From NCBI GenBank assembly GCA_016186995.1, contig JACPKQ010000007.1, positions 116,226 through 175,195 on the forward strand: a stretch of DNA of 58,970 nt, written 5' to 3'. The position numbers and the translations under genes were made by a program. Source of the DNA: Deltaproteobacteria bacterium. GTDB lineage: Bacteria > Bdellovibrionota > JACOXK01. The notes under the pieces were generated by a model. The model made no database searches. It worked only from the letters and a program-made list of their open reading frames with translations, and was not told the origin of the DNA. Positions within the stretch are counted from its first letter, which is position 1, and each line of letters starts with the position of its first letter. Shown here in pieces: positions 1-58,970 of the stretch.

Positions 1-14
1 TTCGCTCAGAATGA
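1..14. repeat. Possible end of a dispersed palindromic repeat
   Basis: The window opens with TTCGCTCAGAATGA. This looks like the terminal part of a GTCATTCTGAGCGAA-type dispersed repeat read in reverse, related in style to the family A repeats found later. Only one end is visible, so the assignment is tentative. Confidence 0.3.
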
Positions 15-79
15 ATTGATAAGGAAAATTTAGATATGACGAGTCAATAATAGTGGAATCATTTGCCAAAAGGTCTTAC

Positions 80-111
80 TTGACTCTATAGTATACTATA
101 GAGTTTATAAT
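80..111 (+). promoter_or_regulatory. MerR-type promoter with a palindromic operator in the spacer
   Basis: A -35 box TTGACT (80-85) and a perfect -10 box TATAAT (106-111) are separated by 20 bp. This over-long spacer is characteristic of promoters that MerR proteins activate by untwisting DNA. A perfect 20-bp palindrome (arms CTCTATAGTA and TACTATAGAG, 84-103) fills the spacer. The first gene downstream encodes a MerR protein, so autoregulation of the whole module is the simple reading. Confidence 0.85.
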
Positions 112-128
112 AATACATAGGAGGGAAA

Positions 129-527
129 ATGGAGCGGGTTTTTAAAATTGGCCAGGTAGCTAAGGTGGCTCAAGTCAATATTCAAACCGTGCGGTATTAT
201 GAAAAGTTAAATCTTTTGAAACCTCAGGGACGAAAACTTTCTGGATATAGGCTCTACGATATGCACGCCATTCTCCAGCTCAGGTTTATAAAAAAAGCGC
301 AAGCTCTTGGGTTTACACTCTCTGAAATAAAAGCCCTCTTAGAGCTCAGTGTATCTCATTCAAACGAGTGCAATTCTGTAAGAAAAAAAGCGACTGATAA
401 GATTTCTGAAATTGAAGATAAAATAAAACTTTTAAACAACATGAAAAAGACACTGAAAGAGCTTGTTCATTGTTGTGAAAAAAAGAAAAAAACGGAGAAA
501 TGCCCCATATTAAAAAGTTTAAAATAG
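129..527 (+). CDS. merR: MerR-family mercury-responsive regulator
   Basis: A 132-residue MerR protein with an N-terminal winged helix-turn-helix (about residues 6-70, including the VRYYEKLNLL signature) followed by a dimerisation helix. Cys81, Cys115/Cys116 and Cys125 fall where the Hg(II)-binding cysteines of classical MerR lie (82, 117, 126 in Tn501), and the tail has the same CPI pattern. It should repress and activate the overlapping 20-bp-spacer promoter just upstream. The start follows a strong AGGAGGG site at 119-125. The next genes encode MerT- and MerP-like proteins. Sensing of another thiophilic metal cannot be excluded. Confidence 0.85.
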   Translation: MERVFKIGQVAKVAQVNIQTVRYYEKLNLLKPQGRKLSGYRLYDMHAILQLRFIKKAQALGFTLSEIKALLELSVSHSNECNSVRKKATDKISEIEDKIKLLNNMKKTLKELVHCCEKKKKTEKCPILKSLK

Positions 528-536
528 GAGGAGTGC

Positions 537-863
537 ATGAAAAAAATAACTAGTTCTGTAGCTATTATAAGTTCAGTATTTGCTTCAGCCTGTTGTCTTT
601 TACCCGTTCTTTTGGCTGGGGTTGCAGGTATTGCAGGGGTGGCTTCGGTTTTTGAAAAACTTCGACTTCCTTTTATCGTCGTTGCTACTCTATTTCTTGG
701 TTATGGATTTTATATAGCTTATTTTCAAAAGAAAAAAGAATGTGCTCCAGGTGAAGCATGTTCGACATCACAAGGTAAACACAAACAGCGCATTATTCTA
801 TGGGTCATTACGGTACTCGTAACCCTTGTCATTACGTTTCCATATTGGATTCAACTCTTATAA
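537..863 (+). CDS. merT: MerT-like mercuric ion transporter
   Basis: A 108-residue membrane protein with three hydrophobic segments (about 8-36, 44-64 and 86-106). A CysCys pair (19-20) sits in the first transmembrane helix, and two more cysteines (69, 75) lie in the loop between helices two and three. This matches MerT, which moves Hg(II) from a periplasmic carrier into the cytoplasm. The gene lies 9 nt after merR behind a GGAGGAG site and is followed by a MerP-like gene. No mercuric reductase (merA) is present in the visible module. Confidence 0.8.
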   Translation: MKKITSSVAIISSVFASACCLLPVLLAGVAGIAGVASVFEKLRLPFIVVATLFLGYGFYIAYFQKKKECAPGEACSTSQGKHKQRIILWVITVLVTLVITFPYWIQLL

Positions 864-878
864 GGGAGGAAAAGGATC

Positions 879-1190
879 ATGAAACTTATTTTAATCTCAT
901 TTTTGATTGTCAGCATGGGGCTTTTAGCTCTGGGGTGTACGAATAAGAAAAAAGCTGTTCCCGAAGGGGCAGTACTTAAAGAGCTCACATTTAAGGTAGA
1001 TGGCATGACCTGCGGGGGGTGTGAATACAATGTCAAAAAGTCACTTTTAAAACTAGACGGTGTTGTTGAGGCATCAGCCGACCATAAAAAAGGAGAAGCT
1101 ACGGTTTCTTTTGTTGAAGGAAAAGTAACTGAAAATCAATTGATCGAGGCTGTCAATTCGAGTGGCTATAAGGCCACATTACAAAAATAG
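879..1190 (+). CDS. merP: MerP-like heavy-metal-binding lipoprotein
   Basis: A 103-residue protein with a lipoprotein signal (LLALGC, lipidated Cys20) and one HMA (heavy-metal-associated) domain carrying GMTCGGC (Cys45, Cys48). Classical MerP is a soluble periplasmic Hg(II) carrier. Here a lipobox predicts a membrane-tethered version that could hand metal to the adjacent MerT. A short lysine-rich linker separates lipidation site and domain. The RBS is GGGAGGAAAAG upstream of 879. A copper HMA chaperone is the main alternative, but the gene context favours mercury. Confidence 0.8.
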   Translation: MKLILISFLIVSMGLLALGCTNKKKAVPEGAVLKELTFKVDGMTCGGCEYNVKKSLLKLDGVVEASADHKKGEATVSFVEGKVTENQLIEAVNSSGYKATLQK

Positions 1191-1199
1191 GGGGATTTT

Positions 1200-1679
1200 A
1201 TGAGCACATGTTGTTCCATAAATAATAAAAAAGAAAAAGTATTAACTCCGGGAAACTGTCCAACGTGTCAGGCAAAAGGAAAAAAAGTGGGACTTATCAC
1301 CCTTTTTCAACTCATCAAGCGCCCCTTTCAAAAAGAGATTAACCGAAGCAGTCAATATTACTTTTGTAGTTCCAAAGAATGTGAGGTTGTTTACTTTTCA
1401 AATCAAAACAATGACTTTTTATTTAAAAAAGAACATCTCATTGTAAAAGTTGGGCAGAAAGAAAGCACTCCAAAACAAGTGTGTTACTGTTTTGATTATA
1501 CCCATCAAGACATTTTAGAAGAGGTGCAAAAAACAGGAAAAAGCACAGCCACACAAATCATTACCCAAAATATTAAAGAAGGGCTTTGCGCCTGTGAAAT
1601 GAGAAATCCTCAAGGAAGCTGTTGCCTGGGCAATGTAAAAGAAGCTGAAAATCAGGCCACTGAAAAATGTAAAAAATAA
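1200..1679 (+). CDS. Cys-rich CopZ-like metallochaperone
   Basis: A 159-residue cysteine-rich protein. It has N-terminal CC and CPTC motifs (Cys4/5, Cys20/23), a central CSSKEC stretch, then CYC, CAC and CC motifs towards the C-terminus. The arrangement resembles the zinc plus [2Fe-2S] (BFD-like) N-terminal domain of Archaeoglobus-type CopZ, which often stands alone inside mer and cop modules. It lies 9 nt after the merP-like gene and is probably last in the operon. The metal and redox function are inferred from family resemblance and cysteine spacing only. Confidence 0.65.
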   Translation: MSTCCSINNKKEKVLTPGNCPTCQAKGKKVGLITLFQLIKRPFQKEINRSSQYYFCSSKECEVVYFSNQNNDFLFKKEHLIVKVGQKESTPKQVCYCFDYTHQDILEEVQKTGKSTATQIITQNIKEGLCACEMRNPQGSCCLGNVKEAENQATEKCKK

Positions 1680-1692
1680 TTGACCCAAGGAA

Positions 1693-1730
1693 AAACCACC
1701 TCCCGTATGGGGAATTTTTATTTTTTAAAT
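1693..1730 (+). terminator. Weak hairpin and T-rich stretch after the mer module
   Basis: A short stem (CTCCC and GGGGA around GTAT) is followed by TTTTTATTTTTT between the end of the metallochaperone gene and the convergent anti-sigma gene. The stem is short, so this is only a possible bidirectional terminator. Confidence 0.35.
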
Positions 1731-1945
1731 GTTTTTTCTAAAAGTTCTATAAGTGCTTTTGGCGGATTTTCTTTTGGGATTTTGCCTGTCAACTCAACTG
1801 ATTTTTTAAATTGTTTTAAATATTTTCTACAATTGTGGCACATCCATAAATGAAGGCGAAATATAAGACGTTTATGAAAAGGAAGTTCTTTTTCCATATA
1901 ATCGGAAAGTCGATAAATCATTTGTTTACAGGTATACATTTTCAT
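1718..1945 (-). CDS. Small zinc anti-sigma factor
   Basis: A 75-residue protein containing the ZAS signature H-x3-C-x2-C (His32, Cys36, Cys39) found in ChrR/RsrA-type anti-sigma factors. There is no membrane segment after it, so it appears to be a soluble cytoplasmic regulator. The gene overlaps the end of the ECF sigma gene by 4 nt (ATGA), which implies translational coupling and a binding partnership. A redox- or metal-sensing role is inferred from the ZAS motif. Confidence 0.75.
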   Translation of the reverse strand: MKMYTCKQMIYRLSDYMEKELPFHKRLIFRLHLWMCHNCRKYLKQFKKSVELTGKIPKENPPKALIELLEKTFKK

Positions 1946-2571
1946 TTTTTTGTCTTAAAAAACGAGTCCAATGCCATTTTTAATTTCAGTCTCCCTCGAT
2001 GCAATATCACTCTTAAATGAGTCTCAGAAACTTGTAAAATGTTACTGATTTCTTTAATTTTTAACTCTTCTATGTCTTTTAAATAAACAGCCTCACCGTA
2101 GGGGGATGGTAGATTGTGAATGGCCTCATTTAACTGAGAGAAGATCTCTTTTTGAATGAGTAATGTTTCTGGATTTTTACCCCAATCTGAAACCTCATCA
2201 TTCCAAGCATCTTTTTCATTAAAAAGATGGTTGAGTTCTAAAAGTTCCTCTTCTAATGGGGTTTCATATTTTTGTGTTTTAAAAAGGTCATAGGCTTTAT
2301 GTCGAAAAATCTGAATGAGCCATGTTTTAAAGGTTGATTTTCCTTGAAATTTTTCAATGCTTTTTAAGCAGGCTTCAAAGGTATCTGAGATCAGGTCTGG
2401 AATTTCTTCCTTATTGGCGATAAACCGCATGCCGTAGTTATAGAGTATGGGTGTATATATTTTTAAGAGCTCTTCAACAGTCTTTGAATCACTTCTTTTT
2501 AAGGCCTCTATAAATAGTTGATTTTCCATAACAAATGGCACTGTAACATTTTGTCTTCTAAAGCTACTCAT
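1942..2571 (-). CDS. ECF-family RNA polymerase sigma factor
   Basis: A 209-residue sigma-70-family protein with only region 2 (about residues 35-100, including the DLISDTFEACLKSIEKFQGKS-like -10 recognition area) and region 4 (about 145-200, with a helix-turn-helix at LKIKEISNILQVSETHLRV). This is the ECF layout. It is cotranscribed with a zinc anti-sigma factor and divergent from a small membrane protein gene at 2,633. The start is uncertain: the 2,571 ATG has no strong RBS, and Met15 (2,529) is an alternative. Its regulon cannot be read from the window. Confidence 0.85.
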   Translation of the reverse strand: MSSFRRQNVTVPFVMENQLFIEALKRSDSKTVEELLKIYTPILYNYGMRFIANKEEIPDLISDTFEACLKSIEKFQGKSTFKTWLIQIFRHKAYDLFKTQKYETPLEEELLELNHLFNEKDAWNDEVSDWGKNPETLLIQKEIFSQLNEAIHNLPSPYGEAVYLKDIEELKIKEISNILQVSETHLRVILHRGRLKLKMALDSFFKTKK

Positions 2572-2632
2572 TTACGTAAAAAAGGTCGATAAAACGAAGT
2601 ATAACGTATGTAACGAAATAAAGGGAGGGGTT

Positions 2633-3061
2633 ATGAATACCATTCAATTTCCAAAGGCAGTTATTTCAGGGATACTGGGTACGGGAGCTTTTACCGTTTT
2701 TACCCAGCTTCAATCGTTCATTGGGTTTCCACAAGGAGATATCCCCATGATGCTCTCATCATTTTTGGGAGCACCCTTGTTTATAGGATGGCTCATGCAC
2801 TTTGGTATAGGGATTGCTTTAGCAATCATCTATGCCTTTTTAAGCAATAAGCTTCCTTTTTGTGGATGGAAACAAGGGGCATTTTATGGAATCTTTCCTT
2901 GGCTCATGGCCATGTTTCTTGTGATGCCTATGATGGGAATGCCTGTATTTACGGGGTCTTTCCTTATGGCAACAGCCAGTCTCATTGGGCACATCATCTA
3001 TGGTGCTTCAGTAGGATATGTTTACATAGGACAAGAGGCATGTTCTATAAGCAATGAGTAA
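2633..3061 (+). CDS. Four-helix membrane protein of unknown function
   Basis: A 142-residue, strongly hydrophobic protein with about four membrane segments (roughly 8-30, 44-68, 82-104 and 110-133) and methionine-rich loops (MFLVMPMMGMP). It resembles small uncharacterised DUF6789-like membrane proteins, but the family is not certain. A clear GGGAGGGG site lies 6 nt before the ATG. Divergence from the ECF sigma gene suggests that sigma factor may control it. The Met-rich loops could bind soft metals, which would fit the mer neighbourhood; this is speculation. Confidence 0.6.
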   Translation: MNTIQFPKAVISGILGTGAFTVFTQLQSFIGFPQGDIPMMLSSFLGAPLFIGWLMHFGIGIALAIIYAFLSNKLPFCGWKQGAFYGIFPWLMAMFLVMPMMGMPVFTGSFLMATASLIGHIIYGASVGYVYIGQEACSISNE

Positions 3062-3074
3062 CGCTTAACATTCG

Positions 3075-3122
3075 GCTTAAACCTTTATGAAGTATTGAAA
3101 TCATTTTCATAAAGGTTTAAGC
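3075..3122. terminator. Perfect 17-bp hairpin after the membrane protein gene
   Basis: GCTTAAACCTTTATGAA (3,075-3,091) pairs perfectly with 3,106-3,122 across a 14-nt loop and is followed by TATTTTATAT. It probably ends transcription of the membrane protein gene. A Rho-independent terminator is plausible despite the broken T tract. It also lies just upstream of the MgtC remnant. Confidence 0.6.
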
Positions 3123-3130
3123 TATTTTAT

Positions 3131-3289
3131 ATGGTTGAAACATGTCTTCAATTTATCTCTCATGAAGGTTTTCAATTATTCGTGGCCATTTTTTTAGGGG
3201 GCCTCATCGGATTAGAACGAGAGATGAAGGGAAAGCCTTCGGGGCAGGTCATTGGAGCTTTTAACTTTTACTCTTCTTTCTTGTCTTGA
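3131..3289 (+). pseudogene. Truncated MgtC/SapB-family fragment
   Basis: An open frame of 52 codons begins MVETCLQF and contains FLGGLIGLEREMKGKPSG, the conserved first-helix and loop signature of MgtC/SapB membrane proteins. These are normally about 150-230 residues. Homology stops after roughly 40 residues; the frame then runs 22 nt into the 3' end of the opposite-strand mlaD gene and stops. No recognisable remainder of mgtC follows. This looks like a gene cut by a deletion or insertion event at about 3,250-3,267, where the accessory block meets the Mla operon. Confidence 0.7.
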
Positions 3290-4137
3290 TCAATTTCTTC
3301 AGCTTTTTTGATAGAGTAACGAATGAGATATTTAAAGGTTTTGCTCCGTGAAGCTCCTGAAAGAATGGTTTTTAAATCTTCATACACAGTAGGGTCGTTA
3401 ACAAGGGCACCGATAGTGCCTTTGCCTTTATTTATTTTCCAACTCATTTGATTGAGTTGTTCAGAGAGGCCTGCTAATTCACGAGATGTTTTTTGAAAGT
3501 TCGTTTTTATTTCTTCGTCAAAAATAAGAGAGTGTAATAGACCTTTTCCTTCTTTAATTTCTTGTGAAACAGTAGCCATGTTTTCAGAAAGAGTTGCTAG
3601 GTTATCAAGGATTTTATGACCTGATCCTGTTTTTTGGAGTTTTTCATCGATGAAAGTGACGATGTTATCTACCTTGGATAAAATACCACCCAATTTGCTG
3701 ACGTAATCTGCAAGCTCTTTGGGTGAGTCTGCTGGAATCCATCCGTTAGGTTCAATCAGAGGTTTGTTGGGATCTCCAAAAGTGATTTCAATATATTTAT
3801 CTCCTAAAACGCCGAGGGTATTGATAGAGGCTCGTGAGTCAGCTCGAATATAATCTTTTTTCATATAATCAAGCTTAAGTTCAACAATGACGTATTCTCG
3901 ATCTCCAGGCTCTGTAGAGAAGAAAATATTGTTAACAGTACCAATATTGTATCCAGCAAGGCGAACACTAGCACCATTTTGAAGGCCAAGAATATTTGGA
4001 AATCGACAAAAAAGAGTGTAATCGGCTTTGAAGAAAAGCTTATCGCTTCCTACCAGGAGTATCATCATAGAGATGAGCAAAACCCCTAAAAACACGAAAA
4101 AACCTACTTTAATGTCTGTCAGACGTTCTTTAATCAT
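3268..4137 (-). CDS. mlaD: MlaD-like MCE-domain lipid transport protein
   Basis: A 289-residue protein with one N-terminal membrane anchor (about residues 12-30) and a periplasmic MCE domain (about 38-118, including NGASVRLAGYNIGTV). An extended helical region follows. MCE proteins form a hexameric ring that passes phospholipids between inner and outer membranes. The gene overlaps mlaF by 4 nt and ends the lipoprotein-mlaE-mlaF-mlaD operon. It is longer than E. coli MlaD (about 183 residues), with the extra length in the C-terminal helical part, as in many non-enterobacterial versions. Confidence 0.88.
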   Translation of the reverse strand: MIKERLTDIKVGFFVFLGVLLISMMILLVGSDKLFFKADYTLFCRFPNILGLQNGASVRLAGYNIGTVNNIFFSTEPGDREYVIVELKLDYMKKDYIRADSRASINTLGVLGDKYIEITFGDPNKPLIEPNGWIPADSPKELADYVSKLGGILSKVDNIVTFIDEKLQKTGSGHKILDNLATLSENMATVSQEIKEGKGLLHSLIFDEEIKTNFQKTSRELAGLSEQLNQMSWKINKGKGTIGALVNDPTVYEDLKTILSGASRSKTFKYLIRYSIKKAEEIDQDKKEE

Positions 4138-4895
4138 GAGTCTAATGGCTCCCCTGTTATAAATCCTTTTACTATTTCATTATCGGTTTTTTTGATATTT
4201 TCTTTTGTTTCCTCGATAATAATTTTTCCCCTATAAACCATGGCGATACGGTCGGTGACCTCAAAGGCACTTTCCATATCGTGAGTAACAATAATACAAG
4301 TGATATTTTTTCTCTTATTAAGATCCATAATAATTTCGTTAATTTTTCGGGTGTTGTAAGGATCAAGCCCTGTTGTGGGTTCATCAAAAAGAATAATTTC
4401 AGGTTCTAAAATAGTAGCTCGTGCTAGGCCAACGCGTTTTTTCATACCACCACTTAAATCTGATGGCATTAGGTTCTGTTTTTCTGAAAGCCCTACAAGC
4501 GCTAATTCTTCTGAAACTCTTTTTTGTATTTCTTCTTCTGTGAGTGTTGTATGTTCTCTTAAAGGGTAGGCTAAATTTTCACCTACTGTAAGAGAATCAA
4601 AAAGAGCTCCACCTTGAAAAAGCATGGCAATTCTTTTTCGAACTGGGATATATTCTTCTTCTTTTAAATGACTAATATTGTGGCCATCAAAAATAATTTC
4701 TCCTTCATCAGGTTGTAAAAGTCCTATAAAATGTTTTAACATAACGGATTTTCCAATGCCTGAGCCACCTATAATAGTAATAACCTCACCCTTTTTGATA
4801 GTGAGGTTAGCACCATCATAAACGATATTATCTCCAAATTTTTTGTGGAGATTTTTGACTTCAATAATGTTTTCAACTTTTTGATCTTTATTCAT
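4134..4895 (-). CDS. mlaF: MlaF-like ABC transporter ATPase
   Basis: A 253-residue ABC ATPase with Walker A GGSGIGKS (43-50), signature LSGGM (147-151), Walker B IILFDEP (167-173) and the switch histidine in IIVTHD. It would power the MCE lipid transporter together with the MlaE permease. The gene overlaps mlaD and mlaE by 4 nt at each end, a tightly coupled operon. Residues SGGMKKRVGLARA match the MlaF/Mkl subfamily rather than generic exporters. Confidence 0.9.
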   Translation of the reverse strand: MNKDQKVENIIEVKNLHKKFGDNIVYDGANLTIKKGEVITIIGGSGIGKSVMLKHFIGLLQPDEGEIIFDGHNISHLKEEEYIPVRKRIAMLFQGGALFDSLTVGENLAYPLREHTTLTEEEIQKRVSEELALVGLSEKQNLMPSDLSGGMKKRVGLARATILEPEIILFDEPTTGLDPYNTRKINEIIMDLNKRKNITCIIVTHDMESAFEVTDRIAMVYRGKIIIEETKENIKKTDNEIVKGFITGEPLDS

Positions 4896-5671
4896 AATTC
4901 CATGAAGAGTTTTGTTAAAAAGAAGTCAGCTATCAGTATTGAAATAGTACCCAAAACAACAGATTGCGTTGTTGAGATTCCCACCCCTTGGGTTCCTCCC
5001 TTTGTGGTTAAACCTTTATAGCAACCGATCATAGAAATAATAATGGCAAAGAAAAAAGTTTTTCCCATTCCTGCAAAAAAGTCTTTAAGAATGATTGTTT
5101 CAGTAATTTTATTGTAATAAAATTGAGGGGTCAAATTAAGTTCGGTGTAACAAATAATCATACCTCCTATAAGACCAATCAAAATTCCAAATACAGTAAG
5201 AATAGGAAGAGCAATGAGTGTTGCTGAAATGCGTGGAATCACAATTTTTTTTATGGGGCTTGTTCCTAAAGCCCGAATAGCATCAATTTGTTCTGTCACA
5301 TTCATAGAACCTACTTCTGCTGCAATTCCTGCACCCACGCGTGCACACACCATAAGACTTGTAAAAACAGGGCCTAGCTCTCGAATGAAAGAAAGTGCAA
5401 TAACCTTAGGAACGTAGAGCTGACCACCAAATTTCTCAAGACCATAGGCAAATTGAAGGGCAATAACCATGCCTGTTGAAAGACAAGTAACCACGACAAG
5501 GGGAAGTGATTCATTCCCAATAGATTGAATTTGATTCAATGTGAGTTGTATATATTGAGGAGAATGAAACATGTCTTTAAATGTTTTAGCTGAAAGTCTC
5601 CCCAGTCCCCCTAGAAACTCTAGAAAGTCAGTCACAACTTTTCCAAATTTTTCGAAAAAAAATTCAACCAT
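4892..5671 (-). CDS. mlaE: MlaE-like lipid transporter permease
   Basis: A 259-residue MlaE/YrbE-family permease. The conserved core ARVGAGIAAEVGSMNVTEQIDAI and following membrane helices are easy to see, with about five to six membrane segments overall. It forms the inner-membrane part of the lipid transporter with MlaF and MlaD. The start lies 2 nt after the stop of the upstream lipoprotein gene and the stop overlaps mlaF by 4 nt, so the four genes are one transcript. The N-terminal amphipathic region is typical of the family. Confidence 0.9.
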   Translation of the reverse strand: MVEFFFEKFGKVVTDFLEFLGGLGRLSAKTFKDMFHSPQYIQLTLNQIQSIGNESLPLVVVTCLSTGMVIALQFAYGLEKFGGQLYVPKVIALSFIRELGPVFTSLMVCARVGAGIAAEVGSMNVTEQIDAIRALGTSPIKKIVIPRISATLIALPILTVFGILIGLIGGMIICYTELNLTPQFYYNKITETIILKDFFAGMGKTFFFAIIISMIGCYKGLTTKGGTQGVGISTTQSVVLGTISILIADFFLTKLFMEL

Positions 5672-5673
5672 TT

Positions 5674-6174
5674 TTACTCTTTGTTATCCACTGTTTTAAA
5701 AGTATGAAGAAGGTTTTCAAAATCTTTCACATCTTTTTCATAGTTTCCTGGGCGCGCTGTATAGGTAAAATCATAAAGGCAATAATCTTTTCTTAAGACA
5801 TAAATATTCATTTTAACTTGAACGCCATCAAGACTTCCTGTTGCAACAGTGTGTTTTGCTTTTCTATTTGAGAGTGTTACAAATTCCTCAACCTCAATTT
5901 CAACATCATCAACCCCGCGAAGAAGATTTTGAGAAAGAATGTCTAAAGAGGCGTTATTATATCTTTCACAAAGAGAATTAATGTAAATGGTAGCCGCAGA
6001 TCGTAAGGATGAAAATGAAGCATCGGCTTGGGTATCTTGAATTGCTTCCCAGTGCTTAGGAAGTTTACCTATCTTATAGTTTTCGCTTTTTTTCTCTTCA
6101 ACATTGATATCCAAGGAGGCACAGCCCAGCACGCTTGAAATCATTAGAATGTAAAACAGCTTTTTGTACTTCAT
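5674..6174 (-). CDS. Lipoprotein of unknown function in the Mla operon
   Basis: A 166-residue protein with a lipoprotein signal (ISSVLGC, lipidated Cys18). The remainder is a mixed alpha/beta domain with no family I can name; motifs such as LDGVQVKMNIYVLRKDYCLYDFTYTA suggest a beta-sheet core. It is first in the operon ahead of mlaE, separated by only 2 nt, so a role with the lipid transporter (for example as a periplasmic or outer-membrane partner) is a context-based guess. Confidence 0.65.
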   Translation of the reverse strand: MKYKKLFYILMISSVLGCASLDINVEEKKSENYKIGKLPKHWEAIQDTQADASFSSLRSAATIYINSLCERYNNASLDILSQNLLRGVDDVEIEVEEFVTLSNRKAKHTVATGSLDGVQVKMNIYVLRKDYCLYDFTYTARPGNYEKDVKDFENLLHTFKTVDNKE

Positions 6175-6301
6175 GAAACGTTTACTTCTCTTCTAAGGGC
6201 GTATCGGTCTTATCATTTCAATACTTTACAAAGCTTTTTTATATTTTTTTGAAGCCTAAAAGTACTGAAAATATGCTGCTTCTAGGGGTTTAAGCCAAAG
6301 C

Positions 6302-6330
6302 TTTTCAAGTCAAAAAAATGAACTTGAAAA
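6302..6330. promoter_or_regulatory. Inverted repeat upstream of the sigma-54 promoter
   Basis: TTTTCAAGT (6,302-6,310) and ACTTGAAAA (6,322-6,330) form a 9-bp dyad with an 11-nt centre, about 57-84 bp upstream of the -24/-12 promoter. Dyads at this distance can be activator sites for sigma-54 promoters, but the AT content is high and the function is unproven. Confidence 0.35.
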
Positions 6331-6385
6331 ACCTTAAAGTCGAATTTTTGACATGGGAGATCACGGAATTATTGGAAAAATTCTC

Positions 6386-6401
6386 TGGCACAGCTCTTGC
6401 T
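6386..6401 (+). promoter_or_regulatory. Sigma-54 (-24/-12) promoter of the fliA-like gene
   Basis: TGGCAC (6,386-6,391), a 5-nt spacer and TTGCT (6,397-6,401) match the RpoN consensus exactly, with GG and GC in the required 10-bp register. The predicted start of transcription is near 6,412, which leaves a leader of about 16 nt carrying AGGGGAGGG before the ATG at 6,428. This puts a flagellar-type sigma factor under RpoN and a bacterial enhancer-binding protein. Confidence 0.85.
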
Positions 6402-6427
6402 CTATCTAAAAAGTAAGGGGAGGGACC

Positions 6428-7189
6428 ATGAGTATTTTATTAAAAAAATATAAGAAAAAACCTAAATCTCTTTCTTCTAGGGAGAGAGACGAACTTATTA
6501 AAGAGTACACCCCACTTATCAAGTTTGTGGCCAAGAAAATCGCTATGCGATTGCCTGCTAATATTGAATTAGATGATCTTATGAGTTCAGGAGTGATAGG
6601 GCTTATGGATGCACTTGAAAAGTATGATCCTAGTCGAGACAATCAATTTAAAACTTACGCAGAGTTTCGAATTCGAGGAGCTATTTTAGATGAATTGCGT
6701 TCTCAAGATTGGGTGCCCAGATCCATTCGTGAAAAATCAAAAATGCTTGAAAAAGCTTTTGCAAAAGCAGAAAAAAAACTAGGACGTTTTGCAAGTAATA
6801 AAGAAGTGGCTAAGGAGTTAGGAGTTTCTTTAGATGAATTGCATGATCTTTTAAGCCAGACAAAATCTGTTTCCATTTTAAATATCGATGCCGTTTCAGA
6901 TTTTTCTTATTCCGACAGGAGAAGTTTACTTAATCTTATTGATGCAGGAAATAATGAAAGCCCTGTTTCTAAACTATCTCAAGAAGCAACACAAAAAATA
7001 GTTACGCAAGCGCTTGATGAATTACCTGAAAAGCAAAAGCTTGTGTTAGCACTTTATTATTATGAAGATTTAAACCTTAAAGAGATCGGAGATGTTTTAG
7101 AGGTAACAGAATCTCGTGTTTCACAGCTTCATACTCAGGCGGTTATAAAGCTTAAAGGTAAATTAAAGAAAAAACTCGATGTATTGTAA
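6428..7189 (+). CDS. fliA: FliA/WhiG-family sigma-28 factor
   Basis: A 253-residue sigma factor with regions 2 (about 25-105, EYTPLIKFVAKKIAMRLP and GLMDALEKYDPSR), 3 (about 105-150, DWVPRSIREKSK) and 4 (about 200-250, LNLKEIGDVLEVTESRVSQLH). The RLP, DWVPRSIR and SRVSQLH motifs are hallmarks of the flagellar/WhiG sigma-28 group. It sits directly behind a canonical sigma-54 promoter, giving an RpoN to sigma-28 cascade. No flagellar genes are in view, so its regulon (motility or another late-gene programme) cannot be read here. Confidence 0.9.
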   Translation: MSILLKKYKKKPKSLSSRERDELIKEYTPLIKFVAKKIAMRLPANIELDDLMSSGVIGLMDALEKYDPSRDNQFKTYAEFRIRGAILDELRSQDWVPRSIREKSKMLEKAFAKAEKKLGRFASNKEVAKELGVSLDELHDLLSQTKSVSILNIDAVSDFSYSDRRSLLNLIDAGNNESPVSKLSQEATQKIVTQALDELPEKQKLVLALYYYEDLNLKEIGDVLEVTESRVSQLHTQAVIKLKGKLKKKLDVL

Positions 7190-7223
7190 GTATTTTCCTC
7201 TCTCATGCCGATAAGCTTAAAGT

Positions 7224-7892
7224 ATGGATCAAAAACAAAATGAGCTCTATTTTTTATGGTTAGTAGTTCAAGAGAATCAAGAATTTAGAAAAAGAAATAA
7301 AACTGTTGTTGAAGAAACTCTTAAAGCGCTTTTAAGAACACTTGAGATTAAAGATCGCTATACCCACGGGCATTCACAACGTGTGGCCTTTTTTGCGAGG
7401 CTTATAGCAGAGAACATGGGCTTTGAAGAAGAAGAAATTCAAGAAATTAAATTAGCCGCTATGCTCCATGATCTTGGCAAGATAGGTACCCCCTTAGAAA
7501 TTCTTAATAAACCTGGAAAACTTACGGATGAAGAATTTGATGTGATTAAAGAACATCCCATCTATAGTTATGAAATTATTTCTCAAGTCTCAAGCCTTCA
7601 AAATATTGCACGGTGGATTCGTGCCCATCAGGAAAGAATGGATGGTTTTGGGTACCCGGACGGGCTTAAAGGGGAAGAAATTCCGCTTCAAGCTCGTATT
7701 ATCACAGTGGCCGATGCCTTTGATGCTATGACTTCAGATAGGCCTTATCGCAAAGCCCTTTCTTTAGAAACAGCTTATGAAGAGCTTAAAAGATGCGCAG
7801 GTACACAATTCGATAAAGAAGTGGTAAAAGTCTTCCTCGATGTATATCAAAATCATTTAGCGGAGAAACAAGTTCGAAAGAAGAGGGCATAA
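7224..7892 (+). CDS. HD-GYP domain phosphodiesterase
   Basis: A 222-residue protein that is almost entirely one HD-GYP domain: His82-Asp83 in MLHDLGKIG and GYP at 143-145 within HQERMDGFGYPDGLKG. These enzymes usually hydrolyse cyclic di-GMP. The first motif before GYP reads HQE instead of the common HHE, a tolerated variant. No sensory domain precedes it beyond about 30 residues, so input must come from a partner. It lies 34 nt after fliA and ends one codon before hflX, so it is likely in the same operon and may link second-messenger turnover with the sigma-28 programme. Confidence 0.85.
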   Translation: MDQKQNELYFLWLVVQENQEFRKRNKTVVEETLKALLRTLEIKDRYTHGHSQRVAFFARLIAENMGFEEEEIQEIKLAAMLHDLGKIGTPLEILNKPGKLTDEEFDVIKEHPIYSYEIISQVSSLQNIARWIRAHQERMDGFGYPDGLKGEEIPLQARIITVADAFDAMTSDRPYRKALSLETAYEELKRCAGTQFDKEVVKVFLDVYQNHLAEKQVRKKRA

Positions 7893-9140
7893 TTGGAAAA
7901 AGCAGTTTTGGTGGGTGTTCAGAAAAAAAATTCTCAGGACAATCTTCAAAGTTCACTCGAAGAGCTTCAAGCCCTTGTCAAAACAGCAGGTGGAATAACT
8001 AAAAAAATTTTTACTCAGAAACTTCAAAAAATTCACCCAGGTACTTTTATTGGTAAAGGAAAGATGGAGGAGATCAAAGAATATCTTCAAAAAGAGGATA
8101 TTGATATTATCGTTCTTGATGCCAACCTTTCTCCTTCGCAACAAACTCAATTAGAAGTTTTTTTTGAAAAGCCTATTTTAGATAGAACAGCTATCATTCT
8201 TCATATTTTTGCAAAACATGCGCGAACTAAGGAAGGGGCTTTACAGGTTGAGTTTGCACAACTCGAATATCGTCTACCACGTCTTGTAGGAAGTAAAAAA
8301 TATCTTTCAAGATTGGGAGGGGGTATTGGAACGCAAGGGCCTGGAGAAACACAGCTTGAAATTGATAGACGTCGCATTCGTCAAAAGATGGACTCCATTA
8401 AAGCAGAACTGGAAAATGTTAAAAGGCATCGGGAGATTTATAGAAGTAAAAGAAAAGGAGTTCCTCTTCCTGTTGTATCTTTGGTTGGGTATACAAATGC
8501 TGGTAAATCAACACTTTTAAACTGTCTCTGTGGAAAGACCGTTGTGAAGGCTCAAGATAAACTTTTTGAAACCCTTGACCCAACAACACGAAAGATCAAA
8601 CTTAAAAATAATCAAGCAGTTCTTATAACAGATACTGTAGGGTTTATTGAAAAACTTCCTCACCAGTTAGTAGAGGCTTTTAGAGCGACTTTTGAAGAAG
8701 TTTCTGAGAGTGATCTTCTGATTCATGTTATTGATGGCTCGCACCCGCAGTTTTTTAAACAAGCGGAAACAGTTTTAAAAGTTTTGGAAGAATTAAGTTT
8801 ATCACATAAACCTATACTTCATGTTTATAATAAACTTGATCTTTATGAAGATGATAAAGTACGTTTTTTAAAACACCCAAAACTTTTTCCTTCTCTTATT
8901 CTTTCTGCTGAAAAAAATATAAATATTGAACAGCTTTTAGAAAAGCTTGAAGAATTTTTAAGTTCGTTTGTAGAAGAAATTGAAGTGGAATTACCTTTAG
9001 ATGAACAGGCTCAAAAATTAAGGGCTTTAATTTCAGAAAATGGCAAAATTCTTTTAGAGAAGGTAGAACATAACACCCTTAAAATTAAAGCAAGTGTAAA
9101 TAAAAAAATAGCACATTACTTGAGAAATAAAGTACAGTAA
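7893..9140 (+). CDS. hflX: HflX ribosome-associated GTPase
   Basis: A 415-residue HflX: N-terminal HflX domain (about 1-185, with the GGGIGTQGPGETQLE glycine-rich loop near 142-156), then a GTPase domain with G1 GYTNAGKS (199-206), DTVGF as G3 and NKLD as G4. HflX binds the 50S exit region and can rescue stalled ribosomes under stress. The start is a TTG directly abutting the stop of the HD-GYP gene, with AAGAGGG upstream. The C-terminal part (about 345-415) matches the short HflX tail domain. Confidence 0.92.
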   Translation: MEKAVLVGVQKKNSQDNLQSSLEELQALVKTAGGITKKIFTQKLQKIHPGTFIGKGKMEEIKEYLQKEDIDIIVLDANLSPSQQTQLEVFFEKPILDRTAIILHIFAKHARTKEGALQVEFAQLEYRLPRLVGSKKYLSRLGGGIGTQGPGETQLEIDRRRIRQKMDSIKAELENVKRHREIYRSKRKGVPLPVVSLVGYTNAGKSTLLNCLCGKTVVKAQDKLFETLDPTTRKIKLKNNQAVLITDTVGFIEKLPHQLVEAFRATFEEVSESDLLIHVIDGSHPQFFKQAETVLKVLEELSLSHKPILHVYNKLDLYEDDKVRFLKHPKLFPSLILSAEKNINIEQLLEKLEEFLSSFVEEIEVELPLDEQAQKLRALISENGKILLEKVEHNTLKIKASVNKKIAHYLRNKVQ

Positions 9141-9150
9141 GAATAATAAG

Positions 9151-9393
9151 TTAAATTTTGTATTTTTCTTTGAGTTTTTTTCTACGGTAAGAAATTTTAA
9201 GATAAATCCATTTTGTCTTAAGGTGTTCTTTTTTAAGTTCAATATATTCTTGAAGCATTCTGGCATCGGGTTCCTCACCTTGGTTGAGTTTCTTTTCAAA
9301 ATAGTTAAATTGGGTTTCAAGGTTTTGAAGCCGTTTTTGCAGGCGGTTTGATTCTCTTAAGATTTCATCCATTTCACGGTAGGCCTGCTTCAT
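9151..9393 (-). CDS. Small coiled-coil protein of unknown function
   Basis: An 80-residue, highly charged protein predicted to be almost wholly helical (LRESNRLQKRLQNLETQF heptads), with a basic C-terminus. It has no signal sequence and no recognisable family. It lies downstream of the T2SS operon on the same strand, but 51 nt after gspN. The RBS is poor. A real gene is likely from the protein-like composition, though not certain. Confidence 0.5.
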   Translation of the reverse strand: MKQAYREMDEILRESNRLQKRLQNLETQFNYFEKKLNQGEEPDARMLQEYIELKKEHLKTKWIYLKISYRRKKLKEKYKI

Positions 9394-9444
9394 AAATAAG
9401 GTTTATAGCATAAACCCTGTGAAGAGGCCAGGGGGCCACAGGTG

Positions 9445-10113
9445 CTAAAGTGGTTTTGAAGAGAGAAAACCGCGAGAGTCTTGTGTTACTTCAAAGTGAT
9501 AAAAGTCATTCTTCTTGGCACCCATATTAATGCCTGTTTGAGAGAGAAGAGGCTCTAAAGAGGCTAAATTTCTTGAGAGTTTAAGCTTTACCTTAGCTTT
9601 AAATTCACTCATTCTTTGATATCTGGGATTGAATTTAAATGTCCAATCAAGATCTAAAAGAATGTCATTTGTATCCGTGTCAGAGACAACACTCACATGA
9701 AAAGGGTCTGTTTCTGAGAAATTTTGGCTTATGAGTTTTTTTAAACCTAAAATACTTGTGTTAATCCTTAAATTTTCAATTGTTGTTTTTTTAAAACCTA
9801 GGTTTTGATCTGACCAGTCAACGAGAGAAATTTTTAAATTTGCGTTTCCTAAAAGAAGAGAAAGCCAAGAAAGTCCTATTTCAAATTCTGATATATTTGT
9901 TAGCAGCGGCATCGGAGAAAGAGGGTACTTTAGCTGTACATTTCTAAAAACGATACTTCCAAAATAAGAAGGCTCGACAGTAGTTTTAAGATCTACCGAA
10001 GAAGGCAGATATCGATCTAAAATTTTCTGATAAGGAAGATTGAGATAGGTAAAGTAAAAAATAAAAACAATACCTAAAAAAGAGTAACCTATTATTCTTA
10101 CAATTTTTTTCAT
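9445..10113 (-). CDS. gspN: Type II secretion system protein GspN
   Basis: A 222-residue protein with an N-terminal membrane anchor (about 8-24) and a periplasmic beta-rich domain (SIVFRNVQLKYPLS). This matches the GspN type found in deltaproteobacterial and related T2SS operons, which resembles AsmA-like lipid-transfer folds. It is last of the twelve gsp genes and overlaps gspM by 4 nt. GspN is not required in many model systems, so its role here is uncertain. Confidence 0.78.
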   Translation of the reverse strand: MKKIVRIIGYSFLGIVFIFYFTYLNLPYQKILDRYLPSSVDLKTTVEPSYFGSIVFRNVQLKYPLSPMPLLTNISEFEIGLSWLSLLLGNANLKISLVDWSDQNLGFKKTTIENLRINTSILGLKKLISQNFSETDPFHVSVVSDTDTNDILLDLDWTFKFNPRYQRMSEFKAKVKLKLSRNLASLEPLLSQTGINMGAKKNDFYHFEVTQDSRGFLSSKPL

Positions 10114-10706
10114 TTTTGTCTAAATGAATGAATATTAAAACTTACATTTAATAAATTATTTTGTATGGGTGAAGTTTGTATATTTAAATTTTGAACACTT
10201 AAAGGTCTTTCGGGTGTTTCAAGGGCTGAAAGAATATCAATCACTTGTTTCAGTGTGACATTTGCAAGTTGTACTTGGGTTTCTATTTCTTGCGTGGCTC
10301 CAACAAAACGTTTAGGACTGTCTTCCATTTGCTGAATAGAGCTTTCTGCAAGAGCTGCATTTTTCATGAATAGGTCTTTGAGATATTGAGCAGGCACCCA
10401 TTGCTTAGCTGCTTTAAGTTTATTTTCAATGGAGGCAAGTTGGCTTCTGTTTTCACTTAAGAGTTCATCGTAATCGAGGGCTAACTTAAGAAGTTTGTCT
10501 TGTTTCATTTTTGTTTCAAACTGAAGTGTATCTAGGTAACTAAAGCCTGAGTTAAAAAGTAAAAAAACTACTAAAATAATGAGGGCACCCCCTCCAAAAA
10601 GAACCATTTTTTTTCTCTCTGGCGGAAGAGTTTCGTACATATCAGTGGCTCTTATAATAAGAGGATGGGTTTTAAGTGATTTTATATATTCAAGAATTTT
10701 TTTCAT
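10110..10706 (-). CDS. gspM: Type II secretion system protein GspM
   Basis: A 198-residue protein: about 30 cytoplasmic residues, one membrane helix (about 36-52), a periplasmic coiled-coil and a C-terminal ferredoxin-like domain. This topology is GspM, which stabilises GspL in the inner-membrane assembly platform. Sequence conservation in GspM is low, so the call rests on size, topology and position between gspL and gspN. It overlaps both neighbours by 4 nt. Confidence 0.75.
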   Translation of the reverse strand: MKKILEYIKSLKTHPLIIRATDMYETLPPERKKMVLFGGGALIILVVFLLFNSGFSYLDTLQFETKMKQDKLLKLALDYDELLSENRSQLASIENKLKAAKQWVPAQYLKDLFMKNAALAESSIQQMEDSPKRFVGATQEIETQVQLANVTLKQVIDILSALETPERPLSVQNLNIQTSPIQNNLLNVSFNIHSFRQK

Positions 10707-12304
10707 ATTGTTTTTACCTTGAGTTCAATTGTAAATTTTCGTTTTGGGCTTGAAGGGTCAAGGGGCTGAATATCTGATGAAGTAATTTGAAGATAAGGTG
10801 AGTGTTGAAGCCCAGCTCTTAAAATAATACCTCCACTTTCGCTATTAGAAATGCCTTCTACCTTAATGTTTTCCTGAGAAATCTGAAGTTTTTGAATGAG
10901 CATATTTTCTCGAGGGTGGCTTGAAAGGATTTCAGTCAAGGTATTTATAATCTGGAGAGGGGTCATTCTTTGAGCTGCATCTTTTCCAAAAAGTTCTAGT
11001 TTTGTTTCAGTTTCTTGATTTTTAAGTCGAAGATATTTTTCAAGCTTTTGGCTATCATCCATGACTTCGACATCAATCTGGGGGTGATGTTTTTTCACAA
11101 TGCTTGTGACTTTTTCATTAATATTATGGCTATAGCCTGTTTGTAGTGAAAGGCGCCCAAGAAGATTAAGAGTAAGAATAAGAAGAAACAAAGCTGCATA
11201 TTGAGCCATAGGTTTAAAGGTTTCTACCCATTCACCCGCCATGGCTGTTTTAGAAAACTGGGCTTTTCTTAAATTAATAGGAAGATCGTGGCTCATACTT
11301 TGAATTCCTATCGCCAGGGTTGGTAAAACCTTAGCATCGATTTCTTGAGATGCAGCAATATGGTTATACTTAAGGTTTTTAAGAATACTCAATTTTTCAA
11401 TTTCAACTTGGAGTTCAGAAGTTAAAAATACATCGATATTTCTTAAAAGACTTCCGCCACCCGTCATATATATTTTTTTAACATTTTTTTTATGTTTGGA
11501 TCGAAATGCTGTGAGTGTTTGATTAAGATCTCTTACAAGAGGATTTAAGCCTTCTTTAAGATTTTTTGAAAAAACTTTTTGATCTTCGTTAAAATGGGCT
11601 TCTTCTTCACAAATGAGGTATCCCTTATCTACTTTAATATTTTCAGCATCTTCAAGGGAGGCTTTATAGGTTTTTTGAAGGTGTTCTGAAATATGAAGCC
11701 CTCCAAAAGTAATAACACGACAGGCTTGAAGTGGTCCACCTTCAAGAATGACTAAAGACGAGTGAACATGTCCTATATCAAGAATGGCAAAACAATCGGG
11801 AGCTTGTTCTATATATTGGTGGAGGCTGTATAAAGCTACTTGAGGAGCTGCAAGAACATCAGGGTCAATATATGCAGCTTCCAATATTTTTAAATGAGAA
11901 GCAATTTTAATTTGAGGGGTAATAGCTGTAAGGAGAGTGGAGGTTTTTCCTACTTGTTGAGTAACGGTGTAATCAGTAATCACTTGTTCAAGAGCAAAGG
12001 GAGTTTGATCTTCTACTTCTCCTTGGTATGTGAGACTCATTTTTCTTTTATCTTTAAAGGGCAATTCTAAAAATTTAGTGGCAACAAACTCGGTTGGAAG
12101 TCCTACAATAATACGGGCTCTTTCTAGAGAGATGTGTGAGGTGAGTGCTCTTAAAGCACGGACATAGTCTTCAGGAGAGTGTTCCCCATGAGAAGTATTT
12201 AAAGGTTCTTCTTCAAAACGATTAATTTCAAAACCTTTAAACTGGGTTTCAAGTTCGAGAAGACTTACTTTTGAACTGCCAATGTCAAAAATAATATGTT
12301 TCAC
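10703..12304 (-). CDS. gspL: Type II secretion system protein GspL
   Basis: A 533-residue protein. Residues 1-340 form an actin-like, PilM-type cytoplasmic domain (MKHIIFDIGSSKVSLLEL, and ILDIGHVHSSLVIL as a second phosphate-type loop), then a membrane helix near 368-385 and a periplasmic domain. GspL links the GspE ATPase to GspM and the pseudopilus. It is longer than Klebsiella or Vibrio GspL (about 400 residues), with a more complete actin-like fold, as seen in deltaproteobacterial systems. It starts 23 nt after gspK. Confidence 0.82.
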   Translation of the reverse strand: MKHIIFDIGSSKVSLLELETQFKGFEINRFEEEPLNTSHGEHSPEDYVRALRALTSHISLERARIIVGLPTEFVATKFLELPFKDKRKMSLTYQGEVEDQTPFALEQVITDYTVTQQVGKTSTLLTAITPQIKIASHLKILEAAYIDPDVLAAPQVALYSLHQYIEQAPDCFAILDIGHVHSSLVILEGGPLQACRVITFGGLHISEHLQKTYKASLEDAENIKVDKGYLICEEEAHFNEDQKVFSKNLKEGLNPLVRDLNQTLTAFRSKHKKNVKKIYMTGGGSLLRNIDVFLTSELQVEIEKLSILKNLKYNHIAASQEIDAKVLPTLAIGIQSMSHDLPINLRKAQFSKTAMAGEWVETFKPMAQYAALFLLILTLNLLGRLSLQTGYSHNINEKVTSIVKKHHPQIDVEVMDDSQKLEKYLRLKNQETETKLELFGKDAAQRMTPLQIINTLTEILSSHPRENMLIQKLQISQENIKVEGISNSESGGIILRAGLQHSPYLQITSSDIQPLDPSSPKRKFTIELKVKTI

Positions 12305-12327
12305 TCTAGTCCTCTCCTTTTATCATA

Positions 12328-13371
12328 CTAGTTAATTTCAAAATAATAAATATAAGGTTTATGATCAGTACTCAGTACTTCTCGATCCATAACAATCGTC
12401 ATTGTTTTATGAGCACCACCTACTTGAGCTTTTGATTCCACCTTAAAAATGTTTCCACCTGTTGAAAGGGGTACTTTAGGATTACTATTATAGCTTGGGA
12501 TTTTAAGAAGTGTATTGATTACAAATTCATCAAATGCTTTTTCATCAAGAAAAGGTCTTGCGGCTATGATTTTTTCAACATCTTCGTCATCAAATTGTGT
12601 ACTGATAGCTTTCATAATTTTGTGGGGGGCATAATTAACATTAATCGCAGAGCTGCCATAAACAGTAATAGTAGGTTTGTAAAAGTTAAAGATTTCGTCA
12701 TTCATGGAAGGAATAAGATGAAGTTCTTCCACAGTATCAAAAAAATCATTTTTGGCGGTGTAGGGTAGTTTTTCATAGAGTTTTTCTTCAGGGCCACCTT
12801 GAAGGGTGCGTGAATCGACATCGACCCAATCTTCGATATTCTCGATAATATTTTGAATATTGTTTTTATACTTATTATAGAATTCTGGGTTATTTTTTTG
12901 CTCGAATTGAAACAGATTGAAAAGAAGGTGTTTTATAACATCTCTTTCTTCCTGTTTTTCAGATCCTAATAAATTGAGATTGATTTTTGAAGAAAGGAGT
13001 TCATTTGTAACTTGAATATTGCCTTTCAGTTTAGAAGGTTCGTGCGTTTCAATCTCTTCAGCTTGAATGGGGAGAGGATAGGTAAATCCTAATGTCCAGA
13101 TAAGATCTAAAAGAGTCGTTTGCTTACCCACAAATTGTTTGACTGTTTCATTATTGGCTAGTTTTCCATGCGCAATAATAAAAAGAGTGGCCATTTTATA
13201 TCCACTGAGCGCAGAATAATAGGCTTGAATATCATTGGCGCGAGCCCTGGAAGAAATAGAGTGAATGCGTGTGAGAGTTACAATCTCCGTCATAAGCAGC
13301 ATAAAAATAGAAATGACACTTAAAATAAGAAGAAGCGCAATTCCCTTTTGATTATGCATCTTTTTCGTCAT
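12328..13371 (-). CDS. gspK: Type II secretion minor pseudopilin GspK
   Basis: A 347-residue protein with a prepilin leader ending NQKG before IALLLILSVISIFMLL. As in other GspK proteins, Glu at +5 is missing, which fits its place at the pseudopilus tip. A large helical insertion domain follows. It lies head to tail with gspJ with a 1-nt overlap and should form the tip with GspI and GspJ. Confidence 0.85.
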   Translation of the reverse strand: MTKKMHNQKGIALLLILSVISIFMLLMTEIVTLTRIHSISSRARANDIQAYYSALSGYKMATLFIIAHGKLANNETVKQFVGKQTTLLDLIWTLGFTYPLPIQAEEIETHEPSKLKGNIQVTNELLSSKINLNLLGSEKQEERDVIKHLLFNLFQFEQKNNPEFYNKYKNNIQNIIENIEDWVDVDSRTLQGGPEEKLYEKLPYTAKNDFFDTVEELHLIPSMNDEIFNFYKPTITVYGSSAINVNYAPHKIMKAISTQFDDEDVEKIIAARPFLDEKAFDEFVINTLLKIPSYNSNPKVPLSTGGNIFKVESKAQVGGAHKTMTIVMDREVLSTDHKPYIYYFEIN

Positions 13372-14153
13372 TAAGGTCCCGGAGGTGTGGGTGGGGTTGG
13401 AGGCGTGGGTGGAGCAGGTTCTGGTTTTTGTTGTATTTCCGCTTTCTGTGCAAAAAATATCGGAACAACTGTTTTAAGTTGCACCTTTTTAAATGTTTTT
13501 TGAAAATCCTTTCTTTTAACAGAGATTTCTTTTTCTGTTTCAAGGGTAATACGAACAGCTTTTGGAAAAAGATTATCTTCACTGTTTTTTTCAGAATCCC
13601 ACGACTCTATCCAGGGATGGCTTGATTGTTGTGAATCAAAATAAGCAAGCTCAAGTTTTTTAATATTTTTCAAAATGATTTCTTCTTTTTGCTCTTCTTT
13701 TGTTTCTTCATCAATGTATTTGAGTTTTTGTCGTTTAAGTCTAAAATAACCTTCGTTTTCAGGATCATTTTCTAATTTATAAAAAACACGATTATGATTT
13801 GATTCTTTAGATTCTTCATACAGTCTTACGTTTGAAAGAGAGGTAAAGTCTAATTTTGTTTTTTCTCCAACCAAAAAAGTGGGCCAGTAAGTTGTTTTTT
13901 CAGGTCTTCCAAAAAACTGTGGTTCATCTTCCGCATCTATACTTTGTTCTAAAGGCCTTCTAAAGGCAAAACGAATGTCTCGTTCCATAATATGAAGGGT
14001 TGTGACTGTTGCATGATAAAGATCTCTTTCAACTTTCATTTCACTTACAAGTCCGTGGATTCCTTTCATGTAAATGGTTGTTTGGGTTGTAAGAATGAGT
14101 AAAATTCCTACAGCAATGAGGAGTTCGAGAAGTGTGAAACCACGATCGGTCAT
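13371..14153 (-). CDS. gspJ: Type II secretion minor pseudopilin GspJ
   Basis: A 260-residue prepilin-like protein: leader MTDRG, then FTLLELLIAVGILL with Glu at +5, and a globular beta-rich domain. The C-terminus ends in an unusual proline run (PAPPTPPTPPTPPGP) coded by GGTGGGTGT-like tandem triplets on the plus strand. That tail is absent from model GspJ proteins and may be a recent expansion. It overlaps gspI by 4 nt and gspK by 1 nt. Confidence 0.85.
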   Translation of the reverse strand: MTDRGFTLLELLIAVGILLILTTQTTIYMKGIHGLVSEMKVERDLYHATVTTLHIMERDIRFAFRRPLEQSIDAEDEPQFFGRPEKTTYWPTFLVGEKTKLDFTSLSNVRLYEESKESNHNRVFYKLENDPENEGYFRLKRQKLKYIDEETKEEQKEEIILKNIKKLELAYFDSQQSSHPWIESWDSEKNSEDNLFPKAVRITLETEKEISVKRKDFQKTFKKVQLKTVVPIFFAQKAEIQQKPEPAPPTPPTPPTPPGP

Positions 14154-14689
14154 AAGCCAACCCCCATAATATTGAGGCTTTTGTCATATTTAACAATGTG
14201 TGTTGTGGCACTTAAATTTTTTTCCTGCGTTCCTTCACCCCACGTAATAGTGACTGTCACTTCTCTGCTTGAGTCAGAAATATATTCTTCAATTTTATCT
14301 AAGTGGGGTTCTAGAAAACTGAAAGCGGGATTTTCTTCTAGAGATTCATCTGTGCTTTTGAGAAGTGCAAAAGCTTTGTGAATGCTGAAGTGATAGGGAA
14401 GGGTTTCTGACCTCCATTTAAAACCTTCGTGTTCTTCGCCAAAATCACCCGCCTCTGTATTTTTAAAATCAATATCATTAAATGATTTTTGATCATATTC
14501 TAAAAGAATTTCTTCCATTTTTTGCTGAAGAAGGGTTTTAGCAATAATTTCATGACGAGCTTCTTTCATTTGTTGGATACCGTTTTTCTGAATACGAACC
14601 ATCATGGTGGTAGCACCCAAAAAGATGCCCGTTGCAATAATGATTTCTAAAAGTGTAAGGCCTTTTTGATTTCTAATGATACCCAACAT
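14150..14689 (-). CDS. gspI: Type II secretion minor pseudopilin GspI
   Basis: A 179-residue protein with a prepilin leader (MLGIIRNQKG) and LTLLEIIIATGIFLGA with Glu at +5. It is longer than the usual GspI (about 125 residues), with an acidic insertion near the middle. Position between gspH and gspJ and the overlaps with both support the call. It would act in the GspI-J-K tip complex that starts pseudopilus assembly. Confidence 0.82.
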   Translation of the reverse strand: MLGIIRNQKGLTLLEIIIATGIFLGATTMMVRIQKNGIQQMKEARHEIIAKTLLQQKMEEILLEYDQKSFNDIDFKNTEAGDFGEEHEGFKWRSETLPYHFSIHKAFALLKSTDESLEENPAFSFLEPHLDKIEEYISDSSREVTVTITWGEGTQEKNLSATTHIVKYDKSLNIMGVGL

Positions 14690-15182
14690 GAACTTCAGTT
14701 TCTCCTGTTAAAGGTGCAATTTTCAAAGTGTAATTTACGTTTTGTAAATCAATCAGGTGTATGATGGCGTCTTCAGCTTGTCCGTGCTGGAAAAAATGGA
14801 TATAGGCAACACCTGTGTCTAATTTTTTATTAAGGGGTACTAAAAACACATCTTTAAATTTAAGTTCACGGGCAAGCTTTTTTTTACGGTAAGCACTTTT
14901 TTGCGATTGAGAAAACTTAAGTTCTGAAAGTTGTGATCCTTGAGCTTGTTCTACCCACAGAGTTTCTTTATCAAGATCTATGGCAAGTCTCAGTGTTTGA
15001 TTTGTGAGGATGGCTTGATTGTATAAATGCTGTATCAGACCAACCAATTTTCTTGATTCTGATTTAATGAGATAAGGAGTTTTTTTCCTTACCATATTAA
15101 GACCAAAATAAGTAATGACAAGCATCAACCCAGCTACAATGAGCAGTTCTAAAATCGTAAATCCTTTATTATTATTCACTGT
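14673..15182 (-). CDS. gspH: Type II secretion minor pseudopilin GspH
   Basis: A 169-residue prepilin-like protein, chosen from the GTG at 15,182 giving MNNNKG before FTILELLIVAGLML (Glu at +5). A longer frame runs upstream inside gspG, but the short leader is the prepilin-like one; ATG at 15,197 (leader MTSKCTVNNNKG) is the alternative. It overlaps the end of gspG by 11 nt and the start of gspI by 17 nt. The globular domain fits GspH/FimT by position. Confidence 0.8.
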   Translation of the reverse strand, partial: TVNNNKGFTILELLIVAGLMLVITYFGLNMVRKKTPYLIKSESRKLVGLIQHLYNQAILTNQTLRLAIDLDKETLWVEQAQGSQLSELKFSQSQKSAYRKKKLARELKFKDVFLVPLNKKLDTGVAYIHFFQHGQAEDAIIHLIDLQNVNYTLKIAPLTGETEVHVGYH

Positions 15183-15612
15183 GCACTTCGATGTCATAAT
15201 CGAAGCCTTTGCCCCCTGGCTTTTTGTCTCTTCCAAGAGATCGTATAACAAAATAAGAGCCTTCCGCATCTGACTCATAGTCAAGAGTGGTTCCCCATTG
15301 GTCTTTTAAAAGACTTTCATCACTAATAAAGGGACGCCATTCTTGAGGAATGGGTTCATCAATGGGTCTTTCAACAAGAGCTGTAAGGCCCTGAATACCT
15401 GTAGGATAATTATTGTATTGATCTCTGTATTGCTCTAGCTGAACTTTAAGATCTCTCATTTGTGTGAGTGTTAAATCAGATTTAATACGGTGTCTTTTAT
15501 CGTTAAGTGATTTCATAATAAAATACCCGGCTGTAATAATAATGCCTGCTACAATGAGAAGTTCTAAAATTGTCATGCCCCTTTCATTTTTGAGCCGTTC
15601 TTTTTTCTGCAT
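15172..15612 (-). CDS. gspG: Type II secretion major pseudopilin GspG
   Basis: A 146-residue major pseudopilin. The leader ends NERG and the mature protein begins MTILELLIVAGI with Glu at +5; Met rather than Phe at +1 is unusual but tolerated by prepilin peptidases. The globular domain has the GspG signature YNNYPTGIQGLTALV and a C-terminal DQWGTTLDYES...GSYFVIRSLGRD calcium-binding loop region. GspG polymerises into the pseudopilus that pushes substrates through GspD. It lies 15 nt after gspF. Confidence 0.92.
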   Translation of the reverse strand: MQKKERLKNERGMTILELLIVAGIIITAGYFIMKSLNDKRHRIKSDLTLTQMRDLKVQLEQYRDQYNNYPTGIQGLTALVERPIDEPIPQEWRPFISDESLLKDQWGTTLDYESDAEGSYFVIRSLGRDKKPGGKGFDYDIEVHSE

Positions 15613-15627
15613 TTTGATTTTTCCTCC

Positions 15628-16854
15628 TTAAGTTACTGTTTGCATTAAATCCATGGCAGGAAGAATGATCGCTACCATGAGAAATAAAACCATTGCCGCC
15701 ATAAATATTGTCATAACGGGTGTGAGTAATGATGTCATTGTTTCAATGTGCGTTTCTACCTCGGTATCATAAGTATTTGCTACAGTATTAAGCATTTTCT
15801 CAAGCTCTCCTGTTTTTTCACCAACAGAAATCATGTGTACGACCATGGGAGGAAAGTACTCACTTTCTTCTAAAGGTCTTGCGATCGATTTACCTTCTTG
15901 AATAGCTGTTCGAGCTTTTTCAAGTGCTTCTGTAATCATAATATTATTAACAATGTTTTTAACAATATCCATAGAGGTGAGAAGAGGAACTCCACTTGAA
16001 AGTAAGGTTCCTAAAGTTCTTGTAAACCTTGAAATAGCGATCATTTGAATGAGTTTGCCAAAGATAGGAGCTCTTAAAAGAAATCGGTGATAATGTTTTA
16101 ACCCTTTTTCGGTTTTAATGTAACGTTTAAAAATAATAAAAAGAAGAAACAGTCCTCCTGTGACAAGATACCAATTCCCAATGACAAAATTTCCAAAATC
16201 GATGGAAAGGGTTGTAATCAGAGGAAGTGTGACTTCACTTCCTTCAAAAAGAGCCATGATGTTAGGAAGTACAAAGGTGAAGATAAGAACAAAAAGACCC
16301 ATAGCCGCTAATACCATAATGGCTGGGTAAGCCATGGCAGAGGTAATTTTATTTTTCAGTTTCATCTGGGCTTCTGTAAAATCAGCAAGTCGTGCCATAA
16401 CAATATCGAGTGTGCCACTAGCCTCTCCGACTTGAACCATGTTAATATAAATTTTTGAAAAAACTTTGGGATGAAGGGCTAACGCTTTAGCAAGAGATTG
16501 TCCTGCATTTACTTTTTCTTTAATGTCTGTAAGCACTATACGTAATCTTTCGTTTTCAACTTGTCTTGAAAGAGCTGTGAGAGTTTCAACAATAGGAATA
16601 TGAGCTCCAACAAGAGTTGCAAACTGTTTTGTCATTGTGACAATGTCCATCAGCTTGATGCGACCTCCAATTTGCAGTTTTAAACCTTTTGTTTTTTTTT
16701 GAGTTTGCGCAAAAACAGTTCTTTCAATAATTTCGGTTGGAAAAATATTTTGTCTTCGAAGTTTAGCGCGTGCATTTTTCTCTGTGTCAGCATCAATTTT
16801 ACCTTTGATAGCTGTGCCTTTGTGGCTGTATCCCTTGTATTCAAAAAGAGGCAT
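15628..16854 (-). CDS. gspF: Type II secretion inner-membrane protein GspF
   Basis: A 408-residue GspF/PilC-family protein with two repeated cytoplasmic domains (about 60-170 and 265-370) and three membrane helices. Conserved patterns include FATLVGAHIPIVETL in the first repeat and FTRTLGTLLSSGVPLLTSMDIV in the second. It is the polytopic platform protein that works with GspE. It overlaps gspE by 1 nt. Confidence 0.93.
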   Translation of the reverse strand: MPLFEYKGYSHKGTAIKGKIDADTEKNARAKLRRQNIFPTEIIERTVFAQTQKKTKGLKLQIGGRIKLMDIVTMTKQFATLVGAHIPIVETLTALSRQVENERLRIVLTDIKEKVNAGQSLAKALALHPKVFSKIYINMVQVGEASGTLDIVMARLADFTEAQMKLKNKITSAMAYPAIMVLAAMGLFVLIFTFVLPNIMALFEGSEVTLPLITTLSIDFGNFVIGNWYLVTGGLFLLFIIFKRYIKTEKGLKHYHRFLLRAPIFGKLIQMIAISRFTRTLGTLLSSGVPLLTSMDIVKNIVNNIMITEALEKARTAIQEGKSIARPLEESEYFPPMVVHMISVGEKTGELEKMLNTVANTYDTEVETHIETMTSLLTPVMTIFMAAMVLFLMVAIILPAMDLMQTVT

Positions 16855-18551
16855 TAAAGAATCTCCACCTGAGTTGCTCTTAAAATTTCTGCAATGCTTG
16901 TAGAACCTTCAAGTATTTTTTCGATACCACTATCACGGAGTGTGATCATACCTTCGTTGACAGCTTGCTTTTTAATAGTACCGGCATCCATGTTTTTAAG
17001 AACAAGATCTTTAACAGCATCAGACATGATCATCAGTTCGTGGATAGCAGTTCTTCCTTTGTAGCCTTTATTAAGGCAGTCTGAGCAACCTTGAGCTTTG
17101 TAAATAGTATGTTCTGCTGCTTGGGTCTGTGTAATTCCAATTTGATCGAGTTCTTCGTCGAGTGCAGTATGAGGTTGTTTACATGTTTCACACAGTTTTC
17201 GAATCAATCGTTGTGCTAATATGGCTAAGAGAGATGAAGAAACAAGAAAAGGTTCTACACCCATATCAATCAAACGGGTTACAGTTGAAGGGGCATCGTT
17301 GGTGTGAATCGTTGCAAGTACTAAGTGACCTGTGAGAGAGGCTTGGATGGCTATTTCAGCCGTTTCAAGGTCTCTGATTTCTCCAATCATGATAATGTTT
17401 GGATCTTGACGAAGAATGGATCTTAAACCATTTGCAAAAGTCAGATTAATTTTAGGGTTTACCTGAATTTGCCCAACACCCTTCATTTGATATTCCACAG
17501 GATCTTCAATCGTAATAATATTGCGATCAACGGTATTAATTTTTGAAATACCTGCATAAAGCGTAGTACTTTTTCCACTTCCTGTAGGTCCAGTGACAAG
17601 AAAAATGCCGTGATTTTGGTGAATCACTTCGTTGATGTGTCGTAGATTTTGACCAGAAAAACCAAGGTTTTCAAGGGTAATGAGGGTTGTTGTTTTATCT
17701 AAAAGACGCATGACAATTCTTTCACCATGAGAGGTGGGAATGACAGAAAGCCTTACATCAATGTCTTTTCCACCTACCTTAATTCCAATTCTTCCATCTT
17801 GAGGAAGACGCTTTTCAGCAATGTTTAAATTTCCCATAATTTTAATTCTTGAAGCAATACTTCCTTGAAAGCGTTTGGGTGGTTTATAAACCTCATGCAA
17901 AATTCCATCGACCCGAAATCGTACTGAGATATCTCTTTCATAGGGCTCAATGTGAATATCTGTTGCTCCTTCTTTAACAGCTCTAAAAAGAAGAGAGTTC
18001 ACAAGGCGAATAATAGGGGCTTCATCGTCAACATCTAAAAGATCAACAGGTTGATCTAATTCATAACTTAAATCTTCAAGTTCTAAAGCTTGATCTAAAT
18101 CGCTAATTTCACGTTGAGATTTTTTTTCATAAACGCGGTTAATGGCATCTTGTATTTTGTGCGGGGTAGAAATAACAGTTTCTATTTGCGCTCCTAAAAT
18201 GACGCGTATTTCATCCAGTGCTTCAACATTCAGTGGATCGGTTGTGGCTACCCTTACGATATTTCCCTTTTTTTCGATAGGAAGAATCTCATGTCTTTTC
18301 GCAAAAGTGATAGGAAGGTTCATAATGAGAGTGGGATCAATCTCATCACCATTGATTTCTTTTTGAAATGAAATCCCAAGTTGAACAGAAAGAGCTGTGA
18401 GAATATGCTCGACATTCAGATAGTTTTTCTCAATAAGAATCTCACCTAACTTTTTTGAAGAGGTTTTTTGAAGTAACAAAACTTCTTCAAGTTGAGTCTC
18501 TGTCAGGGGTGTGTGTTCAAGCAATATTTGTCCAATCGGTTTTCTTTTCAC
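16854..18551 (-). CDS. gspE: Type II secretion ATPase GspE
   Basis: A 565-residue secretion ATPase. N1/N2 domains (about 1-145) bind GspL; the motor domain has Walker A GPTGSGKS (321-328), the Asp box, Walker B and His box. A four-cysteine zinc element (CETC and CSDC, about 458-498) lies near the C-terminus, typical of GspE and PilB. It powers pseudopilus assembly. The gene overlaps gspD by 1 nt. Confidence 0.94.
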   Translation of the reverse strand: MKRKPIGQILLEHTPLTETQLEEVLLLQKTSSKKLGEILIEKNYLNVEHILTALSVQLGISFQKEINGDEIDPTLIMNLPITFAKRHEILPIEKKGNIVRVATTDPLNVEALDEIRVILGAQIETVISTPHKIQDAINRVYEKKSQREISDLDQALELEDLSYELDQPVDLLDVDDEAPIIRLVNSLLFRAVKEGATDIHIEPYERDISVRFRVDGILHEVYKPPKRFQGSIASRIKIMGNLNIAEKRLPQDGRIGIKVGGKDIDVRLSVIPTSHGERIVMRLLDKTTTLITLENLGFSGQNLRHINEVIHQNHGIFLVTGPTGSGKSTTLYAGISKINTVDRNIITIEDPVEYQMKGVGQIQVNPKINLTFANGLRSILRQDPNIIMIGEIRDLETAEIAIQASLTGHLVLATIHTNDAPSTVTRLIDMGVEPFLVSSSLLAILAQRLIRKLCETCKQPHTALDEELDQIGITQTQAAEHTIYKAQGCSDCLNKGYKGRTAIHELMIMSDAVKDLVLKNMDAGTIKKQAVNEGMITLRDSGIEKILEGSTSIAEILRATQVEIL

Positions 18552-20665
18552 TATTCTCTTTCTTCCTTATCTTCCGGTGGAGTTAAAATAGGAGGATTCA
18601 TCTTATGAATCTGGTCTTTTTTCGTGTCAGCCCCACCAAAGTTTTTCTTAATAAATTCTCTTCTTTCTCCAAGCTTGCGATCAAAAATCTTTCTAAATTC
18701 GGCTGGAGAATCAACAATGTAAGGTGTTAAGAAGAGAAGAAGGCTTGTCTTGTTTGTTGTGCGACTCTTACTTTTAAAGAGCCATCCTAAAAGAGGGATG
18801 TCTCCTAAGAAAGGAATTTTTGATTCCGCTTCAGAAACGTTGTCTCTCATGAGTCCACCAAGAACAACAGTGTCTTCATTGCGAACAACAATTTCATTTT
18901 GCATGAAACGATTAATAGTAGAAACACCTGCCAACCCCTTCACAGCATCAGGAATGTTTTGATTTACATCTTCTATTCTTTGTTCAATTTTAAGTTGAAT
19001 GTATTCATTTGTTTCATTGATACGAGGTGTGATTTTAAGTTCAATTTTAACCTCATCTCTATCAAGAGGTTGTTGTTGTGGGGTGCCAGGTGTTCCAATA
19101 ACGGTTGTTGTTTGACGTGGATACACGGAGCTCGATCGAAAAATAGCCTCTGTATTATCCATGGCAAGAAGTTGGGGTGTTTGAAGAATGTCTGCTTCAT
19201 TTGAGGTTTCTAAATATTTAAGAAGTGCTGTGACTGTTGGAAAAGTAAAGGTTGTTCCTGTAGGGTTTGTAATAGTATAAGTTCCACCACTTCTTCCAAT
19301 AACGACACCCCCTCTAAGACTTGCAGGGTTCATAAGAAAGTTAGCAAGATCTTCTGTGATAAGGCCAACACCTGCAACAGCCCCACCACCTATAGGAAGA
19401 CCTGTGTTGTAAGAAAGCCCCCTCGATTTTGTTTTATCGAGAGAAAGATCAGCAATAACAGCTTCAACATAAACTTGTTTTCTTTGAACATCCAAGCCTT
19501 TAATAATTTCTAATAGTTGAGAATAATCTGAAGCGGTTGCTGTAATAATAAGAGAGTTCGTAGCATCATCTGCCGAAATTTGTACATCTCCTTTAAAAAT
19601 AGGATTTGTAGGTTCACTTTGGCCTCCTCCTGGAAAGGGAGCTCCTCTTGTGTTTCGAAGTTGTTGTTGCTGATCTTGAGCTTTTCTTAAAATGGGAGTC
19701 AAACTTTTTTCAACTTCTTTGGCGACGGCATTTTTGAAATAGTAAATATGAACTTGTCCTGAAACCCCGCCTGACTCAACATCTAATTTTTGAATCATTT
19801 CTTCAATACGTTGAAAACCCTCTTGGTTAGCAAAAACAATAAGGGTGTTTGTGCGCTGATCAGGTACTATTTTTTTAATCACAGCGCCACTTCGAGGATC
19901 AAAATCTGGAACAGTTCTTCCTCGATATGTTCTTACAGTGGGAGCTTGAGCTTCAGTTACATCAAATATTTTTTCAAGTTGATCTGCTATTTCAGAAGCG
20001 TTGGCGTGTTTAATTTCAATGGATCTCATTTTGACTTCATGTGTTTTTTGATCCAGAAGATGAATCATTTCCATGATTCGATTCACTGCTGTTCCAGGAC
20101 CTGTGATGAAAAGAGAGTTCGTTGATTCATAAGCGACAATTCGAGTACTGGAAGGGCTCGCAAAACGTGGGTTAGGGCCTCCTCCCATAATAGTTTCTAA
20201 TGTGAGCTCTATTTCTTTAGCGTTAATATGTTTAACGTGGTAAATGCGGGTAACATAAGTATCTGCATCAGGAACATCATCTTGTTTATAGGGCTTCACT
20301 CCTTGTCCCAAAGCATCACTTACAGAAACAATTTTTAAAAACTTTCCTGAAGGAATAATGGTGAGGCCCTTCATTTCAAGAGCGGTCAAGAAAACTCTGT
20401 AAGCTTCTTCAACTGTCATTTCTTCAGGGGCCAAAATAGTAATGGTTGGACCTTCCCCCGGTTTAGCACCAAATCGTGAAGGGCCTGAAGCTGCGCCTCC
20501 CAATACTCCCGGATCAAAGATAAAATTGCGTCCTGTAATTCGGTTCATGTGTTCAACAAGCTTTTTAAGTGTTGTGTTTGGAAAGTTCATTCTCACCGCA
20601 TGGGCTTCAGAAAATAGAAAGAAGATAAAAAAGAATGTAAAAAATAATTTCATTTTTTGGTTCAT
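18551..20665 (-). CDS. gspD: Type II secretion outer-membrane secretin GspD
   Basis: A 704-residue secretin with a signal peptide (about 1-23), periplasmic N0-N3 domains (about 25-330) and a C-terminal secretin domain (about 390-650, starting VYVEAVIADLSLDKTKSRG and including VPVLGDIPLLGWLF-like FLGDIPLLGWLFKSK). It forms the outer-membrane channel. It lies 12 nt after gspC. No pilotin gene is seen nearby. The tail (IHKMNPPILTPPEDKEERE) is short and charged. Confidence 0.94.
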   Translation of the reverse strand: MNQKMKLFFTFFFIFFLFSEAHAVRMNFPNTTLKKLVEHMNRITGRNFIFDPGVLGGAASGPSRFGAKPGEGPTITILAPEEMTVEEAYRVFLTALEMKGLTIIPSGKFLKIVSVSDALGQGVKPYKQDDVPDADTYVTRIYHVKHINAKEIELTLETIMGGGPNPRFASPSSTRIVAYESTNSLFITGPGTAVNRIMEMIHLLDQKTHEVKMRSIEIKHANASEIADQLEKIFDVTEAQAPTVRTYRGRTVPDFDPRSGAVIKKIVPDQRTNTLIVFANQEGFQRIEEMIQKLDVESGGVSGQVHIYYFKNAVAKEVEKSLTPILRKAQDQQQQLRNTRGAPFPGGGQSEPTNPIFKGDVQISADDATNSLIITATASDYSQLLEIIKGLDVQRKQVYVEAVIADLSLDKTKSRGLSYNTGLPIGGGAVAGVGLITEDLANFLMNPASLRGGVVIGRSGGTYTITNPTGTTFTFPTVTALLKYLETSNEADILQTPQLLAMDNTEAIFRSSSVYPRQTTTVIGTPGTPQQQPLDRDEVKIELKITPRINETNEYIQLKIEQRIEDVNQNIPDAVKGLAGVSTINRFMQNEIVVRNEDTVVLGGLMRDNVSEAESKIPFLGDIPLLGWLFKSKSRTTNKTSLLLFLTPYIVDSPAEFRKIFDRKLGERREFIKKNFGGADTKKDQIHKMNPPILTPPEDKEERE

Positions 20666-20677
20666 AGTAACTCTCCT

Positions 20678-21601
20678 CTATTTAACGACATATGTTTTTG
20701 TTATTCTCTGCCCATTTCTAATGACAGTGAGTGTGACAGGTTGAGAAATTTGATCGATATTACTTCTCAACTGTTCAAATAAAGCAGTACCTGCTTTAAG
20801 ACTGTCAATTTTTTGTCCGTTTACTTCTTCTAAAATATCATCTCTTTGAATATCAAGATTTTCATAAAAGCTTCCAGGTCGAACAGAAGTAATACGAACT
20901 CCAACAATTCTTCCCCCCACCACTTCAAAGCGAGAAGAAGCATCTGTTATTGTTTTTGCAATGTTGTCTTTATCGAGAGCTGTTCGAATCATAGTGCGAT
21001 CAATCTCTTGAGTATGTCCACCAAGTGTTTGAATGCCAGGGCCGGCAGGGGCTCCAACGCCGAGAGTAGGCTCTCCTATTTCTTCAACTGGCATGGCCAA
21101 GTATTCATAACCTTGAGTTTGAGTATTGAGGAGATAAATGCGATCATATTCTATTTTTAAAATTTTAGCTGCATTGTTTAAAATCATAGAATCTTTTTGA
21201 ACAGTAATAGATTCTTTTTCTCCTTGAGGAAGGATATCGGCAATTGATTTTGAAAGGTCATCGAAAACGATGGTTCCATCAAGTTTAATTTTAAACTGAG
21301 TGGGCGTTGCTGTTGCAAAACTATCTGCTCCGTCTTGCACTTGCCCTCTATAAGTAGGGTTAAAAATATTAAAACTTAAAATTCTATTTGTATTGGGTGG
21401 ACGAAGGGGAGGGAGTTCTCTTTTTACTTTTTGAACACGGACTAAAGGTGTCATGGCATGATCGATATAAGTTACAAAAATATCTGAAATTGTTTTTGCA
21501 AAGAAGCTCAAGAGAACAACATGGAAAACCCATCGGTATCTTTTGATATTTTTCCATTGGAAATTGCGAATGGAATTTAAAAGAGTTTTAAAGTCCGCCA
21601 T
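20678..21601 (-). CDS. gspC: Type II secretion protein GspC with PDZ domain
   Basis: A 307-residue protein with a short cytoplasmic start, one membrane helix (about 24-45), the homology-region domain (about 65-160, LSFNIFNPTYRGQ) and a C-terminal PDZ domain (about 215-305, RPGSFYENLDIQRDDILEEVNGQKI). GspC couples the inner-membrane platform to secretin GspD. It is the first gene of the operon. A candidate sigma-70 promoter lies 76-105 bp upstream. Confidence 0.88.
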   Translation of the reverse strand: MADFKTLLNSIRNFQWKNIKRYRWVFHVVLLSFFAKTISDIFVTYIDHAMTPLVRVQKVKRELPPLRPPNTNRILSFNIFNPTYRGQVQDGADSFATATPTQFKIKLDGTIVFDDLSKSIADILPQGEKESITVQKDSMILNNAAKILKIEYDRIYLLNTQTQGYEYLAMPVEEIGEPTLGVGAPAGPGIQTLGGHTQEIDRTMIRTALDKDNIAKTITDASSRFEVVGGRIVGVRITSVRPGSFYENLDIQRDDILEEVNGQKIDSLKAGTALFEQLRSNIDQISQPVTLTVIRNGQRITKTYVVK

Positions 21602-21676
21602 ACTTCTATTATGGCTATAATACGGATGAGTGGCAAACCCGTTTTAACATAAAAAAGTTAAGTTATTTTAATATGT

Positions 21677-21706
21677 TATCTACTTTTCAGAAACTGTGTC
21701 TGTCAA
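21677..21706 (-). promoter_or_regulatory. Candidate promoter of the gsp operon
   Basis: Read leftward, a perfect -35 TTGACA (complement of 21,701-21,706) is followed after 18 bp by TAGATA (complement of 21,677-21,682). The -10 box is weak. It is the best match upstream of gspC. Confidence 0.4.
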
Positions 21707-21760
21707 GAAACTGAACTCTTAAAGTGACATTTTGTCAAAAATCATTGTTATCGACTCAAT

Positions 21761-21826
21761 GTCATTCCTGCCCTGGGTTCCGTCCTCTGGGGGAGACACC
21801 TCCCAGGACAGGCTCCGGCAGGAATC
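21761..21826. repeat. Family A palindromic repeat, intergenic copy
   Basis: Begins GTCATTCCTGCC and ends GGCAGGAATC: arms ATTCCTGCC (21,764-21,772) and GGCAGGAAT (21,817-21,825) pair perfectly. An inner imperfect stem is built on GTCCTCTGGG and CCCAGGAC. It is a long version of the GTCATYCC...GGRATC repeat that recurs in this window both between and within genes. Confidence 0.8.
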
Positions 21827-21996
21827 TTAAAACTTAAAGTTAGATTGAAGTAGTGCATATTTGAACGGACTGTGACGTATGCACATCGACTTCAACTTTT
21901 ATTGATTCAAAAAAAGCGGAAAGAGACACCGACATTTTTTCTTAAACAACATCGATGTCCAAAAATATTGACGCTGATCAAATTGTCTTAATATAA

Positions 21997-22410
21997 CTAC
22001 TTAACTCTTATTTTCTGAAGAGTTTCTTCCAGATCTTGTCTAAATTTCTTATAAGTAGGCCCTTCTATAAAGTCTTGATGACTCTTCCTAAAAATTTCGT
22101 CTAGCTCTTTTTCAAAAGCATCTAAATCAAACTTGTCATTTGATGTTGTTTTATTAAAGACATGGTTTAAAATTTCATTTGCAGTTTCTTCTATAGTTTT
22201 CTTTTTTAACTCAGCTTTAATTTCTTCAGGTGAGAGGCCCAACTTAAGTGCTTCAATCACATAGGGGCGACATGCATCAAATGACCCACAAGATCTAAGT
22301 TGAGCTTTGATTTCCATGACATCATGGGTTTTTTGACCAATATATGACCTATCGGCTGCAAAACCTGTCATTGAAAAAAGCATAAATACAATTAATAATT
22401 TAAATTTCAT
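21997..22410 (-). CDS. Small secreted protein of unknown function
   Basis: A 137-residue protein with a clear signal peptide (MKFKLLIVFMLFSMTGFA, cleavage after FAA). The mature part is helical and charged, with two cysteines (SCGSFDAC) spaced to form a disulfide. A strong AGGAGGG site lies before the ATG, so translation is likely efficient. No family recognised. It is isolated between gene-poor stretches. Confidence 0.65.
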   Translation of the reverse strand: MKFKLLIVFMLFSMTGFAADRSYIGQKTHDVMEIKAQLRSCGSFDACRPYVIEALKLGLSPEEIKAELKKKTIEETANEILNHVFNKTTSNDKFDLDAFEKELDEIFRKSHQDFIEGPTYKKFRQDLEETLQKIRVK

Positions 22411-22747
22411 ACTTCCCTCCTAATCGGAGCATCGATATCACAGGTAATATTGAACTTCAATGACCTATATCTTAATACCGTTCATGCTCCAAACGATCCT
22501 GTGCAGCAGATTGGAGGGCAAAATAGCCGGAAAGCGTCTATTTGAGATGTGATTGACGCGGAGCTAAAAGAGCTAAAATTCACTATAACTGCCATATTTG
22601 AAGTAGAAATAGATGGCGTATGAAGTAGATAGTGGCGTTTTTACTGTATTTTTAGCCTTTCAGGATATTTTACAGCGTATCTACTTCCTTTCAATAACAC
22701 CCAAATTAGCACTTGCTATGATTTATCATTTTTGATAACATATATTT
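22411..22747. other. Gene-free stretch before the toxin-antitoxin genes
   Basis: About 337 bp with no convincing gene. Two dyads are visible: GAAGTAGATA (22,622-22,631) with TATCTACTTC (22,678-22,687), and the shorter palindrome at 22,723-22,738 next to the toxin gene. The region presumably holds divergent promoters for the flanking genes. Confidence 0.5.
22723..22738 (+). promoter_or_regulatory. Palindrome in front of the toxin gene
   Basis: TTATCATTTTTGATAA, arms TTATCA and TGATAA, sits 9 bp before the toxin ATG. HigA-type antitoxins bind short palindromes over their own promoter, so this is a candidate autoregulatory operator. Confidence 0.45.
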
Positions 22748-23038
22748 ATGTGGGTGATCCAGGAAAGTCCGGAAGTATACTTTGAGCTTATAGAAGCTCC
22801 TGAACTTGTTCAAAAGAAATATATTATTTGGAAAGGCATGGTAAAGCAAAATGGTCCTTTCTTGCCGGGTAAAGGGTGGGGACTTGAAAAACTTTCTGGC
22901 CCACTTCAAGGTTTTTATGCTGCAAGACTTAATAAAAAATGGAGAGTTATTTTTGAAATTTCAGGGAAAATAAAGGTGGTGGGTGTTAGATCCATAACCC
23001 CTCATCTCTATAAGAAAGTTACAAGAAAGCTTAAATAA
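22748..23038 (+). CDS. higB: HigB/RelE-like toxin
   Basis: A 96-residue RelE/ParE-superfamily protein. The typical features are a LEKLSGPLQGFYAARLNKKWRVIFEI central strand pair with conserved Arg residues and a C-terminal SITPHLYKK basic strand. Such toxins cleave mRNA on the ribosome. It is paired with an XRE antitoxin gene 12 nt downstream, the HigBA order (toxin first). No independent RBS is obvious before the ATG. Confidence 0.8.
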   Translation: MWVIQESPEVYFELIEAPELVQKKYIIWKGMVKQNGPFLPGKGWGLEKLSGPLQGFYAARLNKKWRVIFEISGKIKVVGVRSITPHLYKKVTRKLK

Positions 23039-23050
23039 AAGGAGGATGAT

Positions 23051-23404
23051 ATGAAATTAGAATTGCCAGAAAAGGCTATTAAAGAAATTAAAGCTATTTT
23101 AGCTAAATATCATGCTAAATACTATAATCCACGCGTGGTAGCAGAAGTGCTAAGCCGATCTCAAAGGGTACCAGACGTAAAATTGAAAGATTTATCAAGA
23201 TTTTTAGATATTAAAGTTAAATCTTCTGATTATTTAAAGGAGCAACGAAAAAGAATGGGGTTTACATTAGCAAAATTGAGCGCTTTAACAGGCATTGCCG
23301 TTTCTAACCTTTCTGCATTAGAATCTGGAAAACGCTCACTTGGAGTCATCACGGCGAAAAAATTAGCAAAGGCATTGAAAATTCATTATAAAGCCCTTAT
23401 TTGA
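23051..23404 (+). CDS. higA: HigA-like antitoxin with XRE helix-turn-helix
   Basis: A 117-residue protein. The C-terminal half (about 60-115) is a Cro/C1-type helix-turn-helix (LKEQRKRMGFTLAKLSALTGIAVSNLSALESGKRSLGVITAKKLAKAL). The N-terminal half is a helical segment likely to bind the toxin. A strong AAGGAGG site precedes the ATG, so antitoxin should be made in excess. Together with the toxin gene this is a complete type II module, usually mobile or stress-linked. Confidence 0.82.
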   Translation: MKLELPEKAIKEIKAILAKYHAKYYNPRVVAEVLSRSQRVPDVKLKDLSRFLDIKVKSSDYLKEQRKRMGFTLAKLSALTGIAVSNLSALESGKRSLGVITAKKLAKALKIHYKALI

Positions 23405-23409
23405 TTTGT

Positions 23410-23790
23410 ATGCTTCATCACATTGAAATTTATGTTTCTAATTTAGAGAAGTCCATAAAATTTTGGGGGTGGTTTTTAAAAAAATTGAATTATAAAAAAT
23501 TTCAAAAATGGGATGAAGGTATAAGTTGGAAAAAAGGGGAAACTTATTTGGTGTTTGTTCAAACGAAAAAGAAATATCTTGATATTTCTTATCATAGGTG
23601 TCGTGTTGGTTTAAATCACTTAGCTTTTCATGCTTCCTCAAAAAGAGCTGTTGATGAAATGATAAAAAGCTTAGAGAAAAGAAATATCAAAATTCTCTAC
23701 CCAGATAAACATCCTCATGCCGGCGGCTCCCAATATTATGGGGTCTTCTTTGAAGATCCAGACCGAATTAAGGTAGAGTTTTGCATCTAA
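23410..23790 (+). CDS. VOC-superfamily (glyoxalase-like) protein
   Basis: A 126-residue protein with two beta-alpha-beta-beta-beta modules. MLHHIEIYV opens the first, NHLAFHA the second and RIKVEFCI closes it. His3/His4, His in the second module and the final Glu are placed as VOC metal ligands. Substrate unknown; related small proteins act in glyoxal detoxification or antibiotic resistance. ATG at 23,410 is preferred over the TTG at 23,401. It lies 5 nt after the antitoxin stop, perhaps cotranscribed. Confidence 0.75.
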   Translation: MLHHIEIYVSNLEKSIKFWGWFLKKLNYKKFQKWDEGISWKKGETYLVFVQTKKKYLDISYHRCRVGLNHLAFHASSKRAVDEMIKSLEKRNIKILYPDKHPHAGGSQYYGVFFEDPDRIKVEFCI

Positions 23791-24220
23791 TTTTAGCATC
23801 GATAATAACATTCTTACCACTCAATGTTTTGTCTTTAAAACATCCTGTTTTTAAGGAGACAATTTTTTTCTATCCTTCAATAACTGCCTTTTCGACGGCT
23901 ATTATATGCACTTCAAGTGTTAGAACGATCGGCCTAGACTTTGGAATGGGAACGATATTCAAGGTTACATCTTAGGAACGACTTTTTGTGAGATCATCGC
24001 TTTCGGAAAATAATTTTACTTTTCAAAAATTTACTACACACTTGAGAAAATATCGTGAAAAGTTTCTCACTTTAAAATCATATTCTTCAGGATATTACTC
24101 ATGAAAAGTCGTTTTGAGATGAAAACTGCGTTGTATTATCATTATAAAATAGTCCAAAAATTTTCCGCTTGTAAAAAAAAAGATTAGATGATACATACAA
24201 TGAAACTGAAAGGAGGTTCT
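23791..24220. other. Gene-poor stretch with possible decayed sequence
   Basis: About 430 bp without a complete gene. A plus-strand open frame of 64 codons (23,781-23,975) overlaps the VOC gene and does not look protein-like. The complement of about 23,880-23,970 reads as a protein-like stretch (NIVPIPKSRPIVLTLEVHI) bounded by stops, which may be a decayed gene remnant. Nothing can be named. Confidence 0.35.
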
Positions 24221-24568
24221 ATGAAAAGTATAATAGGTGTAACTTTTATATTTGTTTTTGCGTTCGCAATGACGGTGGATGCAAGTGATTATTGCCAGGC
24301 TCGCCAAAAGTTAGAGGCGCAGATTGCACTTGGTAAGGTATTAGGATTAAAAACAAGTGATGTCAGAGTTGTTCACTTTGAACCTGGTGTGTGGACGATG
24401 GGCATGGAAAATAGTGTAGGTTTTGATAGGGTCACAGTTGCAGCATGGACAACAGATCCCGCACTAGACCTAGACGTTACTGTTCGTAAGGTATATGACG
24501 TTTTTGCGACGCAACTTGGAGTATCCGCTGATTGCAAAATAACTGGCATTGAATTACGCGGCGAATAG
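24221..24568 (+). CDS. Small secreted protein of unknown function
   Basis: A 115-residue protein starting at the ATG at 24,221, 4 nt after AGGAGG; an upstream in-frame ATG at 24,188 is not supported. It has a signal peptide (MKSIIGVTFIFVFAFAMTVDA) and a mature domain with two cysteines (near DYCQAR and ADCKITG) that could form a disulfide. No family recognised. It is isolated between gene-poor DNA and a convergent NHL-repeat gene. Confidence 0.6.
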   Translation: MKSIIGVTFIFVFAFAMTVDASDYCQARQKLEAQIALGKVLGLKTSDVRVVHFEPGVWTMGMENSVGFDRVTVAAWTTDPALDLDVTVRKVYDVFATQLGVSADCKITGIELRGE

Positions 24569-24630
24569 CTATCATAATAAAAAATCAGAATTGAGATAAG
24601 TCCCTCAAGAACTCATAAATGAGGGGGTAG

Positions 24631-24661
24631 ATTAGGTACCCCCTGCCTTCGCAGGGATGAC
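24631..24661. repeat. Family A repeat, intergenic copy
   Basis: Read on the minus strand it begins GTCATCCCTGCG and continues to a CCTAAT end: arms CCCTGC and GCAGGG. It is an intergenic copy of family A, between two convergent genes, next to a GGGGGTA/TACCCCC stem. Confidence 0.65.
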
Positions 24662-24695
24662 CCTTTAATTCAACATGTTTTAAAGCCTAGATTAC

Positions 24696-25955
24696 CTACC
24701 GGTCTTCAAATCTTAAAATTCGATTATTGACGGAGTCGGCTATAAGAAGGTGAGAAGGGTTCAGATAAACTCCACCAGGTGAGTTTAAGGTGTTGTTAGC
24801 GGGTATTTTTGCTTGATTAGCTTGGTTATTGGTAAAATTAGTTTGCCCTAAAACAACACTTGCATTGGGGCCGGCGGCCACAGCTGTGGTAGGTATAACA
24901 TTATAAAGTAAAACTCTATTATTTCCTTTATCTGCCACAATCACATTGTTGGTAGAGCCATTAGAGCTTACAGATACAGGATTATTCAGTGTTGCTTGTG
25001 TAGAGCCTGAAGCAATTGCTGTAAAGCTTGTTTGTCCAATAACACTTAAAGCACCTGGATCGTTGCCTGAAACTTTTGAGTTAAAAACAAGAACTCTGTT
25101 ATTGCCACTATCAGCTACTAAAAGATAATTGCTTGTGATCCACAGTCCTGTTGGGGTATTGAAAGATTGAGAACCATTGGTATTGAGTTGCCCACCATGG
25201 TTTGCAGCAATTGTTTTAAAATTTGTTTGACCCACGACATTATTTGCTTGAGCATGATTTGAAGTAGGTACACTATTAAAAACCAAAATTCTATGATTGC
25301 CACTATCAACAATAAACATTTTTCCATTGGTTGGGTCTACAAAAACAGCAGTGGGTTGATTAAGGCTCGCATTATCTGCAAGATCGGTTGCAGGGGAAGT
25401 TGAACGTTTATTATTAGCTGTATTTGTTGTAAGATTAGGTTGTCCCACAACAACGCTTGCGTTAGAACCGCTTGTTGTTGGAATCGTATTCCAAATAAGA
25501 ACTCTATTATTGGCAGTGTCTGGAACATAAAGTTTTGTTCCATCACTAAAAATACCAACATGAGATTGATTGTTAAGAAAACTTAAACCATTGGCTACAA
25601 CTGTTGTTCCATTGGCATTGGATCCATTTGTTGTAAATCCTGTTTGGCCAACTACAACATTGGCATTAGTGCCACTGTTTAAAGGAAAGAAATTATAAAT
25701 AAGTACTCTGTGAGAGCCACTGTCAGCAATCAAAAGCCTTATATTATCGAAATAAATTCCGTTAGGAAAATTAAGGCCGGAAGCCGCTGTTACAGAGCTT
25801 ACTGTTTGAAAATTAGACTGGCCAATAACTAAAGTAGCATTGGCATTATTGGCAAGGCTTCCAGAGTTTGAGTTAATGAGATCCCATACCTTACCACATT
25901 GGGTGAGAATGGCTAAAAAACTTAATACAACCAGTACAGATTTAATGTATTTCAT
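24696..25955 (-). CDS. NHL-repeat beta-propeller lipoprotein
   Basis: A 419-residue protein with a lipoprotein signal (LAILTQC, Cys20). It then has six repeats, each with a VxGQxxF strand followed by an ADSGNNRVLVFN-like strand, predicting a six-bladed NHL propeller exposed on the cell surface or in the periplasm. The linkers are Asn/Thr/Ser-rich. NHL propellers bind proteins, glycans or RNA; no partner can be named. It is downstream of the two-component genes on the same strand with a 20-nt gap, so it may be cotranscribed with them. Confidence 0.85.
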   Translation of the reverse strand: MKYIKSVLVVLSFLAILTQCGKVWDLINSNSGSLANNANATLVIGQSNFQTVSSVTAASGLNFPNGIYFDNIRLLIADSGSHRVLIYNFFPLNSGTNANVVVGQTGFTTNGSNANGTTVVANGLSFLNNQSHVGIFSDGTKLYVPDTANNRVLIWNTIPTTSGSNASVVVGQPNLTTNTANNKRSTSPATDLADNASLNQPTAVFVDPTNGKMFIVDSGNHRILVFNSVPTSNHAQANNVVGQTNFKTIAANHGGQLNTNGSQSFNTPTGLWITSNYLLVADSGNNRVLVFNSKVSGNDPGALSVIGQTSFTAIASGSTQATLNNPVSVSSNGSTNNVIVADKGNNRVLLYNVIPTTAVAAGPNASVVLGQTNFTNNQANQAKIPANNTLNSPGGVYLNPSHLLIADSVNNRILRFEDR

Positions 25956-25975
25956 ACCACTATATTATCGGTCTT

Positions 25976-27235
25976 TTAGTTTTCTTTTTCAAGTTTTCTG
26001 TAAATAGTACGGGGATGTACCCCTAAAATATCGGCGGCTCTTTTTTTGTCTCCATCTGAAAGCTTCAAAGCTCTTTCAATCATTTTATCTTTCATTTCTT
26101 CGATGGTTGCCAAAGGAGAAACATCCACATGGATTTTAATATTTTCCTTTTCAATAATATCAAGAGGGGCGAGAAGTATTGTTCGCTCAATAATGTTTTG
26201 AAGTTCTCGAATATTTCCTGGCCAGTTATAATCAAGCAGTTTTTGAAGTGCTTCTTGTGTGATGCCAGAAATTTTCTTATTTAATTTGTGGTTACAAAGG
26301 TGAATGAAGTGTTCAACAAGTGGGGGAATATCTTCTTTTCTTTCTCGCAAGGGTGGAATCACAAATTTAATAACGTTAAGTCTGTAGTAAAGATCTTCAC
26401 GAAATTTTTTTTCTTTAACCTTTGTATTTAAGTTTTGATTTGTAGCTGAAATAATTCGGACATCACTATAAAGTGTTTTGATACTTCCTGGTTTTGCAAA
26501 CTCACCACTTTGGGTAAGTCTTAAAAGTTTTGCTTGAAGTGTAGAAGAAAGCTCAGAAATTTCATCTAAAAATAAGGTACCACCATGAGTTTCTTTAAAA
26601 ATTCCTGATTCAAGCAGGTTTTCAGAAAGGGTAGCACAATTGACTTTGATAAAAGGTTTTTTACTTCTATTTCCCTGTGTATAAATAAAGTTAGCAAGTA
26701 CTTCTTTGCCAACGCCACTTTCTCCTTCAATAAGAAGTGGAGCTTCAGCTCCTGCTACTTGAATGGCAAGTCGAGTGAGCTCTCTCATTGAGGGGCTTAT
26801 GCCAATCCATTTTTGGGTTGATTCAAGAGAATTTAATTTTGATTTCAGAATTTTATTTTCAAGAAGAAGATCTTGTTTTTGAAATGCATTAAGAGCACTT
26901 TTAAGAAGTAGAGCGCGGTTAAGGGGTTTTGTGATAAAATCAAAAGCTCCTATTTTCATAGCTTGAACAGCCGTTTCTATGTCTCCATAGGCTGTCATCA
27001 TAATGACTTCAACTTCTGGAAACTGCTTTTTTATTGTTTGAAGAAGAGTCATACCATCTACTTCAGGCATGCGAATATCCAAAAAGGTGAGGTGTATCCA
27101 TGTTGATTTAAGAATGTTTAAAGCTGTATGGGCATTAAGAGCTGTAAGACACTCATAATCTTCAAGTTGAAGAATTCTTTTAAGAGAATTCAAGTTTTCT
27201 TTTTCATCATCGATAATGAGCAATTTTTTCTTCAT
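25976..27235 (-). CDS. NtrC-type response regulator lacking the GAFTGA loop
   Basis: A 419-residue regulator: receiver domain (1-120, phosphoacceptor Asp53, Lys103), AAA+ domain with Walker A GESGVGKE (171-178) and Walker B TLFLDE (220-225), and a Fis-type helix-turn-helix (about 378-415). NtrC proteins normally have about 18 extra residues, including GAFTGA, just before Walker B. Here NCATLSENLLES runs to GIFKETHGGTLFLDE, so that loop is deleted. It therefore probably cannot activate sigma-54 polymerase in the standard way. It pairs with the kinase gene upstream. Confidence 0.9.
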   Translation of the reverse strand: MKKKLLIIDDEKENLNSLKRILQLEDYECLTALNAHTALNILKSTWIHLTFLDIRMPEVDGMTLLQTIKKQFPEVEVIMMTAYGDIETAVQAMKIGAFDFITKPLNRALLLKSALNAFQKQDLLLENKILKSKLNSLESTQKWIGISPSMRELTRLAIQVAGAEAPLLIEGESGVGKEVLANFIYTQGNRSKKPFIKVNCATLSENLLESGIFKETHGGTLFLDEISELSSTLQAKLLRLTQSGEFAKPGSIKTLYSDVRIISATNQNLNTKVKEKKFREDLYYRLNVIKFVIPPLRERKEDIPPLVEHFIHLCNHKLNKKISGITQEALQKLLDYNWPGNIRELQNIIERTILLAPLDIIEKENIKIHVDVSPLATIEEMKDKMIERALKLSDGDKKRAADILGVHPRTIYRKLEKEN

Positions 27236-27267
27236 TTTTCCCTTAATTATTCCCCTTTTTTACTCTT

Positions 27268-27305
27268 CCTCTCCCTTGATGGGAGAGGAATTAAGGAGAG
27301 GGTGA
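27268..27305. repeat. Family C hairpin repeat between kinase and regulator genes
   Basis: Arms CCTCTCCC (27,268-27,275) and GGGAGAGG (27,281-27,288) around loop TTGAT, followed by AATTAAGGAGAGGGTGA. It is the same element found before ribBA, ribH and nusB. Here it lies in the opposite orientation to the flanking genes. Confidence 0.8.
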
Positions 27306-27314
27306 TGGGGCTTC

Positions 27315-28937
27315 TCACTTTCCCGTCGGCAAAGAAACTTTGAATGTTGTTCCTAGGGGTTGATTGGGAAAACACTCAATACTTCCATTATGTTCGTGAA
27401 TGATCTGTTGTGTCAAACTTAACCCTAAGCCTGAACCTTGCGCTTTTGTTGTATAGAATGGAAGAAAAATTTTTTCATATTCTTGTTGTGTAAGTCCTTC
27501 ACCGTCATCATTAAAATAAAGTTCAATCATTTTTTGTGTTTGGTTGTGGAGTGCTTTAATTTTAACATTCCCTCCACGGGGCATGGCTTCCGATGCATTT
27601 TTAAGAATATTCAAAAAGGCGAGGTTTAGTTGAGATGGGTCTCCTTGGACGAAGGGAATATTTTTTTCTATTTCAGTTGAAATATGGATGTTAGGTGCTT
27701 TGTAAAAATCGCATAATTTTTTAAGAAGATCTTGAAGCTTGATTTTTTGTTTTTCGCTTTCTGGCATTTTTGTAAACTTAAGGTAATTATCTGTCATTGT
27801 TTTAAGCCGCTCAATCTGTGAGGAGAGGCTTATGAAGACCTCCTCGATAGTTTCTACACCCTTGTCATCCCCCGGCTTGGGCCGCGAGGAATCTAATATT
27901 TTAAACTTTTCTTTAAGATAATCGAGATTGAGTTGAATTGAGTTTAAAGGGTTTCTAATTTCATGTGCTACTTGGGCACTCATTTTTCCAACTGTTGCAA
28001 GTCTTTCTGATTGAATGAGTCGTTCTCTTATATCTTTGTAATAATTAGAAAGAAATTCAAGATGGATATTGCGTTCTTGAATATCATGATACGCATTTTT
28101 GAGTTTTTGGCTTTGTGTTTTTAATTTTTTATCTCTTTCTTTAATGGAAAAAATCATTTGGTTAATACTTCGTACAAGTTCTCCAATTTCATATTTGGCA
28201 TGTGTGAGTATGTGAGGAGAATCTACATTGTGAGAAAGTTGTCTTACTTCTCGAGTGAGTTCTTGAATGGGCTTTAAAGTTTTATAAGAAAAGAAAATAA
28301 GAAAAAGTGAAAGAAAGCATGTAAAAATAAGCCCATACCAAATCATCTGTGTGTTTTTGTGAATTTCACTTTGAATATAAACGGTTTTATTTCTTAAGCT
28401 TGTTTGAGTAGCTTCAACAATATTTGAAGTGTTTTGTTTCCAATTAAATTTTTGTAAGAAAAGAGCATCTTGATCAGTTTTAAGTTTTTGAAACTGTGAA
28501 GATTTTAAATGCCCTACTATTGTATTAAGAAGGATGTGGTAGTCTGTAAGGGCTTCTTTGATATTTTCAAATTGAGGTTGAAGGTTTTCTCTTTCGGTTA
28601 AGCTGTTAATATAGGTTTCTATAGAGAGAGTTTGTTTTTGGATTTTTTCAGAGAATAGAGAAAGGTCTTCAATAAAGTTTTGCTTCCCAAAAATAAGAAA
28701 GGGGTTCGTCGAATGTTCTGTTACTTTTTCAAGGTACTCCATATTGTAGAGAATATCGTTTTTAAGTGTGTTTAAAGAGTAGATCAGAGGATAATAACGA
28801 GAGTTGAGTATTTTTAAGTTTTCATTAAAAGATTTCATTTTATAAAAGCTGTAGAAAGAAACCCCAGCAAAAAGCAGAAAAATGGTAAGCGTTAAGAGCG
28901 TAATTTGAGAGGAAATGGATTTAAGATTTAATCTCAT
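27315..28937 (-). CDS. Sensor histidine kinase with an in-frame repeat
   Basis: A 540-residue kinase: membrane helix (about 11-33), a mostly helical periplasmic sensor (about 36-195), second helix (about 198-218), HAMP (about 219-270), coiled coil, dimerisation domain with phosphoacceptor His325 (VAHEIRNPLNS), and an ATPase domain with N box LAFLNILKNASEAM and DDGEGL and GSGLGLSL glycine boxes. Residues 348-358 (SSRPKPGDD) are coded by a family A repeat lying in the loop between the two dimerisation helices. Met at 28,937 is preferred; TTG at 28,979 is an alternative. It pairs with the adjacent response regulator. Confidence 0.88.
   Translation of the reverse strand: MRLNLKSISSQITLLTLTIFLLFAGVSFYSFYKMKSFNENLKILNSRYYPLIYSLNTLKNDILYNMEYLEKVTEHSTNPFLIFGKQNFIEDLSLFSEKIQKQTLSIETYINSLTERENLQPQFENIKEALTDYHILLNTIVGHLKSSQFQKLKTDQDALFLQKFNWKQNTSNIVEATQTSLRNKTVYIQSEIHKNTQMIWYGLIFTCFLSLFLIFFSYKTLKPIQELTREVRQLSHNVDSPHILTHAKYEIGELVRSINQMIFSIKERDKKLKTQSQKLKNAYHDIQERNIHLEFLSNYYKDIRERLIQSERLATVGKMSAQVAHEIRNPLNSIQLNLDYLKEKFKILDSSRPKPGDDKGVETIEEVFISLSSQIERLKTMTDNYLKFTKMPESEKQKIKLQDLLKKLCDFYKAPNIHISTEIEKNIPFVQGDPSQLNLAFLNILKNASEAMPRGGNVKIKALHNQTQKMIELYFNDDGEGLTQQEYEKIFLPFYTTKAQGSGLGLSLTQQIIHEHNGSIECFPNQPLGTTFKVSLPTGK
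27864..27894. repeat. Family A repeat inside the histidine kinase gene
   Basis: GTCATCCCCCGG to AGGAATCTA lies in frame in the kinase gene and adds about ten residues at the tip of the dimerisation-domain hairpin (residues 348-358). The insertion does not disturb the His box or the ATPase domain, so the kinase may stay active. Confidence 0.75.
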
Positions 28938-29058
28938 GGTGGTATTTACGATTTTATGGGACTCAAGGTCTAAGGTCAAATAAACCGATAGTGTTCAATA
29001 AGTCTCAAGTTTTTCCTAACAACCTTGGTTCTGAATTGGGGATATTTTTTAGTTCGAT

Positions 29059-29156
29059 ACTTAGGTTCTTGATGACCTAGAGGTCTTTCAGTGCCCCTCC
29101 GCCCGGTGTGGATCCTCCCTGAAAAACCTCTAGGTCATCTTCACATAGACTCGAAT
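29059..29156. repeat. Family D composite palindrome, copy 1
   Basis: Starts ACTTAGGTTCTTGA (29,059-29,072), has perfect 14-bp arms GATGACCTAGAGGT (29,071-29,084) and ACCTCTAGGTCATC (29,126-29,139), and ends with CACATAGACTCGAAT. Copy 2 at 39,860 has the same left end and nearly the same right end but different inner arms. Confidence 0.65.
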
Positions 29157-29240
29157 GTAAATTCTCTCATGGATACGTCAGATCCTCCCCTTCAAAACAT
29201 ACTAGGTAACTTTATGTGTCTCATAACGAAAATAGGTTAA

Positions 29241-29391
29241 AGAGATAGGGATAGTACTTACAGAGGGTCGTGTCGGAAGGTAATCTGGCTTGGTCCGCAT
29301 GAATATGCGGCAGATTACCTGAGACGCGAGGCGCACTTTTTCGCAGGAAAAAAGTGACGCCGTACCCGAGGAAAGTACTATCCCTATCTCT
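29241..29391 (+). repeat. TIR-flanked 151-bp structured element, copy 1
   Basis: A perfect 19-bp terminal inverted repeat: AGAGATAGGGATAGTACTT (29,241-29,259) and its complement (29,373-29,391). Inside are a hairpin AGGTAATCTG/CAGATTACCT (29,278-29,287 with 29,311-29,320) topped by CCGCAT/ATGCGG, and a second stem CACTTTTTTC/GAAAAAAGTG. No target-site duplication is obvious. It could be a MITE-like element or a structured RNA. A second, longer copy is at 40,561-40,784. Confidence 0.8.
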
Positions 29392-29435
29392 TGAAGATAT
29401 AAGTTAGTTTGTAGCCATTTTAAGAACCCTACGAT

Positions 29436-29464
29436 TTCTTGACAAAATAAGTGAATTTGATACT
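29436..29464 (+). promoter_or_regulatory. Candidate promoter of the rpmF-fab operon
   Basis: A perfect TTGACA (29,439-29,444) is present, but the nearest -10-like GATACT (29,459-29,464) is only 14 bp away; TTCTTG (29,436-29,441) gives a 17-bp spacer with a poorer -35. One of these probably serves the operon starting 31 bp downstream. Confidence 0.35.
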
Positions 29465-29494
29465 TGTTGGAAGAATTTACCGAGGAGATCATGT

Positions 29495-29677
29495 ATGGCA
29501 GTTCCAAAATATAAAACTTCAAAGAGTCGCCGCAACAAAAGAAGAACACACCAAAAATTGAAAAAAGCTCATTTTGACTCTTGTCCTAAATGTCATGAGG
29601 CTTGTCTACGCCATCATATATGCGCTTCATGTGGATATTATAAAGGTACTGAAGTTCTTTCCGTAGAAGAAATCTAA
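29495..29677 (+). CDS. rpmF: Ribosomal protein L32
   Basis: A 60-residue bL32 with the N-terminal MAVPKYKTSKSRRNKRRTH signature and a CxxC...CxxC zinc ribbon (CPKC and CASC). A GAGGAG site precedes the ATG. It is immediately followed by fabD: the stop and next start are adjacent. In many bacteria rpmF leads plsX-fabH-fabD; here plsX and fabH are missing from the cluster. Confidence 0.95.
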   Translation: MAVPKYKTSKSRRNKRRTHQKLKKAHFDSCPKCHEACLRHHICASCGYYKGTEVLSVEEI

Positions 29678-30595
29678 ATGCTTTTTGTCTTTCCAGGTCA
29701 AGGTTCTCAAAGTGTGGGTATGGGAAGAGATCTTTACAATAATTTTAAACTTGCTCAAACGACCTTCGAAGAGGCAAGTGATACACTTAGCTTAAACTTC
29801 AAAAAACTATGTTTCGAAGAGTCTCAAGAAGAACTTAAAAAAACAGCCAATACACAACCTGCACTTCTTACAGTCTCTATTTCTTTTTTAAGAGTTTTAA
29901 ATTCTGAGTCTCATCTGAAACCAAAAATTGTGGCGGGTCACAGTTTGGGTGAATATTCTGCACTTGTTTGTAATGGAGCTTTAAGTTTTCATGATGCTTT
30001 AAGGCTTGTGAGAAAACGAGGAGAGGCTATGCAAGAAGCAGTTCCGGAAGGTGTGGGTGGTATGGTTGCGGTTCTCGGTTTAAGTGCCTCTGAGATCCAA
30101 AAAATGTGTGAAGAGACTTCAAGGAAAAACTATATTGTTTCTGCGGCTAATTTTAATGAACCTTCCCAAACCGTTTTATCAGGCCATAAAGAAGCTGTTG
30201 AAGAAGTAGGGCGTAAAGCTCAAGAAAGAGGTGCCAAAAGAGTAATACCCCTTAAAGTTTCTGCTCCTTTCCACTGTAGTTTGATGGAATCCGTAGCTTG
30301 TACGATGGAGGAAGCCCTAGAGAATACTCCCATTTCAAAATTTGAAATTCCTTATATTGCTAATTTTGATGGAAAACTGCATCAAAACTATGAAGAGGTG
30401 AAAGAGCTTCTCGTTAAACAAATTTGTCATTCAGTTCGCTGGGTGGAATGTATGGAGGAAGCCCTGAAACAGGGTGAGACTGAAGGCTTTGAAATAGGTT
30501 CCGGTTCTGTTTTGACAGGACTTATGAGAAAAATACAAAAAGACTTTTCTATGAAATCCATCTATGATGTGAAGTCATTAAAGGAGATACTATGA
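29678..30595 (+). CDS. fabD: Malonyl-CoA:ACP transacylase
   Basis: A 305-residue FabD. It begins MLFVFPGQGSQSVGMG; the nucleophile Ser89 lies in GHSLGEYSAL, and the catalytic His is in SAPFHCSLM (near 200). It loads malonate onto acyl carrier protein to feed fatty-acid elongation. It directly abuts rpmF and overlaps fabG by 4 nt, so the fab genes are one transcript. Confidence 0.95.
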   Translation: MLFVFPGQGSQSVGMGRDLYNNFKLAQTTFEEASDTLSLNFKKLCFEESQEELKKTANTQPALLTVSISFLRVLNSESHLKPKIVAGHSLGEYSALVCNGALSFHDALRLVRKRGEAMQEAVPEGVGGMVAVLGLSASEIQKMCEETSRKNYIVSAANFNEPSQTVLSGHKEAVEEVGRKAQERGAKRVIPLKVSAPFHCSLMESVACTMEEALENTPISKFEIPYIANFDGKLHQNYEEVKELLVKQICHSVRWVECMEEALKQGETEGFEIGSGSVLTGLMRKIQKDFSMKSIYDVKSLKEIL

Positions 30596-31341
30596 ATCTC
30601 GATCTGAAAAATAAAGTAGCTCTCATCACTGGAGGAACTCGAGGGATTGGATGTGCTATTGCTAAGTCACTTGCTAGAGAGGGTGTACTTCCACTTTTAG
30701 CTTATTCATCCAACAAAAACGCGGCCGAAAAAGCTTTGGAAGAACTTGAAGCCCTCTATGGGAAAGCACACATTTTTCAGTGCGATGTGAGTTCCCAAAA
30801 AGATGTTGATAAAAGTATAGAGGCACTTCTTAAAGAGTTTAGTCACATTGATATTCTTATTAATAATGCAGGTGTTACTAAAGATAATCTTCTTTTAAGA
30901 ATGAAAGAAGAAGAGTGGGATCATGTTATCGATGTGAATCTTAAGGGAGCCTATTTGTGTTCTCAGAAAGTTTTAAAATCTATGCTTAAACAAAGGTGGG
31001 GGCGTATTATTAATATTGCTTCTGTTGTGGCAGAGATGGGCAATGCAGGGCAAGTCAATTATGCAGCTTCTAAGGGTGGGCTTCTTAGCTTTACAAAATC
31101 ACTGGCTCGTGAGATCGCAAGTCGCAATATTACAGTGAATGCTTTAACACCTGGGTTTATTGAGACAGATATGACAGCTGGCTTGCCAGAAAATATGAAA
31201 GCGGCTATGTTGAAAAATATTCCTGTGGCGAGATTGGGTAGCCCAGAAGAAGTGGGGGATCTTGTTTGCTTTTTGGTATCGGAAAAAGCCGCTTACATTA
31301 CAGGGCAAGTTATTGGTATTAACGGCGGTTTATATATGTAG
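30592..31341 (+). CDS. fabG: 3-oxoacyl-ACP reductase
   Basis: A 249-residue short-chain dehydrogenase with NADPH-binding TGGTRGIG (13-20), NNAG (91-94) and catalytic Ser144, Tyr157 and Lys161. Together with its place between fabD and acpP this identifies FabG, which reduces the beta-keto group during fatty-acid elongation. The start overlaps fabD by 4 nt. A family B repeat fills the gap between it and acpP. Confidence 0.95.
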   Translation: MNLDLKNKVALITGGTRGIGCAIAKSLAREGVLPLLAYSSNKNAAEKALEELEALYGKAHIFQCDVSSQKDVDKSIEALLKEFSHIDILINNAGVTKDNLLLRMKEEEWDHVIDVNLKGAYLCSQKVLKSMLKQRWGRIINIASVVAEMGNAGQVNYAASKGGLLSFTKSLAREIASRNITVNALTPGFIETDMTAGLPENMKAAMLKNIPVARLGSPEEVGDLVCFLVSEKAAYITGQVIGINGGLYM

Positions 31342-31361
31342 CAAGTGAGGAATTTGTATTT

Positions 31362-31453
31362 GTCATTGCGAGGCAAAGCCGAAGCAATCCCCTAGAATTC
31401 TTGTAAGAATTCTAGGAGATCACCACGGTTCATTTTATGAACCTCGTGATGAC
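31362..31453. repeat. Family B palindromic repeat between fabG and acpP
   Basis: A 92-bp element: outer ends GTCATTGCGAG (31,362-31,372) and CTCGTGATGAC (31,443-31,453) pair imperfectly. An inner perfect 12-bp stem CCTAGAATTCTT/AAGAATTCTAGG (31,391-31,402 with 31,405-31,416) is followed by GAGATCACCACGG and a GGTTCA/TGAACC stem. Related copies occur at the 3' end of ribE and inside rnhB. It sits inside the fab transcript, so it will also form RNA structure before acpP. Confidence 0.85.
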
Positions 31454-31472
31454 AGAGAATAAGGGAGGATTT

Positions 31473-31709
31473 ATGTCAGCAGAAATTGCAGAAAAAATAA
31501 AAAAGCTTATTGTAGAACAGCTGGGTGTTGAGGCAGAAAAAGTAAAACTGGAAGCTTCATTTACAGATGATCTTGGAGCTGATTCTTTAGATGTCGTTGA
31601 ACTTGTGATGGCCTTAGAGGAAGAGTTTAATATTGAAATTCCAGATGAAGATGCTGAAAAAACTCGAACTGTAGGGGATGTTGTTAAGTACATTTCAAGC
31701 AAAAAGTGA
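31473..31709 (+). CDS. acpP: Acyl carrier protein
   Basis: A 78-residue ACP with phosphopantetheine attachment Ser38 in GADSLD. The ATG at 31,473 follows AAGGGAGGA; an in-frame upstream extension to 31,437 is coded by the family B repeat and is not part of the protein. It carries growing acyl chains for FabD, FabG and FabF. The stop overlaps the GTG start of fabF by 3 nt. Confidence 0.96.
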
Positions 31710-32956
31710 GTCGCGTGACAATCCAAAAAAGAGTTGTTGTAACAGGAATGGGTGCTGTTACACCACTTGGCTTAACTATTAAAGATACATGGAATGCTTT
31801 AATACAAGGCCATAGTGGTGTTTCTCTTATTTCTCGTTTTGATACACAAGATTTCCCCTGTAAGATAGCTGCTGAAATCAAAAATTATAACCCAGACCTC
31901 TACTTTACAAAACAAGAAGCAAGACGTCTTGAGCGGTTTTCTCAATTTGCAGTTGTTGCAGCCAGAGAAGCTTTACAAGATAGTGGACTCGAACTTTCAG
32001 AAGAAGAAAAACTGAAAACAGGTGTGATTGTAGGTGTGGGCATGGGGGGAGTTGAAGTTGTTGAAAATGCCGTACTTACTTTAAAAGAAAAGGGTGTGCG
32101 GCGTCTTTCACCTTTAGTGATTCCACTGATGATTCCTAATCTTGCTGCAGGGCATGTATCTATTCAACTGGGTTTAAAAGGGCCTAATGTGTGTACGACA
32201 ACAGCGTGTGCCGCTGGAAGTCATGCTATAGGTGATGCTTTTAAACATATTCAGGATGGACGTGCTCTTATGATGTTAGCTGGGGGTGCTGAATCTGTGA
32301 TTTCACCCCTAGGAATTGGTGCTTTTTGTGCCTGCAAAGCGCTTTCAACAAGAAATGATGCACCCGAAAGAGCAAGCAGACCTTTTGATGAAGAGCGTGA
32401 TGGTTTTGTAATGGGTGAAGGATCTGGCATTTTAGTTTTAGAAGAACTCGATCACGCCCAAAAAAGAAAAGCAAACATTTATGCTGAGATTGTAGGGTAT
32501 GGACTTAACTCAGATGCCTATCATATTACAAATCCATCAGAAGGGGGCGAAGGAGCAGCGCGATGTATGGAAATGGCTCTTTCTGACGCACGTCTTTCAA
32601 AAGAAGATATTGGATATGTGAACGCACATGGTACTTCCACCAAAGCTGGAGATATCGCTGAAAGCTCGGCACTTAAAACAGTTTTTAAAGATCAGGCCAA
32701 AAATCTTTGTGTTAGTTCCACAAAATCAATGACCGGCCATTTATTGGGAGCATCTGGTGGAGTCGAGGCAATTTTTTCAGTACTGGCACTTAAAAATTCG
32801 AAGTTGCCCCCAACCATCAATCTTGAAAATCAAGATAAAGAATGCGATCTTAACTATATTCCTAATGAAACTATCGAAAAGAATGTAAATTTTGTTCTTT
32901 CAAACTCGTTTGGTTTTGGTGGCACAAATGCCAGTTTAATTTTTAAAAAGATATGA
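31706..32956 (+). CDS. fabF: 3-oxoacyl-ACP synthase II
   Basis: A 416-residue beta-ketoacyl-ACP synthase with nucleophile Cys168 ([12 protein letters not shown]), and the two catalytic histidines in [11 protein letters not shown] and [12 protein letters not shown]. The GTG start overlaps the acpP stop. FabF elongates acyl-ACPs with malonyl-ACP. fabH, which starts chains, is not in this cluster. Confidence 0.95.
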
Positions 32957-34635
32957 AAAATATTTACATTGCTTCCGATCATAGAGGTGTAGAGCTTAAG
33001 AAAGCCCTTCTCAAAAAATTTCCTGAGTTAGAGGATTTGGGAGCTCATAATGGAGAAGAACCTGTCGATTACCCTGATTTCGCCCACAAGTTAGCTCATA
33101 AAATAGAACACAATAAAAAGGCTCGAGGCATCCTTCTCTGTCACACAGGTATTGGAATGTCCATTGCAGCTAATAAACTCAGAGGCATTCGTGCAGCATT
33201 AGTTACTAACAACACTATGGCGGAGATGAGTCGTAAGCATAATGATGCTAATGTTTTAGTTGTGCCAGGGGGTATTTTAAAACAAGAAGAAGTTTTTTCT
33301 ATGGTTGAAAAATGGCTTCATACAGATTTTGAAGCAGGTCGCCATGAAAGAAGAGTTTTAAAAATAAAATCTCTTGAATCTGGTTTAAGCGATATTTTTT
33401 CAACTGATCCAGAAATAGCCCAAGCTGTTTTTAATGAAATTAAACGCCAAGAATATAAACTTGAAATGATTGCAAGTGAGAATTTTGTAAGCCGGGAAGT
33501 GATGTGGGCACAAGGTACAGTGCTTACAAATAAATATGCTGAAGGGTACCCTCATAAAAGATATTACGGTGGATGTGAAAACGTAGATGTTGTTGAAGAT
33601 CTTGCCATTCAAAGAGTGAAGAAAATATTTGGAGCAGATGCTGCCAATGTACAACCCCACTCAGGTTCTCAGGCCAATATGGCTTCTTACATGGCTTTAC
33701 TTGAAACAGGCGATACTATTTTGGGAATGGATCTTTCTCATGGTGGACATTTAACACATGGAAGCCCCGTTAATTTTTCTGGCAGGCTTTTTAAAGTTGT
33801 TTCTTATGGGGTGAGTCCACAAGATCAACGTATTGATTTTAATGATGTAAGGCACAAAGCTTTAGCTCACAAACCAAAACTTATTATTGCAGGGGCGAGT
33901 GCTTATCCACGAACGATTGATTTTAAAAAATTTAGAGAAATTGCAGATGAAATAGGAGCTTTTCTTCTTGTTGATATGGCTCACATTGCTGGGCTTGTAG
34001 CGGCAGGCTTACACCCCAGTCCTGTGCCGCATTCTCACATTGTAACTTCTACAACACACAAAACACTTCGAGGTCCTCGAGGTGGTTTTATTCTTATGAA
34101 AGAAGAATTTGCTAAAAAAATTAATAGTCGTATCTTTCCGGGCATTCAGGGTGGCCCCCTCATGCATGTTATTGCTGCAAAAGCTATTGCTTTTAAAGAG
34201 GCACTCACTCCAGAGTTTAAGGAATATCAAAAGCAGGTTATTAAGAATGCGCAAGCCTTGGCGGAAGGGCTTAAAACAAAAGGGTATAAGCTTGTTTCAG
34301 GCGGCACTGATAATCACCTTGTTTTGGTAGACCTCACCAACAAAAATATAACAGGAAAAGAGGCAGAAGAGCGACTAGACAAGGCGGGTATTACTGTTAA
34401 TAAAAATACAATTCCTTTTGAAACCCAAAGTCCTTTTGTTACAAGCGGTATTCGGATTGGAGTTCCTGCCATTACGACAAGGGGTATGAAAGAGGATGAA
34501 ATCTTGAAAATAGTTGATTTTATTGATATAAGCCTCCGAAGCCCAGAGGTGGCTCCCAAAATTAAGGAAGAAGTTTTTGATCTTTGTAAACAATTTCCTC
34601 TGTATCCTCACCTTCTGGGTTGGTTGCCTAAGTAG
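32953..34635 (+). CDS. Fused ribose-5-phosphate isomerase B and serine hydroxymethyltransferase
   Basis: A 560-residue fusion in one uninterrupted frame. Residues 1-140 are a complete RpiB: SDHRG (8-12), catalytic Cys63 in [22 protein letters not shown] and the GRHERRV C-terminal motif. Residues 145-560 are a complete serine hydroxymethyltransferase: [19 protein letters not shown], and PLP-lysine Lys370 in [13 protein letters not shown]. Both active sites look intact. RpiB interconverts ribose 5-phosphate and ribulose 5-phosphate; GlyA makes glycine and methylene-THF. In relatives the two are often adjacent separate genes before nrdR. No stop or start is visible near the junction (about 33,370). 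Confidence 0.9.
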
Positions 34636-34662
34636 AAATCTTAGAACCAGGAGTGATTCCAT

Positions 34663-35130
34663 ATGAAATGCCCATTCTGTTTATTTCAAGATTCAAAAGT
34701 TATCGATTCTCGTCTTGGAGAAGATGGTACAATGACTCGTCGCAGACGAGAATGTATTCAGTGTCATAAAAGATTTACAACTTATGAAAAAGTTGAAATG
34801 GTTCTTCCCTTTGTTGTTAAAAAAGATGGGCGCCGCGAAGCAGTTGATTTAGATAAGATTCGAGCTGGTATCCGAAAAGCCTGTGAAAAAAGACCTATTT
34901 CTTCAGACCAAATTGAAAATATTATAAATTCTATTCAAAGAAAACTTTATGAAAGTGGAGAAAAGGAAATTGTATCAAGTCGTATTGGTGAATATGTTAT
35001 GGTTGCCCTCAAAGATTTAGATGAAGTGGCTTATGTTCGTTTTGCTTCTGTGTATCGTCAGTTTAAAGATATTTCCCAATTTATGAAAGAACTTAAAGTT
35101 TTAAAAAAAACAAATAGGAAAACAATATGA
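34663..35130 (+). CDS. nrdR: Transcriptional repressor NrdR
   Basis: A 155-residue NrdR: N-terminal zinc ribbon with Cys3, Cys6, Cys31, Cys34 (CPFC and CIQC) and an ATP-cone (about 48-135). NrdR represses ribonucleotide reductase genes in response to nucleotide levels. It follows the rpiB-glyA fusion by 27 nt and overlaps ribD by 4 nt, an order shared by many bacteria. Confidence 0.95.
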   Translation: MKCPFCLFQDSKVIDSRLGEDGTMTRRRRECIQCHKRFTTYEKVEMVLPFVVKKDGRREAVDLDKIRAGIRKACEKRPISSDQIENIINSIQRKLYESGEKEIVSSRIGEYVMVALKDLDEVAYVRFASVYRQFKDISQFMKELKVLKKTNRKTI

Positions 35131-36254
35131 ATCGTATACACGAAGCCATTATGCAGAAAGCGCTCGAACTTGCGGTAAAAGCGCAAGGAAAAACACAAAC
35201 AAATCCGCTTGTGGGAGCTGTGCTTGTTAAAGATAATATCATTATCGGTAAGGGTTTTCATTCAGCTTTTGGAGCACCTCATGCAGAGGTAGAGGCCATA
35301 GGCGACGCTCAAAAAAAAGGTTTTAGTGTTCAAGGGAGTTCTCTCTATGTAACGCTTGAGCCTTGTGTTCATTTTGGAAAAACTCCACCGTGTACAGAAC
35401 TTATTTTAAATTCGGGTATTTCAGAGGTTTTTATTGGAATGACGGATCCAGACCCAAAAGTAAAAGGGCTTGGGCTAAACATTCTTAAGGAAAATAAAAT
35501 AAAAGTTGAAGTGGGTGTTTTAGAAAAGGAGTGTCAGAAGTTAAACCAGTTTTATATTAAGCACAGGGAAACTGGGCTTCCTTATGTCATTCTTAAAGTG
35601 GCAGCTACTTTAGATGGAAAAATTGCCGATTCTCATGGAGGCTCACGATGGATTACAGGAGATGGAGCACGCTGTTATGTTCATAAAATACGAAGTCGTA
35701 TGGATGCAATTTTAGTGGGTATCAATACGGTGATCAAAGACAATCCACAACTGACTGTAAGACTTCCAGGTGTGAGTGCAAAACCTTTAAGAATTGTTTT
35801 GGATTCTCACCTAAGAATTCCTCTTGATTCAAAAATTCTTAACGATGCATCAGTTTCAAGAACCATGATTATTATGTCCTCCTGTCATTCCGGCAAGAGC
35901 GGGGATCTATCATCTAAGATTGATGAGATCAGAAAAAAAGGAGCTCAGGTTCTTCCTTCTGCTTCTTGCCATTCCCGCGATCTTAAAATTGCTTTAAAGC
36001 CTCTTCTTCAAAGTTTAAGTAAAGATGGTGTTATGTCTCTTATGGTTGAAGGAGGAGCAGAAACGAATGCTTCATTTTTAAAAGAAGGGCTTGTAGATCA
36101 AATTGATTATTTCTTTGCCCCACGTATTTTAGGGGCTGAAGGCTTAAATTCTATTGCTTCTTTAGGGATTGATAATATTCAAAAAGCTCTCTCATTTAAA
36201 GATTATAAGTTTGAAAGGGTTGGAAATGACCTTCTTTTTGAGGGGACTCTCTAA
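35127..36254 (+). CDS. ribD: Bifunctional riboflavin biosynthesis deaminase/reductase RibD
   Basis: A 375-residue RibD. The deaminase domain (1-145) has HAEVEA (zinc-binding) and the PCVHFGKTPPC cysteines. The reductase domain (about 150-375) has KVAATLDGKIA, GSRWITG and MVEGGAETNASFL. It performs the second and third steps of riboflavin synthesis. Residues about 253-261 (SCHSGKSGD) are coded by a family A repeat, and a second degenerate piece lies at SCHSRD about 30 residues later. Both are in a surface loop of the reductase domain. The stop overlaps ribE by 1 nt. Confidence 0.92.
   Translation: MNRIHEAIMQKALELAVKAQGKTQTNPLVGAVLVKDNIIIGKGFHSAFGAPHAEVEAIGDAQKKGFSVQGSSLYVTLEPCVHFGKTPPCTELILNSGISEVFIGMTDPDPKVKGLGLNILKENKIKVEVGVLEKECQKLNQFYIKHRETGLPYVILKVAATLDGKIADSHGGSRWITGDGARCYVHKIRSRMDAILVGINTVIKDNPQLTVRLPGVSAKPLRIVLDSHLRIPLDSKILNDASVSRTMIIMSSCHSGKSGDLSSKIDEIRKKGAQVLPSASCHSRDLKIALKPLLQSLSKDGVMSLMVEGGAETNASFLKEGLVDQIDYFFAPRILGAEGLNSIASLGIDNIQKALSFKDYKFERVGNDLLFEGTL
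35884..35909. repeat. Family A repeat inside ribD
   Basis: GTCATTCCGGCA to GGGGATCTA lies in frame at about residues 253-261 of RibD. A degenerate half-copy (CCATTCCCGCGATCTTA) is at 35,969-35,985. The reading frame is kept. Confidence 0.65.
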
Positions 36255-37021
36255 TGTTTTCTGGAATCATTACATCTTTAGCCGTGATTGATGAAGTCAT
36301 AAAACAATCTTCTTCTCTCACACTTCATTGTACATGGAAAAAACCACTTATAGGTGTAGAAGAAGGAGAAAGTTTAAGTCTGAACGGTATTTGTTTAACA
36401 GTCACAAAAGTCATGTCATTCCAGCCCGAAGCTCTTGGCATGACCCCTGTCATTCCCGCATCAGATGAAAGCACCAGCGGGAATCTAGATAGCGCAGCCA
36501 CTTTTTTTGAAGTCGATGTTTCAATAGAAACTTTAGAGAAGACAACAGCCAAGAATTGGAAGAATGGGGATCTCTTAAATGTTGAAAGAGCTCTTAAATA
36601 TTCTGATGTGGTTGGAGGACATCTTGTCAGTGGCCATATTGATGGAGTTGGAAAAGTTTCTGAAATTTCTGTCATCCCAGCGAACCCCTCTGTCATTCCA
36701 GCGCAGGCTGGAATCCAGTCCCAATTCACAAAAATGACTCTTTCTCTTCCAAAAGCCTTTATGAAGCATATTGTTTCGAAAGGCTCTCTTGCAGTGGATG
36801 GTGTGAGTCTCACTATCAATAAAGTTTTAGAAAAAGAAGTAGAACTTATGTTTGTTCCCTTTACGTTACAAAACACAAACTTGGGAACAAAACAAAAAGG
36901 CGATTTAGTAAACGTTGAGCTTGATATGATTGGAAAGTATGTTGCAAAACATCTGGAGGATATTGCTATAGTGCAGTCATTGCGAGGAGTCGAAGACGAC
37001 GCGGCAATCCCATCGCGGTAG
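36254..37021 (+). CDS. ribE: Riboflavin synthase with repeat-derived insertions
   Basis: A 255-residue riboflavin synthase alpha chain; related proteins have about 195-215 residues. The two lumazine-binding repeats are recognisable (MFSGIITSLAVIDEV and GICLTVTKV; VVGGHLVSGHIDGVG and VDGVSLTINKV). Residues 54-79, 140-157 and about 241-255 are coded by palindromic repeats: two family A sites and a family B copy that also provides the stop. Removing them gives a normal-size enzyme. The reaction is the dismutation of 6,7-dimethyl-8-ribityllumazine. The gene overlaps ribD by 1 nt. Confidence 0.9.
   Translation: MFSGIITSLAVIDEVIKQSSSLTLHCTWKKPLIGVEEGESLSLNGICLTVTKVMSFQPEALGMTPVIPASDESTSGNLDSAATFFEVDVSIETLEKTTAKNWKNGDLLNVERALKYSDVVGGHLVSGHIDGVGKVSEISVIPANPSVIPAQAGIQSQFTKMTLSLPKAFMKHIVSKGSLAVDGVSLTINKVLEKEVELMFVPFTLQNTNLGTKQKGDLVNVELDMIGKYVAKHLEDIAIVQSLRGVEDDAAIPSR
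36415..36444. repeat. Family A half-copy inside ribE (site 1a)
   Basis: GTCATTCCAGCCC to TGGCATGACC, immediately before a full family A copy. It codes residues 54-63 of RibE (MSFQPEALGM). Its end also reads as an inverted GTCATGCC, so it may be two half-elements. Confidence 0.55.
36449..36488. repeat. Family A repeat inside ribE (site 1b)
   Basis: GTCATTCCCGCATCAG to CAGCGGGAATCTAG: arms ATTCCCGC and GCGGGAAT pair perfectly. It codes residues 66-78 of RibE (VIPASDESTSGNL), inside a loop between the first lumazine-binding strands. Confidence 0.85.
36671..36718. repeat. Family A repeats inside ribE (site 2)
   Basis: A half-copy GTCATCCCAGCGAACCCC is followed by a full copy GTCATTCCAGCGCAGG to GGAATCCAG (36,692-36,718). 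It codes VIPANPSVIPAQAGIQS (residues 140-156). The VIPAQAGIQ peptide is a known signature of such repeats when translated. Confidence 0.88.
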
Positions 37022-37040
37022 CGATGAGATCACCACGGGT
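36976..37040. repeat. Family B repeat at the 3' end of ribE
   Basis: Starts GTCATTGCGAGG and contains the family B core GAGATCACCACGG; the right end is not clear. It codes the last 14 residues of RibE and supplies its TAG stop. Confidence 0.75.
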
Positions 37041-37051
37041 TTTCTGTTAGT

Positions 37052-37072
37052 CCCCTCCCTTGATGGGAGGGG
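37052..37072. repeat. Family C hairpin before ribBA
   Basis: CCCCTCCC and GGGAGGGG around TTGAT, 12 nt before the ribBA ATG. It is followed by ATAGGAATTAAA. Its purine-rich right arm and the AGGA after it may serve as ribosome-binding sequence. Confidence 0.75.
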
Positions 37073-37084
37073 ATAGGAATTAAA

Positions 37085-38302
37085 ATGTATACAAGCGTAG
37101 AAAAAGCAATAGAAGATATCAAAAACGGAAAGATGGTTCTTTTGGTTGATGATGAAGACCGAGAGAATGAAGCTGATCTTGTTTTTGCCGCTCAATTTGC
37201 AACGTCTCACTATATTAATTTTATGATTCGAGAAGGGCGTGGGCTTGTGTGTTTAGCGCTTGAAGAAAAATATGTTCAAAGATTAAACCTTCCTATGATG
37301 ACAGAAAAAAATAATGCGCGTTTAGCCACTGCTTTTACAGTTTCTATTGATGCTAAACAAGGTATTTCTACAGGTATTTCAGCAAAGGATAGATCTTTAA
37401 CCATACAAAAAGTGATGGATGAAAACTCCACTTCAGGAGATTTTGTTGTTCCTGGGCATATTTTTCCACTTCGCGCTCAAAAAGGTGGAGTTCTTGTTCG
37501 CTCAGGCCATACCGAAGGTTCTATTGATTTAACTCGTTTAGCGGGGCTTAAAGCAGGAGCCGTTATTTGTGAGGTCATCAATGATGATGGAGAAATGGCA
37601 AGGTGTAGTGATATTATAAAATTTTCTAAGAAACATAATATTCGTATTGTGACGATTGCTGATATTATTTCTTATCGTCTCCAACATGAAAGGTTTGTTC
37701 ATAGAGTAACCCAAGCCAAACTTCCTACACATTTAGATGAAAGTACAACGCAAGATTTCAAAATTTATTTGTTCCAAAATGAAATTGATCATTGTTCTCA
37801 TGTTGCTCTTGTAAAAGGACGTATTGAAAAAGAAAAGCCAACCCTTGTGCGTGTGCATTCTGAATGTTTAACAGGAGATGTTTTTGAATCTCAAAGATGC
37901 GATTGCGGTGAGCAATTGAGAGAAAGTATACGAATGATTTCAAAGGAAGGAAAAGGAGTTTTGCTTTATTTAAGACAGGAAGGAAGGGGTATTGGCATCA
38001 TCAATAAAATTAAGGCTTATCACCTTCAAGATGTAGAAAATGTTGATACAGTTCAAGCTAACGAAAAATTAGGGTTACCCGCTGATTTAAGACATTATGG
38101 CATTGGTGCTCAGATTCTAGCAAGTTTAGGGGTGGGTAAGATGAAGCTTCTTACCAATAACCCTAAAAAAATTATTGGCCTTGAGGCTTATGGTTTAGAG
38201 ATGGTTGAAAGAGTCGCCATTGAAATTCCTCCCCACAAAGAAAATCGTAAGTATTTAAAAACGAAAAAAGAAAAAATGGATCATTTATTAAAATTAGTAT
38301 GA
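37085..38302 (+). CDS. ribBA: Bifunctional DHBP synthase / GTP cyclohydrolase II
   Basis: A 405-residue fusion enzyme. Residues 1-200 are 3,4-dihydroxy-2-butanone 4-phosphate synthase ([27 protein letters not shown]). Residues 205-400 are GTP cyclohydrolase II ([21 protein letters not shown] with zinc cysteines, and LRQEGRGIG). It supplies both precursors of lumazine. Its second half can be catalytically weak in some relatives, but both motif sets look complete here. It lies between family C repeats on both sides and appears to have escaped insertions itself. Confidence 0.94.
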
Positions 38303-38314
38303 TCCGGGCGCCAT

Positions 38315-38351
38315 CCTCTCCCTTGATGGGAGAGGACAAAGGAGAGGGTGA
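38315..38351. repeat. Family C hairpin repeat before ribH
   Basis: CCTCTCCC/GGGAGAGG around TTGAT (38,315-38,335), then ACAAAGGAGAGGGTGA. The purine-rich tail contains GGAGAGGG and the GTG at 38,348, so the repeat provides the ribosome-binding region and one possible start codon of ribH. Confidence 0.85.
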
Positions 38352-38812
38352 GAAGAAAAGTGAAGTTTGCAATTATCGTTTCAAAATTTAATGAATCTCT
38401 TACACAAAAATTGTGTGATGGTGCCAAAGAAGTATTTTTAAAAAATAATGTTTCAGAAGATAATATTGATGTGTTTAGAGTGCCTGGTTCTTTCGAAATA
38501 CCTCTTATGGCTCAAAACTTAGCACGTACAAAGAAATACGTTGGGCTTGTTGCGATTGGAATTATTATTAAAGGTGAGACAGATCATTATCAACATGTGA
38601 CGGAAGGGGCAGTCTCAGGTATTTTAAAAGTTTCTTTAGAGAATAACATTCCGATTGGTAACTGTGTTCTTGCGTGCCACACATGGGCGCAAGCAGAAGC
38701 AAGATGCTCATTGTCATCTTCAGGCCCTGCCGGGGGATCCAGAATTAACCGAGGGTGTGAGGCTGCAGAAGCGGTTTTAGAAATGGTGGAACTGAATCCT
38801 CCTCTCCCTTGA
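38348..38812 (+). CDS. ribH: 6,7-dimethyl-8-ribityllumazine synthase
   Basis: A 154-residue lumazine synthase from GTG 38,348 (150 residues from GTG 38,360, MKFAIIVSKFN, which looks more like the family N-terminus). Motifs include FNESLTQKLCDGA, VPGSFEIPLMA and GIIIKGETDHYQHVTEGAVSGI, with the catalytic histidine. Residues about 122-132 (SLSSSGPAGGS) are coded by a family A repeat inserted before the last helix. The C-terminus (NPPLP) and the stop codon are provided by a family C repeat. It condenses the RibBA and RibD products. Confidence 0.9.
   Translation: MRRKVKFAIIVSKFNESLTQKLCDGAKEVFLKNNVSEDNIDVFRVPGSFEIPLMAQNLARTKKYVGLVAIGIIIKGETDHYQHVTEGAVSGILKVSLENNIPIGNCVLACHTWAQAEARCSLSSSGPAGGSRINRGCEAAEAVLEMVELNPPLP
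38713..38742. repeat. Family A repeat inside ribH
   Basis: GTCATCTTCAGG to CGGGGGATCCAG, 30 bp, in frame. It adds ten residues between the active-site region and the C-terminal helix of RibH, where the family has a short loop. Confidence 0.72.
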
Positions 38813-38837
38813 TGGGAGAGGACAAAGGAGAGGGTGA
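38801..38837. repeat. Family C hairpin repeat joining ribH and nusB
   Basis: CCTCTCCC/GGGAGAGG around TTGAT (38,801-38,821), then ACAAAGGAGAGGGTGA. The TGA in its loop is the ribH stop codon (38,810-38,812). Its tail gives GGAGAGGG and a GTG (38,834) in frame with nusB. Confidence 0.88.
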
Positions 38838-38854
38838 TAGAGTGGTGTTTATTT

Positions 38855-39289
38855 ATGGGATATAGAAGAAAGGCTCGTGAAATGGCACTTCAGATTCTTT
38901 TTCAAGGAGAGTATTTTCCTGAAGCAAATCTTAAAGAGAATGAAAAACATTTTCTTTTCTCTTTCCCTGTACAAAAGGAAATTGAACTTTTTGGTTCAAA
39001 GCTTTATGAAGGGGTTTGTGAACATTTAGAAGACATTGATCTTCTGCTCCAAAAGTATTCTGAACATTGGAAGCTTTATCGTATGTCCCCCATTGATAGG
39101 AATATTTTACGTATTGCTCTTTTTGAAATGGTTTATCTTAAGGATATTCCAGCCAGTGTTTCTATTGATGAGGCTATCGAAATTGCAAAACACTACGGCA
39201 CCGAAGACTCGGGAGCTTTTGTAAATGGTATTCTCGACAAAATCTTGAAAAAAGAAATTCAAAAAAATATAGTTTCTAAAACTGCTTAA
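38855..39289 (+). CDS. nusB: Transcription antitermination factor NusB
   Basis: A 144-residue NusB from ATG 38,855 (MGYRRKAREMALQILFQ, the typical family start). An extension to GTG 38,834 is coded by the family C repeat. The helical domain has the C-terminal INEAIEIAKHYG-like signature IDEAIEIAKHYGTEDSGAFVNGILD. NusB binds boxA RNA with S10 in rRNA antitermination. It follows ribH by 42 nt, the common ribH-nusB order. Confidence 0.93.
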   Translation: MGYRRKAREMALQILFQGEYFPEANLKENEKHFLFSFPVQKEIELFGSKLYEGVCEHLEDIDLLLQKYSEHWKLYRMSPIDRNILRIALFEMVYLKDIPASVSIDEAIEIAKHYGTEDSGAFVNGILDKILKKEIQKNIVSKTA

Positions 39290-39293
39290 AAAG

Positions 39294-39644
39294 CTATTCC
39301 TCGACACCAGGAAAGTATTCCACAAACTTTACTTCGATGTCTGGAAGCGTATCAACAATTTCAACAGTAAAATCAGGAAAGTGATCTACAATCTGCCACT
39401 CGCCGCAGGAGTTGGTAAAATTTTCTCTCACTTTTACTTTTAGATCGGAAAATGTATCAACAACTCTTATTTTTATGTCTCCAAAATTTCTTACAAATCT
39501 TACTTTTCCTTGTAGAGGAATGCCTTTTACTTTACAGTCTTTTATTTTTTCTGAATTCCTGTCATCCCCACCTGAAGCCGCAGGCACAAGCCCGGATCCA
39601 GCAAGAAAAAGCGCAAAAAGAAAAACAACAACACCTTTCTTCAT
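39294..39644 (-). CDS. Secreted protein resembling the 7(1) septoil knot family
   Basis: A 116-residue protein with a signal peptide and about seven short repeats of the form VxxFxDIKVxxV (RFVRNFGDIKIRVVDTFSD, VKVRENF, IVDHFPDFTVEIVDTLPD, VKFVEYFPG). Two cysteines (CKVKG and SCGEW) could form a disulfide. The repeat pattern matches my memory of the 7(1) septoil knot domain, a small beta protein with one of the deepest known knots. The signal-peptide end (residues 15-28) is coded by a family A repeat. It is convergent with nusB, 5 nt apart. Confidence 0.6.
   Translation of the reverse strand: MKKGVVVFLFALFLAGSGLVPAASGGDDRNSEKIKDCKVKGIPLQGKVRFVRNFGDIKIRVVDTFSDLKVKVRENFTNSCGEWQIVDHFPDFTVEIVDTLPDIEVKFVEYFPGVEE
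39561..39601. repeat. Family A repeat in the signal-peptide region of the knot protein gene
   Basis: GTCATCCCCACC to CCCGGATCCAG, 41 bp, read in frame on the minus strand as GSGLVPAASGGDD. It spans the end of the hydrophobic core and the likely cleavage site. Confidence 0.72.
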
Positions 39645-39708
39645 AACGATACCTCTCGGCGTCGCTCTAGCACTTTACTCCTCAAAGCTTCGAGCTACGG
39701 CCTAGTTT

Positions 39709-39762
39709 GTCTTCAAAAGCAACGCCGATCACGGCGTAGCCTTTGGTGAAGACGGACCAAGA
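39709..39762. repeat. Inverted-repeat segment, possible dispersed repeat
   Basis: TGTCTTC and GAAGAC flank a perfect ACGCCG-ATCA-CGGCGT hairpin (39,722-39,737). Only one copy is seen here, so membership of a repeat family is a guess based on its style. Confidence 0.35.
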
Positions 39763-39859
39763 TTGCCAAGGATTATAAATAAAATACTTTATCTGTAAAG
39801 CTTTAATAACAGAAGGGAGTTGCGATGAGCATGTGTGATGTTATCCACATGTTTATGCA

Positions 39860-40063
39860 ACTTAGGTTCTTGAAATGGCAGTGTCTTTCGCTTCATGGCT
39901 CGCTGTAGTTGTTCCACGCGGACTTTCTGTCATCCCTGGGTTCAGGTCCCCGCCTGCGCGGGGATAAACTCCGGCAGGGATCCAGTATTCTATTTTTTAT
40001 GAATTTTGGGCTGCGCTTTACTTCCGCTTCAGACACTGACCATTTCCTCACATAAACTCGAGT
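39860..40063. repeat. Family D composite palindrome, copy 2
   Basis: Starts with the same ACTTAGGTTCTTGA as copy 1 and ends CACATAAACTCGAGT. Inner arms GAAATGGCAGTGTCT (39,872-39,886) and AGACACTGACCATTTC (40,031-40,046) pair with one bulge. A family A repeat sits near its centre (39,929-39,985). Confidence 0.6.
39929..39985. repeat. Family A repeat nested in family D
   Basis: GTCATCCCTGGG to CGGCAGGGATCCAG, 57 bp, with an inner GTCCCCGC/GCGGGGAT stem. It interrupts the spacer of the family D palindrome, which suggests insertion of one repeat into another. Confidence 0.75.
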
Positions 40064-40219
40064 ATTCATGAGATGAACAAACCACAATGTACACATGCAA
40101 CAGGAGATGTGCGTGGGAGATTATAAATACAAAGTGTTTGGTATAAGCGTCCCAGAGTCGCTTACAGCTCATCGCAACTTTCTAACAGGCTGTCCTATAA
40201 TAGCTTTCACTCCTTAATT

Positions 40220-40501
40220 TTATTTATTTGATTGAGATTCTTTTTTTGTCTCTTTCTTTTCAGTTTTAGGTGTTTCTTTTGTGGAATCTGTTTGTGAGGT
40301 GTCTTTAGATTCTGGCTTTTTAGAAGTAGAGTAAAGGTCTTTGTACCACCCGCCACCTTTTAAGAGAAAGCTACTTTCTGAAATAAGCTTTATTAAAGTG
40401 CCAAAGCATTCTTCGCACTTATTAAGAGGTTTATCTGAGATTTTTTGAATTATTTCAAAAACCTTTTTACACTTTTTACACTGATATTCATATATAGGCA
40501 T
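40220..40501 (-). CDS. FmdB-type zinc ribbon regulatory protein
   Basis: A 93-residue protein starting MPIYEYQCKKCKKVFE with Cys8, Cys11, Cys29 and Cys32, the FmdB/Zn-ribbon signature. After residue 55 the sequence is a low-complexity Lys/Thr/Ser/Glu tail. Members are widespread and poorly understood; a regulatory role is by name only. The gene is alone between repeat-rich gaps. Confidence 0.85.
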   Translation of the reverse strand: MPIYEYQCKKCKKVFEIIQKISDKPLNKCEECFGTLIKLISESSFLLKGGGWYKDLYSTSKKPESKDTSQTDSTKETPKTEKKETKKESQSNK

Positions 40502-40855
40502 AGCGCGCTTTTTATCACAGTTTTAAATTTGAATCAATTTCTAGAATGACACTTTATTTAAGAGATAGGGATAGTTCTTATCGAGGGTCGTGTCGGAAGG
40601 TAATCTGGCTTGGTCTGCATAGTATATGCAGCAGATTACCTGTAGAGGCGAGGTCCAGGCTTTTATGAATCATTTTTTAGTTTCACAAAAATGATTCATA
40701 AAAAAGATAATTCCCGGAGTTAAGCTGTTCTTTTCTAATAAAAAAAGTGATGCCGTGCCCGAGGGAAGTACTATTCCTATCTCTGTAATGAAGAACCAAG
40801 GTTGTCATTCAATGAGGGATTGCTTTCTTTTCGCGTGATTGTTACATGTGAAAGA
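40502..40855. other. Gap upstream of the ffh operon
   Basis: About 354 bp holding the second copy of the TIR-flanked element (40,561-40,784). The remaining bases show no gene. A promoter for the ffh operon should lie here, but no strong -35/-10 pair was picked out by eye. Confidence 0.5.
40561..40784 (+). repeat. TIR-flanked structured element, copy 2 (224 bp)
   Basis: Ends AGAGATAGGGATAGTTCTT and AAGTACTATTCCTATCTCT (2 mismatches to a perfect 19-bp inverted repeat). The first 60 nt match copy 1 at about 56 positions. The central hairpin region has about 70 extra bases containing its own palindrome TGAATCATTTTT/AAAAATGATTCA. Same orientation relative to downstream genes as copy 1. Confidence 0.8.
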
Positions 40856-41386
40856 GTGGAAATAAAAATCACCTCAGAGCCTATTGATCAAATCAAAGCA
40901 GGCGCTCTTGTTTCTGACATTTACGCAAGAGACTTTCCTTTGAAAGGTCACCTAGGCATGCTCGATTGGAGATTGTATGGTTTCTTTTCTCATCTTTTAG
41001 AAGATGCAAAACTGACTGGAAGGCTCAGAGAAACGTATCTTATTCCATCGCAAAACAAAACACGCACTCAATATTTTTTATTGGCAGGTTTAGGAAGTAA
41101 AACAAGACTTACAGAAAAAAAAGTAAGCTCTGTTGTGCCTCATGTTTTAAAAACTTTACGGCGAATGAAAGTACAAGAGTTTGTTCTTGTACCCTTGGGA
41201 TGGCAAGTGCTTGGGTTTAATCGTGCTTTCAAACTTTTTATGCAAGAGCTTCATAAAAATGAACCTTTGTTTCCTTCTTTTTTCTTTAAAAAAATGATTG
41301 TTTACATTCCACCAGAGGCCAAAAAATCTCGAACCCACGTTTCAAAAATGCTTCCCTTCATTCAAAAGAGAATGTCCCATGTTTGA
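40856..41386 (+). CDS. Stand-alone M17 peptidase N-terminal-like domain protein
   Basis: A 176-residue protein from GTG 40,856. It resembles the N-terminal macro-like domain of leucyl aminopeptidases (MEIKITSEPIDQIKAGALVSDIY, DFPLKGHLGMLDWRL, YFLLAGLGSK, KVQEFVLVPLG). The catalytic C-terminal domain is absent, so it should have no peptidase activity. In full enzymes this domain helps hexamerise or bind DNA. The start is uncertain (upstream GTG 40,835 or TTG 40,802). It overlaps ffh by 8 nt. Confidence 0.62.
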   Translation: MEIKITSEPIDQIKAGALVSDIYARDFPLKGHLGMLDWRLYGFFSHLLEDAKLTGRLRETYLIPSQNKTRTQYFLLAGLGSKTRLTEKKVSSVVPHVLKTLRRMKVQEFVLVPLGWQVLGFNRAFKLFMQELHKNEPLFPSFFFKKMIVYIPPEAKKSRTHVSKMLPFIQKRMSHV

Positions 41387-42692
41387 AAGTTTAACTGAAA
41401 AGCTTTCAGGTATTTTTGATAAAGTTCGTTCACGTGGCATTATCACCGAAGAAAATATTGAAGGCTCTTTAAGAGATATTCGCCTTTCTCTGCTTGAAGC
41501 CGATGTTCATTATAAAGTGGCAGGCGAGCTTATTCAAAAAATAAAAGAAAAAGCATTGGGTGAAAAAGTTTTAAAAAGTCTTACTCCTGGGCAAGTTTTT
41601 ACAAAAATTGTTCAAGATGAACTTGCAGTTATTATGGGTGAAGAAGCACAAGAACTTTCTTTTAAAGCAACACCCCCAGCAGTTATTTTAATGGTTGGGT
41701 TGCAAGGTTCTGGAAAAACAATAACGTGTATAAAACTTGCGTGTTTTATCCAAAAAAATTTTAAAAAAAAGGTTTATCTTGTGCCAGCTGATATGAGTAG
41801 GCCTGCAGCTATCGATCAACTTAAAACTTTGGCCAAACAAAATGACCTTTCCTGTTACGATACAAGGCTCAAAGACAAACCTTTAAAAGTTGTAAAAAGA
41901 GCTTTAGGTGAGGCTTCCAAAAGAGGAGATGATGCTGTTCTTATTGATACAGCAGGAAGACTTCACATTGATGAAGTTCTCATGAATGAACTTTTAGACG
42001 TTAAGAAAAAAACAAATCCTGTTGAAATTTTACTCGTTGTTGATTCGATGATGGGTAACGATGCTGTTCCCATGTCAACTCAGTTTCATGAAAAGCTAGG
42101 TTTGACGGGCGTTATACTTACGAAACTAGATGGAGATGCAAGGGGTGGTGCTGCCCTTTCTATAATGCATGTGACAGGTATTCCTATTAAATTTGTTGGA
42201 TTAGGGGAAAAATCACAAGATTTTGAGGTTTTTGATCCACAACGCATGGCTTCCCGTATTTTAGATAAGGGTGATGTGGTGGGATTGGTTGAAAAAGCGC
42301 AGGCCGTATTTGAAGAGGAAGAAATCGAAGATTTAAGTACAAATTTGTTTAAAAACGACTTTACATTAGTTGATTTTTTAAAACAGTTAAGAATGCTTAA
42401 AAAAATGGGACCACTTCAAGGAATCCTTAAAATGATCCCTCAAATGGGCACAATCTCAAAATCTCTCTTGCAAAAACCGCAAGAAAATCATATGAAGAGG
42501 GTCGAAGCGATTATTTTATCGATGACGCCTGGAGAAAGAAAGAATTACAAAATTTTAAATGGCTCAAGACGTCTTCGTATTGCAGAAGGAAGCGGAACCT
42601 CTATTATGGAAGTGAATCGTCTTCTTAAGCAGTTTATAAACGCAAGAAAGATGATGAAAAACATGAAGAAATTTGGTAAATTACCTATTTAG
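41379..42692 (+). CDS. ffh: Signal recognition particle protein Ffh
   Basis: A 437-residue Ffh. N domain (1-85), G domain with G1 GLQGSGKT (107-114), DTAGR and [10 protein letters not shown], and the methionine-rich M domain (about 300-437, [32 protein letters not shown]). It binds signal peptides and the SRP RNA, and pairs with FtsY, also in this window. Met at 41,379 ([13 protein letters not shown]) is the family start; an upstream frame to 41,298 is not. Confidence 0.96.
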
Positions 42693-42702
42693 AGGAGGAT
42701 TT

Positions 42703-42945
42703 ATGGCAGTTGTTATTAGGTTAGCTCGACACGGAAAAAAGAAACAGCCTTTCTACCGATTGGTAGTGGCTGATCAAAGATTTCCAAGAGATGGTCGTTA
42801 CATCGACATTCTTGGCTATTATAACCCCCGTGGAGAAAAAGAAACCGTTCATTTGGAAAAAGAAAAGATCGAAGAATGGTTAAAAAAAGGAGCAAAACCT
42901 ACCTTAAGAGTTCGTGATGTTTTAAAACTTGGCATAAGTGCATAA
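42703..42945 (+). CDS. rpsP: Ribosomal protein S16
   Basis: An 80-residue bS16 starting [28 protein letters not shown] 42,703 follows an AGAGGAGG site; a longer frame to 42,673 lies inside ffh. It follows ffh by 10 nt, the usual ffh-rpsP order. Confidence 0.96.
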
Positions 42946-42989
42946 GCATTTAATAGAGAGTTAAAGCAGGTTACATTCGGGAGGCGAAC

Positions 42990-43238
42990 GTGGGAAACGA
43001 ACATGAAATGAGAGAGCTCATTGAATATGTTGCCAAAGCTCTTGTAGATTTTCCTGACAAGGTCGAAGTAACAGAAGTTGTGGGTGAGCAAACAACTGTT
43101 ATTGAACTTAAGGTGGCTAAAGAAGATTTGGGTAAAGTCATTGGTAAGCAAGGTCGAACAGCTCGTGCTTTACGCATAATACTCAATGCAACTTCAACAA
43201 AGCTTAAGAAACGCTCCGTTTTAGAAATTATTGAATGA
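42990..43238 (+). CDS. khpA: KH-domain RNA-binding protein KhpA
   Basis: An 82-residue protein that is one KH domain ([29 protein letters not shown], GxxG as GKQG). It starts with a GTG after GGGAGG. KhpA/YlqC proteins bind RNA, often with KhpB. It lies in the normal rpsP-khpA-(rimM)-trmD series and overlaps trmD by 4 nt. rimM is missing at the position where it usually follows. Confidence 0.9.
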
Positions 43239-43924
43239 AATTTGAAGTTATTACGCTTTTCCCAGGGTTTTTTACCTCTGCTCTGGACCAATCTATTTTA
43301 AAAAAAGCTCAAAATAAAGCTTTAATCGAGATCTATATCCATGACTTGCGTCCTTTTGGATTAGGTCCTCATAAGGTGTGTGATGATGTGCCTTATGGTG
43401 GTGGAGGGGGAATGCTGATGTGTGTTGAGCCTCTTGTAAAAGCCTTAGAAAGCATTCCTAAAGTTCCCCAAAAACGCATTATTTTACTCACCCCACAAGG
43501 AGAAAAACTCACCCAAAAGAAACTTAAAGTTTTAAGTGAATATGATCAACTTATTATCGTGTGTGGGCGTTACCATGGGGTTGATGAAAGATTTAAAGCT
43601 TACATAGATGAAGAAATTTCTATTGGCGATTATGTTATTAATGGTGGAGAAACAGCAAGTCTTGTTCTTATTGAAGGAGTGACGCGGCTTATTCCAGGGG
43701 TTTTGGGTCATGAAGGGTCTCTTACACAAGAAACATTTGAACATGATCTTCTGGGTTACCCACAGTATACACGCCCTCCAGTTTTTGCTGGACAAAAGGT
43801 TCCAGGTATTTTAGTGTCAGGCGATCACAAAGCAATTTCTCAATGGAGGAAGAAGAAGGCGCTTCACATAACAAGAAAAAAGCGGCCTGATTTGTTGGAT
43901 GAGTTAGACCATGAACAAGATTAG
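43235..43924 (+). CDS. trmD: tRNA (guanine-N1-)-methyltransferase TrmD
   Basis: A 229-residue TrmD with the trefoil-knot SPOUT motifs: [37 protein letters not shown] and [21 protein letters not shown] follows. It methylates G37 of tRNAs reading CNN codons and prevents frameshifting. It directly overlaps khpA without an intervening rimM, and its last 14 nt overlap rplS. Confidence 0.95.
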
Positions 43925-44363
43925 CGATTATATTAGAAGTAAAAAAACAGATAAGAAATTTCCTGCTTTTCGTTCTGGAGATACTATCCGTGTTGGTGTT
44001 TCCATTAAAGAAGGGGGAAAAGAACGTGTTCAAGATTTTGAAGGGCTTGTTGTAAGAATTAAAAAAGGTCCACAGGCAAGTTTCACTGTAAGAAAAGTTG
44101 CTTTTGGTGTTGGGGTTGAAAGAACCTTTCCTTTTGATTGTCCTTCTGTTCAAAGAATTGAACTTCTTAAAGAGGGTAAGGTCAGACGTTCAAGACTTTA
44201 CTACATGAGAGATCGCACGGGTAAAGGAACACGTATCGAGGAGAAAGGTAAAGGGCTTAATAATAATGAAGATGGACAAGATGTTGAAGCCGCAGAAAAT
44301 GAAGAAGTAGAAGTTACTGAAAAGAAAGAAGCCACCTCCCATGCTCAAGCCGTCTCTTCTTGA
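43911..44363 (+). CDS. rplS: Ribosomal protein L19 with acidic extension
   Basis: A 150-residue bL19. The core (about 1-115) carries FRSGDTIRVGVSIKEG, FEGLVVRIKKG and SPSVQRIELLKEGKVRRSRLYYMRDRTGK. Residues 116-150 form an acidic, low-complexity tail (NNNEDGQDVEAAENEEVEV) not seen in most L19 proteins, which end near 115-120. The tail overlaps the rnhB start by 23 nt. Confidence 0.93.
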   Translation: MNKISDYIRSKKTDKKFPAFRSGDTIRVGVSIKEGGKERVQDFEGLVVRIKKGPQASFTVRKVAFGVGVERTFPFDCPSVQRIELLKEGKVRRSRLYYMRDRTGKGTRIEEKGKGLNNNEDGQDVEAAENEEVEVTEKKEATSHAQAVSS

Positions 44364-45042
44364 GCTAGATCTTCTAAAAATGAATTCAAATATTATTGGT
44401 GTTGATGAAGTGGGCCGCGGTTGTCTTGCAGGCCCGGTTGTTTCAGCAGCAATCAGTTTTCATGATTGGTCAGAAATTAAAGGTATTCAAGACTCTAAAA
44501 AAGTTTCCAAGAAAAAAAGAGAAGCACTTATTCCATTGATTCAAAGTAAAGCTCATGTAGGAATAGGGGTTATAGAACCTCAAGAAATTGATTGTATCAA
44601 TATTCTTCAAGCTTCTCTTCTTTCTATGAAAAAAGCTATTTTAAACCTTATATCTTCTTCTGTCATTGCGAGTGCAACGAAGCAACGCAATCGCGATAGC
44701 GATGAGATCACCACGGTCGCTAGGCTCCCTCGTGATTATACCCTTCAGGGTGGAAAAATCACACCTTACATCCTCATTGATGGACACCTTACTTTAGATA
44801 TAGAATTTCCCCAAAAACCCATTATTGGTGGGGATGGCTCTTGTTACTCTATTGCGGCCGCATCCATTATTGCAAAGGTTTACAGAGATCGTCTTATGGA
44901 AAGCTATGCGAAAACTTACCCGGGTTATGATTTTGAAAACAATGTTGGTTATGGTACGCAAAAACATCGCGATGCAATTGAGGTGAATGGTGTTACTCCC
45001 ATTCACAGAAAAACCTTTAGAGGGGTTCGAGAGTTTGTATAA
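44341..45042 (+). CDS. rnhB: Ribonuclease HII with a repeat-derived insertion
   Basis: A 233-residue RNase HII. Catalytic core: GVDEVGRGCLAGP (Asp and Glu), IQDSKKVSKKKRE, YILIDGH and AASIIAKVYRD. It removes RNA from RNA-DNA hybrids. Residues 108-133 are exactly coded by a 78-bp family B repeat (26 codons, in frame) with a GGK linker after it. The insertion lies before the YILIDG strand, at a position where related enzymes have a short loop. Typical RNase HII is about 200 residues. It overlaps rplS and yraN. Confidence 0.92.
   Translation: MLKPSLLELDLLKMNSNIIGVDEVGRGCLAGPVVSAAISFHDWSEIKGIQDSKKVSKKKREALIPLIQSKAHVGIGVIEPQEIDCINILQASLLSMKKAILNLISSSVIASATKQRNRDSDEITTVARLPRDYTLQGGKITPYILIDGHLTLDIEFPQKPIIGGDGSCYSIAAASIIAKVYRDRLMESYAKTYPGYDFENNVGYGTQKHRDAIEVNGVTPIHRKTFRGVREFV
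44662..44739. repeat. Family B repeat inside rnhB
   Basis: GTCATTGCGAG (44,662) to CTCGTGATTAT (44,739), 78 bp, with the core GAGATCACCACGG. It begins at the first base of codon 108 and adds exactly 26 codons. Family B copies in ribE and upstream of acpP share the core. Confidence 0.88.
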
Positions 45043-45406
45043 TAAAAAAATAGGAAATGAAGGCGAGGAAGTTGCTCTTTATTATCTAGAAAAGAAGAGT
45101 TTTAAAATTATTGAAAAAAACTATTCCGTCAAAGTAGGAGAGATCGATATTATTGCTTCAAAAAATAATGTGCTTCATTTTATTGAGGTTAAAACAAGAG
45201 TGAACGATCATTTCGGTGCACCTTACAATGCTATTACACATTCTAAAATAAAAAAGATTTCTAGAGCTGCACGATGTTTTTTGTTATCCTATTCTCATAA
45301 CTTTTCTGCTTATCAATTTGATGTTATAAGCTTGGTCAAAGATAAAAGTTATAAAGTACATTTTATAGAAAATGCTTTTGATGTTTCGGACTTCTATTCT
45401 TTATGA
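45035..45406 (+). CDS. yraN: UPF0102 / YraN-family endonuclease-like protein
   Basis: A 123-residue YraN-like protein starting at TTG 45,035, 9 nt after AGAGGGG, overlapping rnhB by 8 nt. It has a Holliday-resolvase-like fold with GEIDIIA and FIEVKTR, the PD-(D/E)xK core. Function is not well established. The rnhB-yraN pairing is common in bacteria. Confidence 0.88.
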   Translation: MYNKKIGNEGEEVALYYLEKKSFKIIEKNYSVKVGEIDIIASKNNVLHFIEVKTRVNDHFGAPYNAITHSKIKKISRAARCFLLSYSHNFSAYQFDVISLVKDKSYKVHFIENAFDVSDFYSL

Positions 45407-46482
45407 AACAACCTTTTTATATTAAAAATCTTCTTTTTCATTGTGATCCTGAGTGGGCACACAACAGTGCTCTTTTTTATTTTCGTTTTTTAAAAAAAAC
45501 TCCTTTTTGTGAAGGGTATTTTAAAAAAAAATATTTTTTTACAAGTAAGAGAATTCATCAAAATATTTTGGGTTTAGAATTTAAAAACCCACTAGGTTTA
45601 GCTGCAGGTTTTGATAAAAATGGAAAGGTAGATTCTTTCTTGGGAGCACTGGGTTTTGGCTTTTATGAGTTAGGAACCGTCACTCTTAAAGCCCAATCGG
45701 GGTTTTTAGGCAAGAGAATCCATCGTTTTCCAGAAGTTAAAGCTTTGGTCAATCGAATGGGGTTTCCTAATGAAGGAGTGGATGTTGTAAGATCTCGCCT
45801 TGAAGCTCGTTTTCACGATGTGCCTAGGGGGATGAGTCTTGGAAAAAATGCCACAACCCTTGTAGACAGAGCATCTTTAGAATATGCAGCTCTTTTGGCA
45901 AAAAGTTTTTCGTTTTCTGATTATTTTGCCATTAATATTAGTTCACCTAACACCCCTGAATTAACGAAACTGCAAGGAAAAGAGTTTTTAAGTAGACTTC
46001 TTTCCGATATTGATCAGGCAAACCAAACCATGGCTGATAAATATGGCGTTTCAAAAAAACCTGTTTTTATAAAAATCTCTCCTGATTTATCAGATGAAAA
46101 TTTAAAAGAACTCATAGCCTTGATTAAAGACCGATCTCAATATGGTGTTATTGCAACAAATACAACAAATAATAGAAAATATTTTTCAAGTATGATGCCA
46201 GAGCAAGGTGGCTTGAGTGGAGAACCTTTGAAAGAACTTTCAACACACATGATTCGAAAAGTTTATGAGTTAACTGAGGGTAAGATTCCAATTATAGGGT
46301 GTGGAGGTATTTTTACGGTTGAAGACGCAATTGAAAAGATAAAAGCAGGAGCGAGTCTTTTACAGATTTATACAAGTTTTGTTTATTACGGGCCTTCTCT
46401 GGTAAGACAATTAAGTGAGGGCATCGATCAGTACTTAAGATTCCACGGGATCCATCATATTTCTGAATTACATGCTTCTTGA
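45403..46482 (+). CDS. pyrD: Dihydroorotate dehydrogenase (quinone)
   Basis: A 359-residue class 2 DHODH. The N-terminal membrane-associated helices (about 1-40) precede the barrel: LGLAAGFDKNG, INISSPNTPELTKLQG (catalytic Ser in INISSPNTP), KISPDLSDENL and GCGGIF. It oxidises dihydroorotate and passes electrons to quinone, a pyrimidine synthesis step. It overlaps yraN by 4 nt and is the last gene before a strong terminator. Confidence 0.94.
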   Translation: MKQPFYIKNLLFHCDPEWAHNSALFYFRFLKKTPFCEGYFKKKYFFTSKRIHQNILGLEFKNPLGLAAGFDKNGKVDSFLGALGFGFYELGTVTLKAQSGFLGKRIHRFPEVKALVNRMGFPNEGVDVVRSRLEARFHDVPRGMSLGKNATTLVDRASLEYAALLAKSFSFSDYFAINISSPNTPELTKLQGKEFLSRLLSDIDQANQTMADKYGVSKKPVFIKISPDLSDENLKELIALIKDRSQYGVIATNTTNNRKYFSSMMPEQGGLSGEPLKELSTHMIRKVYELTEGKIPIIGCGGIFTVEDAIEKIKAGASLLQIYTSFVYYGPSLVRQLSEGIDQYLRFHGIHHISELHAS

Positions 46483-46532
46483 TTCTCTAGGATCTTAGTG
46501 CTATACCGGGATTACAGTTATGAGCTCATTTG

Positions 46533-46559
46533 AAAGTGGGGCAAACCCACTTTTTTTTT
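46533..46559 (+). terminator. Rho-independent terminator after pyrD
   Basis: AAAGTGGG (46,533-46,540) and CCCACTTT (46,546-46,553) around GCAAA, followed by a run of T. It closes the ffh-to-pyrD transcript and separates it from rimP. Confidence 0.88.
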
Positions 46560-46585
46560 GGTTGTGAAAATATTCAAGATTTTTT

Positions 46586-47092
46586 ATGAGAGAAAAAACC
46601 GATAGTGAAAAGAAGATAGAGCACGCTATTTTACCCTTACTTGAAGAGGGTGGTTATGAGCTTGTTCAGCTTTTGTTTTTTAAGTCCCCGCAAAACTGGG
46701 TATTAAGAATTTTGGTGGATCGAGAGGGGGGTATTACTATTGATGAATGTGTCAGATTAGCTAAAGAAATGAAGCACATCATCTCAGTAGAGGAGATCCG
46801 AGAGCTCAATCGAGAGAATCTTATTTTTGAGGTTTCTTCCCCAGGGGTTGAGCGTCCATTGACAAAAGAACAAGATTTTGCCAAATTTGCGGGGCGAAAA
46901 GTAAGAATAAAAACAATATCTTCCGTAAATGATTCAGATCCACAGAGAAAGAATTTCACGGGTGCTTTAGAAGGTTTTTCACAAGGGAATATTCATCTTA
47001 AGCTTGATGATCAAAGTAAAGTTCTTATTCCTTTTCAAAAGGTAGATAAAGCCCATCTTGTTTACGAAGGAGTTTTTAAAAAGAAAAAATAA
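46586..47092 (+). CDS. rimP: Ribosome maturation factor RimP
   Basis: A 168-residue RimP with ILRILVDREGGITIDECVRLAKEM and LIFEVSSPGVERPLT, in the family signature, and a C-terminal SH3-like part. It helps 30S maturation. It is first of rimP-nusA-infB-rbfA, a very common order. Confidence 0.94.
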   Translation: MREKTDSEKKIEHAILPLLEEGGYELVQLLFFKSPQNWVLRILVDREGGITIDECVRLAKEMKHIISVEEIRELNRENLIFEVSSPGVERPLTKEQDFAKFAGRKVRIKTISSVNDSDPQRKNFTGALEGFSQGNIHLKLDDQSKVLIPFQKVDKAHLVYEGVFKKKK

Positions 47093-47109
47093 GGTTATGC
47101 GGAGGAATT

Positions 47110-48462
47110 ATGGAAGGGGCAAACTTAGCAAAAATTATTGATCAAGTGGGAAAAGAAAAGGGCATTGATAAAAGTGTTATCATTGAAGCTCTTGAAGCCG
47201 CTATGATCACAGCAGCTAAAAAAAAGCTTGGTATTGAACATGATATTGAAGCGCAATTTAATGAAGAGATAGGAGAGGTGGAGCTCTTTGAATTTAAAAC
47301 AGTAGCTAAAGAAGTCAAAGATCCAGTCACACAAATTAGTTTAGAAAAAGCTTTAGAACTAGATCCAGATACACAAGAGGGTGACAGTTTGGGTGTGAAG
47401 ATGGATACAACAGGTTTAGGTCGCATTGCGGCGCAAACTGCAAAACAAGTTATTATTCAAAAAGTTCGAGATGCAGAAAAGGGAATTATTTATAGTGAAT
47501 TTATTGATCGAAAAGGTGAGGTGATCAGTGGTATTGTCCGACGTGTCGAAAAGGGTGGTGTTATTGTCGATTTAGGCAGAACAGAGGGTTACATTCCTCA
47601 TAAAGAGATGATGCCTTCAGAGCATTTCAGAGCTGGAGATCGTGTACAATGTCTACTTCTCGATGTTTTAAAAGATACCCCAGGTTTTCAACTCATTCTT
47701 TCAAGAGCTCATCCTAAACTTTTAGTGAAACTTTTTGAAATGGAAGTTCCAGAAGTCAATGACGGTATTGTTGAGATTAAATCTGCAGCCAGGGAGCCAG
47801 GTTCAAGAGCTAAAATATCTGTTTATTCTAAAGATAGTGATGTTGATCCTGTTGGAGCCTGTGTTGGAATGAGAGGGTCTCGAGTACAAAACGTTGTTCG
47901 TGAACTTCGTGGAGAAAAGATTGATATTGTTCCTTTTAGTCCTGATCCTACAACTTTTGTGTGCAGTGCTTTGGCGCCTGCTCAAATTTCTAAAGTTTTG
48001 GTTGATGAAAAAAATAAATCCATGGAAATTATTGTTGCCGATGACCAACTTGCTTTAGCCATTGGTAAAAGAGGCCAAAATGTAAGACTTGCTTCTGAGC
48101 TTTCAGGTTGGCGTATTGATATTATGAGTGAATCTAAATCTGTTGCTGAAAAAGCAATCGCTTTGAAACGTTTGCAAGCTGTTGACGGTATTAGTGAGAC
48201 GGTTGCTATAACATGCTACCATCATGGTATTACAAAACCCGAAGATCTTGTTCGTGTTCCAGCTCAAGATATTTCAAAAATTACTGGTTATGACGAAGGA
48301 AAATCACAAGAGTTGCTTGATAAAGTGAAAGCATGGTTAAAGGATCATAGCAGTTCTGAAATTACTATTGAGAAAGAAAAGAAAGAGGAGCTGCCCAAAA
48401 AAGAAGAAGCCCAAAAAGAATCCTCCTTAGAGGAATCTCAAGGTAAGGAAGTACAAAAGTAA
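47110..48462 (+). CDS. nusA: Transcription factor NusA
   Basis: A 450-residue NusA: N-terminal polymerase-binding domain (about 1-125), S1 (about 135-200, GIVRRVEKGGVIVDLGRTEGYIP), KH1 and KH2 (about 210-345, ACVGMRGSRVQNVVRELRGEKID and AIGKRGQNVRLASELSGWRID), then one helix-hairpin-helix repeat (350-412) and a Lys/Glu-rich tail (about 418-450). It controls pausing, termination and antitermination, working with NusB seen earlier in this window. Confidence 0.95.
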   Translation: MEGANLAKIIDQVGKEKGIDKSVIIEALEAAMITAAKKKLGIEHDIEAQFNEEIGEVELFEFKTVAKEVKDPVTQISLEKALELDPDTQEGDSLGVKMDTTGLGRIAAQTAKQVIIQKVRDAEKGIIYSEFIDRKGEVISGIVRRVEKGGVIVDLGRTEGYIPHKEMMPSEHFRAGDRVQCLLLDVLKDTPGFQLILSRAHPKLLVKLFEMEVPEVNDGIVEIKSAAREPGSRAKISVYSKDSDVDPVGACVGMRGSRVQNVVRELRGEKIDIVPFSPDPTTFVCSALAPAQISKVLVDEKNKSMEIIVADDQLALAIGKRGQNVRLASELSGWRIDIMSESKSVAEKAIALKRLQAVDGISETVAITCYHHGITKPEDLVRVPAQDISKITGYDEGKSQELLDKVKAWLKDHSSSEITIEKEKKEELPKKEEAQKESSLEESQGKEVQK

Positions 48463-50871
48463 ATGGTTACTATTCAAAAACTTGCAAAAGATATTGGTAT
48501 TCCAGCACAGGCTCTTTTAGAACGACTTCTCGGTATGGGGTTTCAGCTTGATAATATTGAATCTGTTTTAACTCAAGAGCAGGAAACGAAAGCTCGCACT
48601 GAAGTAGATCCAGCAACTTTAACCGAACAGCGAGTCAATCGAAAAATTATACGACGTCGTCGAAGAGAGGATATTCCTCGAGAAGAAGTCCAAGTTCAAC
48701 CAGAAAAGAAAACTTTAGAGGATGAAGTAAAAGCCTCTCAAGAAAGAAAAAAACAAGCCCTTTCAGAGCAAAAAAAAATAGATCCTAAAAAAGCAGCCGA
48801 AGATCTTTTTAAAAAGAAGGAAGAAATTCCTCAAGAAGAAAAATCTGTTAAGCCTCAGGAAGAGGTTCCCGCTCCCGAAGTTGTTTCTGTTTTAGAAAAA
48901 GAGAAAGCTAAAGATTTTAAACCTGTTTCTAAGGTGAAAAGATCTCAGAAAGTTCAAGAAATCAAGGCTTCTGAAGTGCGACTTGAAGATTTTAAGAGAA
49001 AAGTAAAAGTTTTTTTTCCAAGAGAACGAAAAGTTGTTAATATTCGAACTCCAAAAAAGACACAAATCACAACACCTAAAGCAACCAAAAGAGTTATTAA
49101 AGTTGATGAAAGTATGACGGTAGGTCAGCTTGCTTCTGAACTTAAAGTTAAAACAAGTGATCTTATTACAAAGCTTATGAAGCAAGGCATGATGCTCACA
49201 GTGAACGACCCACTTGATTTTGATACGATCAGTCTTATTGCTTCCGAATATGGGCATGAAGTACAAAATATAGCTTTTAAAGAAGAAGAAGTTATTAAAA
49301 AAGTAGAAGATAAAGCAGAAGAACTTCAACCTCGCCCACCTGTTGTTACCATTATGGGCCATGTTGACCATGGAAAAACAACCCTTCTTGATGTCGTGAG
49401 ACAATCTCATGTCGCTCAAGGTGAGGCTGGGGGTATTACACAACATATTGGTGCTTATCAGGTTGAAATAAAAGGGAAGAAAATTACTTTTATTGATACA
49501 CCAGGTCATGCTGCTTTTGCTGCTATGAGAAGCCGTGGGGCTCAAGTGACCGATATTGTTGTTCTTGTTGTGGCTGCTGACGATGGCATTATGCCGCAAA
49601 CAAAAGAAGCTCGGGCCCATGCAAAGGCTGCGGGAGTTCCCATCATTGTTGCTATTAACAAAATTGATAAACCTGGGGCTAAAATTGAAAATATTAAAAA
49701 ACAACTGACAGAACTTGAGCTTGTTCCAGAAGAATGGGGTGGAACGACGCTGGTTGCTCTTGTTTCTGCGGTAAAAAAACAAGGTATTCAAGAATTACTT
49801 GAGATGATTCTTCTTCAAGCAGAAATGCTTGAGCTTAAATCTAATCCAGACAAAAAAGCAGAAGGAGTTGTACTTGAATCAAGATTAGATCCTAAGAAGG
49901 GTTCCATTGTGACTCTTCTTATTTATGGGGGTACTCTACGAGCTTCTGATTATGTTGTGGCAGGAAATTGTTTTGGAAAAATTAGAAGTATGAAGAGCGA
50001 TGCTGGAAAAACTCTTAAAGTAGCACCACCTTCCACACCCGTAGAAATTTTAGGTTTGTCAGGTTCGCCAGAAGCTGGGGAAGAGTTTCATGCTGTAGAA
50101 GATGCAAGTAAAGCAAAAGAGCTTATTGATTACAGAATTCAAAAAGAAAAAGAAGAAAGTCTTAAGAAGGGTACGAGAAAAGCTTTAGAAGATTTACTGA
50201 GTCAAAAAGCTCAAGGAGAAGCTAAAGAATTAAGACTTATTATTAAAGCAGATGTTCGAGGTTCTCTTGAGGCGTTAACACAGTCTATTGAAAAACTTGA
50301 GGCTGAAAATGTAAAGGTTGAAATTATTCAAAGTATGGTAGGGGGTATTAATGAAAATGATGTTCATCTTGCTATGGCTTCGAATGCAATGATTATAGGA
50401 TTTCATGTTCGCCCCGAAGGGCAAGCTCGTCGCTTGGCCGAAGAAAAAGGTGTTCTCATTAAAACCTACAGAATTATTTATGAAGTTTTAGATGATATTA
50501 AAGGATTTATGGAAGGGCTCTTAGAGCCAGCTTACGAAGAAGAGTTTATAGGTCGAGCCGAAGTTCGTAATGTTTTTAATGTTTCTAAGGTTGGAACAAT
50601 CGCAGGGTGTCATGTGACAGAGGGAATGATTAAGCGTGGATCCAAAATAAGACTTTTGCGTGAAAACGTTATTATTCATGAAGGTAAGTTGCAAAACCTT
50701 AAGAGATTTAAAGATGATGCGAGAGAAGTACAATCAGGTTATGAATGTGGAATGAATATTGAAAACTTTAATGACATTAAAGTAGGAGATATCATAGAAG
50801 CCTTTGATCTTAAGGAAGTTAAAGTAGCTTTGAAACCTATAAAAGAAAAAATCCCCGCCGAATCTTCTTAA
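48463..50871 (+). CDS. infB: Translation initiation factor IF-2
   Basis: An 802-residue IF-2. Short N-terminal IF2_N domain (1-50), a long charged Lys/Glu linker (about 60-190), a second IF2_N domain (about 215-270), then the GTPase with G1 GHVDHGKT (299-306), DTPGHAAF and NKIDKPGA, and C-terminal beta-barrels. It positions initiator tRNA. The start follows nusA directly. Confidence 0.96.
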   Translation: MVTIQKLAKDIGIPAQALLERLLGMGFQLDNIESVLTQEQETKARTEVDPATLTEQRVNRKIIRRRRREDIPREEVQVQPEKKTLEDEVKASQERKKQALSEQKKIDPKKAAEDLFKKKEEIPQEEKSVKPQEEVPAPEVVSVLEKEKAKDFKPVSKVKRSQKVQEIKASEVRLEDFKRKVKVFFPRERKVVNIRTPKKTQITTPKATKRVIKVDESMTVGQLASELKVKTSDLITKLMKQGMMLTVNDPLDFDTISLIASEYGHEVQNIAFKEEEVIKKVEDKAEELQPRPPVVTIMGHVDHGKTTLLDVVRQSHVAQGEAGGITQHIGAYQVEIKGKKITFIDTPGHAAFAAMRSRGAQVTDIVVLVVAADDGIMPQTKEARAHAKAAGVPIIVAINKIDKPGAKIENIKKQLTELELVPEEWGGTTLVALVSAVKKQGIQELLEMILLQAEMLELKSNPDKKAEGVVLESRLDPKKGSIVTLLIYGGTLRASDYVVAGNCFGKIRSMKSDAGKTLKVAPPSTPVEILGLSGSPEAGEEFHAVEDASKAKELIDYRIQKEKEESLKKGTRKALEDLLSQKAQGEAKELRLIIKADVRGSLEALTQSIEKLEAENVKVEIIQSMVGGINENDVHLAMASNAMIIGFHVRPEGQARRLAEEKGVLIKTYRIIYEVLDDIKGFMEGLLEPAYEEEFIGRAEVRNVFNVSKVGTIAGCHVTEGMIKRGSKIRLLRENVIIHEGKLQNLKRFKDDAREVQSGYECGMNIENFNDIKVGDIIEAFDLKEVKVALKPIKEKIPAESS

Positions 50872-50887
50872 GAAGAGGTTTGTTAAA

Positions 50888-51235
50888 ATGAAAAGTATTA
50901 GAACCCGTCGAATTGCCGACCAAATTCGGGCTGAACTTGCTCACCTTCTTTTAAGAGAAATTAAAGATCCTCGTATTGGTTTAGTGACCATTACTCAAGT
51001 GAAACTGACACCTGATTTAAAACTAGCTCGTATTTATTTTGCAAATTGTAACAATGCTCTCACTGATAAAAATGCTGCTTTAGCTGGATTAAAAAGCGCA
51101 ACAGGTTTTGTCAAAAGAATGCTAGGCAAGAATCTTAATTTAAGGTACATTCCTAATATAGAATTTTACTATGATGATTCTTTTGAATACGAAGAGCATA
51201 TTGAAGACATCATCAAAAAAACGAAAGAACCTTGA
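50888..51235 (+). CDS. rbfA: Ribosome-binding factor A
   Basis: A 115-residue RbfA with the KH-like motif RRIADQIRAELAHLLLREIKDPRIGLVTIT and LDLKLARIYFA. It helps 16S maturation. It follows infB by 16 nt with AGAGG upstream, in the standard cluster order. Confidence 0.93.
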   Translation: MKSIRTRRIADQIRAELAHLLLREIKDPRIGLVTITQVKLTPDLKLARIYFANCNNALTDKNAALAGLKSATGFVKRMLGKNLNLRYIPNIEFYYDDSFEYEEHIEDIIKKTKEP

Positions 51236-51238
51236 ACC

Positions 51239-52219
51239 GTGTTTGAACAAGAACTTGAACGTGCAGTTAAAAAAATAAAAGAATCGGTATCTTTCCTTTT
51301 AACGTGCCATGTGGGCCCTGATGCTGATGCCTTAGGTTCAGTCCTTGCCATGGGTCTTGCTCTTAAAGAAATAGGTAAAAATGTTGACTGGTATAATCAA
51401 GATGGATCTCCTTCTTCTTTAAGTTTTCTACCTTATGTTCATCAAGTTAAAAATTCTTTAGAGTTATCTAAAAATTATGATGTTGTTATCACTGGCGATT
51501 CAGGAGATATAGAACGTCTTGGTAAGAAATTTTTAGGGTATAAAAATTATAAATGTCTGATTAATGTTGATCATCATCTTACAAACACTGAGTTTGGAGA
51601 TATTAATGTTATTGATATCAATGCTCCAAGCACGGGCGCTGTTATGTTAGAAATTATAAAAAAGCTTCCCGTTAAAGTAACCGCTGACATTGCTAAAGCA
51701 GTGTATGTAACACTTGTAACCGATACAGGTTCTTTTCAATATCGAAACACAACAAAAGAAGCATTTGAGTTGGCAGGTGAAATGGTGGGTTTAGGAGCGA
51801 ATCCAGGAGATATTTCCGAAGAACTTTATTTTAGTTTTCCCCCAGCCAAAGTTTTGTTGCTTAAAAGGGTGTTAGATACCTTAGAATTTGCTCTTGATCA
51901 AAGATATGCGTCCATTGTCTTACATGAAAAAGATTTAAAAGAAGTGAATGCTTCCAGAGAGGTCGCAGAAGATTTTATTGATCTTCCTCGTTCTATTAAA
52001 CCTGTGCGAGTTGCTGCTTTTTTTAAAGAAATTTCTAAAAATAAATATAAATTAAGCTTAAGATCTAAGAACAAAGATGTTGATGTGAGTAAAATTTGTG
52101 GCTACTTTGGCGGAGGGGGACATTATTCTGCCTCTGGATGCACTTTAGAGGGGTCACTCGATAAAGTAAAAAAAGAAGTTTTCGAACAAGTTCAAAAAGC
52201 TCTCATCCCTAAAAAATGA
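51239..52219 (+). CDS. nrnA: DHH-family phosphoesterase NrnA
   Basis: A 326-residue DHH/DHHA1 protein. DHH domain: CHVGPDADALGS, GDSGD, NVDHHLTNT and the VTDTGSF motif; DHHA1 domain with FGGGGHYSASGC. NrnA-type enzymes degrade nanoRNA and pAp, and may act on c-di-AMP or pGpG. The GTG start lies 3 nt after rbfA. The rbfA-nrnA-truB order is common. Confidence 0.93.
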   Translation: MFEQELERAVKKIKESVSFLLTCHVGPDADALGSVLAMGLALKEIGKNVDWYNQDGSPSSLSFLPYVHQVKNSLELSKNYDVVITGDSGDIERLGKKFLGYKNYKCLINVDHHLTNTEFGDINVIDINAPSTGAVMLEIIKKLPVKVTADIAKAVYVTLVTDTGSFQYRNTTKEAFELAGEMVGLGANPGDISEELYFSFPPAKVLLLKRVLDTLEFALDQRYASIVLHEKDLKEVNASREVAEDFIDLPRSIKPVRVAAFFKEISKNKYKLSLRSKNKDVDVSKICGYFGGGGHYSASGCTLEGSLDKVKKEVFEQVQKALIPKK

Positions 52220-53109
52220 TAAATGGAGTCTTGAATATTAATAAACCAAAAGACATAACGTCTTTTGGTGTTGTGTCTTCTTTAAAAAAGAAACTTAATG
52301 TTAAAAAAATAGGTCATGCAGGAACATTAGACCCTATGGCAACGGGGGTTTTACTTGTGTGTTTAGGCGAGGCAACAAAGCTTGTTCCTTATTTAATGGA
52401 CTTAAAAAAAGAATATGGTGCACTCATGAAATTGGGTGAAGAAACAACAACCGAAGATCGAACAGGTGTTGTCACAAAAACACAGGATTATTTTCGCCTT
52501 ACAGAGACAGATATAAGAAAAGTTTTTCGTGTGTTTAGAGGAGAAAGTGAACAACGTCCCCCTTTATTTTCAGCCCTTAAGTATAAGGGGAAACCTCTTT
52601 ATAAATATGCGCGCGATGGGATAGAGATATCACCCAGTACTCGAAAAATTACAGTTTATAAGCTTGAAATTTTAGATATTTCTCTTCCTTTTGTTCGGTT
52701 TCGTGTGGAATGTTCAAAAGGAACTTATATTCGTTCTCTTTGTCGTGATATAGGAAACGTTTTAGGTGTTGGAGCTCACCTTTTTGAGCTTGAAAGAACA
52801 AGTATAGGGACTTTCCATGTTGATAAATCCATTTCTTTAGAAGATATAGAAAATAAAAAAATCCAAGTTTATGGAATGAACGAAGCCTTGGAGCATATTT
52901 CTAATGTATCTATAAAAAAAGAAAGTATTCAAAAGATTTTAAATGGTATTCACCCCAAAAAAGAAGATTTAAAATTAAGTGGTATCCCGCGTTTTAAAGA
53001 GGGTGGTCTTGTAAAGCTTGTTTCGGGAGAAGATAAGGTTTTAGCTATGGCACGTGTTCAAAAAGGGCCTATTTTTCAACTTTTACGTGTTTTTCCTGTA
53101 TCTTTCTAA
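52216..53109 (+). CDS. truB: tRNA pseudouridine55 synthase TruB
   Basis: A 297-residue TruB with the catalytic GHAGTLDPMATGVL (Asp39), RGESEQRPPLFSALKYKG and SKGTYIRSL motifs, and a C-terminal PUA-like part. It makes pseudouridine 55 in tRNAs. The ATG overlaps the end of nrnA by 4 nt. Confidence 0.95.
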   Translation: MINGVLNINKPKDITSFGVVSSLKKKLNVKKIGHAGTLDPMATGVLLVCLGEATKLVPYLMDLKKEYGALMKLGEETTTEDRTGVVTKTQDYFRLTETDIRKVFRVFRGESEQRPPLFSALKYKGKPLYKYARDGIEISPSTRKITVYKLEILDISLPFVRFRVECSKGTYIRSLCRDIGNVLGVGAHLFELERTSIGTFHVDKSISLEDIENKKIQVYGMNEALEHISNVSIKKESIQKILNGIHPKKEDLKLSGIPRFKEGGLVKLVSGEDKVLAMARVQKGPIFQLLRVFPVSF

Positions 53110-53138
53110 CTTTACAGGGGTGTTTGTGTGTGTTAGAA
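53104..53138 (+). promoter_or_regulatory. Possible leader hairpin before rpsO
   Basis: TTCTAAC (53,104-53,110) pairs with GTTAGAA (53,132-53,138), about 30 nt before the rpsO RBS. S15 often regulates its own mRNA through leader structure, but this stem is short and unproven. Confidence 0.3.
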
Positions 53139-53166
53139 CTTCGAGTGTAAAAAAAAGGAGAAAAAA

Positions 53167-53433
53167 GTGTTGGAAAAGACTCATGTAGAAAAAACCATCA
53201 AAGAGTATGGTCGCGGTCGAAAGGATACTGGTTCACCAGAAGTCCAAATTGCTTTGTTAACAGACAAAATCCAAAAGCTTACTGATCATGTAGGTTCTCA
53301 TACGAAAGATTTTTCGTCTCGGCGTGGGCTGCTAGGTTTAGTCAGCCAAAGAAGACAATTGTTAAGTTATTTGCGTCGTAGTAATGAAGGACGATATGTT
53401 GATGTTGTTAAGAAATTAGGATTGCGAAAATAA
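53167..53433 (+). CDS. rpsO: Ribosomal protein S15
   Basis: An 88-residue uS15 with the family signature GSPEVQIALLTDKIQKLTDHVGSHTKDFSSRRGLLGLVSQRRQLL. The GTG start follows AAAAGGAG. It sits upstream of pnp by 13 nt, the universal rpsO-pnp order. Confidence 0.96.
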   Translation: MLEKTHVEKTIKEYGRGRKDTGSPEVQIALLTDKIQKLTDHVGSHTKDFSSRRGLLGLVSQRRQLLSYLRRSNEGRYVDVVKKLGLRK

Positions 53434-53446
53434 GCCGAGGTAAATC

Positions 53447-55549
53447 ATGAAAAATCAAGTTACTTGTGAATTTGGGGGGAGACCCCTGGTTATTGAAACA
53501 GGGCATTTAGCAAAACAAGCTAATGGTTCTGTTCTTGTGAAATATGGAGAAACAGTTGTTCTTGTAACAGCAGTTGCTTCAAAAGTGAAAAAGGAAGGTA
53601 TCGATTTCTTTCCTTTAACTGTAGATTATCAAGAAAAATTTTATGCAGCAGGAAAAATTCCTGGTGGTTTTTTTAAAAGAGAGGGACGTCCTACTACAGA
53701 TGCTACCTTATCAGCTCGTCTCATTGATCGTCCTTTAAGACCTTCTTTTGCTGAAGGTTATGTAAATGAAACCCAAGTGATAGCTACTGTTCTTTCAGTG
53801 GATCAACAAAATGATCCTGACATAGCAGCTCTTATTGGTGCTTCTGCAGCATTAGAAGTTTCTGATATTCCTTTTTTAGAAGCCATTGCAGGAGTCAAAG
53901 TGGGTTATGTGAATGGAGAGTTTGTTGTTAATCCAACCCCAGAACAATTTAAAGAAAGTGAACTGAATCTATTAGTTGCTGGAAATCGTAACGCCATTCT
54001 TATGGTAGAAGGATCAGCCAAAGAACTGCCTGAAGAAAAAATTGTGGAAGCTTTGATGTTAGCCCATAAATCTATTAAGCCAGTTTTAGATATTCAAGAA
54101 GCGCTTAAGAAAAAAGTGGGAAAAACAAAATTTAAATTTGAAAAATTTGAAGAAGATAAAGCTATTCGTGAAAAAATTAAAAAAAGTGCTTTAGATGACA
54201 TTAAGAAAGCTTATGAAATATCTGAAAAATACGAAAGATACGAAGCCATTGACCAAGCTAAAAAGAAAGTGCTTGAAAAAATGACAGAGGGATTAGAGGA
54301 AGATGAACTTGAAAGAGTCAAATCATGTGCTTCCTATTCTTTTGGGACTGTTAAAGAAGAATATATTCGAGGGATTACTCTTAAGGGCAACCGAATTGGT
54401 AAAAGAAAATTTGATGAGGTGAGATCTATTACTTCTGAAGTGGGCGTGCTTCCAAGAACCCACGGTTCTTCTTTATTTACAAGAGGAGAAACACAAGCTC
54501 TTGTCACAGTAACTTTAGGAACAGGAGACGATGAGCAAATGATTGATTCCATTCATGGGCAATCTTCAGAAAGATTTATGCTTCATTATAATTTTCCTCC
54601 TTTTTCAGTGGGTGAGGTTGGCTTTATGAGAGGCCCTGGACGAAGAGAAATTGGTCATGGCACTTTAGCTAAACGAGCATTAGAAGCTGTGTTACCTACT
54701 CCAGAAGAGTGTCCTTATACATTACGCATTGTTTCTGAAATTTTAGAATCCAATGGTTCCTCTTCAATGGCAAGCGTGTGTGGTGGTTCTTTAGCGTTGA
54801 TGGATGCTGGTATTCCTATTAAGGCTCCTGTTGCAGGCATTGCGATGGGTCTTATTAAAGAAGGAAAAGATGTTGCTATTCTTTCTGATATTTTAGGTGA
54901 TGAAGATCATTTTGGAGATATGGATTTTAAAGTCACAGGAACTGAAAAAGGTGTGACTGCAGTTCAGATGGATATTAAAATTTCAGGTATTTCTAAAGAA
55001 CTTATGGAAAAAGCTTTAGAACAAGCGCGTGTGGGAAGGATTCATATTCTTCAAAAAATGGCAGAAGCTTTAGAAGTACCCCGTACGGATCTTTCTAAAC
55101 ATGCACCTAAAATTACAATCATTCAGGTGAAACCTTCACAAGTAGGCCTTATTATTGGAAAAGGTGGTTCTACTATTAAAGATATTATTGCCACAACAGG
55201 GGTTAAGATAGACATCAATGATGATGGAGTTGTGTGTGTGGTTTCTCCAGATGCAGAAGCCTCTTTAAAAGCTCAAGAGATGATTCACAAACTTGTTGAA
55301 GAAGTTGAAATTGGGAAAATTTATAAAGGAAAAATAGTTAAGATTGTTGATTTCGGTGCTTTCGTCGATATTTTGCCTCAGGTTTCAGGGCTTGTGCATA
55401 TCTCTGAGATTGACCACAAACGAATTAACAGCGTTACAGATGTTTTTAAAGTGGGTGATGAAATTGAGGTAAAATGTATTGGAAAAACACCTGACGGTAA
55501 AGTAAAGTTAAGTAGAAAAGCATTGTTAGAGAAACCAACTTCTCAATAA
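53447..55549 (+). CDS. pnp: Polyribonucleotide nucleotidyltransferase
   Basis: A 700-residue PNPase with two RNase PH domains (about 1-215 and 300-545), a helical domain between, a KH domain (about 555-615, VGLIIGKGGSTIKDI) and an S1 domain (about 622-690, YKGKIVKIVDFGAFVDILPQVSGLVHISE). It degrades RNA 3' to 5' by phosphorolysis. It is directly followed by a lytic transglycosylase gene. Confidence 0.96.
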   Translation: MKNQVTCEFGGRPLVIETGHLAKQANGSVLVKYGETVVLVTAVASKVKKEGIDFFPLTVDYQEKFYAAGKIPGGFFKREGRPTTDATLSARLIDRPLRPSFAEGYVNETQVIATVLSVDQQNDPDIAALIGASAALEVSDIPFLEAIAGVKVGYVNGEFVVNPTPEQFKESELNLLVAGNRNAILMVEGSAKELPEEKIVEALMLAHKSIKPVLDIQEALKKKVGKTKFKFEKFEEDKAIREKIKKSALDDIKKAYEISEKYERYEAIDQAKKKVLEKMTEGLEEDELERVKSCASYSFGTVKEEYIRGITLKGNRIGKRKFDEVRSITSEVGVLPRTHGSSLFTRGETQALVTVTLGTGDDEQMIDSIHGQSSERFMLHYNFPPFSVGEVGFMRGPGRREIGHGTLAKRALEAVLPTPEECPYTLRIVSEILESNGSSSMASVCGGSLALMDAGIPIKAPVAGIAMGLIKEGKDVAILSDILGDEDHFGDMDFKVTGTEKGVTAVQMDIKISGISKELMEKALEQARVGRIHILQKMAEALEVPRTDLSKHAPKITIIQVKPSQVGLIIGKGGSTIKDIIATTGVKIDINDDGVVCVVSPDAEASLKAQEMIHKLVEEVEIGKIYKGKIVKIVDFGAFVDILPQVSGLVHISEIDHKRINSVTDVFKVGDEIEVKCIGKTPDGKVKLSRKALLEKPTSQ

Positions 55550-56020
55550 ATGAATTCAAAATACTTTATTTTGATTTTATTTGCCTTACTTTTATTTCCA
55601 AAAGTAAGGGCTGACATTTATGATTTTGAGAAGTTTCCACATCAATCCATTATTCGACATGCCTCTTTTCAACATCACATTCCTGAAGCTCTTATTCGGG
55701 CTCTTATTAAAGTAGAGTCTAATTTTAATGAGAGTGCTGTCTCACAAGTAGGGGCACAAGGGCTTATGCAAATCATGCCTCAAACAGCCCTTGAGTTAGG
55801 AGTTGATAATCCTTTCAATCCAAGACAAAATATTTTAGCAGGAACACGGTATTTTAGGGATCTTCTCAATCAGTTTGAAGGTAATTTAGAAAAGGCTTTG
55901 GCAGCGTATAATGCAGGGCCTGATGCGGTAGAAAAGTTTGAAGGGGTTCCGCCTTTTAAAGAGACAAAAAAATTTATTAAACTTGTTCTCCATTATTACA
56001 AGAAGTACAGTCATTTTTAG
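55550..56020 (+). CDS. SLT-domain lytic transglycosylase
   Basis: A 156-residue protein with a signal peptide (about 1-20) and an SLT (lysozyme-like) domain: catalytic Glu56 in LIKVESNFNESAVS, then GAQGLMQIMPQTALELG and ALAAYNAGP. It should cleave peptidoglycan between MurNAc and GlcNAc in the periplasm. It begins right after the pnp stop, so it is likely cotranscribed, which is unusual for a cell-wall enzyme. Confidence 0.88.
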   Translation: MNSKYFILILFALLLFPKVRADIYDFEKFPHQSIIRHASFQHHIPEALIRALIKVESNFNESAVSQVGAQGLMQIMPQTALELGVDNPFNPRQNILAGTRYFRDLLNQFEGNLEKALAAYNAGPDAVEKFEGVPPFKETKKFIKLVLHYYKKYSHF

Positions 56021-56571
56021 TGAATATGAAAAACATTCCAAATATGCTTACCCTTTTAAGATTGTTCTTGAGCCTGGTTGTTATGGTTTTTTTAAGAAAT
56101 GATGAACAGATTCATTATGAAATTGCTTGTTCCATTGTTATTTTAGCTGGAATCACTGATTATTTAGATGGTTTTTTCGCGCGAAGGTATCACGTTGTCA
56201 GTGCTTTAGGAAAATTTTTGGATCCCCTTGTAGATAAAATTTTTGTTTTAACAGCCCTTATTATGCTTGTATGGTTACACCGAATTGCACCTGAAATTGT
56301 CATTCTTCTCATTGCTCGCGAGGTTTTAGTTACAGGTATAAGGGCTATAGCAAGCTCTGAAGGGCTTGTGATAGCTGCAGGTCGCTCAGGGAAAATAAAA
56401 ACAGTTTTACAAATGGTTGGCGTGGGTGCTCTCATTTTAGATGATATTTATTTTGGTTTAGATACTCATATTGTAGGTATTGTTTGCATTGGTATCTCTC
56501 TTTATTTTTCAATTATTTCCGCTATCGAATATATTTCTGCTTATCTTCAAGTAAGAGTTTCTCATACTTAA
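56020..56571 (+). CDS. pgsA: CDP-alcohol phosphatidyltransferase, PgsA-like
   Basis: A 183-residue integral membrane enzyme with the CDP-alcohol phosphotransferase motif D-x2-D-G-x2-A-R-x8-G-x3-D-x3-D (TDYLDGFFARR ... GKFLDPLVDK). It should make phosphatidylglycerol phosphate. The start may be GTG 56,020 (overlapping the previous stop by 1 nt) or ATG 56,026. Confidence 0.92.
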   Translation: MNMKNIPNMLTLLRLFLSLVVMVFLRNDEQIHYEIACSIVILAGITDYLDGFFARRYHVVSALGKFLDPLVDKIFVLTALIMLVWLHRIAPEIVILLIAREVLVTGIRAIASSEGLVIAAGRSGKIKTVLQMVGVGALILDDIYFGLDTHIVGIVCIGISLYFSIISAIEYISAYLQVRVSHT

Positions 56572-56578
56572 TTCAATG

Positions 56579-57946
56579 TTATTTTTCTAAAAACCAGCGG
56601 GCGAGTTTGATTCTTTTGTCATTATAAGGCGCATAGCGAAGTTTCAGGTCAAACCAAAAAGTGTTTTTGAGAATAGATTTTTTATGAGAGAATGTTTCAA
56701 AACTAAATTTTCCGTGATAACTGCCCATACCACTACTTCCAATGCCACCAAATGGCAGATTTGAATTAGAAACATGCATAACGCAATCGTTAATGCAGCC
56801 ACCACCGAATGAAACACGTGAAAGAATTTTGTCTTGGTTCTCTTTATTGTTTGAAAAGAAATACAAAGCTAAGGGTTTAGGATGTCGATTGATACTTTCT
56901 ATAACTTCTTCTAAATTTCTATAGGTTAAAATCGGAAACAAGGGACCAAATATTTCTTCCTGCATCATGCGATCGTTCCAAGAAACAGAATCAAAAAGTG
57001 TGGGAGAAATATAAAGATTTTTTTCATCTGTTTTTCCACCAAAAATGGTTTTTGTTTTATCAATAAGCGCATTGAGACGATCAAAATGTTTTTTATTAAT
57101 AATGCGACCTAGGTTTTCACTTTTTTCTGGGTTTTCTCCGTAAAATGAAAGAATATGTTCTTTCATTTTTTCAACAAAATCTTTTTTAATAGATTCATGA
57201 ACGTAAAGATAATCAGGAGCAACACAGGTTTGCCCTGCATTAAAAAACTTGCCCCAAGTAATTCTTTTGGCAGAAATGTTAATATTTGCATCTTGATCTA
57301 CAATGCAAGGGCTTTTACCCCCTAATTCTAAACAAACAGGGGTTAAGTGTTCAGCCGCTTCTTTCATAACGATTTTTCCAATGTTTGTACTTCCTGTGAA
57401 AAAGATAAAATCAAAGTGTTGTTTAAGAAGCTTTTGGCATTCTTCTACACCACCTTTAACTACAAAAATGTATTCATGTCTGAAATGGGCATTAATAAGT
57501 TGTGTGATAACTTCTTCTGTGTGTGAAGCCATTTCTGAGGGTTTGATAACAACGCAGTTTCCGGCGGCTAGTGCTCCTATCAATGGAGAAATGGTGAGTT
57601 GAAAGGGATAATTCCAAGGGGCTATAATTAAAACAACACCCAGTGGTTCATAATAAATTTTTGATCTAGCTGGAAAAAGAGTAAGGGGTGAATCGACCCT
57701 TTGTGCTTTTGTCCATTTTTTTAAGTTTTTAATTACTTTATGAATTTCTTCATAAATGACACCCAACTCACTTGCATAGGCTTCAAATTTTGGCTTATGA
57801 AGATCTTTTTCTAAAGCTTCTAAAATAAGAGATTCATTTTCTTTAATAATGCTTTTAAGTTTTTTAAGTTGTTTTAAACGAAAGGAAACATCTTTTGTTT
57901 TTCCTTGAAGAAAAAAGGTCTTTTGAGCTTGAAAGATCTTTTCCAT
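56579..57946 (-). CDS. Class 3-type aldehyde dehydrogenase
   Basis: A 455-residue NAD(P)-dependent aldehyde dehydrogenase. Motifs: APWNYPFQL, FTGSTNIGK, catalytic Glu207 in LELGGKSP, nucleophile Cys241 in FNAGQTCVAPDY, and SNLPFGGIGSSGMG. The length and the C-terminal tail match the ALDH3 (fatty aldehyde) group. It is convergent with pgsA (7 nt apart) and divergent from the CoA-binding gene. Substrate cannot be read from sequence. Confidence 0.9.
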   Translation of the reverse strand: MEKIFQAQKTFFLQGKTKDVSFRLKQLKKLKSIIKENESLILEALEKDLHKPKFEAYASELGVIYEEIHKVIKNLKKWTKAQRVDSPLTLFPARSKIYYEPLGVVLIIAPWNYPFQLTISPLIGALAAGNCVVIKPSEMASHTEEVITQLINAHFRHEYIFVVKGGVEECQKLLKQHFDFIFFTGSTNIGKIVMKEAAEHLTPVCLELGGKSPCIVDQDANINISAKRITWGKFFNAGQTCVAPDYLYVHESIKKDFVEKMKEHILSFYGENPEKSENLGRIINKKHFDRLNALIDKTKTIFGGKTDEKNLYISPTLFDSVSWNDRMMQEEIFGPLFPILTYRNLEEVIESINRHPKPLALYFFSNNKENQDKILSRVSFGGGCINDCVMHVSNSNLPFGGIGSSGMGSYHGKFSFETFSHKKSILKNTFWFDLKLRYAPYNDKRIKLARWFLEK

Positions 57947-58011
57947 GTCTTAAGAGCTAGTCTAAAATACCATGATTTACAATTAAGATTTCAAAGTATA
58001 GAACAAAGCTT

Positions 58012-58425
58012 ATGACAAATATCTCTGCTAATAACAAAGCTATTAAAGAACTTTTAAGCAAAGCTAAAACAATTGCTGTTGTGGGGTTATCACCCGATCC
58101 GGATAAACCTAGTTTTGAGGTAGCACGTTATCTTAAAGAACAAGGTTATAAAATTGTTCCTGTTCGTCCAGATGAACAAGAAGTATTGGGTGAAAAAGCC
58201 TATGCTTCTTTAAAAGATATCCCCTTTCCGGTCGATATTGTGGATGTTTTTCGAAGACCTGAGCACATGCCAGTTGTTGTCGATGAAGCCATTCCTCTTA
58301 AGCCTAAAGCCATTTGGATGCAGTTGGGTATTGAACATCAAGAGGCTGCTCGTAAGGCTTCTAAAGCTGGCATTCAAGTTATTGAAGACCGTTGCATTTT
58401 GATTGAACATAAGAAACATTTCTAG
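58012..58425 (+). CDS. CoA-binding (YccU-type) protein
   Basis: A 137-residue protein with a Rossmann-like CoA-binding domain: [33 protein letters not shown] and [10 protein letters not shown]. It resembles the YccU/CoA_binding_2 family, whose role is unclear. It starts just after divergent aldehyde dehydrogenase and is 1 nt before the ftsY start. Confidence 0.85.
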
Positions 58426-58426
58426 C

Positions 58427-58970
58427 ATGGATGAGATCGTTATTTCTTTAGTTCTTTTTTTGTGTTTGGGCTTTGTTTTTTTCTTTTTAAAAAAGAATAA
58501 GAAAAAAAGAGGAGAAACAAAAAAAAGCCTTCAAACAGCGCTCTTTAAAACAAATTCTGCTTGGCATCCATTTAAAAATTTTTTTAGTAAAAAAAATTTA
58601 TCTCAGGAAGATCTTGAATCCATTGAGGAACTACTCATTACAAGTGATGTGGGTATTGCAACATCTCACAAGATTCTTGAAAAATTAAAAAATAAATTAT
58701 CTCGCAATGATGATATTAAAGAAAATTTAAAAAACTCTCTGGAAGAAATTATGGGTCAAGTGAATCATCGTTTTTCCGATATAAAAGAATCTTGTATTTT
58801 TCTTATTATTGGTGTGAATGGGGTTGGTAAGACGACAACCATTGCAAAACTAACACAGTATTTATTAAATCTCCAAAAAAAAACTTTTTTAGTGGCAGGT
58901 GATACTTTTCGAGCAGCTGCCATAGAGCAACTTGAAAGCTGGGCACAAAGACTGGAGGTTCCTCTTTTTA
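58427..58970 (+). CDS. ftsY: Signal recognition particle receptor FtsY, 5' part
   Basis: Partial: the frame is open to the end of the window (181 codons). A membrane helix at about 3-21 is followed by a Lys-rich linker, an NG-type N domain (about 60-120) and the start of the G domain with [10 protein letters not shown] and AGDTFRAAA. FtsY receives SRP-ribosome complexes at the membrane. Its anchor here is a real transmembrane helix, unlike the amphipathic helices of E. coli. It pairs with Ffh in this window. Confidence 0.93.

Follow-up and report, generated by a model that had tools for sequence, protein, structure and literature searches.

A palindromic sequence family with a conserved three-way-junction core and variable paired stems in bacterial genomes

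Introduction

The stretch of DNA analysed here (58,970 nucleotides in full, hereafter the window) holds two strongly folding palindromic sequences ahead of genes, and the question is whether they are copies of a mobile element, a structured RNA or a signal belonging to the adjacent genes. A first-pass annotation described a new 151-bp element with inverted terminal repeats and a longer second copy, and named MITE-like mobility, a processed RNA and an attenuator as possibilities.

Several classes of repeats invite comparison. According to the accessible part of PMC3733652, REP and BIME sequences (GTAG, CGTC) are intergenic palindromic repeats present in many copies, often after genes, with a patchy distribution across phyla. 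Bacterial MITEs and other small repeats are described, in the available sections of PMC2229807, as short, non-autonomous sequences with terminal inverted repeats and strong folds. Repetitive and double hairpin elements in mitochondria of sponges and fungi, as presented in the available portion of PMC2800124, are mobile intergenic mtDNA hairpins with composite or duplicated motifs, in which stems are conserved and changes fall in loops.

Results

Two copies in the window

The features of the two copies are as follows.

29241..29391, + strand: copy 1, an E-type member of the wider core family (SF1)
29241..29259, + strand: outer stem, 5' arm (19-bp terminal inverted repeat)
29373..29391, + strand: outer stem, 3' arm
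29268..29329, + strand: second junction arm (helices 3-5 of the alignment), comprising a lower stem (29268-29274/29323-29329), a GGA/GA internal loop, a stem with the 7-nt bulge GCTTGGT, and an apical hairpin
29330..29361, + strand: third junction arm, helix 6, a hairpin with the conserved loop CGCAGG and a bulged A
40561..40784, + strand: copy 2, 224 nt, with the core of copy 1 and closely similar ends
40660..40703, + strand: 44-nt hairpin nested within copy 2

Copy 1 proved to have the perfect 19-bp inverted repeats and the inner hairpins first attributed to it, with positions 29240 and 29392 forming a 20th pair; the end sequence of this element type in the genome is AGAGATAGGGATAGTACTT. Perfect 19-bp inverted repeats spaced by 20-300 nt were found nowhere else in the window, and none appeared in 20 first-order Markov shuffles of it. 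Folded as RNA, the 151-mer reaches -82.8 kcal/mol (z -9.8, equalled by none of 200 shuffles) and forms a long stem leading into two additional arms, while the corresponding values for copy 2 are -81.0 and z -6.7. The second copy was found at the annotated position and length, differing from the first at 4 of the first 60 bases (56/60 shared, as had been counted; 92% identity over 64 nt), and it carries a longer nested hairpin segment in place of the CGCAGG hairpin.

The start of rpmF lies at 29495, which agrees with the annotated distance of 104 bp past copy 1. For copy 2, the 72 bp assigned to the interval before ffh fit an in-frame GTG at 40856, but the gene is a different one: this GTG belongs to an open reading frame that starts at 40802 (TTG), matches Peptidase_M17_N, and precedes ffh (SRP54).

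Copies and covariation in the genome of origin

A search for further copies, proposed together with the annotation, was productive. The genome that contains the window (G000; 1.68 Mb in 30 contigs, a draft 93% complete) gave 38 BLAST matches of the element and holds about 25 copies, 21 of which are full-length and were aligned (alignment A1). This alignment omits long, tandem and truncated copies, and also L011, which runs into a contig end and is possibly the same copy as L002. The end sequence matches the genome 57 times, compared to 3 times for its reversed control. Pairwise identity among the 21 copies ranges from 83.6 to 98.7%, with a median of 93.4%. Four contigs of the draft (C13, C20, C25, and C27) end in or beside element copies, so the copy number may be underestimated.

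Pairing is kept in 99.2% of the alignment cells and falls to 39-50% when partners are slid by 1-3 columns. The compensatory changes that the annotation had suggested looking for were found at 11 of 58 base pairs, which changed on both sides; the shuffle mean is 3.8, and none of 500 shuffles gave a value as high.

Flanks of the copies differ from each other and hold other palindromic repeats, and simple segmental duplication is therefore excluded as the origin of the copies. Inspection by eye of the flanks of the approximately 25 copies disclosed no constant direct repeat, and many of these flanks are repeats themselves. The 44-nt hairpin nested in copy 2 was located in the CGCAGG hairpin of four E-type copies and also in the other arm of two elements of a different type, M4. 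Novelty of the element is upheld by the presence of about 25 copies in unrelated flanks and by the lack of an Rfam family for it.

The same core on unrelated stems

Relatives outside the genome of origin were recognised by structure; a BLAST search with an E-type copy through 58 relatives returned no match. Covariance model R1 matched four of 368 genomes of the phylum, the genome of origin and three others of its class, and a deeper search of the class extended this to seven of eight genomes, the genome of origin included. The more diverse model R2 matched all eight class genomes and gave one marginal match in other genomes of the phylum. Per-genome counts in the R2 search and in the R1 search of the 368 genomes are lower bounds, with 8-9 candidates scored per genome. 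Within 259 kb of the genome of origin R2 identified 13 places, both window copies among them, and R1 also recognises palindromes M4, M5, M6, and M7 of this genome, which lie beside the element or replace it.

Members of the family share a three-way-junction core of about 110 nt with two branches and conserved unpaired motifs, set on a basal stem of about 20 bp. The conserved parts are mostly unpaired. They include an internal loop of GGA/GA type beneath the second arm and a bulge rich in purines, which reads GCGGGCAYGG or, in both the E type and class genome G004, GGCTTGGTC. The motif CYGAG is also among them, as is the loop CGCNGG, whose hairpin has a bulged A close to its foot; the CGCAGG-type loop is conserved across phyla.

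Outer stems in the class genomes are unrelated in sequence yet paired. As an illustration, G004 contains three copies with near-identical cores and three unrelated perfect stems. Terminal inverted repeats are common to the E-type copies of the genome of origin and not to the wider family. In the loci obtained with the pattern described below, stem statistics refer to 71 of 80 loci, or to the 64 with an alignment score of at least 20. The outer stem usually terminates around position 28, counted from the boundary used (quartiles 26-33), and in the 71 loci the median is 22 Watson-Crick pairs. The outer-stem alignment score is 35, compared to a control median of 14 (n = 65, control maximum 29). 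One copy in a class genome (L083, G002 C1:94684-94801) seems, by eye, to lie inside a TonB-like reading frame.

Distribution

The core pattern GAGCGGGCAYGGN{5,35}GAGCGAGNCYGAG was found in at least 112 stretches of a public genome collection. The E type does not match this pattern, which therefore samples one subtype of the family. R2 confirms 78 of the 80 pattern loci examined (of at least 112); as 30 of the 80 were used to build the model, independent confirmations amount to 48 of the 50 others. The two loci without a model match (L154 and L166) were read as chance matches in coding DNA and dropped.

Among the matches listed, pattern loci come from 47 assemblies. By title they belong to Patescibacteria (Nealsonbacteria, Uhrbacteria, Jorgensenbacteria, Portnoybacteria, Magasanikbacteria, Azambacteria, Berkelbacteria, and others), and also to Omnitrophota, WOR-3, Bipolaricaulota, Saganbacteria, Actinomycetota, and "Deltaproteobacteria", the last including class genomes G003, G005, G006, and G007. 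In one Patescibacteria contig five model matches (L176/L169) occur within 8 kb, beside trmD-, rpsP-, and tRNA-Tyr-like genes (names assigned by eye).

An exact E-type pattern had no match in the genome collection or in the viral collection, and the core pattern was not found in the viral contigs searched. Comparisons of an E-type copy with plasmids, and of one Patescibacteria copy with phages and plasmids, gave no match. Rfam returned nothing in the window at the gathering score and nothing for the element at E <= 10; at ten loci searched at E <= 5 no match fell on the element, apart from a short sub-threshold similarity to the sR14 snoRNA in L183, which lies on the opposite strand and 3.7 kb off. 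Our literature searches turned up no description of this element.

Gain, loss and exchange at orthologous sites

Presence and absence of copies could be followed in three class genomes assigned to one genus (g6; G005, G006, and G007), each of which has several copies. One copy of G005 is absent from G006 and G007, where a short spacer separates the same two genes and the arms are missing too. Another copy, beside the start of a lipoprotein gene in G007, is absent from G005 and G006. There the native start of the gene corresponds to one arm and, in inverted form, to the other, which makes the stem look derived from the target. The opposite is seen for a G005 copy compared with a second contig of G005, where neither arm is present in the empty site; for the L099/G005 empty site, divergence is too high to place the joint. 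A rule that the stem is always copied from the target was considered and abandoned, as it is suggested by one empty site, that of the G007 copy, and contradicted by others, and the evidence on stem origin conflicts, pointing to the target in one case and to arrival with the element in others.

Elements also change in place. The orientation of the element at one locus in G006 is opposite to that in G005 and G007. At another locus the core described here occupies the site in G005, and an unrelated core rich in GC takes its place in G006 and G007, on paired stems of their own. Two Patescibacteria strains, WY2.bin70 and FK_Sedi_B_Bin.358, are 92-97% identical and share the elements and their sites; at two of these loci an apical hairpin in one strain corresponds to a nested element of about 150 nt in the other, and at a third locus this family in one strain corresponds to a different palindrome in the other. 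Such swaps of modules between close strains suggest a turnover fast enough for sequencing to catch.

Upkeep of pairing and strand asymmetry

Between orthologous copies, outer arms show 4, 8, and 10 double changes that preserve pairing in three comparisons, and the orthologous pair with the GC-rich core shows 4. The orthologous core is 93% identical, compared to 81-86% in its flanks.

Mispairs in the outer stem of the pattern loci are unequally distributed. Read on the plus strand of the core in 64 of these loci, and with both kinds scored equally, G-T mispairs number 60 and A-C mispairs 25; counted by assembly, the ratio is 20 vs 3 (p 0.0005). The asymmetry is not seen in 17 loci of the class (G-T 13, A-C 17), and mispairs of both sorts are nearly lacking from the CGCAGG hairpin. 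The G-T excess has the same sign in all four classes of flanking genes. As this sign is independent of the direction of flanking genes, read-through mRNA does not seem to be the molecule under selection, and we dropped the argument that G-U pairs point to an mRNA strand, because the excess follows the strand of the core and not that of the gene.

Flanking genes were counted with a simple open-frame finder and not from curated annotation. Among pattern loci with co-directional neighbours (orientation counted for 73 of 80 loci), both genes run antisense to the core more commonly (-,-; 29 loci) than along it (+,+; 11 loci). A minus-strand stop codon adjoins the right arm in 29 of 71 loci, and the stop of a plus-strand gene adjoins the left arm in 11 of 71. 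The orientation bias of 29 vs 11 is not predicted by pure selfish mobility.

Discussion

The number of copies, their gain and loss, the inverted and nested cases, and the patchy distribution are best accommodated if the sequences described here are non-autonomous, horizontally scattered mobile palindromes, recognised as folded single strands, a reading to which we give somewhat better than even chances. The core would be recognised in single-stranded form, as ssDNA or as an RNA copy, by an enzyme acting in trans, and insertion would take place in intergenic DNA and at hairpin tips. The stem may move together with its element, which is what happened to the 19-bp ends in the genome of origin; alternatively, it might be rebuilt from target sequence, its complementarity then being maintained by selection or by template-switch correction. 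The mobility proposed in the first-pass annotation is in this way retained, on account of the approximately 25 copies and of presence and absence at orthologous sites, while a classical MITE moved by a transposase that recognises terminal repeats fits poorly, since these repeats show the least conservation within the wider family. A conserved interior between ends that vary but pair turns the plan of a classical MITE around, and demands another mechanism of recognition.

More tentatively, and as a proposal which we find doubtful but quite conceivable, the family may represent a new kind of genetic element, in which cores are recognised as single strands, stems are complementary but unconserved, insertion and swapping occur at hairpin tips, and an enzyme has spread the cores over many phyla. 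The 19-bp repeat would then be made, or re-made, from local sequence and would be no transposase site. No transposase, recombinase or reverse transcriptase could be tied to the element. If it is mobile, its enzyme is at work in Patescibacteria, Omnitrophota, and further uncultured groups.

The main rival to mobility is a possible function as RNA, raised by core conservation and maintained pairing. The sequences would then form a new class of structured RNA, trans-acting or local, with several paralogues whose stems drift under a pairing constraint while the core is selected; we judge this rather unlikely, though a serious candidate. Unpaired motifs conserved across phyla, double changes in place, the higher identity of the core than of its flanks, and tolerance of G-T on one strand are all consistent with it. 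Copy number and position nevertheless vary between congeners and between strains, cores are inverted or replaced at orthologous sites, two element types hold one 44-nt hairpin in different arms, co-directional loci mostly run antisense to genes, and Rfam has no match. If the sequences are RNAs after all, they make a new class with a function still to be found. An RNA element restricted to the 3' end of mRNAs, a terminator or stabiliser following stop codons, is much less probable. The excess of minus-strand stops at the right arm over plus-strand stops at the left (29 vs 11 of 71) and the 29:11 ratio of co-directional loci agree with such a role, but 12 of the 21 full copies in the genome of origin lie between divergent genes, no terminator-like site was found in either window region, and G-T tolerance does not depend on the strand that is transcribed. 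The attenuator suggested in the first-pass annotation is not supported, given the first two of these observations.

That a DDE-type transposase of an unseen IS recognises the ends, as in a classical MITE, would account for the perfect 19-bp ends and the high identity of the copies in the genome of origin; we regard it as improbable, because it is the ends that vary within the family (G004 has near-identical cores on unrelated perfect ends) and because no constant target duplication was seen by eye around the approximately 25 copies. As to a transposase with matching ends, which the annotation proposed looking for, the lone ends viewed lead into other palindromes, and none was seen there on inspection. 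Mobilisation of a REP or BIME element by a RAYT (tyrosine transposase) appears the least probable of all, even though many-copy intergenic palindromes lying partly downstream of genes recall REPs as portrayed in the accessible part of PMC3733652. The Y1_Tnp domain (PF01797) occurs in four of the eight class genomes and was found neither in G005 nor in G000, the host with most copies, for which a RAYT partner was accordingly rejected (93%-complete draft). REPs are single hairpins of 20-40 bp with an unpaired GTAG or CGTC tag, GTAG types having a RAYT partner, whereas the element has a three-way-junction core of about 110 nt on a stem of about 20 bp and variable sequence.

Returning to the mobile palindrome favoured above, it can be likened to Correia/NEMIS, ERIC, RUP, YPAL, and Rickettsia palindromic elements in being short, non-autonomous and strongly folding. 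Termini in these elements are common to their copies. In the family described here each copy has termini of its own, the conserved part is the interior, and fixed sites can exchange one core for another. Compared with the mitochondrial hairpins, the family has stems that vary with compensation, unpaired core motifs that are conserved, and a location in bacterial chromosomes of many phyla. Whatever its nature, this is a widespread structured sequence family outside Rfam 15, and models R1 and R2 are available for annotating it.

Other repeats around the element

Further repeats accompany the element in the window. A different palindrome at 29071-29139 has a GGGGAGGATCCACACCGGGCGGAGGGG-like core on a paired stem (SF3); related cores are present elsewhere in the genome of origin and at the G006 and G007 site orthologous to one that holds SF1 in G005. 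A remnant of a third palindrome family (SF2, core GCGGAAGTAAAGCG..GCGAGCCATGAAGC) was observed at about 39860-40060, and SF2 palindromes adjoin many copies of the element in the genome of origin. In addition, a short repeat, TCCTCTCCCTTGATGGGAGAGGA, and its variants are located at window positions 27267, 37051, 38314, and 38800.

Follow-up and report, generated by a model that had tools for sequence, protein, structure and literature searches.

RibE and its repeat-coded segments

The window, i.e., the whole stretch of 58,970 nt that was analysed, contains a rib operon in which ribE (36254-37021, forward strand) codes for a riboflavin synthase of 255 aa. The assignment is based on the Lum_binding family, which matches in two stretches, on alignments and on structure matches. 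The assembled genome has this one copy; a second ribE was not found in it. RibE is longer than its relatives, as a sequence-only reading of the locus had proposed: relatives in which the full start can be placed have 198-218 aa, and most open frames fall between 198 and 228 aa. That reading had ascribed residues 54-79 and 140-157 to family A repeats. Both in-frame family A sites were recovered; the limits had to be moved to residues 54-83 and 140-155, and both sites turned out to be more than single units.

Insert 1 (residues 54-83, MSFQPEALGMTPVIPASDESTSGNLDSAAT; 36413..36502, forward strand) has no counterpart in homologues. It is compound, i.e., a degenerate family A unit that was read from the sequence (TGTCATTCCAGC...GGCATGA; 36414..36443, forward strand) is followed by a long-form family A unit with a AGCGCAGCCAC tail that was found by pattern match (copy L314; 36448..36503, forward strand). 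Insert 2 (residues 140-155, VIPANPSVIPAQAGIQ; 36671..36718, forward strand) corresponds to a gap in homologues and adds a net 14 residues. It starts with a half unit, after which a complete family A unit of the short form occupies 36691-36718. At the end of ribE a family B unit, recognised by its core, runs into the spacer (36976..37045, forward strand, 3' limit approximate). It codes for the last 14 residues of RibE (SLRGVEDDAAIPSR) and the TAG stop, exactly as had been claimed.

The inserted residues are absent from relatives in the phylum as well as from solved riboflavin synthases. Aligned with the former, both internal RibE blocks are unmatched. With the PDB structures 9ryj, 4e0f, and 1i8d the flanks align and two gaps open at the RibE inserts; against the E. 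coli enzyme (1i8d), RibE residue 53 pairs with residue 54 and residue 87 with residue 61. When 38 RibE sequences are aligned, the present one included, the invariant residues fall outside the inserts.

The AlphaFold model of RibE has a mean pLDDT of 84, with core strands mostly above 90, and matches 1i8d, 4e0f, and 1kzl at a TM of about 0.90 by target length; among riboflavin synthase structures the TM by target length reaches 0.93. Insert 1 is modelled as a loop between strands 46-55 and 83-89 (pLDDT about 51-59) and insert 2 as a loop between strands 131-141 and 158-164 (pLDDT about 75-78); the tail, residues 248-255, stays below 50. In this prediction the riboflavin-synthase fold of RibE is thus intact and the inserts form loops between its strands. 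Because the invariant residues lie outside the inserts, the fold appears to be kept and ribE is single, RibE is likely a working enzyme which carries extra loops.

Three repeat families in the window and in the genome

The repeats in the window are not confined to ribE. The preceding gene, ribD, carries a family A insert of its own (CHSGKSGDLS; 35880..35913, forward strand), seen as about 11 extra residues against a gap in 2b3z. A family B unit adds about 33 residues to the product of the RNase HII gene (44341-45042; unit at 44650..44760, forward strand, limits approximate). A third palindrome, family C, is positioned at three junctions in a row within the rib operon, all on the forward strand: between ribE and ribBA (37049..37085), ahead of ribH (38314..38351), and over the end of ribH and the start region of nusB (38800..38837). 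The 3' part of the copy at 38314..38351 comprises a GGAGAGG purine run and the GTG with which the ribH ORF starts. At L238 and L239, similarly, a GTG start is found 12 nt past a family C palindrome. A further family C copy is located at 27267 of the window.

Two repeats of other kinds were observed. A 64-nt repeat has copies of 92% identity at 29232-29400 and 40557-40620 and forms, at the former site, inverted arms of 37 nt which are 95 nt apart. Between 24901 and 25725 five diverged copies of a 33-nt repeat are spaced by 180-213 nt; possibly these are protein repeats.

The short form of family A consists of the tag TGTC and an 8-bp stem, ATTCCCGC/GCGGGAAT, which starts with AT and encloses a 4-nt loop, GAAG. 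TGTC is the consensus tag in 42 short copies; GGAATC is followed by CAG in 19 of these 42 and by TAG in another 10, i.e., CCAG or CTAG. Within the window the strict palindrome has two exact matches, both in ribE, and none in 100 dinucleotide shuffles; a slightly looser form adds the unit in ribD.

Further genomic copies, on which the sequence-only reading depended, were sought and found. Since homologues also lack the inserted residues, that reading passed both of the tests it had named, and its interpretation is supported. In the genome of 1.68 Mb, a draft of 30 contigs which is 93% complete, family A has 66 strict matches and the reversed pattern has none. Only the stretches around pattern matches were read and all copy counts are lower bounds. 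Removal of nested hits leaves 63 independent family A copies: 31 are inside ORFs, defined by ≥10 codons on both sides, 5 straddle the boundary of an ORF and 27 are outside. Intragenic copies thus make up about half of the independent ones. Head-to-head dimers account for 13 of the 63 copies, and monomers predominate. Whether dimers are kept out of genes was considered as well; 3 of 13 dimers and 28 of 50 monomers are inside (p 0.06), and such an exclusion is not established.

The copies in ORFs make use of five stop-free frames, which read VIPAKAGIQ, SFPRRRES, CHSREGGNP, DSRLRGND, and WIPAFAGMT. The sixth frame has a stop and appears at the ends of proteins, e.g., of HisS. A literature search for the peptide VIPAQAGIQ returned no paper. 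One might regard the extra segments as hypervariable protein loops which look like repeats by chance or through biased composition, and the RibE inserts do sit at loop tips of slightly varying length among riboflavin synthases. Yet near-identical DNA occurs at dozens of unrelated places, intergenic ones included, its different frames give unrelated peptides, and the window pattern is missing from all shuffles. The use of one DNA sequence in several frames and its presence in spacers refute the chance-loop reading, to which we accord practically no probability.

Every unit is able to form a hairpin. This would be compatible with insertions that do not reach the finished protein, owing to intron-like removal or ribosomal bypassing. 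Removal does not require an open frame, however, and the intragenic copies keep one. Further, a search of 26500-46500 against Rfam returned no family at the gathering threshold and no intron family. Removal or bypassing is therefore highly improbable.

Besides RibE, about two dozen proteins or more, for the greater part housekeeping ones, contain repeat-coded inserts. Of the host proteins that were examined, the majority match known families in Pfam. For family A the hosts comprise UvrC, ThyX, an aminotransferase, DsbD-type and COX15 proteins, an FtsX/LolE-type permease, CarB, a pyridine nucleotide-disulphide oxidoreductase (LpdA), ResB, a cytochrome c assembly protein, Asd, ComEC, ValS, spore photoproduct lyase, PurF, TruA, and MutS, in addition to RibD. 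The family B core has 23 genome matches at ≤2 mismatches, the majority of which are recognisable copies, with hosts such as RNase HII, RNase R, and MutS (twice). The family C palindrome, TCCTCTCCCTTGATGGGAGAGGA..AAGGAGAGGGTGA, has 25 genome copies at ≤2 mismatches and is found in MutL, a Mur ligase, and a molybdate transporter. DNA repair genes with inserts of family A, B or C include those for MutS (L026), MutL (L229), UvrC (L002), and spore photoproduct lyase (L160). In LpdA (L144:637-2106, reverse strand) a 21-nt tandem expansion, coding for GNDKGDR several times over, comes after the family A unit; around other copies there are similar half-unit repeats of 21 nt.

The copies of the three families are clustered more than by chance: for 28 of 110 a neighbour lies within 1 kb, where 13 would be expected, and 2 of 2000 simulations reached the observed number. 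The rib operon is one of these clusters.

The long form of family A retains the stem of the short form and consists of TGTCATTCCCGC, a loop of about 17-20 nt and GCGGGAATCYAGAAAGCGNAGCCACCT. It has a near-constant length and is open in all sense frames. There are 18 matches in which the tail YAGAAAGCGNAGCCACCT follows the palindrome, and 15 of these 18 are in ORFs. Among the 15, 13 are in sense orientation, a modest excess over the three of five open frames (p 0.027). A search of eight related genomes for the long variant gave no convincing match; one match with 3 mismatches is no better than what the reversed control gives. The long form could be a lineage-private mobile element which is adapted to coding sequence and specialised to spread as coding DNA; we hold this to be rather doubtful. 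Since genes cover about 80% of the window, the 15 of 18 in ORFs could reflect no more than insertion without regard to genes, followed by the loss of out-of-frame cases.

Empty sites and the origin of the inserts

Orthologues of five host genes, taken from the same family or the same class, lack the inserts. The same-family genome, G001, belongs to another genus and has a single family A pattern match in its whole length. The empty sites correspond to 20 aa in PurF, 17 aa in TruA, about 30 aa in LpdA, about 17 aa in Asd, and several inserts in UvrC. The empty site in PurF is well placed because the G001 orthologue is 76% identical.

Across 291 genomes of the phylum the family A copy number ranges from 0 to 142. 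Here 33 of 65 copies are in ORFs (31 of 63 without nested hits), and for three distant genomes from the phylum the figure is 6 of 38 (Fisher p 0.0004), a comparison of unequal samples in which ORFs were taken by length alone, without gene annotation. Samples from members of the class are intermediate: 3 of 11 in G002, 5 of 10 in G004, and 3 of 8 in G005. In the genome with 142 copies, G010, 1 of 12 sampled copies is in a gene.

The genome is a draft of many contigs, and one may ask whether assembly or binning produced the pattern. About 30 insertions within intact ORFs are the opposite of what errors should generate. Moreover, the pattern is present in related genomes, among others inside a 1033-aa ORF of G004 that resembles CarB. 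An artefact thus has next to no likelihood.

Another proposition is that the intragenic copies are kept because they are useful, e.g., as binding sites or as mRNA hairpins by which the operon is tuned; the peptide would then be a tolerated by-product. The family C copies at successive rib junctions with a purine-rich run 5' of the ribH GTG, the clustering beyond chance, and the mostly sense orientation of the long copies would all agree with usefulness. On the other hand, the host genes are functionally mixed, the positions vary between genes, the orthologues manage without inserts, and the copy number varies widely within the phylum. We consider usefulness unlikely.

The extra segments of RibE are very probably in-frame insertions of palindromic repeats, family A being a CGTC-1-type REP and family B a second palindromic family. 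According to the mechanism which we hold most likely, these REP-like, non-autonomous sequences would spread through the genome with the moving enzyme supplied from elsewhere. Many insertions would land in genes because genes cover most of the genome. An insertion with a net length that is a multiple of three would add a short peptide, since the short unit has a stop codon in one of its six frames only. The copies which persist would be those whose peptide ends up at a protein terminus or in a loop on the surface. The data show directly the repeats with their frames and positions, the empty sites in relatives, the predicted intact fold and the lack of a Y1/RAYT transposase in the assembled genome. 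Transposition as such, movement by a supplied enzyme, the retained enzyme activity and survival by tolerance instead of use are what we infer from these data. A RAYT was considered as the mover. The lack of Y1_Tnp (PF01797) in the assembled genome speaks against it, although at 93% completeness a transposase gene could be missing from the assembly; the same domain was found in 5 of 14 control genomes.

With the Rickettsia RPEs and the intragenic CGTC REPs published in 2013 the phenomenon is already known, and what is new is an unusually dense case in another lineage. About 30 family A inserts in genes, together with those of families B and C, are present in a lineage that is distant from Rickettsia. 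One nearly empty same-family relative, together with several others of low copy count, provides natural before-and-after pairs. The density, the presence of several families together and the nearly empty same-family genome make this a good test case. Movement of the elements and tolerance of proteins for inserts of 14 to about 30 residues become directly testable, e.g., in UvrC, PurF, LpdA, Asd, TruA, and RibE.

Relation to known palindromic repeats

Palindromic repeats that code for protein have been described chiefly in Rickettsia and Wolbachia; in other organisms there are scattered cases among CGTC and GTAG REPs. The features of CGTC-1 REPs described in PMC3733652 largely recur in family A: an 8-bp stem starting with AT, a 4-nt loop, a CCA-like tail, no transposase of their own, some head-to-head dimers, and some units in ORFs. 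Family A differs in its tag, mostly TGTC, which that description permits as a change of CGTC, and in the intragenic location of about half of its independent copies. CGTC REPs are intragenic in some cases, including DNA repair genes, according to the same source. Head-to-head dimers are predominant there, as a usual and not a defining trait, whereas in family A they are the minority. The form with a long loop and a 3' tail is a feature of family A that is not among the CGTC-1 features listed above from PMC3733652. Measured against this description, family A is by its sequence a CGTC-1-type REP which is atypical in dimer share; the wording "CGTC-1-type" was chosen because dimers do not predominate.

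GTAG REPs with RAYT transposases share with family A short palindromes, many copies and some intragenic locations; they differ in the tag, and a Y1_Tnp gene was not found in the genome assembled here. RPE-1, RPE-2, and RPE-3 are palindromic and inserted in frame in genes, like the inserts reported here. They are, however, about 100-150 bp long, almost lack the ATGAC motif (PMC3767692) and represent another sequence type.

RPE-4, RPE-6, and RPE-7 come closer. They are inserted in frame in housekeeping and repair genes, as is family A, and the ATGAC motif by which they are marked (PMC3767692) equals GTCAT/ATGAC in family A. Solvent-exposed insertion sites were reported for them, and in RibE the inserts are predicted to form loops. 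Two differences are evident. At the sites compared, the family A inserts are not shared with the same-family genome. Further, the host lineage appears to be a different one: RibBA forms a long branch among delta-proteobacterial-type lineages in its tree, and the named neighbours are not Rickettsiales. The likeness to Rickettsia palindromic elements that the sequence-only reading had suggested is a close one. Family A fits CGTC-1, and in PMC3733652, so far as its account of R. conorii goes, RPE-6 and RPE-4 are equated with the CGTC-1 and CGTC-4 REP families. Family A works like the Rickettsia elements, with which it may share a common descent.

Follow-up and report, generated by a model that had tools for sequence, protein, structure and literature searches.

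The window, by which we mean the whole stretch of 58,970 nucleotides from a Deltaproteobacteria bacterium that was analysed, contains a rib operon in which three successive junctions each hold one copy of the same short repeat, the copy before ribBA being decayed. The vitamin B2 gene ribH has a product identified as lumazine synthase by its matches to PF00885 and TIGR00114. The features of the locus are:

37051–37073, + strand: third, diverged copy of the repeat, TCCCCTCCC-TTGAT-GGGAGGGGA with a decayed tail, just 5' of the ribBA ATG at 37085
37085–38302, + strand: ribBA, stop TGA 38300–38302 within ATGA 38299–38302
38314–38351, + strand: BoxC/PIT copy 1, between ribBA and ribH; Y arm 38314–38322, loop TTGAT 38323–38327, R arm 38328–38336, linker CAA 38337–38339, third-strand arm AGGAGAGGG 38340–38348, TGA 38349–38351
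38339–38344, + strand: AAGGAG, Shine-Dalgarno-like core in the copy 1 tail; its duplex with CACCUCCUU has an energy of about -8 kcal/mol
38348–38350, + strand: GTG within copy 1, possible RibH start, 3 nt past AAGGAG
38360–38812, + strand: ribH from its preferred GTG start (VKFAIIVSKFN), supported by PF00885 (2.7e-43), TIGR00114 and homologue N-termini; stop TGA 38810–38812 in the loop of copy 2
38800–38837, + strand: BoxC/PIT copy 2, identical to copy 1, covering the ribH end and the ribH-nusB gap
38834–38836, + strand: GTG in copy 2, in the nusB frame, probably unused
38855–39289, + strand: nusB from its homologous ATG start, supported by TIGR01951 (9.1e-40) and by alignment with NusB of the relative G002

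The two copies flanking ribH are the same 38-mer, TCCTCTCCCTTGATGGGAGAGGACAAAGGAGAGGGTGA, with 100% identity, so that the preliminary description, which reported nearly identical elements around ribH, was right about their presence and too cautious in its wording. It had also placed the reading frames correctly, with the ribH TGA inside the hairpin loop, GTG 38348 in frame with ribH and GTG 38834 in frame with nusB. A search for the repeat core returned 7 rows in the window and 0 in dinucleotide shuffles of it. The window contains no Rfam match and no tRNA.

By its sequence, the repeat that the preliminary description called family C is the known BoxC/PIT/TM motif, a class II intrastrand-triplex repeat (PMC4666352). 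Class II motifs consist of a pyrimidine arm, a purine arm and a mirror purine third strand, with stems of 6–15 nt and loops of 1–6 nt (PMC4666352). An alignment of all genome copies displays a stem-loop followed by a purine tail, and this tail mirrors the purine arm GGGAGAGGA exactly. Both window copies have the format 9/5/9/3/9 (arms of 9, loops of 5 and 3) and all nine triads are C.G.G or T.A.A, which is the class II intrastrand-triplex architecture. Neither copy matches the strict TM_ECO consensus CCCTCNCCC N3-6 GGGNGAGGG N3 GGGNGAGGG: one triad differs, a T.A.A end triad standing in place of C.G.G and being altered in all three arms. Because of this mismatch we assign the window copies to the broader class II motif. 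Another copy in the same genome (locus L001, CCCTCTCCC-TTGAT-GGGAGAGGG-TTA-GGGTGAGGG) satisfies the E. coli consensus and differs from the published E. coli copy 2 solely by one extra base in its first loop.

Variation among copies is informative about the tail. In a set of 301 sites, collected with a finder that does not require mirror symmetry, the third strand co-varies in mirror order: all 17 copies with C/T-asymmetric arms (CCCCTCCC) have G/A tails, and 0 of 17 fit Watson-Crick order, which rules out the tail as a Watson-Crick partner of the left arm for these copies. Copies of the opposite asymmetry (T/C) have tails of mixed order. Since the copies share ancestry and do not represent independent events, and since the T/C set is mixed, the covariation is support for a triplex and not proof of it. 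Mirror symmetry is mostly kept in variant copies, and thus the tail need not have originated as a ribosome site. Judged from the sequence, the elements can fold as a DNA intrastrand triplex, a folding that CD and NMR demonstrated in vitro with E. coli oligonucleotides (PMC4666352).

The likeness to BoxC/PIT/TM_ECO (PMC4666352) extends to arm order, arm length of 9, loops of 5 and 3, near-identical sequence and many dispersed, mostly intergenic copies. The differences are the T.A.A end triad of the window copies and the positions occupied: E. coli copies were reported to be always intergenic (PMC4666352), whereas in this genome 5 of 24 copies lie in genes and the repeat also overlaps the starts and ends of genes. 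ERIC-type stem-loop families resemble the window copies in being reported across borders of coding and non-coding sequence, but they have another sequence, and the survey describing them lists BoxC without a border-spanning label (PMC2267715). Although BoxC/PIT repeats were recognised decades ago, no function has gained acceptance for them. Rickettsia palindromic elements are small palindromes inserted in frame in genes. They too differ in sequence from the window family, which is mainly intergenic. The Cod-2 repeats of the same survey were compared by its authors to elements in R. conorii genes (PMC2267715). What we describe is a repeat of an already known kind in an unusual place.

About 28 relatives of the 38-mer are scattered over the genome (1.68 Mb in 30 contigs). 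Allowing up to 3 mismatches, the core occurs at 26 loci genome-wide, against 0 for a reversed-pattern control, and BLAST of the whole element against its own genome returned 29 sites. According to approximate gene calls from a home-made hexamer caller, 19 of 24 copies are intergenic in a genome whose window part is ~92% coding. Exact versions of the motif, among the matches listed, come from records labelled Proteobacteria, Chloroflexi, Nitrospirae, Planctomycetota and others, many of which are metagenome bins with possible misbinning. The two copies around ribH are each other's closest relatives, at 100% as against 95% for the next best copy, which suggests that this pair arose by local copying. 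In locus L011, around position 1500, a BoxC copy lies in frame within a MurE-like gene (LSLDGRGQGEGE; gene name assigned by eye).

Small hairpin repeats in many copies recall REP elements moved by a RAYT (Y1) transposase, and of 16 motif-bearing genomes searched, 15 have some Y1 gene. A RAYT-driven REP element is nevertheless highly improbable here, and we reject it: the genome itself has no Y1 domain (PF01797), and the loci of roughly 3 kb around 20 fetched Y1 genes contain no copy of the motif. Y1 matches fall at identical coordinates in locus L099, labelled Deltaproteobacteria bacterium, and in G018, a repeat-rich relative of the same phylum, and the two are apparently one genome.

The start of ribH is narrowly confined. 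Read upstream in its frame, ribH runs into a TGA at 38324, within the copy 1 loop, and this leaves only two possible starts before the RibH domain: GTG 38348, which is part of the repeat, and GTG 38360, which lies 9 nt past it. Purines of the repeat occupy the 20 nt upstream of either GTG, and in anti-Shine-Dalgarno score both surpass about four fifths of the tested window genes; the region before ribBA, where the third copy lies, is among the strongest. As a search of the assembly yielded no 16S gene, the anti-Shine-Dalgarno sequence is an assumed one, and of the window genes that start with ATG only about a third have a Shine-Dalgarno core. Neither candidate has ideal spacing: AAGGAG precedes GTG 38348 by 3 nt, closer than the usual rules allow, and for GTG 38360 the distance is 15 nt, which is long, with GAGGGTGA lying nearer to the latter. 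Four RibH homologues start with M-K/R two residues before the conserved strand, as does the reading from GTG 38360, and the homologue in G002 starts seven residues before it. A start at GTG 38360 rather than at GTG 38348 therefore fits better with spacing and homologue N-termini. Hence the upstream copy does appear to form the purine-rich ribosome-binding region of ribH, as had been proposed; the GTG inside that copy, named as a possible start, is in frame and available but less likely than was implied. RNA folding predicts a hairpin of 9 pairs, with AAGGAG next to it and largely unpaired.

At the other end of the gene, RibH of G002 terminates in ALDMLRI, and the window sequence reads VLEMVELNPPLP and then stops in the loop of copy 2, which also encodes the last residues PLP. 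The proposal that the downstream copy supplies the TGA of ribH is borne out, and the donation of both a ribosome region and a stop to RibH by the repeat is well supported at the sequence level. The corresponding proposal for nusB, a start at the GTG of copy 2, was not sustained. NusB of G002, a class-level relative, begins MGERRKSREMLLQLLFQ and aligns without offset to MGYRRKAREMALQILFQ of the window from ATG 38855 (MGERRKSRE versus MGYRRKARE), and this homology rules out GTG 38834, which would add MIEWCLF with no counterpart in G002. The Shine-Dalgarno-like core of the repeat is more than 20 nt away from ATG 38855.

In G002, ribBA and ribH overlap by 4 nt (ATGA) and the gap between ribH and nusB is 6 nt. 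The ATGA at the ribBA stop of the window may be a remnant of this overlap or could be a coincidence; its ATG is out of frame with ribH, as would be expected if an insertion had shifted the frame. The genome collection holds no close relative with an empty site, and the sole genome of the same family, G001, has no RibH match, so that we infer the insertion and the former start from a RibH of 47% identity. We propose, with a probability of about 70%, that BoxC/PIT copies were passively inserted into tight rib junctions and donated signals incidentally. The repeats would have come to occupy two tight junctions of the operon and displaced the earlier start of ribH. Translation of RibH would now begin at GTG 38360 (or GTG 38348), using the AAGGAG or GAGGGTGA of the tail left single-stranded beside the RNA hairpin. 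The gene now ends within the loop of the second copy, and NusB retains its own ATG. The donation of signals would be a by-product of composition, as the ends of the element that face outward are both GGAGAGGG-like and stops close two of its three forward frames. If the insertions were only passive, the locus is a tidy example of a compact operon tolerating repeats.

The preliminary description went further and suggested that the repeats are mobile elements recruited as expression signals. In such a recruitment the repeat would be kept as a portable translation module for its ribosome-binding, start and stop signals. Among 209 pooled intergenic copies from fetched loci, gene starts are commoner on the tail side than on the other side: the counts are 13 and 5 up to 15 nt away (p 0.10), 16 and 9 up to 25 nt (p 0.23), and 48 and 24 up to 100 nt (p 0.006). 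Several start calls lie within the element and may be artefacts of the caller. Stops of upstream genes just before the left arm exceed stops facing the tail by 28 to 5 within 25 nt (p 7e-5). The copies thus show some orientation with transcription, and the excess at the range of a ribosome site is weak. The tail lies closely 5' of the starts of ribH and of a gene in L023, and by eye also in L015 and L022, and the copy in L018 terminates a gene (named by eye). Copies favour gaps, and starts within 100 nt favour the tail side, but copies also lie within genes and the bias at 15 nt is weak. We consider recruitment rather unlikely: nusB makes no use of the repeat, a fifth of the genome's own copies (5/24) are inside genes, no Y1/RAYT transposase was found in the genome, and the E. 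coli study saw neither a preferred distance nor a regulatory trend (PMC4666352).

A related and bolder view is that BoxC/PIT elements act generally as portable ribosome-binding sites, a copy in a tight junction replacing a lost Shine-Dalgarno sequence and copies at gene starts being retained by selection across phyla. It is conceivable because both outward ends are GGAGAGGG-like and because RNA reportedly does not form triplexes of the purine motif, and we hold it to be unlikely; a literature search for repeats donating ribosome sites found nothing on point. Copies lying across the translation signals of a gene in an operon offer a concrete test of whether BoxC/PIT repeats ever affect expression. 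They also call for caution in annotation where starts or stops fall within such repeats.

The stable 9-bp stem in both gaps could instead act in the RNA, as an intergenic element of the operon that attenuates transcription, stabilises the mRNA or marks a processing site. This is improbable, for the stem is followed by CAAAGGAGAGGG and not by a U tract, unlike an intrinsic terminator with its G+C-rich stem and subsequent T run, and E. coli copies had no promoter or terminator activity in published tests (PMC4666352). Moreover, the upstream copy reaches a fold z-score of only -0.96, and an RNA hairpin leaves the covariation of the tail unexplained.

At 38711–38743 the active-site loop RAGGKxGNKG of RibH reads R-CSLSSSGPAGGSRI-NRG, being interrupted by CSLSSSGP with loss of the conserved Lys. 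The DNA of this stretch has an 88% match elsewhere in the genome (L259), which suggests that a different small repeat was inserted in frame. As this repeat-like insert breaks the RAGGK loop, the function of RibH is uncertain. If ribH were decaying, weak constraint would let repeats accumulate in and around it and its start and stop would be accidents in a failing gene; that no RibH match was found in the family-level relative G001 is in line with this. We nonetheless think a decaying gene doubtful, since the frame has stayed open through three repeat-related insertions, the Pfam and NCBIfam scores are strong, this is the sole RibH found in the genome and the remaining rib genes are intact.

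The window has further repeats. A second palindromic repeat at 36999–37038 (ATCGCGGTAGCGAT...GATCACCACGG, 16 genome places) has the ribE stop TAG 37019–37021 in its hairpin loop, and a third (GTCATTCCAGCGCAGGCTGGAATCCAG, translated VIPAQAGIQ) lies in frame within ribE at 36671–36730. A direct repeat of 64 nt, 92% identical between its copies, is found at 29237–29300 and 40557–40620.

Follow-up and report, generated by a model that had tools for sequence, protein, structure and literature searches.

Palindromes that code for parts of proteins have mostly been discussed for Rickettsia and Wolbachia. The RPEs of Rickettsia (Ogata et al. 2000, via PMC2229807) are short dispersed palindromes lying in frame in conserved genes, a description that also fits the repeat reported here. 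A guanylate kinase carrying an RPE was shown to stay active (PMC2229807). In work on R. japonica, different RPE groups were described at the same locus of orthologous genes, leading to the hypotheses of an insertion hotspot or a common origin (PMC3767692). A second described system is that of the CGTC-tagged REPs, which have a terminal CGTC, TGTC or CCTC tag, a stem of 8–9 bp, a loop of 4–5 nt and a CCA-like tail (Di Nocera et al. 2013, PMC3733652).

Here we describe a family of palindromic repeats, family B, in a bacterium of another lineage that has many protein-coding palindromes in its core genes. One copy lies in frame in rnhB, the gene for RNase HII. Palindromes within genes are of a known kind; what is new is that an unrelated dispersed repeat occupies the same rnhB junction in a related genus.

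Results

The window, the whole stretch of DNA that was analysed, is 58,970 nt long. It contains an open reading frame of 233 codons (44341..45042, + strand) that matches the RNase HII family (PF01351, E=3e-32; NCBIfam ribonuclease HII), with a likely start at an in-frame TTG (44374) or ATG (44380). This is the only RNase HII gene in the genome (G000), which also contains a separate RNase HI gene. Within rnhB, a 78-nt family B repeat occupies 44662..44739 (+ strand), spans GTCATTGCGAG...CTCGTGATTAT and encodes the 26 residues VIASATKQRNRDSDEITTVARLPRDY, its first base being codon position 1 of residue 108. The assignment rests on the sequence, on 40 matches in the genome and on an alignment of the copies. 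The repeat is followed by nine codons, TLQGGKITP (44740..44766, + strand), and then by the YILIDG strand (44767..44784, + strand), which was placed by phmmer alignment to 3o3g, 2etj and 3o3f. The aspartate of this strand, D136, aligns with D107 of T. maritima RNase HII, the residue mutated (D107N) in 3o3f.

To define the size of the extra protein segment, we compared the distance between the NIL motif and the catalytic LIDG or LVDG motif. This distance is 30–39 residues in 67 RNase HII relatives and 64 residues in G000. Segments of such length (64 and 66 residues) were found only in G000 and in G001, a genome from a different genus and the one other member of this family that was compared (n=2 family genomes). 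A long loop as a conserved trait of RNase HII is therefore rejected outside this family, and the class-level relatives G002–G006 were without the insertion wherever RNase HII was found. Four residues of the T. maritima enzyme correspond to 38 in that of G000. Segment length relative to these proteins thus indicates a net gain of about 34 residues (102 bp), a value that, like any target duplication, is deduced from distant homologues. The repeat accounts for 26 of the approximately 34 extra residues, and about eight lie outside it, including those encoded by a small hairpin, ACCCTTCAGGGT, within the nine codons.

These results uphold the starting point of an earlier note on this DNA, a 78-bp family B copy beginning with the first base of codon 108. 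The note further held that exactly 26 codons had been added; this is correct for the repeat itself, and the extra segment is longer, as TLQGGKITP precedes YILIDG. The note had also considered rnhB as a pseudogene accompanied by a second intact copy; no second rnhB was found in the genome.

Searching the 1.68-Mb genome with the 76-nt repeat core gave 40 matches at E<=0.01, which is far beyond chance. The matches include the 78-nt copy in the RNase R gene at 89% identity and 80-nt copies at 82–84%. Aligned copies consist of three hairpins: an ATTGC/GCAAT unit, a central hairpin, and an inverted second unit ending in GATGAC. The first unit opens with (C/T)GTC, and most copies begin (C/T)GTCATTGC. 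Family B is thus a dimer of GTCATTGC...GCAATC hairpins flanking a central hairpin, and nearly all full copies are inverted unit pairs of this kind. The stem, starting ATTGC/GCAAT, has five clear pairs, the loop is longer than those published for CGTC-tagged REPs, and CCCA often follows GCAAT. The central hairpin varies in sequence between copies with its palindromy kept, and the pairing bases of the right-hand stem covary among the aligned copies (ATCAC/GTGAT, ATCGC/GCGAT, ATAGC/GCTAT, ATTAC/GTAAT). Canonical copies are 78–82 bp long, and longer central hairpins give 88–107 bp. In the rnhB copy the 3′ tag is TAT, where canonical copies have GAC, and the fold energy is -22.0 kcal/mol, whereas the RNase R copy folds at -29.4 and a canonical copy at -31.7. 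Such weakening of the rnhB palindrome would be expected if an open reading frame is all that is still being maintained.

Two further copies lie in the window. A complete 92-nt copy is located outside genes, immediately upstream of the gene for the acyl carrier protein (31362..31453, + strand), and a truncated copy (36976..37040, + strand; direct repeat D2) forms the 3′ terminus of ribE, providing the last codons and the TAG stop of that gene. Several GTCATTCC-type repeat segments (VIPASDESTSGN, VIPANPSVIPAQAGIQ) also lie in frame in ribE (36254-37040). The window also has a direct repeat of 64 nt that is unrelated to family B; its two units (29237-29300 and 40557-40620) are 92% identical.

Family B was not found in the seven nearest genomes, G001 included. 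Among 290 genomes of the phylum the full element was essentially limited to this one, and two further genomes gave short, partial matches. Related hairpin units, GTCATTGCG..GCAATC, numbered 81 in G000 and 63 in G001, with 0 in the control. We regard family B as a genus-level, non-coding palindromic repeat that is presumably mobile. No RAYT (Y1_Tnp, PF01797) was found in G000 at E<=0.001, in an assembly that is 93% complete, and a RAYT was therefore set aside as the mobiliser; G001 has three RAYT matches. A search covering the window and a set of further loci gave no Rfam match at gathering scores for family B or for the G001 repeat described below, and a known RNA family was rejected for both. 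Target palindromes were likewise rejected for family B, since its flanks are not complementary (permutation p=0.46). Open frames are not clearly enriched in family B (mean 2.0 of six, and 1.8 in shuffles). In the 90–97 bp repeat of G001 (L079-L096), left and right flanks are complementary beyond chance (18 copies, permutation p=2e-4), as if the repeat sat in hairpin tips or had a variable outer stem.

The inventory of copies within genes covers those found as matches to the 76-nt query. They measure 78 bp in rnhB and RNase R, 82 bp in MutS, 81 bp in RecJ and a TolC-type OEP, 80 bp in SCO1 and CarA, and 88 bp in an HI0933-like flavoprotein; a UDG-family protein also carries a copy. The host genes are open frames of recognisable families, and the copies lie in both orientations and in several frames. 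An in-frame palindrome with the ORF left open, the trait typical of RPEs, is present in rnhB, RNase R, MutS, RecJ, CarA and others. A length divisible by three, together with the supposedly different lengths of other copies, had been taken in the note as a sign of selection for a neutral insertion in rnhB. This argument fails on both counts: the RNase R copy is also exactly 78 bp, and of the eight in-gene copies four have lengths not divisible by three. Such lengths, together with the mixed frames, suggest that intact frames reflect the survival of tolerable net insertions, as they do for RPEs and for CGTC-type REPs within genes. A length chosen for rnhB is not needed, because the frame depends on the net insertion alone. 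The MutS gene (L004, G000:C10) contains two family B insertions and an adjoining repeat of another type, with its frame open, and its G001 orthologue has none.

RNase HII of G000 keeps D11, E12, D136 and D154, the catalytic DEDD residues of the type 2 RNase H fold. In an alignment-based AlphaFold2 model, 131 residues of the core have pLDDT >= 90, and residues 108–126 of the 222-residue form, which lie inside the insert, have pLDDT < 50. With Z 27.6, E. coli RNase HII was the best structural match of the model; the T. maritima enzyme scored Z 25.9. Identity between G000 and G001 is 58% for RNase HII outside the insert, 59% for RNase R and 58% for RecJ, which indicates that rnhB is under ordinary constraint. 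In the model, the insert is predicted to be disordered and to occupy a tolerant loop of a functional-looking RNase HII, and the enzyme with this extra loop is probably still active.

RNase HII of G001 has its 66-residue segment at the same place as the G000 insert. The inserted DNA is a different dispersed, strongly folded repeat, again in frame, which starts GCGGGTCCTG and ends CACCCG. It is present in 19 copies in G001 and in none in G000, and its similarity to canonical family B is no greater than that of shuffled sequence. The left junctions of the two inserts coincide within approximately one codon.

The earlier note had suggested comparison with relatives and had counted an equivalent insertion of unrelated DNA there as evidence against its reading. 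Such an insertion is what G001 contains, but it is itself a dispersed repeat, a finding that favours a permissive site and is compatible with a repeat origin in G000. The note's broader picture, an in-frame repeat insertion in a tolerant loop of a functional-looking gene, agrees with the single gene copy, its ordinary divergence and the confident core of the model.

Nine insertion sites were compared between the two genera, and three are occupied in both. Besides rnhB, these are the RecJ linker, with a family B dimer in G000 and a single hairpin unit in G001 (C6:5564-5599), and the MutL linker, which is invaded by different repeats and is a weak case because the linker is long. The six unshared sites are in RNase R, MutS (two), the HI0933-like protein, CarA and a G001 glycosyltransferase. 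Under uniform placement approximately 0.02 coincidences would be expected; this rough figure takes G001 to have up to 100 in-gene palindromes and uses 450,000 codons and an 11-codon window. The pattern of permissive sites was noticed after the fact, and nine sites are a small sample.

Discussion

We consider it probable that the family B repeat in rnhB lies in a tolerant loop, that it was kept because the net insertion was in frame and tolerated, and that this site has been filled by different elements. The repeat would have inserted into the loop joining a helix to the catalytic-aspartate strand of RNase HII. Insertion may be indifferent to genes and frames, in which case copies that broke essential genes would have been lost, and the survivors would be those with a net insertion that is a multiple of three, no stop codon, and a position in a surface loop or linker. 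If tolerant sites are few, different repeat families could come to share the rnhB loop in two sister genera. The rnhB copy would since have drifted as ordinary coding sequence, losing much of its palindrome as its frame stayed open. Both occupancies of rnhB are observed, and from them we infer independent filling. The best explanation appears to be that certain protein sites are permissive and have been occupied repeatedly, by different elements. The wider proposal, that the RNase HII loop and the RecJ and MutL linkers are recurrent landing sites for unrelated palindromes across this bacterial family, has about an even chance of being right.

The strongest competing explanation, which we think unlikely but well worth weighing, is that RNase HII of the common ancestor was already extended, by an insertion or a long loop that later repeats replaced or entered, so that the position was inherited. 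Two genomes from the family do not separate independent insertion from ancestral occupancy. An inherited loop would fit the 5–8 residues that both genera show beyond the repeat, relative to the usual 30-residue segment, and the RecJ sites of both genera contain units of the same hairpin superfamily; in rnhB, however, the two insert families are unrelated and each is absent from the genome that has the other. For Rickettsia orthologues with different RPE groups at the same loci, a common origin was preferred (PMC3767692). In the present case, canonical family B is no closer to the G001 insert than shuffled sequence is, a remnant of one family was not seen in the other's insert, and the insertion is missing from G002–G006 where RNase HII was found.

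It is improbable that a benefit led to selection of the repeat in rnhB, whether a new binding surface or regulation by an mRNA hairpin. Intragenic REPs reportedly occur often in genes of DNA replication and repair (PMC3733652), and rnhB, mutS, recJ and the gene for a UDG-family protein carry copies here, with other repeats in mutL; yet unrelated genes are hit too (tolC-type, carA, SCO1, glycosyltransferase). Moreover, much of the palindrome is gone from the copy in rnhB, and the inserted peptide, predicted to be disordered, is wholly different in G001. That rnhB is inactivated and drifting, as an insert at most ten residues from the catalytic strand might suggest, is most improbable given a single genome copy with an intact 233-codon ORF, the family residues kept (D11, E12, D136 and D154 among them), and identity to G001 outside the insert equal to that of other conserved genes.

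If permissive sites are indeed filled more than once by different elements, in-frame insertion would be a repeatable route to disordered segments in housekeeping enzymes, and either the structure of the target DNA or the tolerance of the protein would determine the landing sites. With RNase HII, it can be measured how well an enzyme tolerates a large insert beside a catalytic strand. With two unrelated elements in one enzyme loop in two genera, the choice between hotspot and common origin, unsettled in Rickettsia (PMC3767692), becomes directly testable.

Like the insert in rnhB, RPEs add tens of residues in exposed regions, with the frame open and function apparently tolerated. Ends in ATGAC also mark RPE-4, -6 and -7 (PMC3767692). 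These three were judged to derive from one sequence, whereas the rnhB pair is unrelated and each element is specific to its genome, which makes the rnhB pair the clearer case. Family B also differs from RPEs in lineage and in length, typically 78–82 bp compared with 105–146 bp for the first RPEs. An NCBIfam search with RNase HII and RibE, reading matches up to E=1, gave no RPE model, although short inserts may escape such models. With the CGTC-tagged REPs (PMC3733652), family B has in common a (C/T)GTC tag followed by a stem starting AT, and head-to-head dimers. In-gene dimers of those REPs likewise encode 20–30 residues and have DNA repair genes among their targets, and they are without a dedicated transposase, just as no RAYT was found for family B in G000. 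Family B differs in stem and loop sizes that were not matched to the four published families and in its extra, interchangeable central hairpin. In its tag and in the arrangement of its dimers, its architecture matches that of the CGTC-tagged REPs.
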